Virus record (IMG/VR): IMGVR_UViG_3300027513_000020
Location: 1-50,830 of that record
Direction: 5' to 3' (one strand)
Length of the DNA stretch: 50,830 nucleotides
DNA from: a virus
Positions 1-50,830 of this stretch are shown here, one piece after another. A program made the position numbers and the translations under genes. Every line of letters starts with the position of its first letter. Position 1 is the stretch's first letter. Below the pieces are notes generated by a model. The model saw only the letters and a list, made by a program, of their open reading frames with translations. It did no database searches and had not been told where the DNA came from.

Positions 1-230
1 GCGTGCCGGAAACGGTCCTTGTAGCGGCGCTTATCGCGACTAACGCCGCCGCGCCAGTTCGGATTGCTCGCGCCCTGGAGGCCGCCGCGCGCCGCCGCGC
101 CCTGGAGGCCGCCGGCCCGGTTCCGGCACGCCCGGGAGCAGTACTTCCCGCCCCCGGCCCGGAGATCCCACGGTCTGGGACAGAAGAGGCGGGTGCAGAT
201 CGGACATTTCACGGCCACAAGCGTGCTCAT
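1..230 (-). CDS. HNH endonuclease, N-terminal part (continues at the right end)
   Basis: The ATG at 230 overlaps the TGA of the upstream HTH gene (ATGA). The protein opens with a zinc-binding region, CPIC at about residues 9-12 and CSRAC at about 31-35, then a duplicated GGLQGA and SNPNWRGG, a signature common in phage HNH proteins. Frame continues through the terminal repeat into 50830-50471, giving about 152 residues in all. Bases 1-5 do not belong to the gene on the circular map. Phage HNH proteins of this size act as DNA nickases or endonucleases, sometimes assisting packaging. Here the gene sits in the early operon, so a recombination or host-DNA role is equally possible. Confidence 0.85.
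   Translation of the reverse strand, partial: MSTLVAVKCPICTRLFCPRPWDLRAGGGKYCSRACRNRAGGLQGAAARGGLQGASNPNWRGGVSRDKRRYKDRFRH
6..131. repeat. Left copy of 126-bp terminal direct repeat
   Basis: These bases are identical to 50705-50830. The match stops abruptly at base 5. Bases 1-11 are the reverse complement of bases 121-131, so the first five bases look like an end artefact. The simplest reading is assembly overlap of a circular molecule, because an HNH gene reads in frame across the join. The repeat contains an internal duplication of about 17 bp that encodes a repeated GGLQGA segment. Confidence 0.95.
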
Positions 231-454
231 CTCGCCGCCTCGACTGGGCTCGCTGGCGCCACAACGGTCTCATGCCGCCGGGCGGTGAGCCTGGCGAGGG
301 CCGCGATGAAGGACGGGGCAAAGTCCTCGGGCATGTCCCGCCAGCCCTCTTCCACGCGCTGGAGGAAGGAGTAGTTCGTGCCCATCTCCGCGGCCAGATC
401 GTACCGGGAGACGCGGGCCCCGATGCGGCGGGCCTTGAGTTCCTCGCGGGTCAT
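227..454 (-). CDS. Small helix-turn-helix regulator (Cro-like position)
   Basis: This 75-residue protein contains an XRE-like helix-turn-helix (SRYDLAAEMGTNYSFLQRVE, about residues 16-35). The ATG at 454 is preceded by GAGGGGG at good spacing. It is the first gene of the leftward early operon, is driven by the consensus promoter at 492-520, and overlaps the HNH gene by four bases. Its position opposite a second HTH gene across a short divergent region is that of a Cro or early regulator in a lysis-lysogeny switch. Which of the two proteins maintains lysogeny cannot be decided from sequence alone. Confidence 0.75.
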   Translation of the reverse strand: MTREELKARRIGARVSRYDLAAEMGTNYSFLQRVEEGWRDMPEDFAPSFIAALARLTARRHETVVAPASPVEAAR

Positions 455-491
455 CCTAACACCCCCTCGATACGCGATTAATCATTGCTCA

Positions 492-520
492 ACTATACGC
501 CGGATCCTTCCGGCCGTCAA
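492..520 (-). promoter_or_regulatory. Sigma-70 promoter for leftward early operon
   Basis: On the minus strand TTGACG (520-515) and TATAGT (497-492) are separated by exactly 17 bases, close to consensus. The leader to the ATG at 454 is about 30 bases and carries a ribosome binding site. Confidence 0.85.
499..514. promoter_or_regulatory. Candidate operator inside promoter spacer
   Basis: GCCGGA and TCCGGC form a perfect 6-bp inverted repeat around TCCT. The repeat fills most of the spacer of the leftward promoter, where a bound dimer would block RNA polymerase. A nearby palindrome GATTAATC (476-483) is a second possible site. Confidence 0.5.
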
Positions 521-541
521 CAGGGTTCACGAAAGAGAGCG

Positions 542-570
542 ATGATTTTTTAATCAGTCTGTGCTATATT
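542..570 (+). promoter_or_regulatory. Extended -10 promoter for the repressor gene
   Basis: TGCTATATT (562-570) is an extended -10 element. The -35 region (ATGATT, 542-547) is weak. It is followed by GGAGGGAAGGGG just before the ATG at 592, so the message has a Shine-Dalgarno leader. Confidence 0.6.
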
Positions 571-591
571 GGGGAGAGAGGAGGGAAGGGG

Positions 592-921
592 ATGCTGAGA
601 CACTCCGAGGGGTTCGGAGCGAGGGTCCGCCGCGAGCTGGAAGGGCGCCGCATGTCCTATCAGGAGGCGGCCCGCCGGGCGCGCGAGCGGGAGTTGGGAC
701 TCTCCTTCGGGACGATCCGCAGCATGGCGTATGGAGCCGTGCCGGGGAGCGACCTGATCGTGGAGTTTGCCGAGACGATCGGGGATACGCCGGAGGAGAC
801 CCAGGTGCTGGCCAACGACCTGCTTGCCCTGGCGGCAAAGCGGGTGGGGTACGTCGGCACCCGTGTGAGGTGCGGAGTCGCGTCGCTGTGCGCTCTCGGG
901 AGCGCGGCTCCGAGCCGGTGA
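592..921 (+). CDS. XRE-type transcriptional regulator, probable immunity repressor
   Basis: 109 residues. The segment SYQEAARRARERELGLSFGTI (about 22-42) and the following SMAYGAVPGSDLIVEFAETI fit a Cro/C1-type helix-turn-helix followed by a helical domain. A strong ribosome binding site precedes the ATG. The gene is divergent from the small HTH gene and reads toward attP and the integrase, as immunity repressors often do. The last 18 or so residues look low in information and may be a non-conserved tail. Confidence 0.65.
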   Translation: MLRHSEGFGARVRRELEGRRMSYQEAARRARERELGLSFGTIRSMAYGAVPGSDLIVEFAETIGDTPEETQVLANDLLALAAKRVGYVGTRVRCGVASLCALGSAAPSR

Positions 922-1229
922 AAGTTCAGCGGAGAGCGTTAGAGCAGGGGGACCGAACCCGCCCCGTCCGGAGGCTGTGCATTGTGCATCACAGGCGCAA
1001 TCCTCGCACGGAGCATGGGCCCAGAAGGATTCGAACCTTCGACCGAGGGATTATGAGTCCCCTGGTCACAGCTAGCTGTATCCCCCTCTACACTCCCGCG
1101 AACCCTCCTCATTGACCGTGTGAATACGCCGTATCGGGCGCAAAACGCAAACACTCGTTTGCATGTCCGTGCGTGCTGTCCGATACTACCTCCACCCGCC
1201 CGCCTGTTCCGCGTGCCCGGGCGCCAGCG
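922..1229. other. Attachment region between repressor and integrase
   Basis: No gene is supported here. The region holds the tRNA-like segment at 1016-1062, a direct repeat TGTGCAT (976-982 and 983-989), and a perfect inverted repeat GCAAAC-ACTC-GTTTGC (1147-1162). The short repeats are candidate arm-type integrase or excisionase sites. Confidence 0.5.
1016..1062 (-). other. Probable attP core: 3' half of a CAU tRNA gene
   Basis: On the minus strand this reads as a tRNA from the anticodon stem to the discriminator base. There is a GGGGA/TCCCT stem around loop CTCATAA (anticodon CAT), a short variable loop, a GAAGG/CCTTC T-stem with loop TTCGAAT, and acceptor strand TGGGCCC followed by A. No canonical D-arm or matching 5' half is adjacent. 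Tyrosine integrases commonly use tRNA 3' ends as attachment sites, and the integrase begins about 170 bases away. The host gene would be tRNA-Met or the CAU tRNA-Ile. Confidence 0.8.
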
Positions 1230-2264
1230 ATGCAAGCCCACCTCGAACCCTATCTGTCCTGGCAGCTCGACCAGGGCAAGAGCAAGAAGAGCATCCTCGT
1301 CTGGCGGCAGAAGGTGCGGCACTTCCTGGAGTGGCTCGCCGGCCGCGAGGTGACGCTGCGCCTGCTCTACGAGTACCGGGACTACCTCCAGAAGGACAAG
1401 ATCAAGCCGCACCGCGCGGATCGTGGGTGCCGGCCGCGCACGGTCCGCGCCGCCTTCAGCGCCCTCCGGGGCTTCTTCCGCTACCTGGAGAGCCAGGGCC
1501 GGAAGGACCTGCCCGACGTGGCCGCGGTCGCCATGCCCCGACTCGATACCGCCGTCCGCGCCGTCCCCAGCTCCGAGGAGGTCCGCGCCCTGTTCGCGGC
1601 CGCCGAGCACGCCGGGGCCCATGCCCGCTGCCCCCTCTATCGCAGCTACCTGCGGCTGCGCGCCCTCGCCGTCCTGTCGCTCGCCGCCGGCTGCGGCCTG
1701 CGCCGCGCGGAGATCCTCGCCCTCGACGTCACGGACCTGCGGACGGACCGGACGCCGTGGGAGGTCAACGTCCGGTTCGGGAAGGGTGCCCAGGCGCGCT
1801 GGGTGCCGATTGGGGAGACGGAGCAGGGCCACCTGGAGGCGTGGCTGCGGACCCGGGACGGCCGCTGCCAGCGCCTCGACCACCGTACCCCGGCCTTGCT
1901 GGTGGACGACAAGGGGCGCCGGCTGGGGAACCACGGGATCGAGGGGATCGTGGAGACGCTCAAGGGGCTCGCCGGTCTGGACGAGACGGCCCTGACCCTC
2001 CACGGACTCCGGCACGCGTTCGGCGCCTACCTGCTCCGGGCCAAGGGGCCCAAGACGACGCAGGTGCTGATGGGGCACGCCAGCGTCTCGACGACGCTGG
2101 AGGTCTACGGCCACACGGACGCCGACCAGATGCGGGAAGCGGTCGCGGACCTGTCGCGGTCGATTCATACCCCTGACGGTCAGGCAGGAAGCGACTCTCC
2201 GCGGCGCGGCCAGAGCCGGCGCCGGGCCCCCGGAGGCCGGGGCAGACGCGGATACAGAGTGTGA
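1230..2264 (+). CDS. int: Tyrosine-family site-specific integrase
   Basis: 344 residues from the ATG at 1230; an in-frame GTG at 1173 would add 19 less convincing residues. An N-terminal SAM-like core-binding domain spans about 1-100, then the catalytic domain. The catalytic set is visible: R158 (CGLRR), K185 (FGKG), H258 and R261 (LHGLRH), H283 (MGH) and nucleophile Y293 (EVYGHT). It should integrate and excise the phage at the adjacent tRNA-derived site. The tail after about residue 310 is Arg/Gly-rich and poorly conserved in appearance. Codons near 2159-2176 carry one arm of an 18-bp inverted repeat. Confidence 0.95.
   Translation: MQAHLEPYLSWQLDQGKSKKSILVWRQKVRHFLEWLAGREVTLRLLYEYRDYLQKDKIKPHRADRGCRPRTVRAAFSALRGFFRYLESQGRKDLPDVAAVAMPRLDTAVRAVPSSEEVRALFAAAEHAGAHARCPLYRSYLRLRALAVLSLAAGCGLRRAEILALDVTDLRTDRTPWEVNVRFGKGAQARWVPIGETEQGHLEAWLRTRDGRCQRLDHRTPALLVDDKGRRLGNHGIEGIVETLKGLAGLDETALTLHGLRHAFGAYLLRAKGPKTTQVLMGHASVSTTLEVYGHTDADQMREAVADLSRSIHTPDGQAGSDSPRRGQSRRRAPGGRGRRGYRV
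2159..2176 (+). repeat. Left arm of 18-bp inverted repeat
   Basis: GTCGATTCATACCCCTGA lies inside the integrase coding tail and is perfectly inverted at 2954-2971. Beyond the 18 bp, GTCAG also recurs two bases further in both copies. Confidence 0.9.
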
Positions 2265-2304
2265 CTGCGCGACCTTTTCCGGAAAGGCGGATGGCATATA
2301 TAGG

Positions 2305-2313
2305 TGATATAAT
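2305..2313 (+). promoter_or_regulatory. Extended -10 promoter, leaderless start
   Basis: TGATATAAT is a full extended -10 box, and only five bases separate it from the ATG at 2319. Transcription would begin at or beside the start codon. No Shine-Dalgarno is present. Confidence 0.7.
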
Positions 2314-2318
2314 TCAGC

Positions 2319-2930
2319 ATGCAAGACCAAAGACCAACTCACTGCGGGATGTGGACACTTCTTCAGCATGCATACGGCAGGAAGCGCGAGGAATACTGGC
2401 TCTGCGAGTGCAAGTGCGGTACTCGGCGCGAAGTTCGCCTCGACAATCTTCTTCGTGGACTCTCGAAAAGCTGTGGCTGCAATCGTGGGCAGAAGGAAAA
2501 CGGGAGTATCTCGAACCGGCCGGAGTACATCGTTTGGATGGGAATGCGCCAACGCTGCAACAATCCTAACGCTCCAAATTTCCATCACTACGGCGGGCGG
2601 GGAATTCGAGTATGTTCTCGTTGGCAAGGGTCATTTGCAACGTTCCTTGAAGACATGGGGCCACGTCCTTCTCCTACACACAAGCTGGAGCGCCGCGACG
2701 TAAACGGCCCCTACGAACCCGAGAATTGTTCGTGGGGAACGCAACGGGACCAATGCAACAACAAGCGTAACAGCCACTTCATCGCGTTCCAGGGTCGGCG
2801 ACTTACCGTAACGCAGTGGGGGGCAGAGATCGGAATACCCGCCGACAACATCCTCCATCGTATCCGCGCCGGCTGGTCGATTGAGGATAGTCTCACAAAA
2901 CCGGTGCGGAGGCGGAGAGTGAGCCTGTGA
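2319..2930 (+). CDS. HNH-like phage protein with N-terminal zinc ribbon
   Basis: 203 residues. An N-terminal CECKCG...SCGC zinc ribbon (about 29-53) precedes a block with HYGGRGIRVCSRW, LEDMGPRP and NGPYEPENCSWGTQRDQ, and a C-terminal segment ending in RIRAGWSIEDSLTKP. Proteins with this middle block are frequent in phages and are usually annotated as HNH- or AP2-like, possibly homing-type nucleases. A clear paralogue lies at 30077-30730. The gene is visibly less GC-rich than its surroundings, has its own leaderless promoter and is flanked by inverted repeats, so it looks recently acquired. Confidence 0.65.
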   Translation: MQDQRPTHCGMWTLLQHAYGRKREEYWLCECKCGTRREVRLDNLLRGLSKSCGCNRGQKENGSISNRPEYIVWMGMRQRCNNPNAPNFHHYGGRGIRVCSRWQGSFATFLEDMGPRPSPTHKLERRDVNGPYEPENCSWGTQRDQCNNKRNSHFIAFQGRRLTVTQWGAEIGIPADNILHRIRAGWSIEDSLTKPVRRRRVSL

Positions 2931-2947
2931 ATACGGCAGTCACAGGC
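2923..2947 (+). terminator. Hairpin at the end of the HNH-like gene
   Basis: GCCTGTGA and TCACAGGC form an 8-bp stem around nine bases, with the stop codon inside the left arm. No T-tract follows, so termination is possible but not shown. Confidence 0.35.
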
Positions 2948-2953
2948 TGACGA

Positions 2954-2971
2954 TCAGGGGTATGAATCGAC
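2954..2971 (-). repeat. Right arm of 18-bp inverted repeat
   Basis: Reverse complement of 2159-2176, just beyond the HNH-like gene and its terminal hairpin. The pair encloses about 780 bases. Confidence 0.9.
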
Positions 2972-2983
2972 TTCGGCGGGGTA

Positions 2984-3127
2984 ATGAAGCGGCGGGAGCG
3001 AATCACACCCGCACTGGGTAACTCATAGGCCGAAGTAGTCGGGGCGACGCTGAACCAGGCGATCGCCGCGGAGGTGGACGAGCTGCTCGCCGGCCTGGAG
3101 GAGGAGCTGCGCGGCGCCGTGCGGTAA
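2984..3127 (+). pseudogene. Small gene interrupted by an amber codon
   Basis: From the ATG at 2984 the frame encodes MKRRERITPALGNS, then TAG at 3026-3028. It continues open for 32 codons (AEVVGATLNQAIAAEVDELL...) to a TAA at 3125-3127, eleven bases before the next gene. The downstream half has acidic-amphipathic, coding-like composition and GC-rich third positions. It may be a nonsense-mutated small gene, readthrough, or a chance extension. General TAG reassignment is unlikely because other genes here end in TAG. Confidence 0.35.
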
Positions 3128-3137
3128 CCAGGTACCG

Positions 3138-3530
3138 ATGACCGTCACCCCGGAGTTCGCCACGGCCTGGTGCTGGGCCATCAACGCCAGTGAGCGGCAG
3201 CAGCAGGTGATCGAGCTCGCCTACGTCGCGGGCCTGCCGGACCCGGAGATCGCCGACCGACTCGGCATCGCCGTCGGGACGGTCGGCTACCACCGCTCCG
3301 AGATCAAGCGCAAGACGCGGGAGCGGAACTGGCTCTCCGAACTGCGGCAGGACGCGGAAGCGGTGTGGGAGGCGCTCTGCGGGCCCCAGCGGCCGGACCC
3401 GTCCACGCCCCTCTTCCGCGCGGATAAGCGCGAGCCCGCCTTTCCGCACCCGGTGACGGTGGACCGGCGCGACTTCGTGAGCCACTTTGTGGAGAACGCC
3501 CGGAGCCGGCCTCGCAGGCACAAAAGTTGA
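3138..3530 (+). CDS. Sigma region 4 / LuxR-like HTH regulator
   Basis: 130 residues. Residues about 17-60 (SERQQQVIELAYVAGLPDPE, then IADRLGIAVGTVGYHRSEIK) match the helix-turn-helix shared by sigma-70 region 4 and GerE/LuxR regulators. No region 2 is present, so it is not a complete sigma factor. It is the last gene before the terminator at 3615 and the first recognisable regulator upstream of the late genes. A late-transcription activator role is an inference from position. Confidence 0.6.
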   Translation: MTVTPEFATAWCWAINASERQQQVIELAYVAGLPDPEIADRLGIAVGTVGYHRSEIKRKTRERNWLSELRQDAEAVWEALCGPQRPDPSTPLFRADKREPAFPHPVTVDRRDFVSHFVENARSRPRRHKS

Positions 3531-3614
3531 CGTTAAACCCAAGAATGTCCGAAAGTGAGGGTGCCAGATTGCGTCACAGGCGCCTTCTGACGTTAGGGCT
3601 GAATAGAGAGATTG

Positions 3615-3646
3615 GCCTCCAGGGCTTCCCTGGGGGCTTTCCTTTT
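3615..3646 (+). terminator. Rho-independent terminator
   Basis: GCCTCCAGGG and CCCTGGGGGC form a 10-bp stem with one G-T pair around a CTT loop, followed by TTTCCTTTT. It closes the transcription unit ending with the HTH gene at 3530. Confidence 0.8.
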
Positions 3647-4074
3647 GCCCCTCCCGGGCACCCTGTTCCGGCCGGCGTCGGCAGCTTCCAGGCAAGCGGC
3701 GCCGGCCGGAGCCACGCTTCGCCGCGGCGGCGCCCGGCGGGCGTTTCCGGTCTTTCGCACGGGCCTCGGCGACTTTCCGGCTGCGTGAGACCTCAGCGTT
3801 TCCCTGCTTCGCCGCGCGTTTGCCGGCGGAGGCCCGGTCCAGGTGGGCCGGGTGCAGCGCTTCTGAAAACAGCTGTGACCTGGGCCTCGGGGCGTCTGCC
3901 GTCCCGAGGCCACTTTTCGAGAGGTCAGCGACCCCCAATACGGGGGCGGTAGACCTACCGTACGCGGAACAGCAAAGAGCCCCGCCGGCGAGGACATCGC
4001 CGACAGGGCCTTTACGCCGGAATCGCACTTCCGACGCGAGACTAGGGTAACACCCTGCCTCGGGAGGTGCTCCG
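3647..4074. other. Hairpin-dense intergenic region, possible structured RNA
   Basis: No open frame here looks like a protein on either strand. The region packs several strong inverted repeats: a perfect 14-bp stem (3667-3680 with 3697-3710), a perfect 9-bp stem (3883-3891 with 3903-3911) followed by TTTT, CCCCC/GGGGG near 3931-3945, the long hairpin at 3974-4013 and CGGAA/TTCCG near 4018-4034. High GC raises chance pairing, but the 14-bp and 9-bp stems are unlikely by chance alone. It could be a leader or regulatory RNA for the late operon, or stacked terminators. Confidence 0.35.
3974..4013. terminator. Long imperfect hairpin, possibly bidirectional terminator
   Basis: AAAGAGCCCC...CGGCGA pairs with TCGCCG...GGGC..CTTT around GGACA. 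The outer AAAG/CTTT gives a short T-run on both strands. It is about 60 bases upstream of the first late gene, so it could be a terminator subject to antitermination. Confidence 0.45.
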
Positions 4075-4173
4075 GTGGTTCAAGTCACGGAATTCCTGCA
4101 CTCGGTCTGGATCTCCATCTGGTTGATGAAGTTCCCCGGCCCGATCTCATTCCCGTCGTTCCCGTTTGCCTGA
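4075..4173 (+). CDS. Tiny hydrophobic protein, first late gene
   Basis: The GTG start at 4075 is preceded by GGGAGGTG at good spacing. The TGA at 4171-4173 shares a base with the ATG of the next gene. The 32-residue product has a hydrophobic stretch, EFLHSVWISIWLMKF, and a Pro/Phe-rich end. Translational coupling and the strong ribosome binding site support a real gene. Position before a coiled-coil protein and a lysin candidate suggests a lysis accessory peptide, but no family is recognised. Confidence 0.5.
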   Translation: MVQVTEFLHSVWISIWLMKFPGPISFPSFPFA

Positions 4174-4607
4174 TGGACAAGTTCGTCTACAAGAGCCTCT
4201 TCCGGCACGAAAGGCAGATCCAGGCCATGAGCCAAGCTATCACCGACCTGCAAGAGGTCGTCGCTAAGCAGGGGGAGTTGATCGCCGCCGAGCAGGCGCA
4301 GGGCGATCAGATCGAAGCCATCGTGGCCGACCAGGCCGAGGCCATCGCGGCGCTGGAGGCGCAGATCGCGGCGCTCGGTCCCGCGGGCGAAGCGCTCAAC
4401 GCCGAGGTCGCCAAGATCAAGAGCCACAACGAGCAGATCGAGGGCATCGTCACCACCGAGACGGGCGTCAACCCGACGCCGCCGACCGATCCCAACGCGC
4501 CGCGCCCTGATAACTCCCTCCCTGGCCCCCAACCAGGCATCGACAACACGCTCCCCGGCGACCTGAAGCCGAAGCCGGAGCAGCTCCCCGCCGCGAAGAA
4601 GGCCTGA
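4173..4607 (+). CDS. Coiled-coil protein, possible lysis accessory
   Basis: 144 residues: heptad-like Ala/Glu/Gln-rich coiled coil at about 10-95, then a Pro/Asp-rich tail ending in Lys/Ala. No membrane segment or signal peptide is evident. It lies between a tiny hydrophobic gene and the lysin candidate. It may be a structural or lysis-related protein; the family is not recognised. Confidence 0.7.
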   Translation: MDKFVYKSLFRHERQIQAMSQAITDLQEVVAKQGELIAAEQAQGDQIEAIVADQAEAIAALEAQIAALGPAGEALNAEVAKIKSHNEQIEGIVTTETGVNPTPPTDPNAPRPDNSLPGPQPGIDNTLPGDLKPKPEQLPAAKKA

Positions 4608-4610
4608 CGC

Positions 4611-5225
4611 GTGGCGTTGACGAACTCGCTATTTCGTTCATTCTTCGCCGCGAAGAACTGGCCTGTCCCCGCGGACGGCACCGTCTTCGGCGTGGGGATC
4701 CGCGGCGCGAAGCTGCTCGACGCCGACAGCATCGAAGTCATTCCGAATACCCCTCGCGGTTTCCAGGACGACCTCCTCGGCTGGGCGGGCGCCGCGTGGT
4801 ATCTCGCCGAGGGGACCGTCGAGCCGGGCGCCGTCCCGGCCCCCAACCCGGCGGGGATGGCCTACCGCGCCGACGGGGAGCACCTCTTCCATCCGGGTCT
4901 CCACCGGCGGCACCGGGCCTTCGTCCAGCACGGGGGCGCGAGAATATGGCGGGATCGTGACGCCGATGCAACGAGAGACCCCACCGAAGAGATCCACGTG
5001 GAGGTCGGTAATGGGCTCAATTGGCACGCGGGCCCGCTTACCGACATCATCGGGAAGAGTTCCTACGGGTGCTTGAACACCCGTGGAGGGTATGCTTCGG
5101 CGGCCTGGAAGCGGACCTACGACATCGGCAAGAAGGCGGTCGCCGCCGGGGACACCAAGAGCAAAGGAGTCCTCGCTGTTTACTTGCTGAGCGCGGACGA
5201 GCTGGTGCGTTTTTCCAATGCCTGA
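4611..5225 (+). CDS. Putative peptidoglycan-active lysin (L,D-transpeptidase-like motif)
   Basis: 204 residues from a GTG with GAAGG upstream. The C-terminal half contains LNWHAGPLTDIIG followed by KSSYGCLNTRGGYASAAW. This His...Ser-x-Gly-Cys arrangement resembles phage lysins related to L,D-transpeptidase-fold enzymes, where the Cys is catalytic. The middle contains HHG/HGG-like residues of unclear role. No signal peptide is seen. A cell-wall hydrolase fits its position with two small accessory genes, but the assignment rests on a short motif and a structural or unrelated enzyme is possible. Confidence 0.45.
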   Translation: MALTNSLFRSFFAAKNWPVPADGTVFGVGIRGAKLLDADSIEVIPNTPRGFQDDLLGWAGAAWYLAEGTVEPGAVPAPNPAGMAYRADGEHLFHPGLHRRHRAFVQHGGARIWRDRDADATRDPTEEIHVEVGNGLNWHAGPLTDIIGKSSYGCLNTRGGYASAAWKRTYDIGKKAVAAGDTKSKGVLAVYLLSADELVRFSNA

Positions 5226-5446
5226 CACCTGCCCCCACCACCCCCACGTCCGCCGCGAGCTGGTCAACGCCGCCACGGGGGAGCGCACCTGCCCCGGCCT
5301 GCGCGACGGCGACCCCGGTGCTCGCCGCGCCGCCACTGCCGGTCCAGGGGGCCTGCGCCCACACGGGCGAGCGCGGCACGCATCCGGCGTACGGGATGGA
5401 AATCTGCCAGGGCTGCGGGCTCACCGTGACCGCGAGGAGCGCCTGA
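5218..5446 (+). pseudogene. Small zinc-motif gene with a frameshift
   Basis: The ATG at 5218 starts MPDTCPHHPHVRRELVNAAT in one frame. The end of the region encodes ACAHTGERGTHPAYGMEICQ, then GCG, in the +1 frame up to the TGA at 5444-5446. Skipping one C of the run at 5292-5295 joins them and creates TCPACATATPV, a CxxC pair matching the later CxGC. The result is a zinc-binding protein of about 75 residues. It is either a real mutation, a sequencing error, or a +1 recoding site at CCC. Confidence 0.5.
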
Positions 5447-5532
5447 TGGCCCGCCGCCTCTTATTTCACGTGCCGGCCGGTTTGCGAAATAAGGCCGCCC
5501 GCTCGCCCCGCTTGTTTTCGGAGACGTGCTGA
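5446..5532 (+). CDS. Very small basic protein (uncertain)
   Basis: 28 codons from the ATG at 5446 (MARRLLFHVPAGLRNKAARS...). Both ends overlap neighbours in the TGATG fashion used throughout this operon, which is the main support. A 7-bp inverted repeat TTATTTC/GAAATAA (5461-5467 and 5486-5492) lies inside and may be structural. No family is recognised. Confidence 0.35.
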   Translation: MARRLLFHVPAGLRNKAARSPRLFSETC

Positions 5533-6722
5533 TGCCCCTCGACCCCGACGAGAGCGCGGACCAGCGCGCCCGCCGCCGCGAACTCGAAGCCGCCGGGCAA
5601 CTGGGCCTGCCGGAAGACACGCTCGGGCTCGACGAGGATGAGGAGCTGCTGGACGACGAAGAGCGGCGCCGCAATGCGAACGACGACGTGAGCCCCTACG
5701 CGCCGGTTGAGGACGACGAGGAACCCGAGGACGCGGACCTGGAGCCGGATGAGTTCGCGGGAATGGACCCGCAGGCGGTAGGCGCGGCCATCGCCGGCTT
5801 TGTCGCCGCCGCCGTCCCGGAGGACGAGGAGCAGGACGACCCGGCCGGCGCGGTGACGACCGAGGGACGCAAGCCGTGGCGCCCGAGCCGGCCGAAGCCG
5901 CCCACGGTGAACCCGAAGCCCCCCACGGAGCCGGAGCGGCCTATCCCCCCCACGGGCACGGGCAAGGTGGTTGAGGTCCGCAGCGAGCGGGACCTGGAGA
6001 ACATGAAGTCGGGAGTAACCTATCAATGGGTGGGCGGCTTCGTCCTGCGGGACCAGCTCTCCCTTTCTGGCCTGAACGGAGTCACCCTGATCGATGCCCG
6101 CATCGAGGGCGCCCGCGAGAGCAACATCTATGCCCGGGGCTGTCGGGACCTCACCCTCACCGGCGGCGACCTGTCCCGGTCCAAAACCAAGAGCGGCATC
6201 CTCCTCGACGCCGAGTGTGAAGGACTGCGGATGTACCGAGTGACGGGCGACGAGAACGAGGAGCATTTCGTCTATGTCGGAAGCCATAAAAAGGGCGGCA
6301 AGCCATTCTTCATCGAGGACTGCGTGGGCCGGCGCAATCATCGATGTTTTTGCCAGGTGAACCTCGAAGGCCAGAGCTGGTGGGTGGTCGGCGGGCACAT
6401 CCTGCGCTGCACTGCGGACGGGAACGCCACCGAGCAGGGCGCCCAGTTCAACCTCGGCGCCTGGGATCGGGGCCTCGTCAAGGACTGCCAGATCGTCAAC
6501 GGCAAGGATGACGGGCTGGTGCTCGCCGCCATTGACGGGAAGGCGTCCAAGAACTGCCGCGTGGAGGCTTGCACGTTCAAGAACAACCGGGACGCGCCCC
6601 TCAAGACGGCGCAGGGGTCGAAGGGGCACACCCTTTCGGGCTGCACGTTCGACGAGATGCCGCCGGCCGGCGGGTGGCGGTCCGACGGAACGTGCACCGG
6701 GCCGGGCGGCAAGCGGTTTTAA
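5532..6722 (+). CDS. Right-handed beta-helix protein with acidic N-terminus
   Basis: 396 residues. Residues 1-135 are disordered and strongly acidic (runs such as DEDEELLDDEE), then a Pro-rich linker. From about 150 onward, short repeats with GVTLIDARIEGA, NIYARGCRDLTLTGGDLSRS and GLRMYRVTGDENEEHF fit a parallel beta-helix, as in pectate lyase-like tail spikes and depolymerases. No clear catalytic residues are identified. It is placed before the terminase genes, unusual for a tail spike, so it may be a capsid-associated or secreted polysaccharide-binding protein. Confidence 0.65.
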   Translation: MPLDPDESADQRARRRELEAAGQLGLPEDTLGLDEDEELLDDEERRRNANDDVSPYAPVEDDEEPEDADLEPDEFAGMDPQAVGAAIAGFVAAAVPEDEEQDDPAGAVTTEGRKPWRPSRPKPPTVNPKPPTEPERPIPPTGTGKVVEVRSERDLENMKSGVTYQWVGGFVLRDQLSLSGLNGVTLIDARIEGARESNIYARGCRDLTLTGGDLSRSKTKSGILLDAECEGLRMYRVTGDENEEHFVYVGSHKKGGKPFFIEDCVGRRNHRCFCQVNLEGQSWWVVGGHILRCTADGNATEQGAQFNLGAWDRGLVKDCQIVNGKDDGLVLAAIDGKASKNCRVEACTFKNNRDAPLKTAQGSKGHTLSGCTFDEMPPAGGWRSDGTCTGPGGKRF

Positions 6723-6723
6723 G

Positions 6724-6888
6724 ATGAGTGAGCCCCGGAGACCCATCCTCGTGTTCACGACCGCGAAGTTCCTCGCGCTCATCGCCACGGTGCTGTTCGT
6801 ATTGGCGAGCTTCGGCGTGGTCTTCGGCTCGGTCTCGCTGCTCGCGCTTGGACTGGCGTTCCTGGCTGCGGCAGTGGTGCTCGGGTAG
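6724..6888 (+). CDS. Small membrane protein, holin-like
   Basis: 54 residues from the ATG at 6724, right after the beta-helix gene. Two hydrophobic segments, about 12-31 and 34-53, are separated by a tight Gly/Ser turn. The N-terminus is charged (SEPRRP). Small two-helix proteins near lysis genes are often holins, but no holin family is recognised. The ribosome binding site is weak, suggesting coupling to the upstream gene. Confidence 0.55.
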   Translation: MSEPRRPILVFTTAKFLALIATVLFVLASFGVVFGSVSLLALGLAFLAAAVVLG

Positions 6889-6892
6889 CAAG

Positions 6893-7366
6893 ATGGCCCA
6901 CCCCGACGCGCGCCGCGAGGAAGTGCTCGCCCTCCTGAAGGCCAACGGCGGCAACGTCAAGCGGACGGCCCGGGAGTCCGGCATCCCATTCGCTACCGTC
7001 GCGCTCTGGAAGCAGAAGGCACAGGTTTTGGGGACAGAAAGCTGTTCCCAAAAGCAAGCCAGCCTCGAGGAGCTCCTGGAGAACATCATCCGGGTCGCCG
7101 CGGGCCTGCTGCCGGGGAAGTTGGAGGACGCGAAGGCCTCGGAGACGGGCACGGTCCTGGGGATCTGCTTCGACAAGCTTCGGCTCTTGCGGCAGGAGCC
7201 GACCAGCATCCAGGAAACCCGCGGAGAGCTGACCGAAGATGAGCGTTTGCGGCGCCTTGCCGAACTCCTGGACGCCGGAGAGAGTCGCGCGGGCGTGGGA
7301 GCACCTGACCCCGGCGGAGCAGGACGAGGCGAACAAGCACCTGCGGGCGCTCCGCCCATCCACTGA
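6893..7366 (+). CDS. Terminase small subunit-like protein
   Basis: 157 residues. The N-terminus (DARREEVLALLKANGGNVKR, then TARESGIPFATVALWKQKA) is the helix-turn-helix of small terminases, which recognise phage DNA. The middle is helical. The gene directly precedes the large terminase and overlaps it by 128 bases. In the overlap the large-subunit frame has the GC-rich third positions typical of this genome and this frame does not, so the last 40 or so residues are probably a non-conserved extension. Confidence 0.75.
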   Translation: MAHPDARREEVLALLKANGGNVKRTARESGIPFATVALWKQKAQVLGTESCSQKQASLEELLENIIRVAAGLLPGKLEDAKASETGTVLGICFDKLRLLRQEPTSIQETRGELTEDERLRRLAELLDAGESRAGVGAPDPGGAGRGEQAPAGAPPIH

Positions 7367-8864
7367 CCCCGCCGGCGCGGAACGCCTCACCCTCGCGGAT
7401 CTCAAGATCCGGACCCAGGACCGCCGGCTCATTCCGTTCGCGCCCAACGCGGTGCAAGCGAGCTATCTGGACGTGCTCCTCCCGGCCTGGCGGGAAGGCG
7501 ACTGCCGGCTCCGGGGCCGGCGGGAGCTGATCCTGAAGTTTCGGCAGCCGGGCTTCTCGACCCTGATCTTCGCCTTGCTCTTCCTGGACACGCTGACGAC
7601 GCCGCACACGCACACCGTCGCCGTCGCGCACGACGCGGACAGCACCGAGCGCCTCTTCCAGATCGTGCGCCGGATGTACGAGAACCTGCCGGAGGAGCAG
7701 CGGCCGGCGACGCGCTACGCGAACCGCCGGGAGTTCCTCTGGCCGGCGCTGGACTCGAGCTTCTTCGTCGGGACGGCCGGCACCCGGGACTTCGGAAGGA
7801 GCGCGACGATCAACAACGCGCACCTCTCCGAGGCGGCCTCGTACCCCGACGCCGCGGCGCTGGTCGCGGGGCTCCTCCAGGCGGTGCCCGCGGACGGGAA
7901 CGTCTTCGTGGAGACCACCGCGAAGGGGATGGGCAACTGGTTCCACGACGAGTGGACGGCGGCCGAGAAGGGGGACAGCGTCTTCACGCCGCGCTTCTTC
8001 GGCTGGAACGCCCACGGCGTCTACCGGGCGCCGGAGGTACCGGCGGACTTCCGGCCGACCGCGGACGAGCGGGTCCTGGTCCAGCGGCACGGGCTGGATG
8101 CGGGGCAGCTCCTCTGGCGGCGGGAGAAGGTGAAGGAGCTGCGGCAGTTCTTCGTCCAGGAGTACCCGCTCACGGCCAGTGAGGCGTTCCTCGCGACGGG
8201 CGGCCGGGTGCTCTCCGAGTTCATCCCGGAGCGGGCGCCGGCGGGGCACCTGGTCGAGGATTTCGTGCCCCCGCGGAGCTGGCGGCACTTCCTGGTCATC
8301 GATCCGGGCTGGCGGGTGTGCGCCGGCCTGTGGGGCGCGGTGGACCCGGAAGGGCAACTCTGGCTCTACGGTGAGCACTACGAGGGCGAGAAGCTCCCGC
8401 GGGAGCATGTCGCCGCCCTCCACGGCCAATGGCAGCTCTACGGGCAGCCGCCGGTGGAGGTGCTGATGGACCCGGCCGGCTTCGACATCAAGCGGACCAC
8501 GACCGGCCGGGAAGCGCCCTCGGACGCCGACGAGTTCAAGCAGGCGGCGCAGGAGCTGAAGGCGACCTGGCTGCGACCGAAGCCCGCGGACAACGGGGAC
8601 CCGCAGGCCTACCGCGTGAAGCGGCGGCTCGCAGAGAACACGCTGTTCGTCTGCGAGGGGCTCCGGCACTGGCGCTGGGAGCAGGAGCGGTGGGTGAGAC
8701 AGGCGCCCCGCAGCGGCCGCCTCGCCGCGGAGCATCCGGAACCGGACCGCCCGATTGACAGATTTAACCATTTACAGGACACATTGCGCTACTTAGTGAA
8801 TCACCTCGACCGACCCCAGGCAGCCGGCGGCTTCTCCCTCGTCGGCAAGGCGCGACCGTCGTGA
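7239..8864 (+). CDS. terL: Terminase large subunit
   Basis: 541 residues. The packaging ATPase domain carries a Walker A-like KFRQPGFST at 100-108 and an acidic motif HLSEAA with E198. The C-terminal nuclease domain begins with VIDPGW (D355), the first metal-binding Asp of the RNase H-like fold. The segment QEYPLTASEAFLATG (307-321) is typical between the two domains. It cuts and pumps DNA into the prohead through the portal. The start is chosen at 7239 for coding-like codon use across the overlap with the small subunit. It ends in GTGA overlap with the next gene. Confidence 0.95.
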   Translation: MSVCGALPNSWTPERVARAWEHLTPAEQDEANKHLRALRPSTDPAGAERLTLADLKIRTQDRRLIPFAPNAVQASYLDVLLPAWREGDCRLRGRRELILKFRQPGFSTLIFALLFLDTLTTPHTHTVAVAHDADSTERLFQIVRRMYENLPEEQRPATRYANRREFLWPALDSSFFVGTAGTRDFGRSATINNAHLSEAASYPDAAALVAGLLQAVPADGNVFVETTAKGMGNWFHDEWTAAEKGDSVFTPRFFGWNAHGVYRAPEVPADFRPTADERVLVQRHGLDAGQLLWRREKVKELRQFFVQEYPLTASEAFLATGGRVLSEFIPERAPAGHLVEDFVPPRSWRHFLVIDPGWRVCAGLWGAVDPEGQLWLYGEHYEGEKLPREHVAALHGQWQLYGQPPVEVLMDPAGFDIKRTTTGREAPSDADEFKQAAQELKATWLRPKPADNGDPQAYRVKRRLAENTLFVCEGLRHWRWEQERWVRQAPRSGRLAAEHPEPDRPIDRFNHLQDTLRYLVNHLDRPQAAGGFSLVGKARPS

Positions 8865-9397
8865 CCACCACCGAGCGACCGGAGCGCGTGAGCATTGACC
8901 GCCTGGCCCTCGTCGAGCAGCTCGAAGGGGAGGAGCTGGCGGCGGCCGTCGCCCGGGAGGTGATGGGCTGGCAACAGGTCTGGGCGTGCGGGAAGTTCGC
9001 CTGTGAGCACTGGATTGATTGCGGCTCACCGATCCGCTTCTCGACTGGGGAGAGGGCAGCGGCAGCCTGTGCGGAGCATAACCGCGCCGCGGGCACGCAG
9101 CACGAACCGATTGCCCTCTGGGTGGACGAGAACGGGAACGAGCAAAGCGCGGCCCACTTCTGGCGGCCCGATCGGGACATGAACGCCGCCTGGGACATGA
9201 TCCGTTGGCTGGGTCGGCTGCACCTGTCACTGATGGACCTGACGGGTCTCTTCCGGATCTTCCTCCGGATCGAGCACTACCGGCGCTTCCAATGCACCGC
9301 GGACGATGATGCGATGGTCTTGCTGCACGCCCTGCCGACCGACCTCTGTCGCGCGGCCCTCGCAGCGAAGCGAATGGCCGAGGAGTGCCGCCGGTGA
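8861..9397 (+). CDS. Phage ABA-sandwich-like protein
   Basis: 178 residues from a GTG overlapping the terminase stop. AAAVAREVMGWQ near residue 33 and RDMNAAWDMIRWLG near 105 match the opening and the helical middle of the small phage ABA-sandwich domain. The end, ALPTDLCRAALAAKRMAEE, also fits. The function of the domain is unknown. Between terminase and portal it is presumably expressed with the packaging genes. Cys/His content in the N-terminal half could bind a metal. Confidence 0.6.
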   Translation: MTTTERPERVSIDRLALVEQLEGEELAAAVAREVMGWQQVWACGKFACEHWIDCGSPIRFSTGERAAAACAEHNRAAGTQHEPIALWVDENGNEQSAAHFWRPDRDMNAAWDMIRWLGRLHLSLMDLTGLFRIFLRIEHYRRFQCTADDDAMVLLHALPTDLCRAALAAKRMAEECRR

Positions 9398-10752
9398 CGA
9401 TGCTCGTCGAGCGGACGAACGGGAAGCCCCCCGCCGGCACGTCCGCCTCGGTAGTCCAGGCGACCGGGAAGGGCCGCAGCCTCGACCGGGTGCTCGAACG
9501 CACGTCGTACCGCCTGTTCCGGCAGCTCTACCTGAACATCCCGGCGATGGGCCGGGGCATCTCGATCCTGACCGCCCTCGCCGGGGAGCCGGCTGTTCAG
9601 GGCGTGGACGAGGAGCATACCCTCGACCTCCAGACGTGGACCGAGGACGTGAAAGCGGGCTGGGGCGGGATGGGCCTCGGGTGCTTCCTCGGAGACCACG
9701 GGGGGCAGATGCTCCTCCATGGGAACGGCGTCGCGGAAGCGGAGATCGGTCCTTTCCGCGACGAGGTGACGGGCCTGTGGAGCTACCGCAGCGAGTACTT
9801 CCGCTACGACACCGACCGTGGGCAGCTCGATATCCGGCAGCTCAACGCGCGTGACGGGCCGGGCAGCTCGCTGGTTTCCGGAGGCCGCGTCCTCTCCCCG
9901 CTGACGGCCACGGTCTCGACCTTCGACCCGCAGGGGAGCGCCCCGGAAGGGCAGCCGCTCTACCTCGCGTGTCCCACGGTCGCCCAGGTGTGGGTCGAGA
10001 CCTTGATGGCGTTCAAGTCCACGATGCGCCGGATGGGGATCCCCATCTTCCACATCAACGGCCAATATCCCGAGAACTGGGAGGACGACGCCGAGTTCAC
10101 GCGGGCGACCGCGTTGGCCACCCAGATGAGCAACGGCCTGAACGAAGCGGTGAAGAGCCAGGTCGAGCAAGGGCTCGCGAAAGACTGGGTGACCCTGGGG
10201 AATGTCACGGTGAAGGTCCTGGGCCTCGACGGCGAGGCGATGGACTTCCAGATCTCGAAACGGCAGCTCATCGAGGAGATCGTGGTGGCCAGTGACGTGC
10301 CGCCGTCCCTCTTCGGCTATTCCTGGTCCGCGACGGAGCGGATGTCCTCGGTGCAGATGCGCAAGCTCTCCGGGCGGGTGCGGGCGATCCGCCGGGCGCT
10401 GAATCCATGCATCCGGAAGATGCTGGACCTCCGGCAGCGGGTGCGGGGCGAGAGCCGGCCGTACACGCTGATGTGGCCCGACACGAACCTGGCCGAGGAG
10501 CTGGAAACGGCCCGCGCCGCCCTCAACGACGCCAACGCGGACGTGAAGAAGCTGCAGTACGCCCTCGCCCTCTGGCGGCTCGGCATCTGGGACCAGACGC
10601 AGGTCGCGGAGTACTGCACCGGCAGCGCCGAGGTGAAGCGGGCGCTGGCAGAGCCGCCCGCGGTCTCTCTCGGCGGCGGCGACGGGAGCAGCGGCGACGG
10701 GAGCAGCGGCCAGGACCAGGACGAGGCGGATTCCACCGTCGGGAGCAACTGA
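9394..10752 (+). CDS. Portal protein
   Basis: 452 residues from a GTG (GTGA overlap; AGGAG eight bases upstream). The order terminase, portal, protease, capsid and the sequence features support the call: an N-terminal alpha/beta body, VVASDVPPSLFGYSWSATER typical of the portal stem/crown region, then a helical C-terminus and a Gly/Ser/Asp-rich tail. Twelve copies would form the head vertex channel for DNA entry and tail attachment. The ATG at 9400 is an alternative start. Confidence 0.85.
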   Translation: MTMLVERTNGKPPAGTSASVVQATGKGRSLDRVLERTSYRLFRQLYLNIPAMGRGISILTALAGEPAVQGVDEEHTLDLQTWTEDVKAGWGGMGLGCFLGDHGGQMLLHGNGVAEAEIGPFRDEVTGLWSYRSEYFRYDTDRGQLDIRQLNARDGPGSSLVSGGRVLSPLTATVSTFDPQGSAPEGQPLYLACPTVAQVWVETLMAFKSTMRRMGIPIFHINGQYPENWEDDAEFTRATALATQMSNGLNEAVKSQVEQGLAKDWVTLGNVTVKVLGLDGEAMDFQISKRQLIEEIVVASDVPPSLFGYSWSATERMSSVQMRKLSGRVRAIRRALNPCIRKMLDLRQRVRGESRPYTLMWPDTNLAEELETARAALNDANADVKKLQYALALWRLGIWDQTQVAEYCTGSAEVKRALAEPPAVSLGGGDGSSGDGSSGQDQDEADSTVGSN

Positions 10753-12167
10753 TGATCCGCGCGCTGGAGGTCCTCTGCGGGCGCCCGTGGGCCATTCACC
10801 CGGACTGGCTGACGCTGCTCGCCGGCATCGCGGCCCGGGAGCACGTGCCCACCGCGGCGGAGCTGGCGGCCCTCCGGGAGACCCGCGACCGGCGGCAGGC
10901 GCTGGCGGCGCAGAGCGGGCGCGCGCTCGACGGGGCCCGGGACATCCGCGTCCGGGACGGGGTAGCGGTGCAGTCGATCTTCGGGCCCCTGGTGCCGCGG
11001 GCCGACTTCTTCGACGAGGTGAGCGGGGCGGCGGATGTGGCCCACCTCGCGCAGGACTTCGCCGCCGCGACCCGGGATCCGCAGATCCGGGCCATCCTGC
11101 TCCATTTCGACAGCCCCGGCGGCGACGTGACCGACATCGGGGAGTTCGCCGCGCAGATCCGGGCCGGCGCCGCGGAGAAACCCGTGGCGGCCTACGTTTC
11201 CGGCTACGGGGCGTCCGGCGCCTACTGGCTCGCGAGCGCGGCCGGCGCGGTCGTGGTCTCGCCCAGCGCGCTCCTCGGGTCCATCGGCGTCTACTCCGCC
11301 TACCGGGACACGCGGGAGCGGGACGCGAAGGCCGGCGTGGCCACCATCGAGTTCGTCAGCTCCCAGTCCCCGCGGAAGCGGCCGGACCCGGCGACGGAGG
11401 GCGGGCGGGCGCAGATCCAGGCGCGGGTGGACGATCTCGCGGCGGTCTTCATCGCCGCCGTCGCCGGCTACCGGGGCCTCACGCCGGACCAGGTGACCCT
11501 TCAGTTCGGGGGCGGCGACGTGTTCGTGGGGGCCGGGGCCGTCACCGCCGGGCTCGCGGACCGCGTCGGGAGTTTCGAGCAGGTGCTAGCGGAGCTGGCG
11601 GCCGGCGCAATCCCGCGCCGCCCGGCCGGCGTGGGGGCCGCCGAGAGCGGCAGAGAGGATGACGGAATGAGCCTCTGGCAGAAGCTACAGGCCGCTCTCG
11701 ATCGCAGTGACGGCGACGGAGCGGAAGGGAAGCCGCCGGCCCCAGGGCCGGCCGTCCTGGTCCCGGGCGCGGCGCCGCAAGGCGTCGTGGCCGAGGACCT
11801 CTACACCGGCGAGCAGCAGCAGCGGCAGGCGGCGGAAGCGCAGCTCGCTGCCGCCTTCGCCGGGGTCCGGCCACGCGTCATCGCCGCCGGCATCCGGGCC
11901 GGGCATCCGGCGGCGCTCGTGACGCGCTCGGTGGATGCCCTCGTCGCGGCGCGGGACTGGGAGAGCCTCGCCGCCTACTGGCAGGAAGCCGACGCCGCGG
12001 CGCAGGCGAGCCTCACGCCGGGCACCTCCGCGGACCGGGGGCCGGCCACGCGGGATGCCGATCCGAAGGGCGAGCACGCGGACCCGCGGACCGTCGTCGC
12101 CCGCTACCACGGGAAGCACGCAGCGCGCGCCGCCGCGGCGCCGGACAACGGAAAGGCAAAGGCATAA
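10752..12167 (+). CDS. S49-family head maturation protease with C-terminal scaffold
   Basis: 471 residues; the ATG overlaps the portal stop. The SppA/ClpP-like domain has HFDSPGGDVTD (118-128) and YGASGAYW, where S155 is the likely nucleophile. After about residue 300 the protein becomes Ala/Gln/Glu-rich and helical, as in a scaffold. It matches the lambda gpC design of protease fused to scaffold. It should cleave scaffold and capsid components during prohead maturation. Confidence 0.9.
   Translation: MIRALEVLCGRPWAIHPDWLTLLAGIAAREHVPTAAELAALRETRDRRQALAAQSGRALDGARDIRVRDGVAVQSIFGPLVPRADFFDEVSGAADVAHLAQDFAAATRDPQIRAILLHFDSPGGDVTDIGEFAAQIRAGAAEKPVAAYVSGYGASGAYWLASAAGAVVVSPSALLGSIGVYSAYRDTRERDAKAGVATIEFVSSQSPRKRPDPATEGGRAQIQARVDDLAAVFIAAVAGYRGLTPDQVTLQFGGGDVFVGAGAVTAGLADRVGSFEQVLAELAAGAIPRRPAGVGAAESGREDDGMSLWQKLQAALDRSDGDGAEGKPPAPGPAVLVPGAAPQGVVAEDLYTGEQQQRQAAEAQLAAAFAGVRPRVIAAGIRAGHPAALVTRSVDALVAARDWESLAAYWQEADAAAQASLTPGTSADRGPATRDADPKGEHADPRTVVARYHGKHAARAAAAPDNGKAKA
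11667..12167 (+). CDS. Nested in-frame scaffolding protein (Nu3-like)
   Basis: An ATG at 11667 within the protease gene is in frame and preceded by GAGAGG and ACGGA. It starts MSLWQKLQAALDRSDGDGAE, a new domain-like beginning after a low-complexity linker. The 166-residue product would be the free scaffold, as lambda Nu3 is made from an internal start in gene C. Separate expression is an inference from the start signal and known architecture. Confidence 0.6.
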   Translation: MSLWQKLQAALDRSDGDGAEGKPPAPGPAVLVPGAAPQGVVAEDLYTGEQQQRQAAEAQLAAAFAGVRPRVIAAGIRAGHPAALVTRSVDALVAARDWESLAAYWQEADAAAQASLTPGTSADRGPATRDADPKGEHADPRTVVARYHGKHAARAAAAPDNGKAKA

Positions 12168-12170
12168 CCG

Positions 12171-12641
12171 ATGGCCTTCGGACAGCAGACGACGACGACC
12201 AGCGGCGGCGGCACCCCCGCCAGTGCCGACGGGCGGCCGGAATACAAGCCGGGCGGCGTCACGATCGACTGGAGCACCGTGCCGGCGAACGCCTCCGCCA
12301 CCACCCTCGCGGACGGCTCCGTGATCCCCGCGGGGGTGAAGTACCTGCCGTACGGGCTCATCCTCACCCGCATCACCGCCAGCGGCAAGTACGGGCCGCG
12401 CCAGGAAGCCGCCGCGGACGGCCGGGAGGCGGCGACCCGGGGGAACACCTACATCCTGAACTACACGATCCGGCAGGACGACCTCCACGCGGATCACCCG
12501 CCGGGCGTCTTCGACGGCGGGCGGGTCTACATCGATCGCCTGAAAGCGGTGACGGCGGGCGCCTACGCCGCGACCGACGCCTGGACCGCCGAGGTGCAGG
12601 CCGCGCTCCCGCGGGTCTCGCCCGCGGACCCCGACCTGTAA
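12171..12641 (+). CDS. Head decoration protein (lambda gpD-like)
   Basis: 156 residues, between protease and capsid genes as in lambda. The core PGGVTIDWSTVPANA, TTLADGSVIPAGVKYLPYGL and ILTRIT fits capsid-stabilising decoration proteins. It would trimerise on the expanded capsid and stabilise it against DNA pressure. The stop codon is the first three bases of a hairpin element, so the gene's 3' end may have been reshaped by that element. Confidence 0.8.
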   Translation: MAFGQQTTTTSGGGTPASADGRPEYKPGGVTIDWSTVPANASATTLADGSVIPAGVKYLPYGLILTRITASGKYGPRQEAAADGREAATRGNTYILNYTIRQDDLHADHPPGVFDGGRVYIDRLKAVTAGAYAATDAWTAEVQAALPRVSPADPDL

Positions 12642-12760
12642 CTGGCTGATGGCTGGAACCGGCTAATGGCTAATGGCTTCGAGCCGGGACCGAACCGGTT
12701 CGAACGGGTTCTTCCCGGTTCCAAACCATCAGCCATCAGCCATTAACCATCAGCCAGTTA
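12639..12760. repeat. Hairpin element A with palindromic core
   Basis: Outer arms TAACTGGCTGATGG (12639-12652) and CCATCAGCCAGTTA (12747-12760) are perfectly complementary. Inside are short tandem repeats of GGCTAATGGCT/CCATCAGCC type and a central palindrome CGAACCGGTTCG (12691-12702). No gene is supported inside. The same 12-base core recurs in element B at 50245-50256, although the arms are unrelated. It lies between the decoration and capsid genes and may be a mobile or structural repeat from the host lineage. Confidence 0.85.
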
Positions 12761-12780
12761 GCGAGAAAGGAACCACGACC

Positions 12781-13893
12781 ATGGACGGTTGGAGTGCCAT
12801 CGCGGCCGAGCGCATCACGGCGATCCTGGAGGAGCTGACCCAGGTCGACGACCGGGACGGGGGGCGGCTGTTCGACAGCTGGATCCCGGCGGTGCCGGCC
12901 GCGGACGGGGAAGTGATGCTCCACATCACGGGGAACGTCATCGCGGCCGACATCATCCAGCTCGATCAGCAGTGCGTCATCCGGCAGCCGGAGCCGATCC
13001 GGACCTCCCAGACGGCGATCCCGAAGATCAAGCACGGGCAGATGATCGGGGAGTATCAGATCGATCTCCTCGACCGGCTCGACCGGAACCTCGCGACCAC
13101 CGGGGACCGGCGCGCCTTCGACAACTACGTGGTCCGCTCCCTCAACCGGCTCCTGGCCGGCGTCCGGGACCGGCGCGAGCTGCTCTACAGCGCGATGCTC
13201 TGCGACGATCTCGACTACAACCGGTTCGGGATCATCATGTCCAACGTCACGTGGGGGATGCCCGCGACCCTCAAGGTGACGGCCGGCATCGCGTGGAGCA
13301 ACCCCGCGACCGCGACCCCGATCTCGGACCTGGAGGCGCTCCTCCAAGCCGGGGAAGACACCTACGGCGAGCAGTATGACACCGTGGTGATGACCCGGCA
13401 GGGCTTCGACGAGATGGCGGCAACCGACGAGTTCATCGAGCGGAGCCAGGCGTGGTTCCAGCTCCAGTTCGCGACGGGGACCTTCCCGACCGGGAACCGG
13501 AACGCCATGAGCCAGCTGGCGGAGAACATCCTCTCCTCGCCCGGCCGCCGCGTGATGATCCAGGTCTACAACAAGCGGACCTACCTCGAAGCCGGCGACG
13601 GGGCGCTCTCCACCGCGCAGTTCCTGCCGGACGACAAGGTGATCCTCGCGGACAGCCGGGACTTCGGCAGCGCCGAGCCCTGGGACTTCGCGAACGCCGA
13701 CGTCATCGAGACGAAGCGCGGGATGGTGCCGTCCCTCATCGGGGAGGAGTTCGCCGAGTCGATCCCCGGTCCCGTGGCCTACGCGACAGCCGGCGATCCG
13801 AACGGCGACCCGCCGGGACAGGTGCTGTACGCAGTCCAGCGCGGCTGGCCACGCAAGCATCGACAGAGTGCAAACGCCGTGCTCACGATCTAG
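12781..13893 (+). CDS. Major capsid protein (lambda gpE-type)
   Basis: 370 residues from the ATG with AAAGGAA nine bases upstream. It follows protease/scaffold and decoration genes, as in lambda. Length, the long helix with RRAFDNYVVRSLNRLLAGV and the C-terminal strand regions are consistent with the HK97 fold of the gpE family. It forms the icosahedral shell. Neither the N-terminus nor the length suggests a delta domain needing cleavage. Confidence 0.85.
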   Translation: MDGWSAIAAERITAILEELTQVDDRDGGRLFDSWIPAVPAADGEVMLHITGNVIAADIIQLDQQCVIRQPEPIRTSQTAIPKIKHGQMIGEYQIDLLDRLDRNLATTGDRRAFDNYVVRSLNRLLAGVRDRRELLYSAMLCDDLDYNRFGIIMSNVTWGMPATLKVTAGIAWSNPATATPISDLEALLQAGEDTYGEQYDTVVMTRQGFDEMAATDEFIERSQAWFQLQFATGTFPTGNRNAMSQLAENILSSPGRRVMIQVYNKRTYLEAGDGALSTAQFLPDDKVILADSRDFGSAEPWDFANADVIETKRGMVPSLIGEEFAESIPGPVAYATAGDPNGDPPGQVLYAVQRGWPRKHRQSANAVLTI

Positions 13894-13900
13894 GGAGAAA

Positions 13901-14230
13901 ATGGCGATGAACAAGAGAGACGAAGCCGGCGCGGCCCCGGAGCAGTTGCCGGCGCCCGGTCGCCGGCCGGAGCGAGGTGCGGAGCCGGAGCGGGGCTTGG
14001 AGGCGGAGCGGGGTGCGGAGCCGGCGGGTCGGTTGGGAGCCGGACGGGCCGGCCGGCGCCGCGCGGTCCCCGAGAGCGCCGGGGAGCGGGAAGCCCGGTA
14101 CGCGCAGGCGTTCGCGAACGGCGGCAGCGTCGTCGTGGGCGGGACGATCTGCACGTCGCCGGAGGAGCTGCGGGAAGAGCTGGGGGAAGACCTGCCGGAA
14201 GCGCAGCCGAAAACCCGGGCGGAGGCCTGA
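13901..14230 (+). CDS. Hypothetical protein, low-complexity N-terminus
   Basis: 109 residues starting MAMNKRDEAGAAPEQ. Residues 15-60 are Pro/Glu/Arg/Gly repeats (PERGAEPERGLEAERGAE) with a tandem-repeat DNA basis. The C-terminal part, YAQAFANGGSVVVGGTICTS, then PEELREELGEDLP, looks folded. It sits just after the capsid gene where head-completion genes begin. No family is recognised. Confidence 0.6.
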   Translation: MAMNKRDEAGAAPEQLPAPGRRPERGAEPERGLEAERGAEPAGRLGAGRAGRRRAVPESAGEREARYAQAFANGGSVVVGGTICTSPEELREELGEDLPEAQPKTRAEA

Positions 14231-14628
14231 TGGCCCCACCGAGAAAGCACGCCAGCAGCGCGGAGCGCACCCGCGCCTACCGGGCGCGCAAGAAAGCCGC
14301 GGCGGCGGCGGCGCAGGAGGCAGCCAGGGCATCTCTCACCCGCGAAGACCTGGAGATGCTGTTGGAGTACCTGGCCGAGTCGGTGCGATACGCCGCGCGG
14401 CGGGGGTTCGTGCCGGCCCAGGCCATCCTGATGCGTGCTGGTGAGGACGCGGGGGACGATCGTACCCTGGTGGTGCATCTGGCCCGCTGGATGGACGAAG
14501 ACGCCGTTCCGTGGTACCGGCTGATGGAAGAGGAGCGCCGCGCGGCAGCGTTTGCGAGGAGCCTCCACGGGCACATTGACGACTTCGCGCGGCAGGTCCT
14601 CGTTGCCCGTGGGTTCCTACCGGAGTAA
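14230..14628 (+). CDS. Hypothetical helical head-region protein
   Basis: 132 residues; the ATG overlaps the upstream TGA. A basic Arg/Lys-rich N-terminus (SSAERTRAYRARKKAAAAAA) leads into a helical region and an acidic, aromatic C-terminal part. The basic start resembles a nucleic-acid-binding tail. Position between capsid and adhesin-like genes suggests head completion, without a recognised family. Confidence 0.6.
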   Translation: MAPPRKHASSAERTRAYRARKKAAAAAAQEAARASLTREDLEMLLEYLAESVRYAARRGFVPAQAILMRAGEDAGDDRTLVVHLARWMDEDAVPWYRLMEEERRAAAFARSLHGHIDDFARQVLVARGFLPE

Positions 14629-14634
14629 CCTCCC

Positions 14635-15462
14635 GTGCCGACCACCCCTCCCCAGTTCCGCCACCTGCTGCCGGAGCCGGGACTCCGCGTCCGGCGCTCA
14701 TCCCCGGCCGCCGCGGACTGGTCCGCGCTGGCGCTCTCGCCGGCCGGCTGGTATCGGGCGGACACCGGGCTCTATCAGGAGCGGACGGGCGCCGCGGCCA
14801 CGACGCCCGCGCTGCTCCTCTCGGATCCGGTCGGCACCTGGCAGGACCGGACGCCGCATGGGCGCCACCTCGTTGCCGCCACGGACGCCTCCCGCGCCTC
14901 GCTGCACCTCGGCCTCCAGAATGACCTGCCGGGCGTGCGGCTCGACGGGGCGGACGACCGGCTGATCAACGCCGCGCTGGGGGCGCTCTTCGCCGGCACC
15001 GACGTGCCGCACACCCTGGTTTACGTCTCCCGCTCCAACACGCCCGCGGCGACGTTCCAGGCCGAGACGCTCCTCTATCACAGCGGGGCCGGCCTCGCGT
15101 TCGAGGCGATCTACAACGCCGCGACGGCGACGGGGATGACGTTCTCCCGCCGGGACGACACGGGGCTGAACGAGATCATCCCGACGTTCACGGACGACCG
15201 GAGCACGTTCCGCATCCTGGAGATCGCGTTCACCGGGACGGCGGTCTCCATCCGGCGGAACGGCGCGGCGGTGCTGACGGACGCGACGGTGGACGTGGGC
15301 GCCTTCACGGTGGACCGGTTCGCGGTGGGCGGCGGGCCGGTGTCCGGCTTCTTCCTCGGGGATATCCTCGAGCTGCTGGTGTTCGAGGGAGTGCTCGCGG
15401 CGGAGGACGCCACGCTCCTCCGGGCCTACCTCGGGACGAGGTACCTGATCGAGGTGGCCTGA
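14635..15462 (+). CDS. Concanavalin/LamG-like lectin-fold virion protein
   Basis: 275 residues from a GTG with GGAG nine bases upstream. SPAGWYRADTGLY, GTWQDRTPHGRHL and GVRLDGADDRLIN, followed by beta-rich blocks with VSIRRNGAAVLTDATVDVG and FFLGDILELLVFEGVL, are typical of LamG/concanavalin A-like jelly-roll domains in phage and bacterial surface proteins. A carbohydrate-binding adhesin or capsid fibre is likely. It overlaps the beta-helix gene downstream (TGATG). Confidence 0.65.
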   Translation: MPTTPPQFRHLLPEPGLRVRRSSPAAADWSALALSPAGWYRADTGLYQERTGAAATTPALLLSDPVGTWQDRTPHGRHLVAATDASRASLHLGLQNDLPGVRLDGADDRLINAALGALFAGTDVPHTLVYVSRSNTPAATFQAETLLYHSGAGLAFEAIYNAATATGMTFSRRDDTGLNEIIPTFTDDRSTFRILEIAFTGTAVSIRRNGAAVLTDATVDVGAFTVDRFAVGGGPVSGFFLGDILELLVFEGVLAAEDATLLRAYLGTRYLIEVA

Positions 15463-17081
15463 TGCAACTCGCCGCCGTCGCCAAGAGCCCGCTGGAGATC
15501 CTGGTCTCGTCTTCCCAGGCCGCCCACTTCGCGACCCTTGAGGGCGCGCTGGCGGCGGCGGCGGCCGGGGACACGATCCTGGTGGGGCCCGGCACCTACA
15601 GCCCGCCGGCCACGCTGCTCCTCGACCAGGCCGGCGTGACCCTGAAGAGCACGCACGGGCCGCACGCCACGAAGATCAACGTCCCGCTCGCGAACGTGCC
15701 GGGCGTCCGGATCTCGGCCTCGCGGGTGCGCCTCGGCGGGTTCGAGATCGACGGGCGGGGGGCGGCGCAGCCGGCCGGGACCGGCGCGGACGGGATCGTC
15801 ATCGAAGGCGAGGGCGGCAGCCCGCTCCTGGGGGTGCAGGTCGAGGACTGCTACGTCCACGACGTGGGACGGGCCGGCAACGGGGTGCAGGCCTTCTGGA
15901 CGGACGATCTCGTGATCCGCCGGTGCCGGATCGACAACCACGCGACCTCCCCGACCACCTGGGGCGGCAAGGGCACCCAGAAGGGCGTCTACGTCATCCG
16001 GAGCAACCGGAACCGGATCGAGGACTGCGACCTGTCCGGGTGGAGCCAGGCGGTGGGCTGGTGGACGGGCGTGCGGGACAGCGTGCTCCTGAATTCCCGG
16101 CTGATCGCCAACTACGGGTTTGAGGACGACGCCCAGACCATCTCCCGGAGCGCGTTCGAGGACTACAGCAACGGCGTGGAGGAGCACGGCGGGAACGCGG
16201 TCCTGAACTGCCTGGTGGACGGGAGCGCCCACTGCTGCTTCGAGATCGCGCAGGGGCTGAAGTACGGCGGGCGCTACGTGGGGAACACCCTGCGCAACGC
16301 GGCCACGCTGGTCGGGCGGGCGAGCTCGACGCCGGGCGGCTGCTTCGCGGTGGTGGAGCTGGACGAGCCGGCGCAGCGCACCCAGGAGATCCTCGTCGCC
16401 GGCAACCACTGCTACAGCACGGCCGGGGCCGGGATCCTGGATGTGAACCTCGTGCAGGCGCGGCGGGTGTCCGTCCACGGCAATTTCTTCTACGGCTACC
16501 GGAACCCGGGCCAGGCGGCCCTCGGCGTCTTCGGCGACCACGCCGTCTCCATCCTCGGCAACCAGTTCCGAGACTGTGCGACCGGGATCGACGTGACCGG
16601 CGGCAACGACACCCTGATCGGGAGCGGGAACATGTTCACGGGGACGGGCAACGACGGGGCCGACGCCGCGATCCACATTTCGGCCGGGACGGGCATCCAG
16701 GTGGACGGGGTGCTGATCCGGACCACGAACGGGAAAGGGGTGGTCATCGCGAGCGGCAGCCGGATCAGCGTCCGGAACTCCACCATCATCGTGCCGACCT
16801 GGGCGGTGGTCGCGACGGCCATCGCGGACCTGGACATTCACGGCTGCTACCTGGAAGAGACGGGGGCCGGCGCGTTCGGCTGCTTCAACCTGGACGGCGC
16901 CTGCGTGCGCGCCGACATCCGGGGGAACCGGACGAACAACCCGGCGCGGACCGGGTACTTCTCGGCGACCACCGCGAAGTGCCGGTTCGAACACAACTGG
17001 TGCATCGGGGCGTCCGGCATCAACGTGACGGATCTGGCTGGGGGCGGTTCGACGAATACTGTTAGTAACAATTACACCTAA
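15462..17081 (+). CDS. Right-handed beta-helix (pectate lyase-like) protein
   Basis: 539 residues. The opening AHFATLEGALAAAAAGDTIL, then VGPGTYSPPATL, is the classic start of parallel beta-helix proteins. Many repeat coils follow (LRNAATLVGRAS, VAGNHCYSTAGAGILDVN, ILGNQFRDCATGIDVTGG). It resembles tail spikes or polysaccharide lyases that bind or cut host glycans. Asp and His residues are plentiful but no catalytic set is assigned. Its place between capsid and connector genes is atypical for a tail spike. Confidence 0.75.
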   Translation: MQLAAVAKSPLEILVSSSQAAHFATLEGALAAAAAGDTILVGPGTYSPPATLLLDQAGVTLKSTHGPHATKINVPLANVPGVRISASRVRLGGFEIDGRGAAQPAGTGADGIVIEGEGGSPLLGVQVEDCYVHDVGRAGNGVQAFWTDDLVIRRCRIDNHATSPTTWGGKGTQKGVYVIRSNRNRIEDCDLSGWSQAVGWWTGVRDSVLLNSRLIANYGFEDDAQTISRSAFEDYSNGVEEHGGNAVLNCLVDGSAHCCFEIAQGLKYGGRYVGNTLRNAATLVGRASSTPGGCFAVVELDEPAQRTQEILVAGNHCYSTAGAGILDVNLVQARRVSVHGNFFYGYRNPGQAALGVFGDHAVSILGNQFRDCATGIDVTGGNDTLIGSGNMFTGTGNDGADAAIHISAGTGIQVDGVLIRTTNGKGVVIASGSRISVRNSTIIVPTWAVVATAIADLDIHGCYLEETGAGAFGCFNLDGACVRADIRGNRTNNPARTGYFSATTAKCRFEHNWCIGASGINVTDLAGGGSTNTVSNNYT

Positions 17082-17082
17082 C

Positions 17083-17850
17083 ATGGCCGGCGAGATCACC
17101 TACACGGACCCAGCGGCGCAGACGGGCCTCGCGCTCTATGCGGTGGTGGAGCAGCCGGATAACCAGGTGGCCAGCGGCGCCGCCCTGGAGACCTACGACG
17201 CCGCCCACTGGACGAGCTACGCGATTGCCCTGACGCACCGCGGCGCCGGGCGCTACCACGGGGACTTCCCGCTGCTGCCGGCGGGGCTCTACGGGGTGAC
17301 GGTGCGGCAGCGGGTGGGTGCCGGCCCGGCGATCACGGACCCGCTGGCAGGGGGGCCGGCGCAACTCTCGTGGGATGGGACCGCGGAGGTCGGGGCGATC
17401 GTGACCGTCGACGCGGTGAACCTCTCCCTCACGGCGCCGCAGGTGCAAGCGGCCGCCGCCGCCGCCGACGGGGAGCTGTCCCTCTACCAGGGCGACACGC
17501 TGGCGGTCGTCATCACCGGTCTTGCGGATCTGACGGAGAGCGACAAGCTCTGGTTCACGGTGAAGCGGCGGAAGGACGACGCGGACGGGGCGGCGATCCT
17601 CCAGATCGAGCGGACGGCCGGGCTGGTCACCCTAAACGGGGCGGCCGGGACGGCCGGGGACGGCGCGCTCGAGGTAGACGATCCGACCGCCGGCACCCTC
17701 ACGATCCGCCTCGCGGCGACGGCCTCGGCGGCGCTGCCGGTCGGCAGCGGCTATTACTACGACGTCCAGATGCTGGCGGGCGCGGTCGTCACCACCTTGG
17801 CGGAAGGGCGAGCGAAGGTGATCCAGGACGTCACGGGAGCGACATCATAA
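17083..17850 (+). CDS. Beta-rich virion protein, BppU-like second half
   Basis: 255 residues. The first half has YAVVEQPDNQVASGAALETY and WTSYAIALTHRGAGRYHGDF, resembling a beta-sandwich. The second half, LSLYQGDTLAVVITGLADLT, KLWFTVKRRKDD and LPVGSGYYYDVQML, resembles the N-terminal domain of baseplate-upper-like proteins that attach fibres. It completes a three-gene adhesin block and may connect it to the virion. The assignment is by pattern only. Confidence 0.55.
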   Translation: MAGEITYTDPAAQTGLALYAVVEQPDNQVASGAALETYDAAHWTSYAIALTHRGAGRYHGDFPLLPAGLYGVTVRQRVGAGPAITDPLAGGPAQLSWDGTAEVGAIVTVDAVNLSLTAPQVQAAAAAADGELSLYQGDTLAVVITGLADLTESDKLWFTVKRRKDDADGAAILQIERTAGLVTLNGAAGTAGDGALEVDDPTAGTLTIRLAATASAALPVGSGYYYDVQMLAGAVVTTLAEGRAKVIQDVTGATS

Positions 17851-18383
17851 GCCAGTATCAGGACCCCACAGAGATTCAGGTCCGGGACCTCACGGGGATC
17901 AACGCCAAGATCGACAACATGTCGGCGGGCGAGCTGGACGCCCTGATTGAGGCGGTGCTGCCCGCGGCGCGGGTGAAGACGCAGCTCCTCGTGACGGAGG
18001 CGGTCTTCGGGGCGACCGACCTGACCGCGGCGGAAGCGGACGCGCTCACCTACGCCGTCGCCTTCCGGACCGGCGCCGCCTGCCTCCGGGCCTGGGCGAC
18101 CCTGCCGGCGACGGGGACGGAGGCGCCGCGGATGACCGAGGACGCCGCGCAGGTGCGGGCGCAGGCGGATGCCCTCGACGCGGAAGCGGCGATCTTCGAG
18201 GCCCTCGCGGCCGGCACCGCGGTTCCGGAGACGCCCGGCGGCACGGCGGAAACGCTGCGGGCCGGCACGCCCATTCTGGTGACCGGCACCTACGCTCCCG
18301 GCAGCCTCACGTGGCGGCCTTCGGACCGGATAGGCAGTCAGGACGAACGGAACGATGTCCCGGCGGGTTACCGGCGCGGGTGA
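17844..18383 (+). CDS. Head-tail connector-like protein with non-ATG start
   Basis: About 179 residues. Coding-like sequence (SQYQDPTEIQVRDLTGINAK) begins directly after the upstream stop, but no ATG, GTG or TTG is available there. GGGAG at 17835-17839 lies four bases before ATC (17844) and seven before ATA (17847, overlapping the TAA). The first ATG, at 17920, would lose 25 coding-like residues. The helical middle (FGATDLTAAEADALTYAVAF) and position suggest a head-completion or adaptor protein. Confidence 0.6.
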   Translation: MISQYQDPTEIQVRDLTGINAKIDNMSAGELDALIEAVLPAARVKTQLLVTEAVFGATDLTAAEADALTYAVAFRTGAACLRAWATLPATGTEAPRMTEDAAQVRAQADALDAEAAIFEALAAGTAVPETPGGTAETLRAGTPILVTGTYAPGSLTWRPSDRIGSQDERNDVPAGYRRG

Positions 18384-18386
18384 ACC

Positions 18387-18818
18387 ATGAACGTCAGCGT
18401 GACCACGAACGCCGGCCGGATCGCCGCCCGGTGGGAAGCGCGGGCGCGGGCCTTTGGGCCGGAGCAGCGGGCGACGCAGGACCGGATCCGGAGCGTGATC
18501 CTAGCCGAGAGCCGGCGCATCCTCGCCGTCAAGATCTACGCGAAGCCGATCCCCCGGAGCGGCACCGGACGTCCGCAGTGGACGCGGACGCAGGAACTCT
18601 ACCAATCGGAGAAGGCGGAGATCCGGGGCGGTGACGTCGTGCTCCGGAACACAGCGTCGCACGCCGCCCGGCGGCGGGACCTGAAGCAGAGCCAGATCCG
18701 GAGCCCGGGCATCGAGGAAGTGCGCTGGCAGGAAGAGGCGCTGGCGAACAAGCGGGGCGCGATCCGGGAGTTCTACCACACGATGAACCTGAACATTCTC
18801 AAGGCGGGAGGCACGTAA
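18387..18818 (+). CDS. Neck/tail-completion protein (HK97 gp10-like)
   Basis: 143 residues. An N-terminal helix (NAGRIAARWEARARAFGPEQ) and the central YAKPIPRSGTGRPQWTRTQE, then ALANKRGAIREFYHTMNLNI, fit the small neck proteins that cap the tail. Its place between connector and tail tube genes agrees. It overlaps the next gene by one base. No enzyme motif is present. Confidence 0.55.
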   Translation: MNVSVTTNAGRIAARWEARARAFGPEQRATQDRIRSVILAESRRILAVKIYAKPIPRSGTGRPQWTRTQELYQSEKAEIRGGDVVLRNTASHAARRRDLKQSQIRSPGIEEVRWQEEALANKRGAIREFYHTMNLNILKAGGT

Positions 18819-19231
18819 TGGCGAAGCCGGAATTGCAGCCCCGGGGGGAGCCGGAATTGCGGTTGGACGACTGCCAGGAAGAGGCGCTCCGGGATGGCCG
18901 CGGGATCATCATCCAGGGGGTGCTCTACGCAAAGCGGGAGGACGTGCCGGCGAAGTGGTTCCGGAACCCGGCCCGGACGGGTGAGGGTGCCGCGGCGGGC
19001 GAGGACCCGACCCGGGAAGAGAACCGCCGCCGGCGCCGGGAACTGGCCGGCCTCCGGCGGGGCGTGCTGGAGAAGAAGACCGTGGAGGAGCTGCGCGCGC
19101 TCGCGGGCTCCCTGCGGCTCGGCGCCGCGGGCCTGAAGGCCGACCTCGTGGCGCGCATCCTGACCGCGGAAGGTCACCCGACCGCGGAAGGTCACTCGGA
19201 GCCGGCCGGCGCAGAACCGGCAGGAGGATAG
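18818..19231 (+). CDS. Hypothetical protein with SAP-like C-terminal motif
   Basis: 137 residues. Residues about 87-118 (LEKKTVEELRALAGSLRLGA, then AGLKADLVARIL) match the helix-extended-helix pattern of SAP DNA-binding motifs. The N-terminal part has IIIQGVLYAKREDVPAKWFR, resembling small head or tail accessory proteins. The end is low-complexity Ala/Glu/Gly with a repeated GHPTAEGHSEP unit. It is co-translated with tail genes; the role is unknown. Confidence 0.55.
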   Translation: MAKPELQPRGEPELRLDDCQEEALRDGRGIIIQGVLYAKREDVPAKWFRNPARTGEGAAAGEDPTREENRRRRRELAGLRRGVLEKKTVEELRALAGSLRLGAAGLKADLVARILTAEGHPTAEGHSEPAGAEPAGG

Positions 19232-19235
19232 CAAC

Positions 19236-19667
19236 GTGGCCTTCGCCGCCGACGACCGCCTCTCGGGCAACGAAGGGGTGGCGATCATCGACACCGCGCC
19301 CGGGACGCCGATCACGCTCGACGCGATCGAGTGGAACTTCCAGTGGAAGCCGGAGAACGTGCGAGGGCGGACCTTCGGCAATCGCGCCACGGGCCGCACG
19401 CACCTCGGCACCGACTGGGAGCTGAACATCCTCATCCGGATCCGGGAGACGGGCGCCACGCCGAACTTCTTCCGGCAGGGGACCTCGACGGGGTTCTCGC
19501 TGAAGACGGACGCGGCGGCGACGCCCTGCCTGGCGATCGTCGGCAGCGGCATGATCACCGGCGCGCAGGTCCGCACCCGAGTGGACGAGTACCTCGAATA
19601 CTCGCTCCGGGTCGAGTCGTCCGATCCGGACGAGACCAACCTGCCGACGATCACGGCGGCGACCTGA
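19236..19667 (+). CDS. Probable tail tube protein
   Basis: 143 residues from a GTG preceded by GGAGG. Beta-rich throughout: EGVAIIDTAPGTPITLDAIE, WNFQWKPENVRGRTF and TDWELNILIRIRETGATPNF. Length, composition and location just before the chaperone-like gene and tape measure support a tail tube subunit that polymerises into the central tube. The family name is inferred from synteny more than motif. Confidence 0.55.
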   Translation: MAFAADDRLSGNEGVAIIDTAPGTPITLDAIEWNFQWKPENVRGRTFGNRATGRTHLGTDWELNILIRIRETGATPNFFRQGTSTGFSLKTDAAATPCLAIVGSGMITGAQVRTRVDEYLEYSLRVESSDPDETNLPTITAAT

Positions 19668-20389
19668 TGGAGCGGCGCATGACCGGAGCAGAGCTGCGCG
19701 CGTATGCCGGGCGCGAGCAGGAGCGGAAAGAGCGCCGGCAGGGCCTCCCGAACGGCCGCGTCGCCCCGGAGGACGAGGACACCCTGGCGGAGCCGTGGAC
19801 GATGCCGGACGGTCGCGAGGGCTTCGTCCACCCGGCCTCCGTCGCCGACGAGATCTTCATCAACCTCCACGCCGGCCGGGAGATCCGGAAGCTGGAGCTG
19901 CCCGCCGAGGACCTGGCGGACCCGAACGTGGTCCGCTACCTCTCGGAGGCGTGCGGGCAGCCGTATCAGGTGATCGCGTGCTTCCGGGAGAGCGCGGCGC
20001 CCGACAGCGAACGCGTGTACGGGCTGAAGGACGCGCCGAAGCTGCTCGGGTCCAAGACCTTCCGCGTGCCGGTGAAGGAGTTCTGCGCGGCCTCGAACCG
20101 GCTCGCGTCCGAGACCTTCACCCGGGACGCCTTCGACGCTTTTTTCGAGCGCGTCCCCGCTCGGCTCGCCGGCTGGTATTCGCGGTGGAGCGGGGACTGC
20201 TGCCCGGAGGGGCGCTCGGAGTGGGAGGACTTGATGTCCTTCTTGACGCGTACGAGAGTGCGCAGGGCGCTCTCGCTGGAGGACCTGCCGGACCTGGAGA
20301 CGGAGCCGGAAGCGGAGACGGACCCCACGCTCCCGACGGCGGCTGAGCAGGCGGCGCTCACCGCCGCGGCCGCCGCGGCGGTGAGCTAG
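19667..20389 (+). CDS. Tail assembly chaperone-like protein
   Basis: 240 residues; the ATG overlaps the tail tube stop. It sits between tail tube and tape measure genes, where tail chaperones lie. VADEIFINLHAGREIRKLEL and NVVRYLSEACGQPYQVIACF look like the folded core; the end is Glu/Ala-rich. The zero frame has GC-rich third positions to the TAG. A heptamer T TTT TTC at 20140-20146 could allow -1 slippage, giving an alternative end at 20346. Confidence 0.6.
   Translation: MERRMTGAELRAYAGREQERKERRQGLPNGRVAPEDEDTLAEPWTMPDGREGFVHPASVADEIFINLHAGREIRKLELPAEDLADPNVVRYLSEACGQPYQVIACFRESAAPDSERVYGLKDAPKLLGSKTFRVPVKEFCAASNRLASETFTRDAFDAFFERVPARLAGWYSRWSGDCCPEGRSEWEDLMSFLTRTRVRRALSLEDLPDLETEPEAETDPTLPTAAEQAALTAAAAAAVS
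20140..20146 (+). promoter_or_regulatory. Candidate -1 ribosomal slippery heptamer
   Basis: In the chaperone-like gene the codons GCT TTT TTC make the heptamer T TTT TTC in the correct phase. Slippage would append about 66 residues in the -1 frame, which stays open to 20346. Programmed frameshifts between tail tube and tape measure are common in long-tailed phages. Confidence 0.4.
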
Positions 20390-20392
20390 CCC

Positions 20393-21823
20393 GTGGCCAC
20401 CGAGCGCGACGACGTAGTCACTACCTTTCGCGTCCTCGGCGAGCGGGAGACCACGGGCGCCTACCGGTCGGCCGGCACCGCCGCGAACTTCTACCAGCAG
20501 CAGATCGACACCGCGCGGCGCGGGCAGGTCGTCTACGGCGCCGTCCTCGCCGCCTCCACGGCGGTCCTCGCCGCCTATGGGAACGCGGTCCTCGCCGCGG
20601 CCGACGACCAGGCCACGTTCCAGCGGACCGCCGGGAACTTCCGGGGCGCCTTCCCCAAAGAGGAAGTCGAGGCGTTCACGGGGTCCCTCCAGACCCTCAC
20701 GGGGATCGACGACGACAAGATCGCCGCGACGGTCGGCGTCCTCGGGACCTTCCAGATCAGCCCCAGCCTCGCCCGGGACCTGACGCTGCCGATCCTGAAC
20801 GCGTCCGAGGCGCTCAAGGCGCTGGGGCTCACCAGTGAATCCGTCGCCGCGCAGGTCGGGAAGGCGGTCCAGACCGGGAACGCGGGCGCGCTGCGGCGGG
20901 CCGGCATCGTGATCGACGCCGACCAGTTCCGCGCGGCGGGGACGGAAGCGGAGCGGGTGCGGCTCATCATCGCGGCGCTCGACGCGCAGGGCGGGCAGGC
21001 GGCCATCCAGTTCCGGGACAGTCTGCCGGGCGCGCTCCAGGCGTTCCGGACGGAGCTGAACAGCGCCAACGAGGGGATCGGCGAGGGCGGGATCGGGCTC
21101 GCGCGGCTGGCGACCGAGGGCGGGGTGAAGGCGCTCCAGGCCTTCAACGCGCTGCCGGGACCGATCAAAGCGGTCGGCGGCCTCCTCGTCGGCACGCTGG
21201 CGGCGGCGATGGCGGTCTACTCGGCCGGGACGCTGGTCGCCCTCAACAATACGATCCGCCTGGGGGAGGCGTACCTGCAGACGGCGGCCAAGGCCGGCAC
21301 GCTGGCCACCGCGACGAACGGCCTGGCGGCCGTGCAGGGACGGGTCGCGGCGACGAGTGCCGGCGGGACCGCCGCCGCGCGCTTCGGCGCGTTCGCCGGC
21401 TCCGGGGCGGGTCGTGCCGCCGGCGTCGCGGGGGTGGCCGGGCTGGCGCTGGGCTTCCTGCCGGACACCGGGAACGCCGGCCTGGACCTCTTGAAGGCGA
21501 CCGGGGCCGGCGCCCTCGGCGGGGCGGCGACCGGGGCCGCGCTCGGGAGCCTCTTCCCCGGCGCCGGGACCGCCATCGGCGCGGTGATCGGCGGGGTAGG
21601 CGGCGCGCTGGCCGGCGGCTTCGGGAAGGAGGAGGAGCTCCGGCAGCGCGGCGGCGGCAGCAGTGAATCCGAGACGGTGGCGCTCCTGCGGGAGCAGCTC
21701 CGGGTGGCGCAGCAGCAGCTCGAGCACCAGCGGCAGATCAGCGACAACTCGCGGCCGCGGCCGGGCACGCTGGCGTTCTCCGAGCTGCCGGGGCGCGAGC
21801 AGTTCGGCAGCATCTTCGATTAG
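20393..21823 (+). CDS. Short tape measure protein
   Basis: 476 residues from a GTG four bases after the upstream stop. The Ala/Gly-rich helical character, hydrophobic segments near 265-285 and 395-420 (GAGALGGAATGAALGSLFPG) and a C-terminal coiled coil (VALLREQLRVAQQQLEHQRQ) fit tape measures. Its position after tail tube and chaperone-like genes agrees. It sets tail length and is ejected with DNA. The length implies a fairly short tail. Confidence 0.75.
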   Translation: MATERDDVVTTFRVLGERETTGAYRSAGTAANFYQQQIDTARRGQVVYGAVLAASTAVLAAYGNAVLAAADDQATFQRTAGNFRGAFPKEEVEAFTGSLQTLTGIDDDKIAATVGVLGTFQISPSLARDLTLPILNASEALKALGLTSESVAAQVGKAVQTGNAGALRRAGIVIDADQFRAAGTEAERVRLIIAALDAQGGQAAIQFRDSLPGALQAFRTELNSANEGIGEGGIGLARLATEGGVKALQAFNALPGPIKAVGGLLVGTLAAAMAVYSAGTLVALNNTIRLGEAYLQTAAKAGTLATATNGLAAVQGRVAATSAGGTAAARFGAFAGSGAGRAAGVAGVAGLALGFLPDTGNAGLDLLKATGAGALGGAATGAALGSLFPGAGTAIGAVIGGVGGALAGGFGKEEELRQRGGGSSESETVALLREQLRVAQQQLEHQRQISDNSRPRPGTLAFSELPGREQFGSIFD

Positions 21824-21841
21824 AGGAGCCCGGCGGGCCGG

Positions 21842-23059
21842 CTAATGCCCGAGCCGCGTGTCATCCGGAACGGGAACCAGGGCGCCGCGGCGGAGCCAGT
21901 CGGCAGCGTCCCGCTGGTTGAACCAGGCTATCTCGACCACGTCGCCATAGCGGGAATTACCGAAAGACAACCCGGGGTCATTGATCCTGGCTCGCAGCGG
22001 CAGGCGAGGGGCGCTGTCCGTTCCTGCCGCTGGCGCGGCGCCTCCGGCGCCTCCGTCCAGCGGGATCGGGACCACCTTTCCGCCGGAGACCAGGAACCGG
22101 TGCCCCTGGTCACAGGGGACGACGTGGGCGCCGTCCGTCCCGTGCCGGCGATGCCCGCATGGCAGCAGCTCCGCGGTCGGGAACTTCGCCCCGACCCTCG
22201 CCTGCTTCCCGGTCAACTCGAAGTCGAGCGGCGGCACGTCGGGTGAGCCGCTCCCCGCGAGCGCCGAGGGAGGCGGCGCTGGGGACGGCGGCGACTCTTC
22301 TGGATCCGATTGCGCTGGGGCCGGCTGCTCGGGCTCCGTTCGCTCTGGGGTTCGGAAGCGCGGTTGTTCCGGCTCCGTTCGCTTGGCCCGCGCGGCCTCT
22401 TCCCGCCGCCGCCGCCCCAGCTCCTCCGGGGGTATCACGTTGCCGAACTGGTCGATCTCAATCGTCCGTGTGACCCGGTTCGGGTTCACGTCCGACGGAT
22501 ACCCGGAAAACGAGGGCGGTGCGCTCCCTACCGGCGTGGCCTGGGTCGCCTGGGTGTCTGCCGAGCCGGCGAGGGACACCACGCCGTACTCTGCACTCGT
22601 CGAGCCCTGCTGGAGCAGTTCGCCGTCTCGCCATAGTTCCAGGATGAGGGTCCCTTCTCGCTCGTGCTTCTGGAAGACCGCGGAAGCGATCATCTGGCTG
22701 CCCACCGGATACATCGCGAACCCGGCGCCCTCGACAGACTGCAGGGAGTAAGCACCGTCCGCGGCGAGCACCGCATAAGAGCCCTGAAAGCGGGTCGCCG
22801 GGGAAGTCCGTACGCGGATCTCATAGCTACTGGTCCGGCCGCCCAGCCACCGGGGCAGTCCCCAAATCCAGGCGACCGGCACGAGAGCCAGAAGCGCCCC
22901 GAGCACACCGAGGACCGCGAGCGGACTCCGGCTGCCGGCCACGGGTCCGGACGGGGGAGCGGCGGGCATCTGCACCGGAGCGGCAGCGAGCGGCTGCCCG
23001 CAGTGGGCGCAGAAGCGAGAGCCGGCCGGGTTCTTCATTCCGCAGGGGCAAGCCATCAT
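21842..23059 (-). CDS. Zinc-ribbon, membrane-anchored accessory protein
   Basis: About 405 residues; the ATG at 23059 overlaps the RHH gene stop (ATGA). The N-terminal zinc ribbon (CPCGMKNPAGSRFCAHCG) is followed by a transmembrane segment (LAVLGVLGALLALVPVAWIW, about 47-66) and a beta-rich domain resembling MmpS-like or lipocalin-like accessory domains (GSYAVLAADGAYSLQSVEG). Then come a charged Pro-rich linker and a C-terminal domain with Cys/His (LLPCGHRRHG). It is on the opposite strand to the tail genes around it and is probably a lysogenic-conversion gene. Function unknown. Confidence 0.65.
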   Translation of the reverse strand: MMACPCGMKNPAGSRFCAHCGQPLAAAPVQMPAAPPSGPVAGSRSPLAVLGVLGALLALVPVAWIWGLPRWLGGRTSSYEIRVRTSPATRFQGSYAVLAADGAYSLQSVEGAGFAMYPVGSQMIASAVFQKHEREGTLILELWRDGELLQQGSTSAEYGVVSLAGSADTQATQATPVGSAPPSFSGYPSDVNPNRVTRTIEIDQFGNVIPPEELGRRRREEAARAKRTEPEQPRFRTPERTEPEQPAPAQSDPEESPPSPAPPPSALAGSGSPDVPPLDFELTGKQARVGAKFPTAELLPCGHRRHGTDGAHVVPCDQGHRFLVSGGKVVPIPLDGGAGGAAPAAGTDSAPRLPLRARINDPGLSFGNSRYGDVVEIAWFNQRDAADWLRRGALVPVPDDTRLGH

Positions 23060-23241
23060 CGGGCCGGCTCGCTTCCGTAGGTCCGCTCTTCGGTCTCGAC
23101 GTACCGCTGCACGGCTTCGACAATCAGGTGGGACCGCTTCCGGCCGGTGGTGTCCGTGAGCCGGTCCAGCCGGCGGCGCAGCGGCGCCGGGAGGTCGAGG
23201 GCGATGCGGTTCGGGCGCTTCGGGGCCTGGGTCTCTTCCAT
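23056..23241 (-). CDS. Ribbon-helix-helix DNA-binding protein
   Basis: 61 residues from the ATG at 23241. RPNRIALDLPAPLRRRLDRL, then GRKRSHLIVEAVQRYVETEE, is a CopG/Arc-type ribbon-helix-helix. It leads a two-gene unit with the zinc-ribbon membrane protein. An inverted repeat over its own promoter is a likely autoregulatory operator. The start lacks a Shine-Dalgarno but lies six bases after a -10 box, so a leaderless message is likely. Confidence 0.75.
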   Translation of the reverse strand: MEETQAPKRPNRIALDLPAPLRRRLDRLTDTTGRKRSHLIVEAVQRYVETEERTYGSEPAR

Positions 23242-23247
23242 AGCCGC

Positions 23248-23271
23248 AGTGTAGCACATTGGATAGCCAAT
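23248..23271 (-). promoter_or_regulatory. Leaderless promoter and palindromic operator
   Basis: On the minus strand TGCTACACT is an extended -10 whose last base is six bases before the ATG at 23241. The palindrome ATTGG-ATAG-CCAAT (23258-23271) lies just upstream and is a candidate operator for the RHH protein. It also sits immediately before the ATG (23274) of the divergent tail gene, so binding could affect both directions. Confidence 0.65.
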
Positions 23272-23273
23272 AG

Positions 23274-25853
23274 ATGGCAAACCGGGGACGATTGCGGCTA
23301 GACGCGGACGGCTTCAGCCGCACTTCCGAGGAGCGGTATGACGATCAGTTCAGCGGCAAACGGCTCTACGACATCTTCCTGAAGGACCCCCTGAACCCGC
23401 AGGCCGGCTTCCGCCCCGGAACCGGGTTCTGGAACCCCGGCGGCAAGGAGTACCTGCTCCCCTTGCCGCGGCAGTTCAACCCCACCTGGTTCAAAGACCC
23501 CCGGCTCGTCGATCACGTCCTGAAGGCCGCGCTGTGGACGTTCACGAGCGGCCTCACCGTCCAGACCTTCTCCCCTTCCCACGCGCACCCGTTCGGACCC
23601 AGCTACCCCGCCAACGAGTGGATGGTCATCCACACCGGGACCGCAACCGGCCCCAGTCTCGACAGCCGGAACTACACGGCGATCGGGCAGGCGTGCGGGA
23701 ACATCATCTTCCCGGCCGGCATGAAGACGCTCGCCGTCTGCGGCCAGACGCCGCCCTCGGTCGGGACGCCCCTCGGCTCCGTGGGGTACGAGAACCTCCT
23801 CCCCTACTTCCAGACCCAGGTCTTCCCGGCGCCGGACAACACCGTCGTCTTCGGGTGGAGCAACTTCTGCGTGGTCCTGTTCGGGACCGGCGGCTACCTG
23901 CTCCGGAACCCGAACGGCGACAAGGCGACCTGGGAGCGGCTGGCCTGGTGGAACTCCATCGTGGGGCCGCACGATCCCAGCAAGCCGCAGACGCAGCAGT
24001 CGGGGTTCGCCTCCGGGGACTTCATCCCGGCTTTCCGGGGCTTCCTCGTCTCGGATCTGGGCGAACGGGACTACTGGGTCTCCTTCTCCCACGGCGGCGG
24101 GACGCGGGTGCCGTGGCGCAGTGCGGTCGGGCCGACCTCGGCCGCGACGGGACCCTGGTGGATCGCGGGGCCGACCGCGACCTCCCTGATCGTGCAGGTG
24201 CAGATCGCGGGCTACGAGGGCACGCACACGGCGGGGAACCGGCCGATCCTCTTCGACTTCCCGCAGGGGCAGGCGCCGACGCAGCCGCCGGTCTACGAGC
24301 TGCGGGGCCTGCTCCACGCGAACCCCGGTGACATCACCGTCTCCCACGGGGCGGGCGGCTATACCTACACCTCGCCGGCCGGCGCGAAGATCACTTACAT
24401 GCTCCAGGACGCCGTGACGCTCATGGAGTGGGTGAGTGACGGCATCGCGCACCGGGGCACCCTCTACCTCTCCCTCTTCCCGGCGAACTTCGGCCTGACG
24501 AACGCCGGCTACCTCGCGCCGCAGGTGAAGCTGTTCGAGTTCTCCTTTCCCGCGCACATCGTGCCGCGCACAAACAGCGAGTTCATCCTCCTCGACACCG
24601 AGTTCGACCGGTGGGGAACGGAGGCGTCCTACTACGACTGCGGGCAGGGCCAGATCCGCGTCTTCTTCCGGGTGCTCGACGACATCGGCGGGGCGGGTGG
24701 GCTGGCCCTGGAGTCCGGCGGCTACCACGAGCGGTTCGGGTTCCCCATCGTCTACGAGGAGACGGCGGAGGTCGGCCCGCCGGACTGGGTGCCGCGCTGG
24801 CGGGCGTGGGCCGAGACCTTCGAGCTGGACGAGCTGGCCTCCGAGGACGACGCGAGCGGCCTCCGCCACTACCTGCTGAAAGCGAAACCAATGCTGCACC
24901 GGGCGCAGCAGAAGTGGACGTACCCGCCCCGGATCTTCAACCCGGCCGCGGTGCCGCCCGGGACCGTGGAGCACACCTTTGCCATCGCGGCCACCCTGCG
25001 CAGCAGCCATTTCGACACGACGGACCCGGACCAGGTCTCGATCACGGCGGACCCGGCGAGCGGCACGGAGCGGGCGCGGCTGCCGGGAACGTGGGGGACG
25101 GAGTACGCGCAAGCCGCGCCGGCGGCGGACCCGGACGACGATGCCTGGGGGCCGACCTGGAGCGAGCAGCGGCTCGCCTACATGCAGCGGATCGCCACGG
25201 ACTGGGCCGGCTGGGTGCTCTACACGGACCTCCTGGGGGAGGTCTACTACCATCCCGATCTGCCCCAGGGACTCGCCGCGGGGGAGTGGCTTTACTACGC
25301 CGGCATCACGCTCTACCGGCGGATCCAGGACGCCGCGGCGGCGGGCGTCAACCGGATGCAGGTCTACGCCGAGACCGGGTATCTGCTCATCCGCCCGAAA
25401 GGCAATGTCGTCACCGTTTACGGCAAGGACGACGAAGGCAAGGTGGTCCGCGCGATCGCCCGCGACAACGCCGCGATCACGGACCTCACGAACCCGAACT
25501 TCAGCGGTGAGGAGAACGCGATCACGACGGTGGCCCGGCTCGCGGTCGGCGACAGCGCGCTCACGCAGCTTGCCTTCATCAAGCTGCGGCGGGATGGGCG
25601 GAAGCGGGTGATCCGCCGGTTCAAGGTGGACCTCGCGCCGTGGGAGCTGGAGGGGGGCGTGAGCCAGTTCGACGTGGGGCACGTCTTCACGGCGGCGGGA
25701 CGCGGGACGTTCGTCTGCATCCATCTCTCCGTCGAGGGGAAGCACCGCGGTCTCTACGAAACGATCATCACGGGGGAGCGGATCCCCGTCGGCTCCGTGG
25801 AAGGCGCGCTGCCGGGACCGTTCCCCGGCAGCGGGGATGAGGAGATCCCCTAG
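23274..25853 (+). CDS. Large tail protein (distal tail / tip candidate)
   Basis: 859 residues. It is the first gene after the tape measure once the accessory pair is discounted, where distal tail or tail-tip proteins are encoded. Aromatic and Gly/Pro-rich beta segments dominate (SGKRLYDIFLKDPLNPQAGF, FVCIHLSVEGKHRGLYETII). No clear domain name can be assigned. The ATG at 23274 has no Shine-Dalgarno, so it is leaderless, or a later start is used. Confidence 0.55.
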   Translation: MANRGRLRLDADGFSRTSEERYDDQFSGKRLYDIFLKDPLNPQAGFRPGTGFWNPGGKEYLLPLPRQFNPTWFKDPRLVDHVLKAALWTFTSGLTVQTFSPSHAHPFGPSYPANEWMVIHTGTATGPSLDSRNYTAIGQACGNIIFPAGMKTLAVCGQTPPSVGTPLGSVGYENLLPYFQTQVFPAPDNTVVFGWSNFCVVLFGTGGYLLRNPNGDKATWERLAWWNSIVGPHDPSKPQTQQSGFASGDFIPAFRGFLVSDLGERDYWVSFSHGGGTRVPWRSAVGPTSAATGPWWIAGPTATSLIVQVQIAGYEGTHTAGNRPILFDFPQGQAPTQPPVYELRGLLHANPGDITVSHGAGGYTYTSPAGAKITYMLQDAVTLMEWVSDGIAHRGTLYLSLFPANFGLTNAGYLAPQVKLFEFSFPAHIVPRTNSEFILLDTEFDRWGTEASYYDCGQGQIRVFFRVLDDIGGAGGLALESGGYHERFGFPIVYEETAEVGPPDWVPRWRAWAETFELDELASEDDASGLRHYLLKAKPMLHRAQQKWTYPPRIFNPAAVPPGTVEHTFAIAATLRSSHFDTTDPDQVSITADPASGTERARLPGTWGTEYAQAAPAADPDDDAWGPTWSEQRLAYMQRIATDWAGWVLYTDLLGEVYYHPDLPQGLAAGEWLYYAGITLYRRIQDAAAAGVNRMQVYAETGYLLIRPKGNVVTVYGKDDEGKVVRAIARDNAAITDLTNPNFSGEENAITTVARLAVGDSALTQLAFIKLRRDGRKRVIRRFKVDLAPWELEGGVSQFDVGHVFTAAGRGTFVCIHLSVEGKHRGLYETIITGERIPVGSVEGALPGPFPGSGDEEIP

Positions 25854-26060
25854 ATGCCCTACCGGCAGGAGCAGCACCGCGCGCAGCTCCGGGAGTACGC
25901 CGCCGGCGCCCGGGACCAGGGCGACCTCCAGGAAGTCGCCTTCCCGGCCCAGAGCCCGCTGGACCCCCTGGGGATCAACCCGCGGAAGGCGGAGCGCACC
26001 GTCGTCGTCACCGAGGTGGCGTGGATCGGGTTCGGCTCGCTGCACAACATGACGACTTGA
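25854..26060 (+). CDS. Small tail-region protein
   Basis: 68 residues beginning directly after the upstream stop. MPYRQEQHRAQLREYAAGAR is polar and helical; the end (TVVVTEVAWIGFGSLHNMTT) is beta-like. Likely a small tail or assembly protein; no family is recognised. It is followed by the strong ribosome binding site of the next gene. Confidence 0.55.
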   Translation: MPYRQEQHRAQLREYAAGARDQGDLQEVAFPAQSPLDPLGINPRKAERTVVVTEVAWIGFGSLHNMTT

Positions 26061-26068
26061 GGGGAAAG

Positions 26069-26581
26069 ATGCAGGAAGCACCCGCACCGCGGCCCGGGCT
26101 CCGGCCGGGAACGCCGCCGGTCCCGCAGCCGGGGTCCCGGACCGCACCGCCGACCCCGCGAAAGCAACTCGCGGACCTCCTCGCGGATCGGGAGGCGGTC
26201 ACGCAGGCCGGGCAGGCGGCGGCGGCGCTCCAGCCGGGCGAGGTCGGGATCCGCTTCGTCGCGCGCCTCTTGCCGGGCCTGGTGCCGGCCGCCGCTTCCG
26301 TCCCGGAGTTCGTGCAGCGGCTCCGGGCTGCGGGCTGGCCGGTGCTCTTGCCGGGCCTGGACCCGGTGCAGGTCGGAGACCTCTTCGTCCTCGCGGGGGA
26401 GGACCGGGTCCCCTTTGCGATCGGGTTCGTCGGGCCGCTGGTGGTCGGCGGGAAGGAGTTCACCACGGTAGAGGCCGGCGGGGAGCGGCAGCGTCTTCCC
26501 TTCACGGCGGCCACGTTCTTCCTCCGCCTGCCCTGTCCTCAATGTGACCAGGCCGCAGGCGGCCCCCCGCGGCGCGGGTGA
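26069..26581 (+). CDS. Tail protein resembling a degenerate NlpC/P60-like domain
   Basis: 170 residues from an ATG preceded by GAGGGGAAAG. After a Pro-rich start, the order EVGIRFVARLLP, SVPEFVQRLRAAGWPVL and VQVGDLFVLAGEDRVPFAIG mimics the helix, segment and 'GD-hVGi' layout of NlpC/P60 or CHAP peptidases. The positions where catalytic Cys and His would be hold non-catalytic residues (IRF; FAIG). If the fold is right, it has a structural role in tail assembly. It could also be unrelated. Confidence 0.4.
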   Translation: MQEAPAPRPGLRPGTPPVPQPGSRTAPPTPRKQLADLLADREAVTQAGQAAAALQPGEVGIRFVARLLPGLVPAAASVPEFVQRLRAAGWPVLLPGLDPVQVGDLFVLAGEDRVPFAIGFVGPLVVGGKEFTTVEAGGERQRLPFTAATFFLRLPCPQCDQAAGGPPRRG

Positions 26582-26615
26582 GGCGACCGGTCCCAGCCTC
26601 GGAGAGGTTGAGTAA

Positions 26616-28541
26616 GTGGCGCGCGAATGGACGACCACCGACGGGTATGGAGACTGCGAAGGCTTCACCCCCATCACGCTCTCGGGGGCTCCGTCCGGGT
26701 ATCAGCGGAAGGCCTCGCTCGGTCCACTGCATGTCACGATCTTTAGCTGCTTCGGGGAGCCGCCGGAGTGCTGCGACGCCCCGCCGCCGGGACCGGACTG
26801 GGCGAAGCGGGACTGCGGCATCCCCTCCGCGCACTGCGAGTGGTATCAGGGCGCCGACCCGATCACCGGCATCACGCCGGCCGCATACGCGCACACGTCC
26901 ACCGGCTGGCTGCCGTCCTGGGTCTGGGCGAAAGCCGGGCACTACGATGAGGCGACCAGCGGGTTCCCGCCCCTCGACCGGGACTGGTACTTCACCGATC
27001 CCGTCCAGTGCTACCTCTGCGATACCGCGGGGGCGGCGACCGGCGGCATCGGCACCTGTCACGCGATCTGCCCGGTGTGTCCGTTCCACATCTCGAACCC
27101 GTGGACGTTCGATCCGGCGAGCGGGAAGTGCTACCGCGGGACCGGGGACGTCTTCCCCTGTCCGGAAGGCACCGTCTACGACAGCGAGTGCAACGTCTGC
27201 CGCTCGCTCGACCCGCCGCAATCCTGCTGGACCTGGGTGGATTGCGCCTGGCAGCGGCCGGACACGGACTGCCCCGGGGAGAGCTTCTGGGACTGGGAGA
27301 CCTGCCAGTGTGAGTGCCCGGAAGGGCAGTGCTACTACGCGGTCACCGGCGAGTGCGTGGACCGGGAAGACGGCGTTGACTGCACCGGCTTCTTCGCGGG
27401 GATGGATTGCTGGTGGGACCCGAACCAGTGCCTCTGCGAGTGCTGCGACCCCGGCTCCTGCTACTGCATCCTCACCGGGACCTGCATCCCCTGCGACGAG
27501 GATTCAGACGGCTACCCGCAGTGCTTTGCGGAGCGGGAGTGCGCGTGGAACGCGGCCACCTGCGTCTTCGACTGCACGACGCCGGAGTGCCCGGAAGGGG
27601 AAGAGTACGATCTCGATACCTGTTCCTGCGTCGGGACCGATACGGCGATTGCGGGGGAGGGCGTCGATTATGCGATCTGCCCGGCCACCGGCTTCCACTA
27701 CCGGGCGTACCGGCGCAGCTCCGGCGCCGAGGTCCGGGTGGCCCGGAGCCGGGACGGGGGCCGGACCTGGGACGCTCCGGTAACGCTCGCCAGCGACGCG
27801 GACGCGACCGCCGGCCTCGGCGCGTGGCCGGCGCTGGAGGTGGACCGGTGGGGGACGGTCTACTGCTGGTATCACACGACCGCCCCGGCCGCGCAGGGCT
27901 ACTACTCCGCGGACGGGGGCGCGACCTTTGCCCTCTACGCCACCCACACGGGGCTGCGGTATCCTCGCCCGCGGTTCCGCCTCGAGCGGCTGGTGGTGAC
28001 GGCGCATGTTGCGAACGCGCTGAATCTCTATGAGTCCGACGACGGGGGAGCCACCCTCGCCCTCGCGCTCACGTTCGGGACGGGGGTCCCGAAGCAGCGG
28101 ACCGTGATGCAGGTGGACCGCCGGGATTACGTCCACCTCCTGTGGGACGAGGGCGACGGGGACATCAGCCACCGGGGGAGCCGGACGCCCGGGGTGCTCG
28201 CCTCGTGGGTGCAGGACTTCATCACGTTTCTCGGGCGGATCCCCGGCTACGCGATCGCGGTGCCGGCGGCGGTGACGGTCTGGTTTGCCGAGGCGAGCGC
28301 GGTCCTCTCCGCGGAACGATCCCTCGCGGACTACGCGACGAATGACGAGCCTTGCGGGGTGCCGGGAGTGGACCCGTCCATGACGTTCAAGATCTGCTCG
28401 CCGGGGATGGCGGCCGACCGCTACGGGATCTACTACTACCTGAACCGGGAAAGTGTGGGCAACGACCTTTTCACCTGGGGGAGCCAGACCGGCGGCGAGA
28501 CCTGGTCGCTGCTGGAGGACATCGGCGGAGGCATCTCTTGA
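26616..28541 (+). CDS. Cysteine-rich tail protein with BNR (sialidase-like) repeats
   Basis: 641 residues from a GTG. The first roughly 345 residues contain about 40 cysteines in EGF-like spacing (CPVCPFHIS, CQCECPEGQCYY, CLCECCDPGSCYC), which is exceptional for a virion protein. Residues from about 360 carry Asp-box motifs: SRDGGRTW exactly, then SADGGATF, SDDGGATL and SQTGGETW. These indicate a beta-propeller of the sialidase/BNR class. A receptor-binding or glycan-binding tail fibre is likely. Disulfides or bound metal would explain the Cys-rich arm. Confidence 0.7.
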   Translation: MAREWTTTDGYGDCEGFTPITLSGAPSGYQRKASLGPLHVTIFSCFGEPPECCDAPPPGPDWAKRDCGIPSAHCEWYQGADPITGITPAAYAHTSTGWLPSWVWAKAGHYDEATSGFPPLDRDWYFTDPVQCYLCDTAGAATGGIGTCHAICPVCPFHISNPWTFDPASGKCYRGTGDVFPCPEGTVYDSECNVCRSLDPPQSCWTWVDCAWQRPDTDCPGESFWDWETCQCECPEGQCYYAVTGECVDREDGVDCTGFFAGMDCWWDPNQCLCECCDPGSCYCILTGTCIPCDEDSDGYPQCFAERECAWNAATCVFDCTTPECPEGEEYDLDTCSCVGTDTAIAGEGVDYAICPATGFHYRAYRRSSGAEVRVARSRDGGRTWDAPVTLASDADATAGLGAWPALEVDRWGTVYCWYHTTAPAAQGYYSADGGATFALYATHTGLRYPRPRFRLERLVVTAHVANALNLYESDDGGATLALALTFGTGVPKQRTVMQVDRRDYVHLLWDEGDGDISHRGSRTPGVLASWVQDFITFLGRIPGYAIAVPAAVTVWFAEASAVLSAERSLADYATNDEPCGVPGVDPSMTFKICSPGMAADRYGIYYYLNRESVGNDLFTWGSQTGGETWSLLEDIGGGIS

Positions 28542-29287
28542 GCTATCTACCGCGACAGGGAGCCAGCTACAGCAAGCCCTACAGCCTCGACCGGGACAAC
28601 CAGCGGGGGGACGAGCTCGACGCCGGCCTGAACGCGCGCCTGCCCCCCGGGATCCTCTCCGGCGGCGGCATCACCGTCTCGGCCGCCCTGGAGATCGAGC
28701 TCGCGGCCGAGACGGTCGTCTGGACGGCGGGGCTGCGGTTCAACACCGGCGTCGATCCGCTGCCGCTCACGGTCGCGGGGGCGCCATCCGGGGAGGTCTA
28801 CGTATGGGGGCTGCTCACGCGGACGGCGGCCAACCAGAACGAGCGGACGGAGCTGGACACGTACGCGTTCGTCCTCAGCTATCTGCCCGACGATCCGACG
28901 CCGCCGAGCGAGTACCACGTCCCGCTCGCGGTGCTCCCCCTCGACGGCTCCGGGAACATCGACGCCGCGAACGTCAACGCGAATCCCCTCGGCAAGTGGG
29001 CGAACCCGCCGAACCGCGGCTTCCGGTCGATCGACCTGGCCGGCTCGGGCGACTACACGCTCTCCGCGGCGGAAGCGCGGGCGGGGGTGCTGAAGCTGAC
29101 GGGGGCGCTGACCGGCGCCCGGAGCCTGATCCTGCCGTTCCGGGCGGGTGACGTCAGGTTGATCCACAACGCGACCACGGGCGCGTTCGCGATCACGGCG
29201 AAGATCGCGGGCGGCACCGGAGAGGCGGTCCCGCAGGGCGCCGTGAGCAGCGTCTACTGCGACGACACCGACATCGTGGTCGTGTAG
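28538..29287 (+). CDS. C-terminal tail fibre/baseplate protein
   Basis: 249 residues from a TTG that overlaps the upstream TGA, with GGAGG six bases before it. Beta-rich with LLTRTAANQNERTELDTYAF and FRAGDVRLIHNATTGAFAIT, then AVPQGAVSSVYCDDTDIVVV. The last part is the common phage fibre-tip pattern ending in 'v.cdgtd'. It is the last gene of the late operon. Likely exposed at the tail tip. Confidence 0.65.
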   Translation: MSYLPRQGASYSKPYSLDRDNQRGDELDAGLNARLPPGILSGGGITVSAALEIELAAETVVWTAGLRFNTGVDPLPLTVAGAPSGEVYVWGLLTRTAANQNERTELDTYAFVLSYLPDDPTPPSEYHVPLAVLPLDGSGNIDAANVNANPLGKWANPPNRGFRSIDLAGSGDYTLSAAEARAGVLKLTGALTGARSLILPFRAGDVRLIHNATTGAFAITAKIAGGTGEAVPQGAVSSVYCDDTDIVVV

Positions 29288-29313
29288 CTTCGCCGGCCGC
29301 TCCCTGAATCACG

Positions 29314-29358
29314 AAGCCCCGTACCGCGCTATGGCACGTAGCGCGGTACGGGGCTTTC
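29314..29358. terminator. Strong hairpin terminator at end of late genes
   Basis: A perfect 17-bp stem (29314-29330 with 29340-29356) around nine bases ends in GGGGCTTTCG on the plus strand and GGGGCTTCGTG on the minus strand. It separates the convergent late and early units and probably works both ways. Confidence 0.85.
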
Positions 29359-29427
29359 GCTGCGTCTGGCCTGACCTTCCGCGCGACCATTAGCAGCAGT
29401 CGGCGCAGCGGGGGCCGGCGGGCAGCC

Positions 29428-29691
29428 TCACCACGGCTGCTCCCAGGCCTCCTCGCGGTCCAGCTCCTCCTCCTCTGCGGCGGTGCAGGGCCGCCCGCCC
29501 TCGTCCGGAGGTCCGAGCGGGTCCGCCTCACGCGGGATCGGCCGGCCGACCAGCACCAGGACCTCGCCGGCTGCCGTCTCGACGCGGATTCCCGGCGTGC
29601 CGGTCTCCCGGTGCGTCGCGGGGAAGGCGAGCAACTCCAGGTCCGCGCGCAGGTGCATCAGGATCGAGTCTCGCAGGTCGGTGGGGGTCAT
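29428..29691 (-). CDS. Small acidic early protein
   Basis: 87 residues from the ATG at 29691 with GGAGAG upstream. The N-terminus TPTDLRDSILMHLRADLELL is helical; IRVETAAGEVLVLVGRPIPR is beta-like; the end is strongly acidic. It is the last gene of the leftward unit before the terminator. No family is recognised. Confidence 0.6.
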   Translation of the reverse strand: MTPTDLRDSILMHLRADLELLAFPATHRETGTPGIRVETAAGEVLVLVGRPIPREADPLGPPDEGGRPCTAAEEEELDREEAWEQPW

Positions 29692-29744
29692 CAGGCTCTC
29701 CAGAGGGAAGGGGGCGCCGGCAGGAACCGGCGCCCCCGTTGCTG

Positions 29745-30080
29745 CTACTCGCCGCCGAGGAGGCGGGCGACGGCGCGGAGACTCGAGTGCTCTGCCTGGA
29801 GTACCCGCACCCGCAGGGCCGCCTGGTGGACGCGCTCGCCGGCCTGTCGCGCCCGGTCGCGGTCCAGCACCGTCCGCGCGTAGAGGCTCGCCTTCCGCTC
29901 CGCCTCGTTCTTGCCGTCGAGGCCCTGGAGGGTAAGGCTCGCCTCGTTCTCCTCCAGGATGCACTTCGCTTCGGTCGCCTCGCGCTGCGCCTGGAGGAGA
30001 TCCTCCTCGGCGGCCTCCAGCGCGGCAGGCAGGGCGAGCAGCCGGGTCGCCAGCTCGTCACGGTTCAGGGTGGTGGTCAT
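29745..30080 (-). CDS. Conserved-type phage coiled-coil protein
   Basis: 111 residues, almost entirely helical: ALEAAEEDLLQAQREATEAK, and LDGKNEAERKASL followed by a basic helix. The GKNEAER motif recurs in small phage early proteins encoded near recombination genes. It may be an accessory to DNA metabolism; no activity is known to me. Its ATG overlaps the stop of the upstream HNH-like gene (ATGA), so the two are co-translated. Confidence 0.65.
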   Translation of the reverse strand: MTTTLNRDELATRLLALPAALEAAEEDLLQAQREATEAKCILEENEASLTLQGLDGKNEAERKASLYARTVLDRDRARQAGERVHQAALRVRVLQAEHSSLRAVARLLGGE

Positions 30081-30730
30081 CGGGCTGTCTGCTCCTTCGC
30101 GCTGTGGTAACGCTCACGCGCCTTCCGGCAAATCTCTTCGCGCCTGGCCTGGTAGTGTGCCGCCCCGTAGGCGCGACGGCAGGCTTTGCACTGCCGCTGG
30201 TTGCGGACGTAGAACGTGTTGGCCTCGTCGTACGGGTGACCTTGGGGGCAGTGGGTCTTCCGGCTGTTGGCCGAACCGCGCTTCTCTGGCCGAGGCGCCG
30301 CCTGTCGGGCGGGAGTAGTCAGCGCTCGTTCGACGGACCAGCCCCGATCCAGCCGGCCCCAGAGGGCGCCCGGCGAGAGACCGGCGCGCCGCGCCCACTC
30401 TGCGATCGTCAGGGTTTCCCCCTGGTACTCCAGCAGGCGACTCTTCCGCAGGTTCTGGCACTGCTCGATCTGCGTGGCCCAGCGGCAGTTGTCCGGCGAG
30501 TACGGGCCGTTGTTGTCCTTCCGCTCCAGCGTGTGTTGGGCAGAGGGGCGCTCGCCCATATCCGCGAGAAAGGTCTCCGCCTGGAGCCATCGCTCGCAGA
30601 CCCTGATCCCTCGCCCGCCGTAGTGCCGGTAGTCCGGATGGTTGGGATTTGAGCAGCGCTGGATCATCGCGCTCCAGGCTCTGTACTCGGGAGTAGGGTT
30701 TCCAGTTGCGTTCCGGTGTTTGGTCGGCAT
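30077..30730 (-). CDS. HNH-like protein with added C-terminal zinc domain
   Basis: 217 residues; the ATG at 30730 has GGAG seven to eight bases upstream. The middle block (HYGGRGIRVCERW, LADMGERP, NGPYSPDNCRWATQIEQCQN) closely matches the gene at 2319-2930, and the end segment GRLDRGWSVERALTTP also corresponds. It lacks the N-terminal zinc ribbon of that paralogue. Instead it ends with HCPQGHPYDEANTF and QCKACRRA, the zinc motif of another phage HNH family. A nuclease or homing role is likely. Confidence 0.65.
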   Translation of the reverse strand: MPTKHRNATGNPTPEYRAWSAMIQRCSNPNHPDYRHYGGRGIRVCERWLQAETFLADMGERPSAQHTLERKDNNGPYSPDNCRWATQIEQCQNLRKSRLLEYQGETLTIAEWARRAGLSPGALWGRLDRGWSVERALTTPARQAAPRPEKRGSANSRKTHCPQGHPYDEANTFYVRNQRQCKACRRAYGAAHYQARREEICRKARERYHSAKEQTAR

Positions 30731-30774
30731 CACCGTTCTCCAGGGCCGGGACAGTGGCGTCCGGGCGGCACTGA

Positions 30775-31227
30775 TCAGAAGGAATCGGCCTGGCCCATGC
30801 CATTGAGCAGCGCGAGGATGTGCTTGCAGCGCATGCCCGGGACGTTTCGGCACCGGTAGTGGTAATCCGGACAGCTACAGTTGTGGTGCGTCGTTTCATG
30901 AACCTCGCCGGACTTCGGATTGAAGCAGTAGAAGAACGGGCGCCCGCTGTCGGTGTTCAGGCAGAATGCGTAGCCGTCTCCCTCGGACAGGGCGGTTCGG
31001 AGCCGCTGGTCCTGCGCCCCTCTTACCAGCTCCGCGTACCGCTGGTCGCTCGCCGGCTGCGAGGCCACGAAGAAGCGGACGGTGTCGCTCCTGGTGCGGT
31101 TGCTCTCGCCGACGTGGACCTCGGTGAAGCGGGGGTTGGCGGCGAGGCACGCCGCGAAGCGATCGGCAGCGGGGCGGTCCATGAGCCTGGTCCGGTAACC
31201 GGCTCCGGCGGATGATATGGTTTGCAT
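30775..31227 (-). CDS. SWIM zinc-finger protein
   Basis: 150 residues from the ATG at 31227. The C-terminus has HNCSCPDYHYRCRNVPGMRC followed by KHILALLNGM, the CxC...CxH arrangement of SWIM zinc fingers, which bind DNA or proteins. The N-terminal half (ESNRTRSDTVRFFVASQPAS) is unassigned. It is the first gene of the short leftward unit with its own promoter at 31302. The role may be DNA binding in replication or host takeover. Confidence 0.75.
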   Translation of the reverse strand: MQTISSAGAGYRTRLMDRPAADRFAACLAANPRFTEVHVGESNRTRSDTVRFFVASQPASDQRYAELVRGAQDQRLRTALSEGDGYAFCLNTDSGRPFFYCFNPKSGEVHETTHHNCSCPDYHYRCRNVPGMRCKHILALLNGMGQADSF

Positions 31228-31301
31228 CGGGAACTCTCCTCAGAGTGACCAGGAAGGGCGCTGAACTTACCAGGGTGCGGCGCCCTTCTTCCTACACGCT
31301 A

Positions 31302-31310
31302 ATTATACCA
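31302..31310 (-). promoter_or_regulatory. Extended -10 promoter for SWIM-protein unit
   Basis: TGGTATAAT on the minus strand is a full extended -10 box about 75 bases before the ATG at 31227. A TGAC-containing -35 lies 17-18 bases upstream. The ten bases CGTGGTATAA recur on the plus strand at 31355-31364, making a symmetric divergent pair. Confidence 0.75.
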
Positions 31311-31354
31311 CGAAGGGAATAGATAGGTCAGGAGCTTGCGAAAACAGTTCCCCC

Positions 31355-31365
31355 CGTGGTATAAA
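31355..31365 (+). promoter_or_regulatory. Extended -10 promoter of the defence-like cassette, leaderless
   Basis: CGTGGTATAAA holds an extended -10 (TGGTATAAA) whose end is six bases before the GTG at 31372. No Shine-Dalgarno is present. It shares CGTGGTATAA with the opposing promoter at 31312-31303, so one regulator could see both. Confidence 0.7.
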
Positions 31366-31371
31366 TCTCGC

Positions 31372-31605
31372 GTGAAGGACTGGCTCACAACGGCAGAGGT
31401 GGGAGCGGCGCTCGGCGTGAGCCGGCGCCGCGTCGCCCGGCTGATTCAGGTCGGGCGCCTGGAGTCCACCCGGGCCGGCGCCATACACCTGATCAGTCCG
31501 GAAGAGGTGAGCCGGTTCGTCCGCGAGCAGGCTGCCGAGGTAGGGACCAAGCCGGGGCCGGCGCCCAACGTATTAAAACGGCAGAACGGAGGCGAGGGTG
31601 CCTGA
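31372..31605 (+). CDS. MerR/excisionase-like HTH protein, first cassette gene
   Basis: 77 residues from the GTG at 31372. LTTAEVGAALGVSRRRVARL, then IQVGRLESTRAGAIHLISPE, is the winged HTH of excisionase/MerR-type 'HTH_17' proteins. It leads the cassette that encodes the methyltransferase-nuclease and overlaps the next gene. A controller protein for the cassette is an attractive inference. An excisionase or general DNA-binding role is possible. The start is fixed by the promoter and HTH boundary rather than a ribosome binding site. Confidence 0.7.
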   Translation: MKDWLTTAEVGAALGVSRRRVARLIQVGRLESTRAGAIHLISPEEVSRFVREQAAEVGTKPGPAPNVLKRQNGGEGA

Positions 31606-32161
31606 AGGCCGCTGCCGGGATTGCCGCCACTGGGACCGCGGGCACGCCGACTTCAACCCCTTCCCGGAGCCGGGACAGCCGGACTACCGGGAACACGGCC
31701 GCTGTGCCCTCGCGGCGACGGAGGGCCGGCAGGTGCATCCCGAGAGCCTGGCGGCCGCCTACGGGCAGGAGGGGAACGCCTGGCTGCTCACGGCGCCCTC
31801 GTTCGGGTGCTGTCAGTGGGCGCCGAAGCTCGTCCTACCGACGCGGACGAGCGATCCCATCCGCGTCGGGGCCGCCTGCCATGTGGACGCCGCGGACCGG
31901 CCGTACGTCGAGGCGAACCTCCCGCGCCTGGACCGACGTCTCCGCGAAGAACTGCTCGGGGACCTCTGGCTGGTGCTGGAGGACTTTACGCTGGAAGTGA
32001 ACCCGGCGCTGGCGGTGACCGTGGAGACGGGGGCCGGCGCCGTCGTGCTGAACGGGCACGCGGCGCCGCCCCTGCCGCCGGGTTTCCGGCCGTCGCTGCT
32101 CTCGGCCTTACTGCGGGCGGTGCGGGAACTCCTCGCTGAACCCCGATCGGTGCAGCCATGA
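31598..32161 (+). CDS. Zinc-motif protein of the cassette
   Basis: 187 residues from a GTG that overlaps the upstream gene; GGAGGCGAGG lies just before it. N-terminal [21 protein letters not shown] and FGCCQWAP form a four-Cys zinc site seen in small phage proteins. The C-terminal 110 residues ([20 protein letters not shown]) are helical and unassigned. The end overlaps the methyltransferase ATG by four bases, so expression is coupled. Function unknown. Confidence 0.6.
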
Positions 32162-35100
32162 CCCTCGCCGCTTCCCTACCGTCCCTCGCGGACTTCATCC
32201 ACCGCTGGGCCGCCTCCGGCGCCGCGGAGCGCGCCAACTACCAGCTCTTCCTCTCGGAACTGTGCGACGTGCTCGGCGTCCCCCGCCCGGAGCCGACCCG
32301 ACCCGAGGACGAACACAACGCCTACGTGTTCGAGCGGGCCGTTACCTTCCAGAACGGCGACGGCACCACCAGCACCGGCCGGATCGACCTCTACCGCCGC
32401 GCCTGCTTCATCCTGGAGGCGAAGCAGGGCAGCGAGCGGGCCGAGCCCGCTGCGTTGGGCATCAAGGCGAAACCCCGTCGGAAGGGAACCGCGACCCGCG
32501 GCACGCAGGGCTGGGACGACGCCATGCTCGCGGCCCGCGGCCAAGCGGAGCTGTACGCCCGGGCCCTCCCGGCGGAGGAGGGCTGGCCGCCGTTCCTCCT
32601 GGTGGTGGACGTGGGCTACTCGATCGAGCTGTACGCCGACTTCACCCGCTCCGGGAAGACCTACATCCCGTTTCCCGACCCCCGCAGCCACCGCCTCCTG
32701 CTCCGGGACCTGGAGCAGGAGGAGCTGCGGGAGCGGCTCCGGGCGATCTGGCTGGACCCGCTCTCCGTCGATCCGAGCCGGCGCAGCGCCCGCGTCACGC
32801 GGGAAGTAGCGAACCAGCTCGCCGTCCTGGCGAAGTCGCTGGAGGAGAGCGGCCACGCGCCGGAAGCGGCGGCCCAGTTCCTGATGCGCTGCATCTTCAC
32901 GATGTTCGCCGAGGACGTGAAGCTGATCCCCGAGGGCGGCTTCACGGACCTGCTCCACCACATCAGCGACGAAGACGTCGAGCTGTTCCCCGGCCTGGTG
33001 CAGTCCCTCTGGGAGACGATGGCGACCGGCGGCCTGTCGCCCGTGCTCCGGAGAAAGCTGCTCCGGTTCAACGGTGGCCTGTTCGAGGACTGCCAGGCGC
33101 TCCCCCTGACCCGCCAGCAGTTGCTGCTGCTCTCGCAAGCGACCCACGCGGACTGGCGCGACGTGGAGCCGGCGATCTTCGGGACCCTATTGGAGCGGGC
33201 CCTCGATCCCCACGAGCGGCACAAGCTGGGCGCCCACTACACCCCGCGGGCCTACGTGGAGCGGCTGGTGCTGCCGACGCTGGTGGAGCCACTGCGGGAG
33301 GATTGGGAGGCGGTCCGCGTGGCCGCGGTCACGCTGGCGAAGGAAGGGGATCTGCAGAAGGCGGCCGAGCAGGTGAGCGCCTTCCATCGCCGGCTCTGTG
33401 AGGTCCGGGTACTCGATCCGGCCTGCGGCAGCGGCAACTTCCTCTATGTCGCCCTGGAGCACCTCAAGCGCCTGGAAGGCGAGGTGCTGAACACGCTCGA
33501 CAGTTTCGGACAGCGGCGCCTGGACCTGGAAGCCCGCACGCTGACGGTGGATCCGCACCAGCTCCTCGGCCTGGAGATCAACCCGCGGGCTGCCGCGATT
33601 ACGGATCTGGTTCTCTGGATCGGTTACCTGCAGTGGCACTTCCGGACGCGGGGCGAGGCGATGCCGGAAGAGCCGGTCATCAAGCGGTTCCACAACATCG
33701 AGTGTCGGGATGCGGTGTTGGCCTACGACAGCATAGAGGAGGTCCGGGACTCAAATGGCACGTTGGTCACGATCTGGGATCGGAGGACGTTCAAGCAGCA
33801 TCCGGTGACGGGCGAGGCGGTGCCCGACGAGACTGCCCGAGCGCCCTTGCTGCGCTACGTGAACCCTCGCCAGCCTGACTGGCCTGAAGCGGACTTCATC
33901 GTGGGGAATCCGCCGTTTATCGGTAACGCGCGCATGCGTGCCGCTCTCGGCCATGGCTATTCCGAGACGCTCCGCAAGGTCTACCCAGAGGTGCCGGAGA
34001 GCAGCGACTACGTCATGTACTGGTGGGACCGTGCCGCCCTCCTAGTGCGGGCTAGGCAAGCCCGTCGGTTCGGCTTCATCACCACCAACAGCCTTCCTCA
34101 ACCTTTCAACCGGCGAGTAGTCCAACCCCATCTGTCGGCCACAGACCCACTATCACTCGTCATGGCGATCCCGGATCATCCCTGGGTGGACTCAGGCGAT
34201 GGCGCGGCCGTGAGGATCGCCATGACCGTTGCAGAAAGCGGCAATAGCATCGGGCTCCTGCAACGAGTGAGTGCCGAAGCCGCGGGCGATGGGGACGGTC
34301 GCGAGGTTCGGCTGAGCTCTCAATCGGGGAAGATCCTCTCCGACCTTTCTGCCGGTGCCGATATTGCTGGTGCACTGCCGCTCAGGGCCAATGCCGGCAT
34401 GAGCAACCGCGGCGTCGCTCTGCATGGCGCCGGCTTCATAGTGACGCCCGAGGAAGCGGCGTGTCTTGGCCTTGGCCGAATCCCCGGGCTGGAGAACCAC
34501 ATCCGTCTCTACCGCAACGGACGCGACCTGACGGCGCGGCCTCGGAACGCCCTCGTCATTGATCTCTTTGGCCTGAGTGCTGAAGAGGTCCGCGAGTGCT
34601 ATCCCGAGGTCTTCCAATGGGTGCACGACCGCGTGAAGCCTGAGCGGGATCACAACCCGCGGCCGTCCCGGCGTGAGAAGTGGTGGGTATTTGGCGAGCC
34701 AATCAGTACCTTCCGGCCCGCCTTGGCAGGTCCGCGGCGGTACATATCAACGGTAGAAACATCGAAGCACCGGTTCTTCGTCTTCCTCGACGCGGCCATC
34801 CTGCCGGACAACAAGCTCGTGAACATTGCCCTGGATGACGCCTGCTTCCTGGGTATCCTCTCCAGCAAGGTACACGTGACGTGGGCGTTGGCCGCCGGGA
34901 GCCTCCTGGAGGACCGGCCGGTTTACGTCAAGACAACCTGCTTCGAAAGGTTCCCGTTCCCCGACTGCGGTGAGGACGAGAGGGCGCGTATACGCGAGTT
35001 GGGCGAAGCACTGGACGCCCACCGTAAGCGCCAGCAGGCACTCCACCCGAAGCTGACGATGACGGACATGTACAACGTCCTGGAGAAGCTGCGGGCTGGC

Positions 35101-35598
35101 CAGCCGCTGTCGGAGAAGGAGAAGGTGACCCACGAGCAGGGCCTGGTCTCCGTCCTGAAGCAGATCCACGACGACCTCGACCGCGCCGTCTTCGACGCCT
35201 ACGGCTGGCCGACCACGCTGACGGATGAGGAGATCCTGGAGCGGCTCGTGGCGCTGAACGCGGAGCGGGGGCGGGAGGAGAAGGCGGGTCTGGTGCGCTG
35301 GCTGCGTCCTGAGTTCCAGAACCCCCAGGGGACGGGACAGACGGCGCTGGACACGGGCGAGGGCGAGACCGTCACCGCCGTGGCGCCCGTCAAGGACAGA
35401 CTGCCTTGGCCGAAGGAGCTGGCCGAACAGGCGAAGGCCGTCCGCGCGGCTCTGGTGGCACAGGCCGCGGTCACTACCGCGGAACAACTGGCCCGGACCT
35501 TCAAGGGGGCGCGCGTGGATCGGGTGGGCGCTCTGCTGGAAACGCTGGCGTCTCTGGGACAGGCGCGCGAGGTGGAGGAAGGGCGGTACGCGGCCTAA
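32158..35598 (+). CDS. DrmMI/MmeI-like adenine methyltransferase with nuclease motif
   Basis: 1146 residues. The N-terminal region has [16 protein letters not shown], a PD-(D/E)xK pattern with D77 and E87-x-K89. The methyltransferase core carries [11 protein letters not shown] (SAM binding, 420-430) and NPPF (584-587), which together indicate N6-adenine methylation. [20 protein letters not shown] is characteristic of the large class I enzymes of DISARM (DrmMI) and the type IIL MmeI family. Specificity would lie in the central to C-terminal part, where DNA is visibly less GC-rich (about 33.7-34.9 kb). No DISARM helicase genes are nearby. It may restrict rival DNA, protect the phage, or do both. 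Confidence 0.85.
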
Positions 35599-35609
35599 CC
35601 CGGTGCACG

Positions 35610-36569
35610 ATGAAACCAGCTGAACTTGAGGACTGGGCCCTGCGCATCATCGAGCGGCTCAAGGCGGGGCAGCCGCTTGAGGACGACCGGGTAGAGTTGA
35701 AGGCGGACTGGCCGGCGTCCGACGACGGCAGAGCGGCGCGGCGGATCGCTGGCCACGCTAACGCGGCGCGACTGGAGCCGATCCTATGGCTGATCGGGGC
35801 TGACGAAAAGGCTCGCCGGGTTTCGGGCGCCTCCGCCGTCGATCCCGCTTCATGGCTGGCCCAAGTACGGAGGTGGTTCGAGGGCCTCGCTCCGGAGCAG
35901 CAGTGCCTTGCGATCCCGGTAGATGGCGTGTCGGTGGTTGCGTTGCTCTTCGACACCTCCCGCGCGCCATTCGTCATCAAGAACCTGGCGGGTACCTCGG
36001 GCGGTCCGGTCACCCATGAGGTGCCCTTCCGCTCCGGCACCGACACCCGGTCTGCCCGGCGAGCGGATCTGGTGCGCATCCTGGTGCCGATTCAGCGGCT
36101 GCCGGTTGTGGAGGTTCTCGGGGGTTCCCTGGTGGCCCACGATCGAGGACGCGAGCGCGGCGACCCTTCGCCCTCTTGGGGTTGGCAGCTTTTCGTGGAT
36201 CTGTACCTCACGCCGGCCAGCACCGAGCGGTGTGTCATTCCCTTTCACCGCTGCAGCGGGTGGTTCCAGGGGCCGCTCGGGGAGCAAAGGGTGGCCCTTG
36301 ACGAGGTGGAGCTGGGGAGCGTGCGCGACAGCTACATCATCACCTGCCACTCCGAGGTCATTCTGGAGGGGCCGGGATCGGCCTGGCTCAAGGCGACGGC
36401 GGTAACCCCCCAGGAAGCGGAGCCGATGGGTGCCCCCGCTGTACTCCAGCTCGACCTGCTCCCGATCGGCGCGGAGGCCCCAGTTCTAATCCGGGTGGAG
36501 CTCCCCTACAAGGGCCCCAAGCTCGGGGCGACCGGCGAGGACAAAGTCTGGACACTCCCTCAGGCCTAG
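35610..36569 (+). CDS. AlbA_2/Schlafen-like DNA-binding protein
   Basis: 319 residues, eleven bases after the methyltransferase. RVELKADWPASDDGRAARRI, then AGHANAARLEPILWLIGADE, matches the N-terminal AlbA_2 (Schlafen AAA_4-like) domain found in regulators and anti-phage proteins. The rest is beta-rich and unassigned. Pairing with the methyltransferase-nuclease in one operon suggests a helper, regulator or effector of the same system. It is the last cassette gene. No terminator is seen after it. Confidence 0.7.
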   Translation: MKPAELEDWALRIIERLKAGQPLEDDRVELKADWPASDDGRAARRIAGHANAARLEPILWLIGADEKARRVSGASAVDPASWLAQVRRWFEGLAPEQQCLAIPVDGVSVVALLFDTSRAPFVIKNLAGTSGGPVTHEVPFRSGTDTRSARRADLVRILVPIQRLPVVEVLGGSLVAHDRGRERGDPSPSWGWQLFVDLYLTPASTERCVIPFHRCSGWFQGPLGEQRVALDEVELGSVRDSYIITCHSEVILEGPGSAWLKATAVTPQEAEPMGAPAVLQLDLLPIGAEAPVLIRVELPYKGPKLGATGEDKVWTLPQA

Positions 36570-36744
36570 TTCGCGCCGGCCGCCCGACCGTCACCCGCGC
36601 GGGGCCAAAGACGAGGGGAATCACCGTGACCACGTCCTCGGCGCCGTCGCTGGGCGGCTCGGACTGGAGATTCTCGGCCAGCTCCTCGCCGGCATCGTGG
36701 AGGGCGCGGAGGGCGGTGTGGAGCAGCTGCTCGCGGGCGTTCAT
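36388..36744 (-). CDS. Small early protein, 3' end possibly displaced by cassette
   Basis: The ATG at 36744 overlaps the upstream TGA. Residues 1-58 (MNAREQLLHTALRALHDAGE, EDVVTVIPLVFGPARVTVG) look genuine. After about 36570 the frame continues some 60 codons antisense to the AlbA_2-like gene with Arg/Pro/Gly-rich, shadow-like sequence before a stop. The original gene may have been truncated when the cassette inserted. The true C-terminus is uncertain. Confidence 0.5.
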   Translation of the reverse strand: MNAREQLLHTALRALHDAGEELAENLQSEPPSDGAEDVVTVIPLVFGPARVTVGRPARTRPEGVSRLCPRRSPRAWGPCRGAPPGLELGPPRRSGAGRAGVQRGHPSAPLPGGLPPSP

Positions 36745-37058
36745 CGGGAGTCCCCTTCCCCGCTGATGACCACGTCCTCCGCCAGGATCGGGCAGCCGGC
36801 GGCGTCCAGATCCGCGTCCGCCTCCTCCAGGGGGATCCCGAATCGCTCCGAGAGGTGCCGGACGAGGCGCAGGCGCTCCGGCGTCCCGAGCACCGCGAGG
36901 TCGATCAGGTAGACCTCCCGCTCGCCGAGGCCGGGCAGCACGGCCACGTGGGCGACCGGGGAGAGGATCGGCACGTGCCGGCGCAGGAACACCTTCTCCC
37001 AATCGGCGGCCCGCGGCGAGCTCGGGTTGAGGCTCGCCTCAATGAGCTGGCGCTTCAT
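36741..37058 (-). CDS. Hypothetical early protein
   Basis: 105 residues; both ends overlap neighbours by four bases (ATGA). AHVAVLPGLGEREVYLIDLA and RLVRHLSERFGIPLEEADAD, then CPILAEDVVISG, suggest a compact alpha/beta protein. No family is recognised. The operon position is next to an ASCH protein and DNA methyltransferases. Confidence 0.65.
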   Translation of the reverse strand: MKRQLIEASLNPSSPRAADWEKVFLRRHVPILSPVAHVAVLPGLGEREVYLIDLAVLGTPERLRLVRHLSERFGIPLEEADADLDAAGCPILAEDVVISGEGDSR

Positions 37059-37645
37059 CGGACTCCCTCCTGAATCGCCGCCTGCAGGCGGTCGATCACG
37101 GCGCGAGCGCGAGGCACGGTGAGGCCGTTCAGCTCCAGGTTCGCGAGGGAGGCCTCCCATTCCCAGAGTCCGAGGGCGCCCTTCGCCGAGACGGGAAACT
37201 CGAAGCGGTGGACGTCCTCCAGGAACCAGCCGTAGCGGCCCGGGCTGAAGTCACCAAAGGCGCGCTCCGGTGTCCCTTCCGCGGGCAGCCAGTCCGGCAG
37301 GAACTCCGCCCAGCCCGCCGTCGGCCCCGTCGGCCGGCAGTCCGCCAGGCGGACCACCGCGACGACCGCGCCGCGCGGCAGGAGGGCGCCCCAGCCGGAG
37401 TCGCCCGCGGCGATCGCGCGCTGCCGGGCCGGGCTGTTCCGCTGCGAGAGGCAGTAGCCGGCGTCGGAGAGCGCCTTCGCGAAGTAGCCCGTGAAGCACA
37501 GCTCCTGCGCCGCGCGCGGGAACCCCTGCGCGGCGTGGATGGCGAGCAGCCCGCGGTACCGGGTGGACCAGGAGCGCGTCTCTATTCTTTTCTGCCCGTG
37601 GGCCACGAGGGAGGCCCAGGGTTGCGTGAGAGTCAGGGCACGGAT
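37055..37645 (-). CDS. ASCH-domain protein starting at an ATC codon
   Basis: 196 residues. The frame reads I/M-R-A-L-T-L-T-Q-P-W-A-S-L, then KRIETRSWSTRYRGLLAIHA. This is the canonical ASCH N-terminus, normally beginning M-[KR]-A-L-T-L. Here its first codon is ATC at 37645. GGAGG lies exactly six bases upstream and no ATG, GTG or TTG is in frame before the motif. A GTG at 37606 would delete the conserved start. ASCH proteins bind RNA or modified nucleotides. Overlaps the methyltransferase stop by 13 bases. Confidence 0.8.
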   Translation of the reverse strand: MRALTLTQPWASLVAHGQKRIETRSWSTRYRGLLAIHAAQGFPRAAQELCFTGYFAKALSDAGYCLSQRNSPARQRAIAAGDSGWGALLPRGAVVAVVRLADCRPTGPTAGWAEFLPDWLPAEGTPERAFGDFSPGRYGWFLEDVHRFEFPVSAKGALGLWEWEASLANLELNGLTVPRARAVIDRLQAAIQEGVR

Positions 37646-38559
37646 GTCACACCTCCATTCATGATCCCGTCCGCCTCTTCGAAGAGGGAGGGCTGTGCGC
37701 TGCTAAGGGCGGCCGCGGCCGCCGGGTTCGACCACAGACACTCGGTGCGCGGGCGGGCGGCGTCGGCGTGGGTCCGGGTGGCCACCCGTCGCCAGCCCGC
37801 ATAGAGCGCGTCGTACAGCCGCGACGGGTACCCGCTGATCACGACCATGCCCCGGCAGCCGCGCAAGAGGAGCGCGAGCTCCTGGTGCTCCTCGTCCGTC
37901 ATCTCGACGGCGTAGCGGGGCCGAGGGTCCGCGCCGCGCGAGCTGAACGGGTACGGCGGATCCACATAGAAGAGCGTGTCCGGGGCGTCGTGCTGCGGGA
38001 TCAGGCGCCGCGCGTCGATCTGATCGACGAACACGCCCCGCAGCCGCTCCGTGAAGGCCGGAATCACGTCCGGGTACGTGCTCCACTCGCGGGCGGGATG
38101 CGGACCGTGGGTGCCGGGCCGCACGTACTTCCGCCAGCCGTCCCGGTTCCGGGACCCGTCCTGGTTCCGCGTCGTGCAGCAGGCGGAGCTCTTGCCCATG
38201 AAGGCCAGGATTACCAGCCGCCGCGCCCGTTCGACGGGATCCGCCGTCGGCGCGAATGCCGCCTGGAACTCTGCCCGGGCGTAGGGCGTGATCCTCAGGA
38301 GCTGCTCCAGCTTTTGGGCCGTGTCGGGATCCTGCAGCACGCGGAAGAAGTTCACCACGTCGCCGTCGAGGTCGTTGTAGACCTCCCCGAAAGAGCGCGG
38401 CTTGCACATCAGGACCGAGGCGCCGCCCCCATAGGGCTCGACAAAGATCTGATGCGGAGGCAAGTGCGACACAATCCAGCTCGCCAGGCGAAATTTTCCG
38501 CCGTGGAATCTCAGCGCGGGGCGCGCGGGCCGGCTGAGGGCGTGCGGAGGCACGATCAC
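37633..38559 (-). CDS. dam: D12-class DNA adenine N6-methyltransferase
   Basis: 308 residues. FHGGK (18-22, SAM binding), EPYGGGASV (41-49), NDLDGDVVNFFRVLQ (62-76) and catalytic DPPY (200-203) define a Dam/D12 enzyme. It would methylate adenine in phage DNA, often protecting against host restriction or tuning packaging. No partner nuclease is adjacent. Expressed in the early operon; the ATG overlaps the upstream stop. Confidence 0.9.
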   Translation of the reverse strand: MIVPPHALSRPARPALRFHGGKFRLASWIVSHLPPHQIFVEPYGGGASVLMCKPRSFGEVYNDLDGDVVNFFRVLQDPDTAQKLEQLLRITPYARAEFQAAFAPTADPVERARRLVILAFMGKSSACCTTRNQDGSRNRDGWRKYVRPGTHGPHPAREWSTYPDVIPAFTERLRGVFVDQIDARRLIPQHDAPDTLFYVDPPYPFSSRGADPRPRYAVEMTDEEHQELALLLRGCRGMVVISGYPSRLYDALYAGWRRVATRTHADAARPRTECLWSNPAAAAALSSAQPSLFEEADGIMNGGVTSVP

Positions 38560-39593
38560 GCGGGCACCTCCTCGGCCTCTTCGGTCTCGCCCGTCTCCTC
38601 CAGGGCGAACGTCAGTTGCCGCGGCAGCCGGAGCCCCCAGGTGTACCAGGCGCAGGAGAAATAGCCCCCGCCGACCCTTCCCGAGGGGGTCGTGAACTCC
38701 GGCCGGCGGGGCAGGACGAGCAGCTCGACCCCGTGCCGCTCGTAGAGCTGCTGGCGCTCGCGGCCCTCGAGCGCCGTGAGCGGCAAGAGGAGCCCAAACG
38801 GCCGCCCCAGGTCGTAGGCCCGCGCGAGGAAGGCGTCCTTGAGCGAGAAAGGCGGGTTGGTGACGATGAGGTCCCAGGCCTCGGCGGGCGCCCAGCGCAG
38901 GAAGTCCTGGCCCCCGGCGAGGTCACTGCCGATGACCGGATGCCCGGCCTCCCGCAGCACCTCCGCGAGCTGCCCCCGTCCCCACGCGCATTCCCAGATG
39001 GTCGCACCGGCCGGCAGGTAGGGGAGCAGCGGCAGGACGGATGCCCGATCCGTCTGGAAGTGGTCGCTGTGGCCGTAGCCCATCAGGGGCGGGCGGTTGG
39101 ACTGGCCCATCTTGAGCTGCTGGAGACGCTCTGCCTCCTCGAACCGGGCGGCGGCTATGCGCTGCTCGTCCCACCAGGCCCCTTCGCGTTCATCGGCCAC
39201 GTGGCGCACATCAGCCGCCGTCACCCGGCCGTTCCCGCTGCGTTCTTGAGCCTGTTGCCACACCTCGGCCCGCTCACTTGCCGGAACGGACGCCAGTTCC
39301 CGGAGGTGGCTCTCCGGGATGCGCCCGATTTCCCCATTTGGGGAAAGTTCTCTCTCCGTCAACCCCGCCTGAAGCTGACGATAGAGATGAGTCTGGCTCT
39401 GCGCAAACTCCGTGACGACGCATTCGCGCCAGGACGAGTAGCCGAGCACCTCCCAGCCCCGCCGCTCGTAAAGCTCCAGCAGCAGCGCGCGTGCGCCGCC
39501 CATATGGACCTTGATCTTCTCGACGCAGAAACGAGCCTCTTGCGCCAGCATCGGGATCTGAGCCGCGGTCGGCGGCGCCTGGGGGGAGATCAC
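38556..39593 (-). CDS. SAM-dependent methyltransferase with N-terminal DNA-binding-like domain
   Basis: 345 residues from a GTG overlapping the upstream TGA. The N-terminal half (KVHMGGARALLLELYERRGW, GYSSWRECVVTEFAQSQTHL) is helical and resembles replication-initiator or ParB-like HTH regions. The C-terminal half has a SAM-binding region near TIWECAWGRGQLAEVL and TNPPFSLKDAF, the amino-methyltransferase catalytic motif. Probably modifies adenine in DNA. With the D12 enzyme and the cassette enzyme, the phage has three methyltransferases. Confidence 0.75.
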   Translation of the reverse strand: MISPQAPPTAAQIPMLAQEARFCVEKIKVHMGGARALLLELYERRGWEVLGYSSWRECVVTEFAQSQTHLYRQLQAGLTERELSPNGEIGRIPESHLRELASVPASERAEVWQQAQERSGNGRVTAADVRHVADEREGAWWDEQRIAAARFEEAERLQQLKMGQSNRPPLMGYGHSDHFQTDRASVLPLLPYLPAGATIWECAWGRGQLAEVLREAGHPVIGSDLAGGQDFLRWAPAEAWDLIVTNPPFSLKDAFLARAYDLGRPFGLLLPLTALEGRERQQLYERHGVELLVLPRRPEFTTPSGRVGGGYFSCAWYTWGLRLPRQLTFALEETGETEEAEEVPA

Positions 39594-39973
39594 GACAATT
39601 CCGCTATCAATGAATCGACCTCTTCCGTGTGGCGGAACCACTCCCCGTGAATGTGGAGGTGGGTGAGCCGCCGATGACATTCACGTTCCCGCGTCCCCGC
39701 GCCGGGGATAACCGCAAGCAGGACGAGCTTCCCGGGGGCGCCGCACTGGAGTTCGTCCAGACGCACCTCCGGGTCTCGGGAAACGCCGATCTTGACGGCA
39801 TCACCGCATTTTGCGAAGTAAAGCGCCTTGCGACTATGCAGCCGACCCAGCATCTTGTCGGTATTCAAAGCCCGCGCGTAGGCTGCATGAGCGGTTGCCA
39901 GACGAACATCGGCAAGCGCCTCGGCAAACTCTTCTTTCGTCGCAACCCTCTTCTTCGGCTCGTTTCCACTCAC
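39590..39973 (-). CDS. T5orf172/GIY-YIG-like nuclease-fold protein
   Basis: 127 residues from the GTG at 39973, with AAAGGTGG upstream. YFAKCGDAVKIGVSRDPEVR, then LDELQCGAPGKLVLL and GTRERECHRRL, match the T5orf172/MUG113 branch of the GIY-YIG fold. HGEWFRHTEEVDSLI is the usual ending. Starts at 40063 or 40066 are possible but add sequence that does not look coding. Codon use is less GC-rich than in neighbours, hinting at transfer. Probably cuts or nicks DNA. Confidence 0.7.
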   Translation of the reverse strand: MSGNEPKKRVATKEEFAEALADVRLATAHAAYARALNTDKMLGRLHSRKALYFAKCGDAVKIGVSRDPEVRLDELQCGAPGKLVLLAVIPGAGTRERECHRRLTHLHIHGEWFRHTEEVDSLIAELS

Positions 39974-40055
39974 GGCTCCCACCTTTCCCCCGCACACTCC
40001 GCTCTCTCGTGAATGGGCCCGTACGGCCCCTGCTCTTCCCCACTCCGCCGCCGGC

Positions 40056-40919
40056 TCAGGCATCACTCCCCGCTTGCGGGCGGCGCTCCCGCTCCCACAC
40101 TTCGCGCAGCGCGGCCTGGAGGTTGCGCGGGGGATCGGTCGGGGACGGCGGGGGCCGCAGCTCCCGGTCGGGCGCCCAGTCCGGACAGCGGCACACGGCG
40201 CGGAGGCGGGAGGAGCCGCGGTAGGCCAGGTCGTGCAGCTCCTTCACCGCGTCGGCCGTCCGCTGCAGGACCCGCGGCCCCTTCACTTGCAGCGACCGGG
40301 CGTTGTCCAGGCCCAGGCCCCGGGCGATCTCGTAGCGGCGCAGGCCCGCGCCGAGCAGCTCCTCGATCAGGCGCAGGGTCTCCCGGGCGTCCACCACGGC
40401 GGCGCCCGCGGGGCGCACCCGGCCGGCGAGGGTCTCCAGGATGCGCTCGGCGGTCGCGAGTTTCAGGCGGCGCTTCCGGGGACGGTCCTGGTTGTAGGAG
40501 CAGTCGTTGACCAGCTCCAGGAGGCGGGTGCGGGAGATGGTCGTCGCGGCGGCGATCCGGTTGAGCCCGACCCCCGCTTCCTGGAGGCGCCGGAGGTGGC
40601 GGACCACCGCGCGGACCTGCGCGGGCGTCGCCCACAGCGGGGGCTGCTCGCTCTCCAGCGCCGCCAGCGTGTTGAACGCCTCGCGCCGCTCGTAGGCCTC
40701 GGCCTGGGAGCGGGTGCGGTACTCGTCCTGCTCGCGGGTCAGGTAGTTCATCACGTACCACTCCCCGGTCTCCTGGATGTACTTCACGATCCAGGGGGCC
40801 CGGGCGCGGCGCCGGTCCTCCCGCGCGGTCTGGTAGTTCGTGTTGGCGACCCGGCAGGGGAAGCATCTACACCCCTGAGCCACATACATGGCGCGGGTGC
40901 CATGCTGACGCTCCCTCAT
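40056..40919 (-). CDS. HTH protein with N-terminal CRCxPCR motif
   Basis: 287 residues; the ATG at 40919 overlaps the upstream stop. HGTRAMYVAQGCRCFPCRVA near the start is a Cys motif widespread in phage and high-GC bacterial proteins. It is followed by two HTH-like regions (GLNRIAAATTISRTRLLELV; RRYEIARGLGLDNARSL) and a Cys-containing end (CRCPDWAP). Likely a DNA-binding regulator; the target is unknown. Confidence 0.65.
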   Translation of the reverse strand: MRERQHGTRAMYVAQGCRCFPCRVANTNYQTAREDRRRARAPWIVKYIQETGEWYVMNYLTREQDEYRTRSQAEAYERREAFNTLAALESEQPPLWATPAQVRAVVRHLRRLQEAGVGLNRIAAATTISRTRLLELVNDCSYNQDRPRKRRLKLATAERILETLAGRVRPAGAAVVDARETLRLIEELLGAGLRRYEIARGLGLDNARSLQVKGPRVLQRTADAVKELHDLAYRGSSRLRAVCRCPDWAPDRELRPPPSPTDPPRNLQAALREVWERERRPQAGSDA

Positions 40920-41425
40920 GCCCCCACCTCCTCCCCGATAGGCCGTGTCGCTTCCCGAAGGGCCTCCCCGGCGGCGCGGAGCGCCGGGTCGAGAGCGCCC
41001 TTTGCCTGCCAGTAGACGGCAAAGGATCGCTCGCGCGCCTTCCTGCGGTTCTCCTTGAGCTGGCGCCGCCACCACGCCCGGCAAGCCTGTTGATGCCGGG
41101 CCTTTTGCCGAGGCTGCCGGCGCCGCTGCGCTTCACACGCGCGACAGTGAGCCTGAAGGCCCGTGGCCGCTCCGCGGTCCCGGTTGAAGTCCGCTGCGGG
41201 CTTTCGCTCGCCGCAGTCCGGACAGCGCTCGGTCCGGACCGTGGGCGCCGGCACGTCGTACTTCCAGTCGCGCGGCGGTCGCGTCCGGGTCAGGCGCCGG
41301 TTCCGCTCCTGGCTGCAACCCTCGGAGCACGTGATGCGGGGACGCCCGCCTTTCCGGCCCGGCGCCGGCACCGGCGCCCCGCAGATGATGCAGGCTGTCG
41401 TCTTTCCCCGGAGATCGCGGTTCAT
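40916..41425 (-). CDS. Zinc-binding protein related to HNH families
   Basis: 169 residues. ACIICGAPVPAPGRKGGRPR followed by CSEGC, then RCPDCGERKPAADFNRDRGA, GLQAHCRACEAQRR: paired zinc knuckles typical of phage HNH nuclease N-termini. The C-terminal part is a long basic helix; a classic HNH triad is not obvious. It may be a nuclease remnant or a zinc regulator. The ATG overlaps the sigma factor stop. Confidence 0.6.
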   Translation of the reverse strand: MNRDLRGKTTACIICGAPVPAPGRKGGRPRITCSEGCSQERNRRLTRTRPPRDWKYDVPAPTVRTERCPDCGERKPAADFNRDRGAATGLQAHCRACEAQRRRQPRQKARHQQACRAWWRRQLKENRRKARERSFAVYWQAKGALDPALRAAGEALREATRPIGEEVGA

Positions 41426-42045
41426 GCTGCCTCCTCGAGGTCCACGAGGGCGCGGCGGAGAGCGACCCGGGCGCGGGCCAGGTCGAGGCAGACGGTGCTC
41501 TCGGCCCGGCCGACGGCGGCGGCGATCGCCCGGTACGACTGGTCCTGCCAGAAGTGCCGCCGGACAATCTCCCGCTGGCGGGGCGGGAGCTCCCCGAGGG
41601 CGGCGGCGATCCGGGCCGCCGTGAGGCGGTGGAGGGCGGGCTCCTCGGTGCGCTCGGGGCCGGCGACCGTGTCGGCGAGGGTCAGGTCCGCCGCCTCCAG
41701 GAGCTCTTCCAGGGAGCAGGTGCGGACGAGCGGGAACTCCTCGCCGCGGCGCTGCGCGGCCCGCTCCCGCGCCCGCACCTTGCGGGGGACCCAGTCTTCC
41801 CGGCGCAGGTACTCGAGCATCGCGCCGCGGATGGTCGCGATGGCGTAAGTCTTGAAGTCGGTCTTCCGGCGGGGATCGAAGCGGTGCGCGGCCTGGCAGA
41901 GGGCGAGGTAGCCGGCGCCGTCCAGGTCCTGCGGGTCGAGCCGGGCGGGGAGGCGGCCCGCGCAGCGCTCCCGGGTCACCGGGACGAGGTAGGCGTAGCG
42001 CAGGGTGAGGGCGCGGGGACCGGGCGCGTGGGGATTCAGCGTCAT
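41422..42045 (-). CDS. Phage-encoded sigma-70 family factor
   Basis: 207 residues with both core-binding region 2 (LDPQDLDGAGYLALCQAAHR, FDPRRKTDFKTYAIATIRGA) and region 4 (LPPRQREIVRRHFWQDQSYR, AIAAAVGRAESTVCLDLARA). The architecture is that of SigB/FliA-like group 3 factors. It could redirect host RNA polymerase to phage middle or late promoters. It lies mid-operon and overlaps neighbours by four bases. Confidence 0.85.
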   Translation of the reverse strand: MTLNPHAPGPRALTLRYAYLVPVTRERCAGRLPARLDPQDLDGAGYLALCQAAHRFDPRRKTDFKTYAIATIRGAMLEYLRREDWVPRKVRARERAAQRRGEEFPLVRTCSLEELLEAADLTLADTVAGPERTEEPALHRLTAARIAAALGELPPRQREIVRRHFWQDQSYRAIAAAVGRAESTVCLDLARARVALRRALVDLEEAA

Positions 42046-42380
42046 CGCGTCAGCCACTCCTCGACGATCCGCATCGCCTGCTCCCGGGACAGGTTGCCCT
42101 TGAGCCCGCCCCCCTGCCGCTCCCCGCCGCGCTGGGCCCGGTAGCGCCACTCCGCCGGCCACCCGTGTGAGGGTCCGACCCAGCAGAGCGTCGCCTGCCA
42201 GCCGTTCCCCGCCCACGTCCAGCGCCGCTCTACGGGATCGTAGAGCCAGCCGGGGCGGCCGGGGCGCAGGGCCTGCCGCCGGATGCGCTCCTCCTCCTGC
42301 CGGGCGGTTTCGGCGGCGGCCGCCGCGGCCTGGAGCGCGTCCCGGCCCGGGCGCAGGTCATCCCACGTCGGTCGGCTCAT
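42042..42380 (-). CDS. Hypothetical early protein
   Basis: 112 residues; four-base overlaps at both ends. An Ala/Glu-rich N-terminal helix (ALQAAAAAAETARQEEERIR) precedes a Trp-rich middle (GWLYDPVERRWTWAGNGWQA, CWVGPSHGWPAEW). No family is recognised. Confidence 0.6.
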   Translation of the reverse strand: MSRPTWDDLRPGRDALQAAAAAAETARQEEERIRRQALRPGRPGWLYDPVERRWTWAGNGWQATLCWVGPSHGWPAEWRYRAQRGGERQGGGLKGNLSREQAMRIVEEWLTR

Positions 42381-42733
42381 CGCTCGCTTCCCTCGACTTT
42401 CTCTGCATCCTGGAGGGCCTCCCGCAGCACCCGGACGAACACCCGCGGCTCGTCCGTCCCCCGGTAGCGGTCGATTCCTTCCATCTCGGCTGCATCGAGG
42501 GCTTCCATGAGCGCGGCGCGGAGCCGGTCTCGTTCCCGCTCCGCCGCTGCCAGGGCCGCGGGCTGCTGCCCGCAGAGGGCTCGCGCCTCCGTCTCGGTCA
42601 GCCCCACCCGCACCGCCCGCGCCGGCCGGCGCCGGTGCCCGTGCTCGTCCGGCTCACTCCAGGAGCCGACTAACGCCACGACCATCCACCCGGAACCGTC
42701 AGCCATCCGCGCCGGGATCAAGCGATCAGCCAT
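42377..42733 (-). CDS. Hypothetical early protein with coiled coil
   Basis: 118 residues. A beta-like start (GSGWMVVALVGSWSEPDEHG) leads into a coiled coil (LAAAERERDRLRAALMEALD). Four-base overlap downstream and an eight-base overlap upstream. The start ATG could also be the internal one nine codons later. No family is recognised. Confidence 0.6.
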   Translation of the reverse strand: MADRLIPARMADGSGWMVVALVGSWSEPDEHGHRRRPARAVRVGLTETEARALCGQQPAALAAAERERDRLRAALMEALDAAEMEGIDRYRGTDEPRVFVRVLREALQDAEKVEGSER

Positions 42734-42992
42734 CCGTCCCCTCGACTTTCTCCACCCGTCCGCGCTCGCTGTCCAGCACGTGCCGGCCCGCCTTCAGCTT
42801 CCGACCCGAGTCCCGCGCCGCTTGCCGTTTTCGCGCCTGCCGCGGCGTGAGGACCGGCCCCGCGTCCGTGACCGGCACCGGCTTCGGCACCTTCGGGAGC
42901 ACGTTGCCGACCTCTGGCCCGTGCTGCTCCCGGCAGAGCGTGTAGCTTCTGGAGTGCGCGAGCCGGATACAGCCACAAGCAAGCACCTGCAT
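42726..42992 (-). CDS. Small Cys-containing early protein
   Basis: 88 residues; the ATG shares a base with the TGA of the nucleotidyltransferase gene. The N-terminus has CGCIRLAHSRSYTLCREQHG, a possible zinc site; the remainder is basic (LTPRQARKRQAARDSGRKLK). No family is recognised. Confidence 0.6.
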   Translation of the reverse strand: MQVLACGCIRLAHSRSYTLCREQHGPEVGNVLPKVPKPVPVTDAGPVLTPRQARKRQAARDSGRKLKAGRHVLDSERGRVEKVEGTDG

Positions 42993-43591
42993 CAGCCGGC
43001 CTCCGCTTGCCGCACGCGCAGCGCCTCAGGTCCGGTCCGTGCCGCCGGCACGCACCAGCGGAGATTCAAGCACTCGAACACGTCCGCTTCCTCCGGCGTC
43101 GGGACCGGCTCGCCCGCCGGGTTCCAGAGCTGCCCGTCCCGGCACTTCCAGCCGATCTTCAGCGCCTGGGTGACGGTCGCCTGGCTGAACTCCTTGCTCC
43201 CGGTGCGGATCAGCAGGATCAGGCCCCAGCTCGCGACGGTGGTCAGGAACAGATCGAGCTTCACGCCCTCCGGCCGCAGGACCGCCCGCCAGTACTTCCC
43301 GCCCGGCTTCGGCGCCCAGGGGATGATCTCCGCCGTGCCCGGCTTGATCCACTGGACCCGACCCCGGCGCTCGGCCGCCAGTGCCCAGAGGTGCAGGGCG
43401 TTCACCAGCTCCGCGTCCCCGAAGAGGCTGGAGACCGGCCCCGGCTCCCAGCGCGGGACGGCGACGAGCTCCAGGTCGGAGCAATCCTCGCAGCCCCGCC
43501 GCACACTCCCGGCGACCTGGATCCGCTCGCAGTGCGGCGCCATCTCGGCGCGGAGGGCTTCTGCGCTTGCTTGAGCCTCAACCAATTTCAT
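42992..43591 (-). CDS. DNA polymerase X-like nucleotidyltransferase
   Basis: 199 residues from an ATG with GAGG seven bases upstream. HCERIQVAGSVRRGCEDCSD, then LELVAVP, is the GS-R-R...D-x-E signature of the polymerase beta superfamily. KLDLFLTTVASWGLILLIRT supplies a further acidic strand, KLD. It lacks the thumb and helix-hairpin-helix parts of full PolX, so it is a minimal nucleotidyltransferase, perhaps for DNA repair or nucleotide transfer. The C-terminal Cys-rich end is unassigned. Confidence 0.75.
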   Translation of the reverse strand: MKLVEAQASAEALRAEMAPHCERIQVAGSVRRGCEDCSDLELVAVPRWEPGPVSSLFGDAELVNALHLWALAAERRGRVQWIKPGTAEIIPWAPKPGGKYWRAVLRPEGVKLDLFLTTVASWGLILLIRTGSKEFSQATVTQALKIGWKCRDGQLWNPAGEPVPTPEEADVFECLNLRWCVPAARTGPEALRVRQAEAG

Positions 43592-43698
43592 CTGCGTACC
43601 TCGCGCATGCGTGTACACACTCACTCCGAAGAAGAAGAAGAAAAGGGGTACACATACGCCCGCGCGAGTCCCACCGCGTTGCTTCCTATCGGTTTCGT

Positions 43699-44652
43699 CT
43701 ACAATTCGAGTGACTTGGCCGCCGCGGCCGGCGCCTGCATCCGCTGGCAGAACTCCTCGAACCCGGCGCCGAGCTTCACATGCTGGACCCTCCCGGCCCG
43801 CAGCGTCTCGACATCGCGCTCGGTCAGGTCAAAAGCGGTGGCGATTACTACCACGCGCCACTTGCCGTATTCCCGATAAAGATTGATCTGCCGGAGCATG
43901 TCCCCCACCGTCACGGGATGGATCTTTACTTCCCCCAGGAGTTCGGCCGCAAAGTGCTGGCACTCGTGCTCCTCCCATTCGGCTGCCTGCACGGCCCAGC
44001 CTTTTCCCCGGATGAAGCGGGGGCCATGCACCCTGGTCACCAGTTGCCGCCGCTTCCCGTCGTCACTGCTCCAAGGCCAGGGGAAATTGCCGCTAACATC
44101 CGGAACAGCCATCGGGACCGCGATGCTAGGCTTGGAGCCGACTCCCCACGGACCATCCGGAGCCGCCCTCCAGCCCTTCCTGAAGATCGCCCCCGGCAGC
44201 TCCGCCGCACAGGCGCTGGCCTCCTCATCCGTCTCAAATTCGAGAATTCTGCTCACGCCGTCTCGGGTGGGTTCTGTCCTCACGTCGAGCTCGGCCGGTT
44301 GCGCGAAACCCAGCAGCGGCCACTCGCCACCATGCGACTCCTGCAGCGCCTTTTTCACCCACACTTCCCCCTGCGCCTCATAGCTGATCACCACGTCGAG
44401 GAAGCCGATGGTGGTCTTATATTGGTCCTCCCCCTTCGTAAGATGCGTTTCGGTTTCGACGTATTCGAATTCCCAGGAAGGAACGCCATTCACCCAGCGG
44501 TCCCGCGTCCGCGGCACACCGAGGAACGCTGCCAGCCGCGCCGCTACTTCCGGCTGTGCGAGATACTGGCAGGCCCAATCGTGGCGCCGCTCCTTCTTGT
44601 CCTGGTCCGCAAATCCGAGCTTGGCCAGCAGTGTTCGGTCGAAACTATGCAT
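43699..44652 (-). CDS. Hypothetical protein, possible PD-(D/E)xK fold
   Basis: 317 residues from the ATG at 44652 (GAGG seven bases upstream). GFLDVVISYEAQGEVWVKKA and LLGEVKIHPVTVGDMLRQIN, then LYREYGKWRVVVIATAF, recall strand-Asp...Glu-x-Lys patterns of PD-(D/E)xK nucleases, with RQINLY as the following helix. The two motifs are far apart, so this may be coincidence. It ends before the PolX-like gene; the 107-base gap holds a GAA repeat. Confidence 0.45.
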   Translation of the reverse strand: MHSFDRTLLAKLGFADQDKKERRHDWACQYLAQPEVAARLAAFLGVPRTRDRWVNGVPSWEFEYVETETHLTKGEDQYKTTIGFLDVVISYEAQGEVWVKKALQESHGGEWPLLGFAQPAELDVRTEPTRDGVSRILEFETDEEASACAAELPGAIFRKGWRAAPDGPWGVGSKPSIAVPMAVPDVSGNFPWPWSSDDGKRRQLVTRVHGPRFIRGKGWAVQAAEWEEHECQHFAAELLGEVKIHPVTVGDMLRQINLYREYGKWRVVVIATAFDLTERDVETLRAGRVQHVKLGAGFEEFCQRMQAPAAAAKSLEL

Positions 44653-44693
44653 CACTCATCCTCGAATGGCGCCGGCATCCTGGCCTCGCCCGT

Positions 44694-45491
44694 TCAGAAG
44701 TCCACCTGCGGCCGGCGCCGGCTCTCACCGCGCAGCGGCAGCCAGGGGCATACCTCGCGGAGCCGGTCCACCACCGCGGCGCCGCTCCGCGGTCGCTCCC
44801 CATACTCGCCGCGGGCGACCTCATACGCCTGTCGCAGGCCCGCCGTCGTCTCGTTGGTCGTGCAGAGAGTGGGGATACCGGCCCGGATCCGGGCATTGAT
44901 GACCGGATAGAGGACCTGGTCCACCGACCATGGCCCCGGCCGCTCCCGGCCGACGTCATCGAGCACCAGGACCCGCACCCGCATCAGTAGCCCCAGCCGG
45001 TCCTCCGCGCCGCCCTCGCGGAACCGACCCTTGAATCCCTCCATCTCCTCCGGCACATTGGCGAACAGCAGCGACCCACCGGCCGCGACGAGCGTGCCGG
45101 CGAGCGCCGCGACGAGCGTGGTCTTCCCGGCCCCGGGGCTCCCGTAGAGCGTGAAGCCGGCCCGCGGGAGGGCGCCGGCCGCGCACAGGGCCGCGAAGCG
45201 CCGGCACTCCTCCACGGCCGTCCGGTTGTCGGCGTCGATCGTCCACCGGGCGGCGTAACCCTGCAGCGTGCCGCAGCCGGGCGGCAGCTCCGCCTGGCGG
45301 GTGAAGAGCGCCGCCCGGGCGGCCGCTAGCCGCGCCGCGTTCTCGGCCTCCACCTGGTGGCCGTAGATCTCGCAGCGGACGGCGTGCCGGTAGATGGGGA
45401 TCGGGCCTTGCCGGTAGCCCTCCTCCATCCGCTCGCCGCAGCCGGGACACGACCGCACCGGCAGCACGATCGCCTCCGGCTCAGCCAGCAT
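44694..45491 (-). CDS. DnaC-like replicative helicase loader
   Basis: 265 residues from the ATG at 45491. Earlier starts would overlap the upstream gene by up to 149 bases. An N-terminal zinc site (CPGC...C) precedes an AAA+ domain with Walker A GSPGAGKTT (117-125) and Walker B VLVLDDVG (D178, D179). IPTLCTTNETTAGL carries the sensor 1 Asn. It would load the host replicative helicase at the phage origin and is paired with the replication organiser upstream. Confidence 0.85.
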   Translation of the reverse strand: MLAEPEAIVLPVRSCPGCGERMEEGYRQGPIPIYRHAVRCEIYGHQVEAENAARLAAARAALFTRQAELPPGCGTLQGYAARWTIDADNRTAVEECRRFAALCAAGALPRAGFTLYGSPGAGKTTLVAALAGTLVAAGGSLLFANVPEEMEGFKGRFREGGAEDRLGLLMRVRVLVLDDVGRERPGPWSVDQVLYPVINARIRAGIPTLCTTNETTAGLRQAYEVARGEYGERPRSGAAVVDRLREVCPWLPLRGESRRRPQVDF

Positions 45492-46413
45492 GGCCACGGG
45501 CTCGCCACAGGTCCGCGAACTCCCGCTCGTGCCGCTCGTCGCGCGGCGTTCCACTTCCTCGGCCTGCCGCGTCAGCGCCGCGATGCGGGCCTTGTCTACG
45601 GCCGGAACCCCTGCTGCCGCTGCTGCCATTGATCCCCTCCATCGCTCGCTGCAATCCCGTCACGAAGGTGCGCACCGGCACCGGTCCCTGCTTGCCCTGC
45701 AGGTAGCCCCGGGCGTCCTCCAGGGCCGCGTCCAGTTCGTCGTTGGTGGGGCTCCGGCCGCGCTCCAGGAACCACGCCAGACGGTCCAGCAGGGGCGCGA
45801 GCTGCGGCCCGTCCCGCGGCCCGACGGCGTCCTCAAACCAGGCGTGCCGCTCGCCGTAAAAGGCGGAGGCCTGCTCCAACCAACCGCCGGGAAGCTCCTC
45901 GGGCGGCAGCAGGTCCGGCTCCGGAGCCGGCAGCCTCGCATGCGGGCGCGCGCGCGCTGCCGGTCGGTCGGCTAAGCATGGCAAGGCATGGCTCAGGCGG
46001 GGCGGTCCCGACAGAGTCGCTACAGTGTCGCGACAGGTATCCTCTGCCGGTGCCTGCGAAGCCAATTCAGGCGCGGGTGTCGCGACACAGAAGGTCTTGC
46101 CGGCCCGTTTGAGCGCAATGCGGGTGGCTTCGTCGGCGTGGTCGGGCCAGTCGTGGACGAGCAGCCGATGCCGCGGATCCCGGTCCAGCCAGCCGCAGAG
46201 GACCAGGGTGTCGATCAGCTCCTCGGCGTCACCGTCCCACTCGACCCAGGCGGCAATCTCCTCGTCGGCCCACCGCCCGATATCCCCTTCCGGGGAGTAG
46301 CGGCCGACGAAATGCCAGAGGGCTTCCATCAGGCCCATCGCCTGAAACCGGGTCAGCTTGAGCCGGCGCTGGAGACGTTGCAGTTTCGGATGATCGACGG
46401 CGCCGCGTTTCAT
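45481..46413 (-). CDS. Replication organiser (initiator-like) protein
   Basis: 310 residues from the ATG at 46413. LKLTRFQAMGLMEALWHFVG, then GDIGRWADEEIAAWVEW and LIDTLVLCGWLD, form the winged-helix N-terminal domain common in phage replisome organisers. A Pro/Ala linker and a second helical domain (LAPLLDRLAWFLERGRSPTN) follow, then a Gly/Arg-rich tail. It precedes the DnaC-like loader and probably binds the origin, which may lie in this gene as in lambda O. Confidence 0.75.
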   Translation of the reverse strand: MKRGAVDHPKLQRLQRRLKLTRFQAMGLMEALWHFVGRYSPEGDIGRWADEEIAAWVEWDGDAEELIDTLVLCGWLDRDPRHRLLVHDWPDHADEATRIALKRAGKTFCVATPAPELASQAPAEDTCRDTVATLSGPPRLSHALPCLADRPAARARPHARLPAPEPDLLPPEELPGGWLEQASAFYGERHAWFEDAVGPRDGPQLAPLLDRLAWFLERGRSPTNDELDAALEDARGYLQGKQGPVPVRTFVTGLQRAMEGINGSSGSRGSGRRQGPHRGADAAGRGSGTPRDERHEREFADLWRARGHAG

Positions 46414-46501
46414 CGAGGGGGCTTCTCCAGGTGGTCGGCAGACTGGTAGAATGCAAACAGCCGTACGAAGCAGCCCGGCAGGCAGCAAAGTCGGTGAACC
46501 A

Positions 46502-46535
46502 GGCCCGGGGCGGAGCGCCACCTCCGCCCCGGGCC
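46502..46535 (-). terminator. Long GC hairpin after the recombinase gene
   Basis: A perfect 14-bp stem (46502-46515 with 46522-46535) with a six-base loop lies just after the Bet stop. No T-tract follows, so it may terminate weakly or protect mRNA ends. Confidence 0.6.
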
Positions 46536-46543
46536 GCCTGACG

Positions 46544-47530
46544 TCATTCCTCCGCGAACGGATCGGACTCATCCGCCGCCGCCCCGCCGCCGGCTTCCGC
46601 CTCCAGCAGCTTTGCCGCCTCGGCGCGGAACCAGGCGGCGGTGGCGTCGTCGAGCCCCTCGAGCCACCGGATGCCGCCCTGATACTGTTGGTGGCTCCAC
46701 TCCCGCTGGGTCGTCACCCGCGGCGCCTCCGGGTTCCGCTGCCGGCGCAGGACCGTCAGGATCGCGTGCCGCTCGACGTCGCCGGCTTTCGGGAACACCT
46801 CCCCGAACAGCGCGTGGAATCGCTCGCGGGTCCGCTGCTCCGCGTCCTTGTCCGCCGGCGGCGGTTCCGCGGCCGGCGTCACGACCGCGGCCGGCGCCGT
46901 CCGGGCGGGAGCGTCGAGCACTTCGCCGGTCGTGGTGTCCACCGTGGCCGCCTGGCTGAGTTCCTCGCCGCTGTAGAGCCCGGAGAGGTCCTGTGGGAAT
47001 GCCTTCCGCAGCGCCAGGCTCTCGCAGACCTTCGCCAGCATCAAATCCGGCATCTTGGCCCAGAGCCCGACCGGGTTCGCATCCGGGTCGGTCTGGACGT
47101 AGCTCTGCCAGCGGGCGACGGCCCAGAGCGGTTCCCGGAACCCCGCCCGGAGGACCGCCACCTTCGCCGCGGCCGGCGGGCCCGCTTCCAGCCAGACTTC
47201 CCGCCACTGGCCGTCGGGGCCGCACCAGTAGGGGCCGAGCTGGCCCTCATACCGGCCGGTCCGCTCGGCGATCAGCCGCAGGCCGTCGATGCTGACCTGG
47301 ATGGTCATTACCTGCCGCTTCTCGCGCTTGTCGTACCGCTGCACGGCGTACACCTGGCGTGCCACCGGATTCAGGCCGGTCCGCTCGCAGACGGCGAGGA
47401 AGTAGCGCAGCTCCCCGTCGGTGGCGCCACGGCAGATCTGGGTTTTCACGATCTCGATCTCGCTCTCCGTCGGCCGCCAGGCCGGGAGGGGCTCCGTATA
47501 GCCGAGCCGCGCTAACGCCGTCTCACTCAT
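46544..47530 (-). CDS. bet: Bet-family single-strand annealing recombinase
   Basis: 328 residues. [20 protein letters not shown], then [29 protein letters not shown] and [20 protein letters not shown] are hallmark Red-beta/Bet segments. An acidic C-terminal tail ends DESDPFAEE, as in single-strand-binding partners. It anneals complementary single strands during phage recombination. No obvious exonuclease partner is adjacent. Confidence 0.95.
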
Positions 47531-47771
47531 CTCCCTCTCCTCCTCGTAGAAACTCCCGCATCTGCGCGAGCGACAGCCGCTCCGGCCGCGGGTTGTGCGT
47601 GCACGCGTAGATCAGCTCCCCGTCCTCCTCCACCCGCGCCCAGGTCCCCGGCGTGCGCCGGATGTCGGGCACCACGCGGTGGAACAGCTCCTCGGCCTCC
47701 TCCCGCGTCGCCGGCTCGCAGACGACCACGCGGCCGGGCTCGATCTGCACCTCGAACCGATAGCGAGGCAT
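47523..47771 (-). CDS. Small early protein
   Basis: 82 residues; overlaps the Bet start by eight bases. [20 protein letters not shown], then [20 protein letters not shown], suggests a small alpha/beta fold. Likely translationally coupled to Bet. No family is recognised. Confidence 0.65.
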
Positions 47772-48053
47772 TCAGCGTTCCCGCCCCGGCGCCGCCGCGA
47801 TCTCGTCCGGCCACGCCGGCCGCTCCACCGCGCTCGCCAGGGCGGAGCGCCCGCCCGCGAAGTGCACGCGCCAGACCGCAAGCCGCTGCTCCGGCCGCGT
47901 GATGGAGCAGGTGAGCGCCTTGACCGGCAGCACCTTGCCGGATAGGTCCCAGCCGGCGACGGTGCGGAGCTTGACCCAGGCGCCGGGCCGGAAGGGTGGA
48001 ATCCGGGTGATCGCCTGCCGGTAGCCGGGATGATCGACGTTGCGGGGCGCCAT
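47772..48053 (-). CDS. Small early protein, SH3-like composition
   Basis: 93 residues. PPFRPGAWVKLRTVAGWDLS and GKVLPVKALTCSITRPEQRL, then AVWRVHFAGG, look like a small beta-barrel. The ATG at 48053 has AGG close upstream. A better Shine-Dalgarno precedes an out-of-frame ATG at 48087, so the N-terminus is not certain. No family is recognised. Confidence 0.55.
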   Translation of the reverse strand: MAPRNVDHPGYRQAITRIPPFRPGAWVKLRTVAGWDLSGKVLPVKALTCSITRPEQRLAVWRVHFAGGRSALASAVERPAWPDEIAAAPGRER

Positions 48054-48117
48054 ATTCCTCGCCTGGTCGTCGTGATAGAATCGTCATGTTGAATCTCCTC
48101 GGCAGGAGTGACCATAG

Positions 48118-48145
48118 GCGGCCCCGTCTCTACCGGCGGGGCCGC
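48118..48145. terminator. GC hairpin in short intergenic gap
   Basis: GCGGCCCCG and CGGGGCCGC form a perfect 9-bp stem around ten bases, just after the tiny membrane gene. No T-tract; termination is unproven. Confidence 0.45.
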
Positions 48146-48153
48146 TTCTGCGT

Positions 48154-48246
48154 CTACCGCGGCGCCTTCGCGAGCGCGAGGACGCAGATGGCGATGAGGG
48201 CCACGAGGGCCACGACGGCGCCCCCGTCCAGGGTCAAGAGATTCAA
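48154..48246 (-). CDS. Tiny single-pass membrane peptide (TTG start)
   Basis: 30 residues with one transmembrane segment (GGAVVALVALIAICVLALAK) and a basic end. The TTG at 48246 overlaps the upstream TGA (TTGA), and GGAGG lies seven bases before it. These signals make a real gene likely despite the size. Possible roles are superinfection exclusion or host membrane effects, both inferred. Confidence 0.6.
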   Translation of the reverse strand: MNLLTLDGGAVVALVALIAICVLALAKAPR

Positions 48247-48815
48247 GAGCGTGCCTCCAGAGCGGTCGTCAGGCGGGTGATGGACCCGGCGGCGTGCCGG
48301 AGCGCCGCCCGGCAGGAAATGGCGAGGCCGGGGAACGCGAGCGAGTCCAGGCAGGTCGGGATCCGCGCGCTCTCGCAGGTGGCGACGACCCGCGCCGCGT
48401 CGGCGTAGACGCCAAAGGTTTCCGCCGCGGCATCCACGGCCTCCCAGGCGTCATCTCGTGCCGTCCCGAGACCCGGCGGCCCCACGAGGTCGATCACCTG
48501 GGTGAACCGGTCCACCTCGTCCGCCGCGAGGCTGAGCAGCTCCGGGTCCGGCCACGGGGGGGCGAGGGCGGCCTGCCAGCGAGTGAGGTGCTGCTCCCAG
48601 AGCCAGGCCAGATCACGCGCCTGGGAAGCCGGCGAGGGCGCCAGCCGGTCCTCCTCCGCCCACGCCGCGACCGTCGCCGCCAGTGCCTCTCCGTCCGTCA
48701 AGCAGGGATCGGCGGAGAGCTTCGCCCCGTCGCCGGCCTCGAGGGTCACGCGTAGAGGTTCCGCGTGCGGAACGTCTGTGCGCGGAACGTCTGTGCGCCG
48801 TGCTTTGGCGGTCAT
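48243..48815 (-). CDS. Hypothetical helical early protein
   Basis: 190 residues from an ATG with GGAGGG upstream. After a short tandem repeat (RRTDVPRTDVPHAE, from a 15-bp DNA duplication) the protein is mainly helical: ARDLAWLWEQHLTRWQAALA and AADEVDRFTQVIDLVG. No family is recognised. Confidence 0.6.
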   Translation of the reverse strand: MTAKARRTDVPRTDVPHAEPLRVTLEAGDGAKLSADPCLTDGEALAATVAAWAEEDRLAPSPASQARDLAWLWEQHLTRWQAALAPPWPDPELLSLAADEVDRFTQVIDLVGPPGLGTARDDAWEAVDAAAETFGVYADAARVVATCESARIPTCLDSLAFPGLAISCRAALRHAAGSITRLTTALEARS

Positions 48816-49165
48816 CGGCCGACCCTCCAGGCCCAATCCGCCCCCGCCAGCAGCGCCGGCCAGGCCGCGCCCAGCAGGACCGTCGTGATCACCAGGAGCG
48901 CCCAGGCCCACGTGACCCGGAGCCACTCGCGGCGGACCTGCTGCTGCTCCCGCGCCACGGCCGCGGCCTCGCGGCGGACCGCCGCCCGTTCGGCCTCGAC
49001 CTCGGCTGCCGCGTGCCGGACCTCGCCGGCCTGGCGCGCGAGCTGCTCCGCGCGCGTCGTCAGGTACTCCCGGACGCGGGCACCAGTGCTGGCGCCGTTC
49101 CGGCGGGTGAGCATCTCCAGCTCATCCGCCCAGTCCACGTCGTTCAGCGGCGTGTTTTCAGCCAC
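48812..49165 (-). CDS. Coiled-coil protein with C-terminal membrane anchor
   Basis: 117 residues from the GTG at 49165, with GGAGG nine bases upstream. A coiled coil (RAEQLARQAGEVRHAAAEVE and on to about 90) is followed by a transmembrane segment (WAWALLVITTVLLGAAWPAL). A membrane-tethered early protein, perhaps anchoring a complex or excluding superinfecting phage. No family is recognised. Confidence 0.6.
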   Translation of the reverse strand: MAENTPLNDVDWADELEMLTRRNGASTGARVREYLTTRAEQLARQAGEVRHAAAEVEAERAAVRREAAAVAREQQQVRREWLRVTWAWALLVITTVLLGAAWPALLAGADWAWRVGR

Positions 49166-49712
49166 GGCAGCCACCCTCCTCGGCGTGTTGGCGGATCTCC
49201 TGGCGGATCACCGCGCGGAGAGCGTCCGCGAGCTGCTCGTCGAGCGGGGGCACCGGCGCCGGGGCCGGGGTCGCCGGCTCCTGATCCTCCGGCAGCTCGC
49301 ACTCGTGACCGTAGCGCGGCCGGAAGGTCTCCAGCAGGGGGGCGAGGGCGGCGAGGCTGTAGACGGGCTCGCTGGTCGCGGATCCGCCGCAGCGGGGGCA
49401 GGTGCCGACCACGTACAGCTCCGTGGGGGAGCTGCCGTAGTCCACGGACCACGCGCGCTGCCAGGCCCCGAACTCGATCCCCTGGACGAGGGCGTTGCCG
49501 GTGGGGAGCAGAAGGTCGGGCTCGACCTCCAGGTACTCGCGGAGGGCGCGGGTGACGAGGCCGCGGCGCTTCTCGGCGCGCTCGGCCTGGTCCTTCAGGC
49601 GTTCCCGCTCCGCGGCGGCTTCCGCGTCCGCGGCGGCGCCCTCGGCGCGCTCCCGCAGCGAGGGCACCGGGGCGGCGATCGCCGCCCCGGTTGTGGTCTC
49701 AAGGGTGTTCAT
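49158..49712 (-). CDS. Coiled-coil / zinc-knuckle early protein
   Basis: 184 residues from an ATG with GAGGAG upstream. The N-terminal coiled coil (AAADAEAAAERERLKDQAER) precedes a domain with CPRCGG and a later HEC that may complete a zinc site, then an acidic Pro-rich linker and a C-terminal helix. No family is recognised. Confidence 0.6.
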   Translation of the reverse strand: MNTLETTTGAAIAAPVPSLRERAEGAAADAEAAAERERLKDQAERAEKRRGLVTRALREYLEVEPDLLLPTGNALVQGIEFGAWQRAWSVDYGSSPTELYVVGTCPRCGGSATSEPVYSLAALAPLLETFRPRYGHECELPEDQEPATPAPAPVPPLDEQLADALRAVIRQEIRQHAEEGGCRG

Positions 49713-49933
49713 TTGAGGCTCCTCTGGCGTCCCTGGCGTCCCGATCGGAGATGCACCGCGACCGAACCCAGGCGGGCCGACTTGCCGCGGTTCTTGTGGG
49801 CGCGCAGGATCAGCGCCCGCAGGGCGTCGTGGCTGATGTAGATCTCCACCTGGGTGGGCTCTCCGTCGAACGTCACGGCGAGGCGCGTCCGGAGCGGGAT
49901 GCCCGGGATGGGAACGGGGATGGTGTCGGTCAC
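49709..49933 (-). CDS. Small early protein
   Basis: 74 residues from a GTG overlapping the upstream TGA. PLRTRLAVTFDGEPTQVEIY, then ISHDALRALILRAHKNRGKS, suggests a small strand-helix fold with a basic tail. Four-base overlap downstream. No family is recognised. Confidence 0.55.
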   Translation of the reverse strand: MTDTIPVPIPGIPLRTRLAVTFDGEPTQVEIYISHDALRALILRAHKNRGKSARLGSVAVHLRSGRQGRQRSLK

Positions 49934-50376
49934 GACTGGCCTCCTTCGCCGCCCTCGCGCTCCGCGAACGGGTCCTCGTACTCGCCGGGCTCTTCCTGGC
50001 CGACCCACTCGATCCGCCACACGCGGGCGGCGGGGAAGGTGACGGCGTGCACGTCCGGGTCGGGCCGGCTGTAGCCCCCGGCCTGCGGGTAGGGGTCCCA
50101 GACACCGGCGGGGATGAAGTCCACCCAGGCGCCCTGGAGGCGCAGCCAGCCTTCCTGCTGCGCGGGAAAGCCGTTCTCCCTGGGGCCGGCGACCCAGAGG
50201 CGGCCGGGCAGGAAGGCGGAAGGCGGAAGGCGGAAGGTGGAGTCCGAACCGGTTCGGACCGGTTCCCCTTCCGCCTTCCTACTTCCGCCTTTCCGCAAGG
50301 CGGGGGCGACGTGCGCCCCGTGGTGTCCATTGGTGCCATGGGTGTGCGCCCCGTTTGCGGGGTGTGGTATCCTCAT
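49930..50376 (-). CDS. Early protein carrying an in-frame hairpin-element insertion
   Basis: 148 residues from the ATG at 50376. Residues from about 60 on (LWVAGPRENGFPAQQEGWLR, LQGAWVDFIPAGVWDPYPQA) look conserved and folded. Residues about 28-57 are encoded by hairpin element B and read GGSRKAEGEPVRTG, then FRLPPSAFLPG. The element keeps the frame open. An internal start downstream of it is possible but none is obvious. No family is recognised. Confidence 0.55.
   Translation of the reverse strand: MRIPHPANGAHTHGTNGHHGAHVAPALRKGGSRKAEGEPVRTGSDSTFRLPPSAFLPGRLWVAGPRENGFPAQQEGWLRLQGAWVDFIPAGVWDPYPQAGGYSRPDPDVHAVTFPAARVWRIEWVGQEEPGEYEDPFAEREGGEGGQS
50210..50294. repeat. Hairpin element B with shared palindromic core
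   Basis: Arms 50210-50223 and 50267-50280 are perfectly complementary over 14 bp and consist of GGAAGGC-type tandem repeats. The centre is a 16-bp palindrome, TCCGAACCGGTTCGGA (50243-50258). Its inner 12 bases are identical to the core of element A (12691-12702), while the arms differ. Confidence 0.85.
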
Positions 50377-50425
50377 CGTGCGTTGACCTCTGGCCCCGCT
50401 CTGATCCGGTGGGGGCCGGGAAATG

Positions 50426-50458
50426 GACAGGCCCGCCGTTCGCAGCGGCGGGCCTGTC
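50426..50458. terminator. Long hairpin after the HNH gene
   Basis: GACAGGCCCGCCG and CGGCGGGCCTGTC form a perfect 13-bp stem around seven bases, followed on the minus strand by CATTTCCC. It lies between HNH and the next early gene and may attenuate early transcription. Confidence 0.65.
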
Positions 50459-50470
50459 TGCGTACGTCAG

Positions 50471-50830
50471 CTAACTGCCGGTCGTCGTGGGAAGCTGGCC
50501 GGCGGCGGCGAGGGCGGCCTCGTGGCGCTCGCGGTGGCATCCCCGGCACAGCCACGCGACCGCGAGCGGCCGAGAGTAGTCCGTGTGGTGCGCGTGGACG
50601 TCGTGCGTGCGTCCGCAGTCGGCGCACGGGCCGCGGGCGATGTCGCCCCGGCGTACGGCCTGGTGCAACTCGTCGTGCGCCCGCGCCTTCTCCGGGTATC
50701 TCGCCCGGAAACGGTCCTTGTAGCGGCGCTTATCGCGACTAACGCCGCCGCGCCAGTTCGGATTGCTCGCGCCCTGGAGGCCGCCGCGCGCCGCCGCGCC
50801 CTGGAGGCCGCCGGCCCGGTTCCGGCACGC
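50471..50830 (-). CDS. HNH endonuclease, C-terminal part (begins at the left end)
   Basis: Continuation of the gene starting at 230. The HNH core is here: CADCGRTHDVHAHHTDYSRP, then AVAWLCRGCHRERHE. Two CxxC knuckles bind zinc, and HAHH...H(R/E)RHE provides the beta-beta-alpha metal catalytic residues. The basic segment NWRGGVSRDKRRYKDRFRAR lies between the N-terminal zinc region and the core. Stop at 50471. Confidence 0.9.
   Translation of the reverse strand, partial: ACRNRAGGLQGAAARGGLQGASNPNWRGGVSRDKRRYKDRFRARYPEKARAHDELHQAVRRGDIARGPCADCGRTHDVHAHHTDYSRPLAVAWLCRGCHRERHEAALAAAGQLPTTTGS
50705..50830. repeat. Right copy of 126-bp terminal direct repeat
   Basis: Identical to 6-131; see the left copy. 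Both copies encode the same part of the HNH protein, consistent with one physical locus. Confidence 0.95.

Follow-up and report, generated by a model that had tools for sequence, protein, structure and literature searches.

A putative phage tail adhesin joining a cysteine-rich array to a BNR/Asp-box propeller

A gene of a temperate tailed phage, which is distantly related to sequenced phages, was found to encode a protein with a cysteine-rich array followed by a BNR/Asp-box β-propeller. On balance, this product is probably a glycan-binding adhesin, located at the tail tip or associated with the tail fibre and borne on a Cys-rich stalk. The phage is represented by an IMG/VR record of 50,830 bases and about 70% GC, which was analysed in full length and is referred to here as the window. 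As judged from the sequence, each half of the protein resembles familiar building blocks, and their combination appears nowhere else in the collections searched. The cytoplasm in which tail proteins are synthesised is reducing, and about 40 clustered cysteines in a virion protein would raise the question of whether they are oxidized after release or bind metals. Such Cys-loop arrays are otherwise known from secreted proteins.

Reading frame and cysteine content

The gene (26616..28541, + strand) is a single intact open reading frame of 641 codons according to ORF calling, with a GTG start and a Shine-Dalgarno-like GGAGAGG a few bases upstream. The first-pass annotation had considered that frameshift artefacts might affect this interval, and the question was addressed with a codon model for which eleven further genes of this phage served as the training set and which was scored per 300-bp block. 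In every block fully inside the gene, the coding score was positive in the annotated frame alone (0.26 to 0.48 bits per codon), the best alternative frame scored 0.14 bits per codon or less and was interrupted by stops, and the favoured frame changed at the gene located 3'. The model thus favours one frame throughout the gene and, since this is the sole positive frame, a frameshift or assembly artefact was excluded.

Of the 44 cysteines in the 641-aa protein, 40 fall within residues 1-341, including 34 within residues 131-341. The initial description of about 40 cysteines and a BNR propeller in one gene was confirmed. The densest 300-aa stretch of the protein has 39 cysteines, versus a maximum of 23 and a 99.9th percentile of 22 for the 538 ORFs in the fetched viral loci that reach 300 aa or more, a comparison that is conservative because this reference set includes wrong-frame ORFs.

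The cysteine-rich array and the propeller

The N-terminal part (residues 1-130, 26616..27005, + strand) contains tryptophan and cysteine residues. No family match and no signal-peptide-like or strongly hydrophobic stretch was found in it, and it could possibly be the part of the protein that attaches to the virion. The array that follows (residues 131-341, 27006..27638, + strand) concentrates its 34 cysteines in 211 residues (16% Cys) and is acidic, with 37 D/E versus 6 K/R, a composition that seems typical of extracellular disulfide repeats, unlike that of cytoplasmic zinc ribbons. Four loops of the type aromatic-[DN]-x3-C were found in the array (residues 225, 267, 311 and 331; p 0.0008) together with three CPxG motifs (p 0.001), present as CPEG at residues 182, 234 and 325; both values come from composition-preserving shuffles and are optimistic, since the motifs were picked after seeing the sequence. 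The CXCXC motif is located at residues 230 and 272, and the sequence DEDSDG at residue 294 resembles the calcium-binding motif of thrombospondin-3. By its sequence, this half of the protein is an acidic short-loop array in the style of secreted proteins.

The W/Y-D/N-x3-C-x-C-x-C loops of the array are similar to those of the CXCXC repeat (PF03128), known from the tail of VEGF-C. The 13-residue Pfam model gave 16.1 bits (E 0.015) in the protein scan, with a cut-off of 15, and 14.9 bits in the search of the whole record, just under the 15-bit cut-off, so membership of this family would be borderline. Balbiani-ring proteins also carry this repeat. Unlike in the animal CXCXC proteins, the units of the array are irregular and encoded by a phage. 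The proposal that the cysteines were EGF-like was rejected, because neither the PROSITE patterns EGF_1 and EGF_2 nor the Pfam EGF models matched the protein.

The nearest look-alike found for the array is a secreted, lipoprotein-like sequence from Myxococcota with CGAGAAFDTRTNRCRC-type loops, which shares with the array the loop pattern C-x2-G-x2-[FYW]-D-x-x-T-x-x-C-x-C and, unlike the phage protein, has no propeller. The similarity, with 24% identical residues in a stretch of 125 and an E of 1.1e-4 per genome for 379 genomes searched, is marginal.

The C-terminal half of the protein (residues 348-641, 27657..28538, + strand) is, on the evidence of its sequence, a real BNR/Asp-box domain. Four Asp-box-like motifs had been reported, and this count was borne out by three canonical-type S-x-[DT]-G-G-x-T boxes (residues 378, 431 and 474) and a degenerate one at residue 623 (SQTGGET) that lacks the Asp, whereas at least two Asp boxes appeared in 0 of 2000 shuffles. 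The Pfam BNR model matched the protein with 22.4 bits (E 8.7e-5), below the curated cut-off of 27. Whole-genome searches revealed a match of residues 330-493 in a Planctomycetota genome (3.4e-9 per genome, 27% identity) and a match of residues 359-443 in an Acidobacteriota genome (1.2e-7 per genome), where the identity is 50% across 85 residues. A profile built on 37 blades, all from bacterial proteins that were found with the phage protein as query among about 390 unrelated genomes and have Asp boxes of their own, detected three blades in the phage protein at 7.3e-9, compared with 0.013 for the best among 2000 shuffles.

The Asp boxes and the repeats of 44-55 residues are shared with BNR/Asp-box proteins (PF02012, PF13088), and the identity with bacterial members ranges from 27 to 50% over 85-164 residues. 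Unlike in the bacterial BNR proteins, the phage propeller follows a Cys-rich array in the same polypeptide, and its gene belongs to a tail module. By eye, the domain can be divided into six repeats of the size expected for a six-bladed propeller; no good Asp boxes are present in the later repeats, and for this reason the number of six blades is given here as a prediction. Single-sequence AlphaFold2 models, computed in two runs without relatives, had mean pLDDT values of 33.8 and 35.1, too low to support either a fold or disorder.

Searches for a relative of the Cys-rich protein covered phages, plasmids, IMG/VR and about 1,100 genomes from Planctomycetota, Myxococcota and Acidobacteriota, and no protein carrying both halves turned up. 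Proteins with both the Cys-rich region and BNR repeats were absent from the results of a tblastn search against 50,697 phages and 72,556 plasmids, of exact-peptide scans of IMG/VR and GTDB genome contigs and of an Asp-box alignment scan of IMG/VR. A scan of IMG/VR with a CXCXC DNA pattern, which was checked on the window, produced chance matches only. The searched collections, which possibly do not cover records very close to the window, contained no homologue of the Cys-rich array.

Gene neighbourhood in the phage genome

The phage genome encodes an integrase (1173-2264), a large terminase (7239-8864), a portal protein matching phrog_30703 (E 2e-36), an S49 head protease matching phrog_53 (E 1e-71), a major capsid protein matching phrog_29, and RecT and DnaC. 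No relatives of the portal were found in about 460 genomes of three phyla. A gene for a tape-measure-like protein (20393..21823, + strand; phrog_167, E 6e-6) is followed on its 3' side by a gene coding for an 859-aa protein (23274..25853, + strand), for which no relatives were found and which is likely, by its position, a tail hub or baseplate component. The gene of the Cys-rich protein lies 3' of both, on the same strand, and is preceded by a gene for a 186-aa protein (26021..26581, + strand) with a gap of 34 bp.

On its 3' side there is a tail-fibre gene (28538..29287, + strand, 249 aa) with a TTG start at 28538 and GGAGG just upstream. The C-terminal domain of its product is common to phage tail fibres (phrog_12796, E 4e-13), and the product shows 47% identity with the tail fibre of Bordetella phage PHB04. 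The TGA stop of the Cys-rich gene (28539-28541) shares bases with this TTG start in a TTGA stop-start overlap, and mainly because of this coupling the product of the gene was considered a tail protein. Its location in the virion is accordingly suggested by gene position.

A putative tail adhesin and competing explanations

The proposal that the gene encodes a receptor-binding fibre stood in part: the fusion of a Cys-rich region to a BNR propeller in the neighbourhood of a tail-fibre gene was found, and the receptor-binding role is the best guess. In the adhesin model, residues 1-130 would attach the protein to the tail and the acidic Cys array would form a compact, rigid and knotted spacer or stalk between this virion-attached N-terminus and the C-terminal propeller, which would contact a glycan of the host surface; both the spacer role of the array and the glycan binding are functional predictions. 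The disulfides of the array would probably form once lysis has released the protein from the reducing cytoplasm, in the manner of the short Cys-loop repeats of secreted proteins, and this would reconcile the array with synthesis in a reducing compartment. A propeller on a tail appendage has a precedent, since the tail fibre of RcGTA terminates in a β-propeller foot that has been likened to a lectin domain (PMC7296036). Like this fibre, the phage protein would form a tail appendage with a propeller at its C-terminal end, and unlike phage and GTA fibres with a propeller or lectin foot it contains a Cys-rich array instead of a recognised rod.

The cysteines could alternatively constitute a metal-binding module, with zinc ribbons or iron-sulfur centres formed in the cytoplasm that would aid the assembly of the tail tip. 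Metal binding would sidestep the problem of the reducing cytoplasm, and four-Cys iron-sulfur clusters are well documented in tail tips, the hubs of RcGTA and R4C being examples (PMC7296036, PMC10276861). Two CxxC-x(n)-CxxC arrangements are also present (residues 132-155 and 274-293). The phage protein shares with the lambda gpL, RcGTA and R4C hubs the presence of cysteines in a tail-tip protein, but those clusters need four cysteines each for one cluster, whereas here 40 are clustered and no homology with the hubs was found. Moreover, the 34 cysteines in the 211 residues of the array are accompanied by just 2 His and 1 Lys, the loop motifs are like those of secreted Cys-repeat proteins and unlike ribbons, and neither CxC nor CxxC exceeded the expectation from composition (5 CxxC observed, 5.3 expected). 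The metal-binding module is thus considered unlikely, and the number and loop style of the cysteines appear to fit disulfides better than clusters. The first-pass annotation also contemplated a host with an oxidising cytoplasm. In such a thermophile-like host, disulfides would be present in many proteins. The extreme cysteine count of this one gene is all that points to such a host, and across 49 other genes predicted in the phage the median is 1.26% Cys, with 2 cysteines in the major capsid protein, 4 in the portal, 4 in the terminase and none in the tape measure, which makes this explanation highly improbable.

Two other explanations are both regarded as quite improbable. A virion-borne glycan hydrolase of the sialidase type (depolymerase) would agree with the BNR repeats and with a weak similarity to exo-α-sialidases (best PDB match E 0.011). 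BNR propellers are frequently non-enzymatic, and this one, unlike the BNR/sialidase members, lies below the curated Pfam cut-offs (BNR_2 14.7 bits, cut-off 31.4) and lacks the [FY]RIP motif of GH33 before the first Asp box, the sole RIP being located far downstream at residue 541; the missing motif makes an enzyme unlikely. The gene could also be a lysogenic-conversion gene (moron) whose product is displayed or secreted by the lysogen and is not part of the virion, as the phage encodes an integrase and the similar Cys-loop array of the Myxococcota protein is accompanied by a lipoprotein-like signal. Against this, the phage protein showed neither an N-terminal signal nor a strongly hydrophobic stretch, no promoter-like site was detected near the gene in a scan limited to the sigma-70 consensus, and the gene is joined to the tail-fibre gene by the stop-start overlap.

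A less probable extension of the adhesin model is a class of virion adhesins with a long disulfide-knotted Cys-loop array that is made reduced in the cytoplasm and locked only after lysis, so that the appendage would stiffen or become active outside the cell. If true, such locking by disulfides would give phage adhesins a new maturation step and offer a source of binding modules of very high stability.

Other genes of the record were observed in the course of this analysis. Two right-handed β-helix proteins (Beta_helix/NosD-like) are encoded at 15462-17081 (+ strand, 14 Cys) and 5526-6722 (+ strand, 11 Cys), between the head and tail genes and 5' of the terminase, respectively, which are unusual places for tail-spike-like folds. 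A small protein at 30775-31227 (− strand) matched the SWIM zinc finger barely over the Pfam cut-off, and in a protein at 42992-43624 (− strand) the thumb domain of DNA polymerase β alone was recognised (PF14791, E 3.8e-8), without the catalytic domains. The phage also encodes a factor of the sigma-70 family that has regions 2 and 4 (41422-42216, − strand) and a second, small protein with sigma region 4 (3138-3530, + strand), and may thereby redirect host transcription. In addition to further methyltransferases at 37633-39680, there is a full-length MmeI-like restriction-modification protein (32158-35598, + strand) with 64% identity to one encoded in a Pyrinomonadaceae MAG, and the relatives of this gene, at 64% identity or less, are spread over many phyla.
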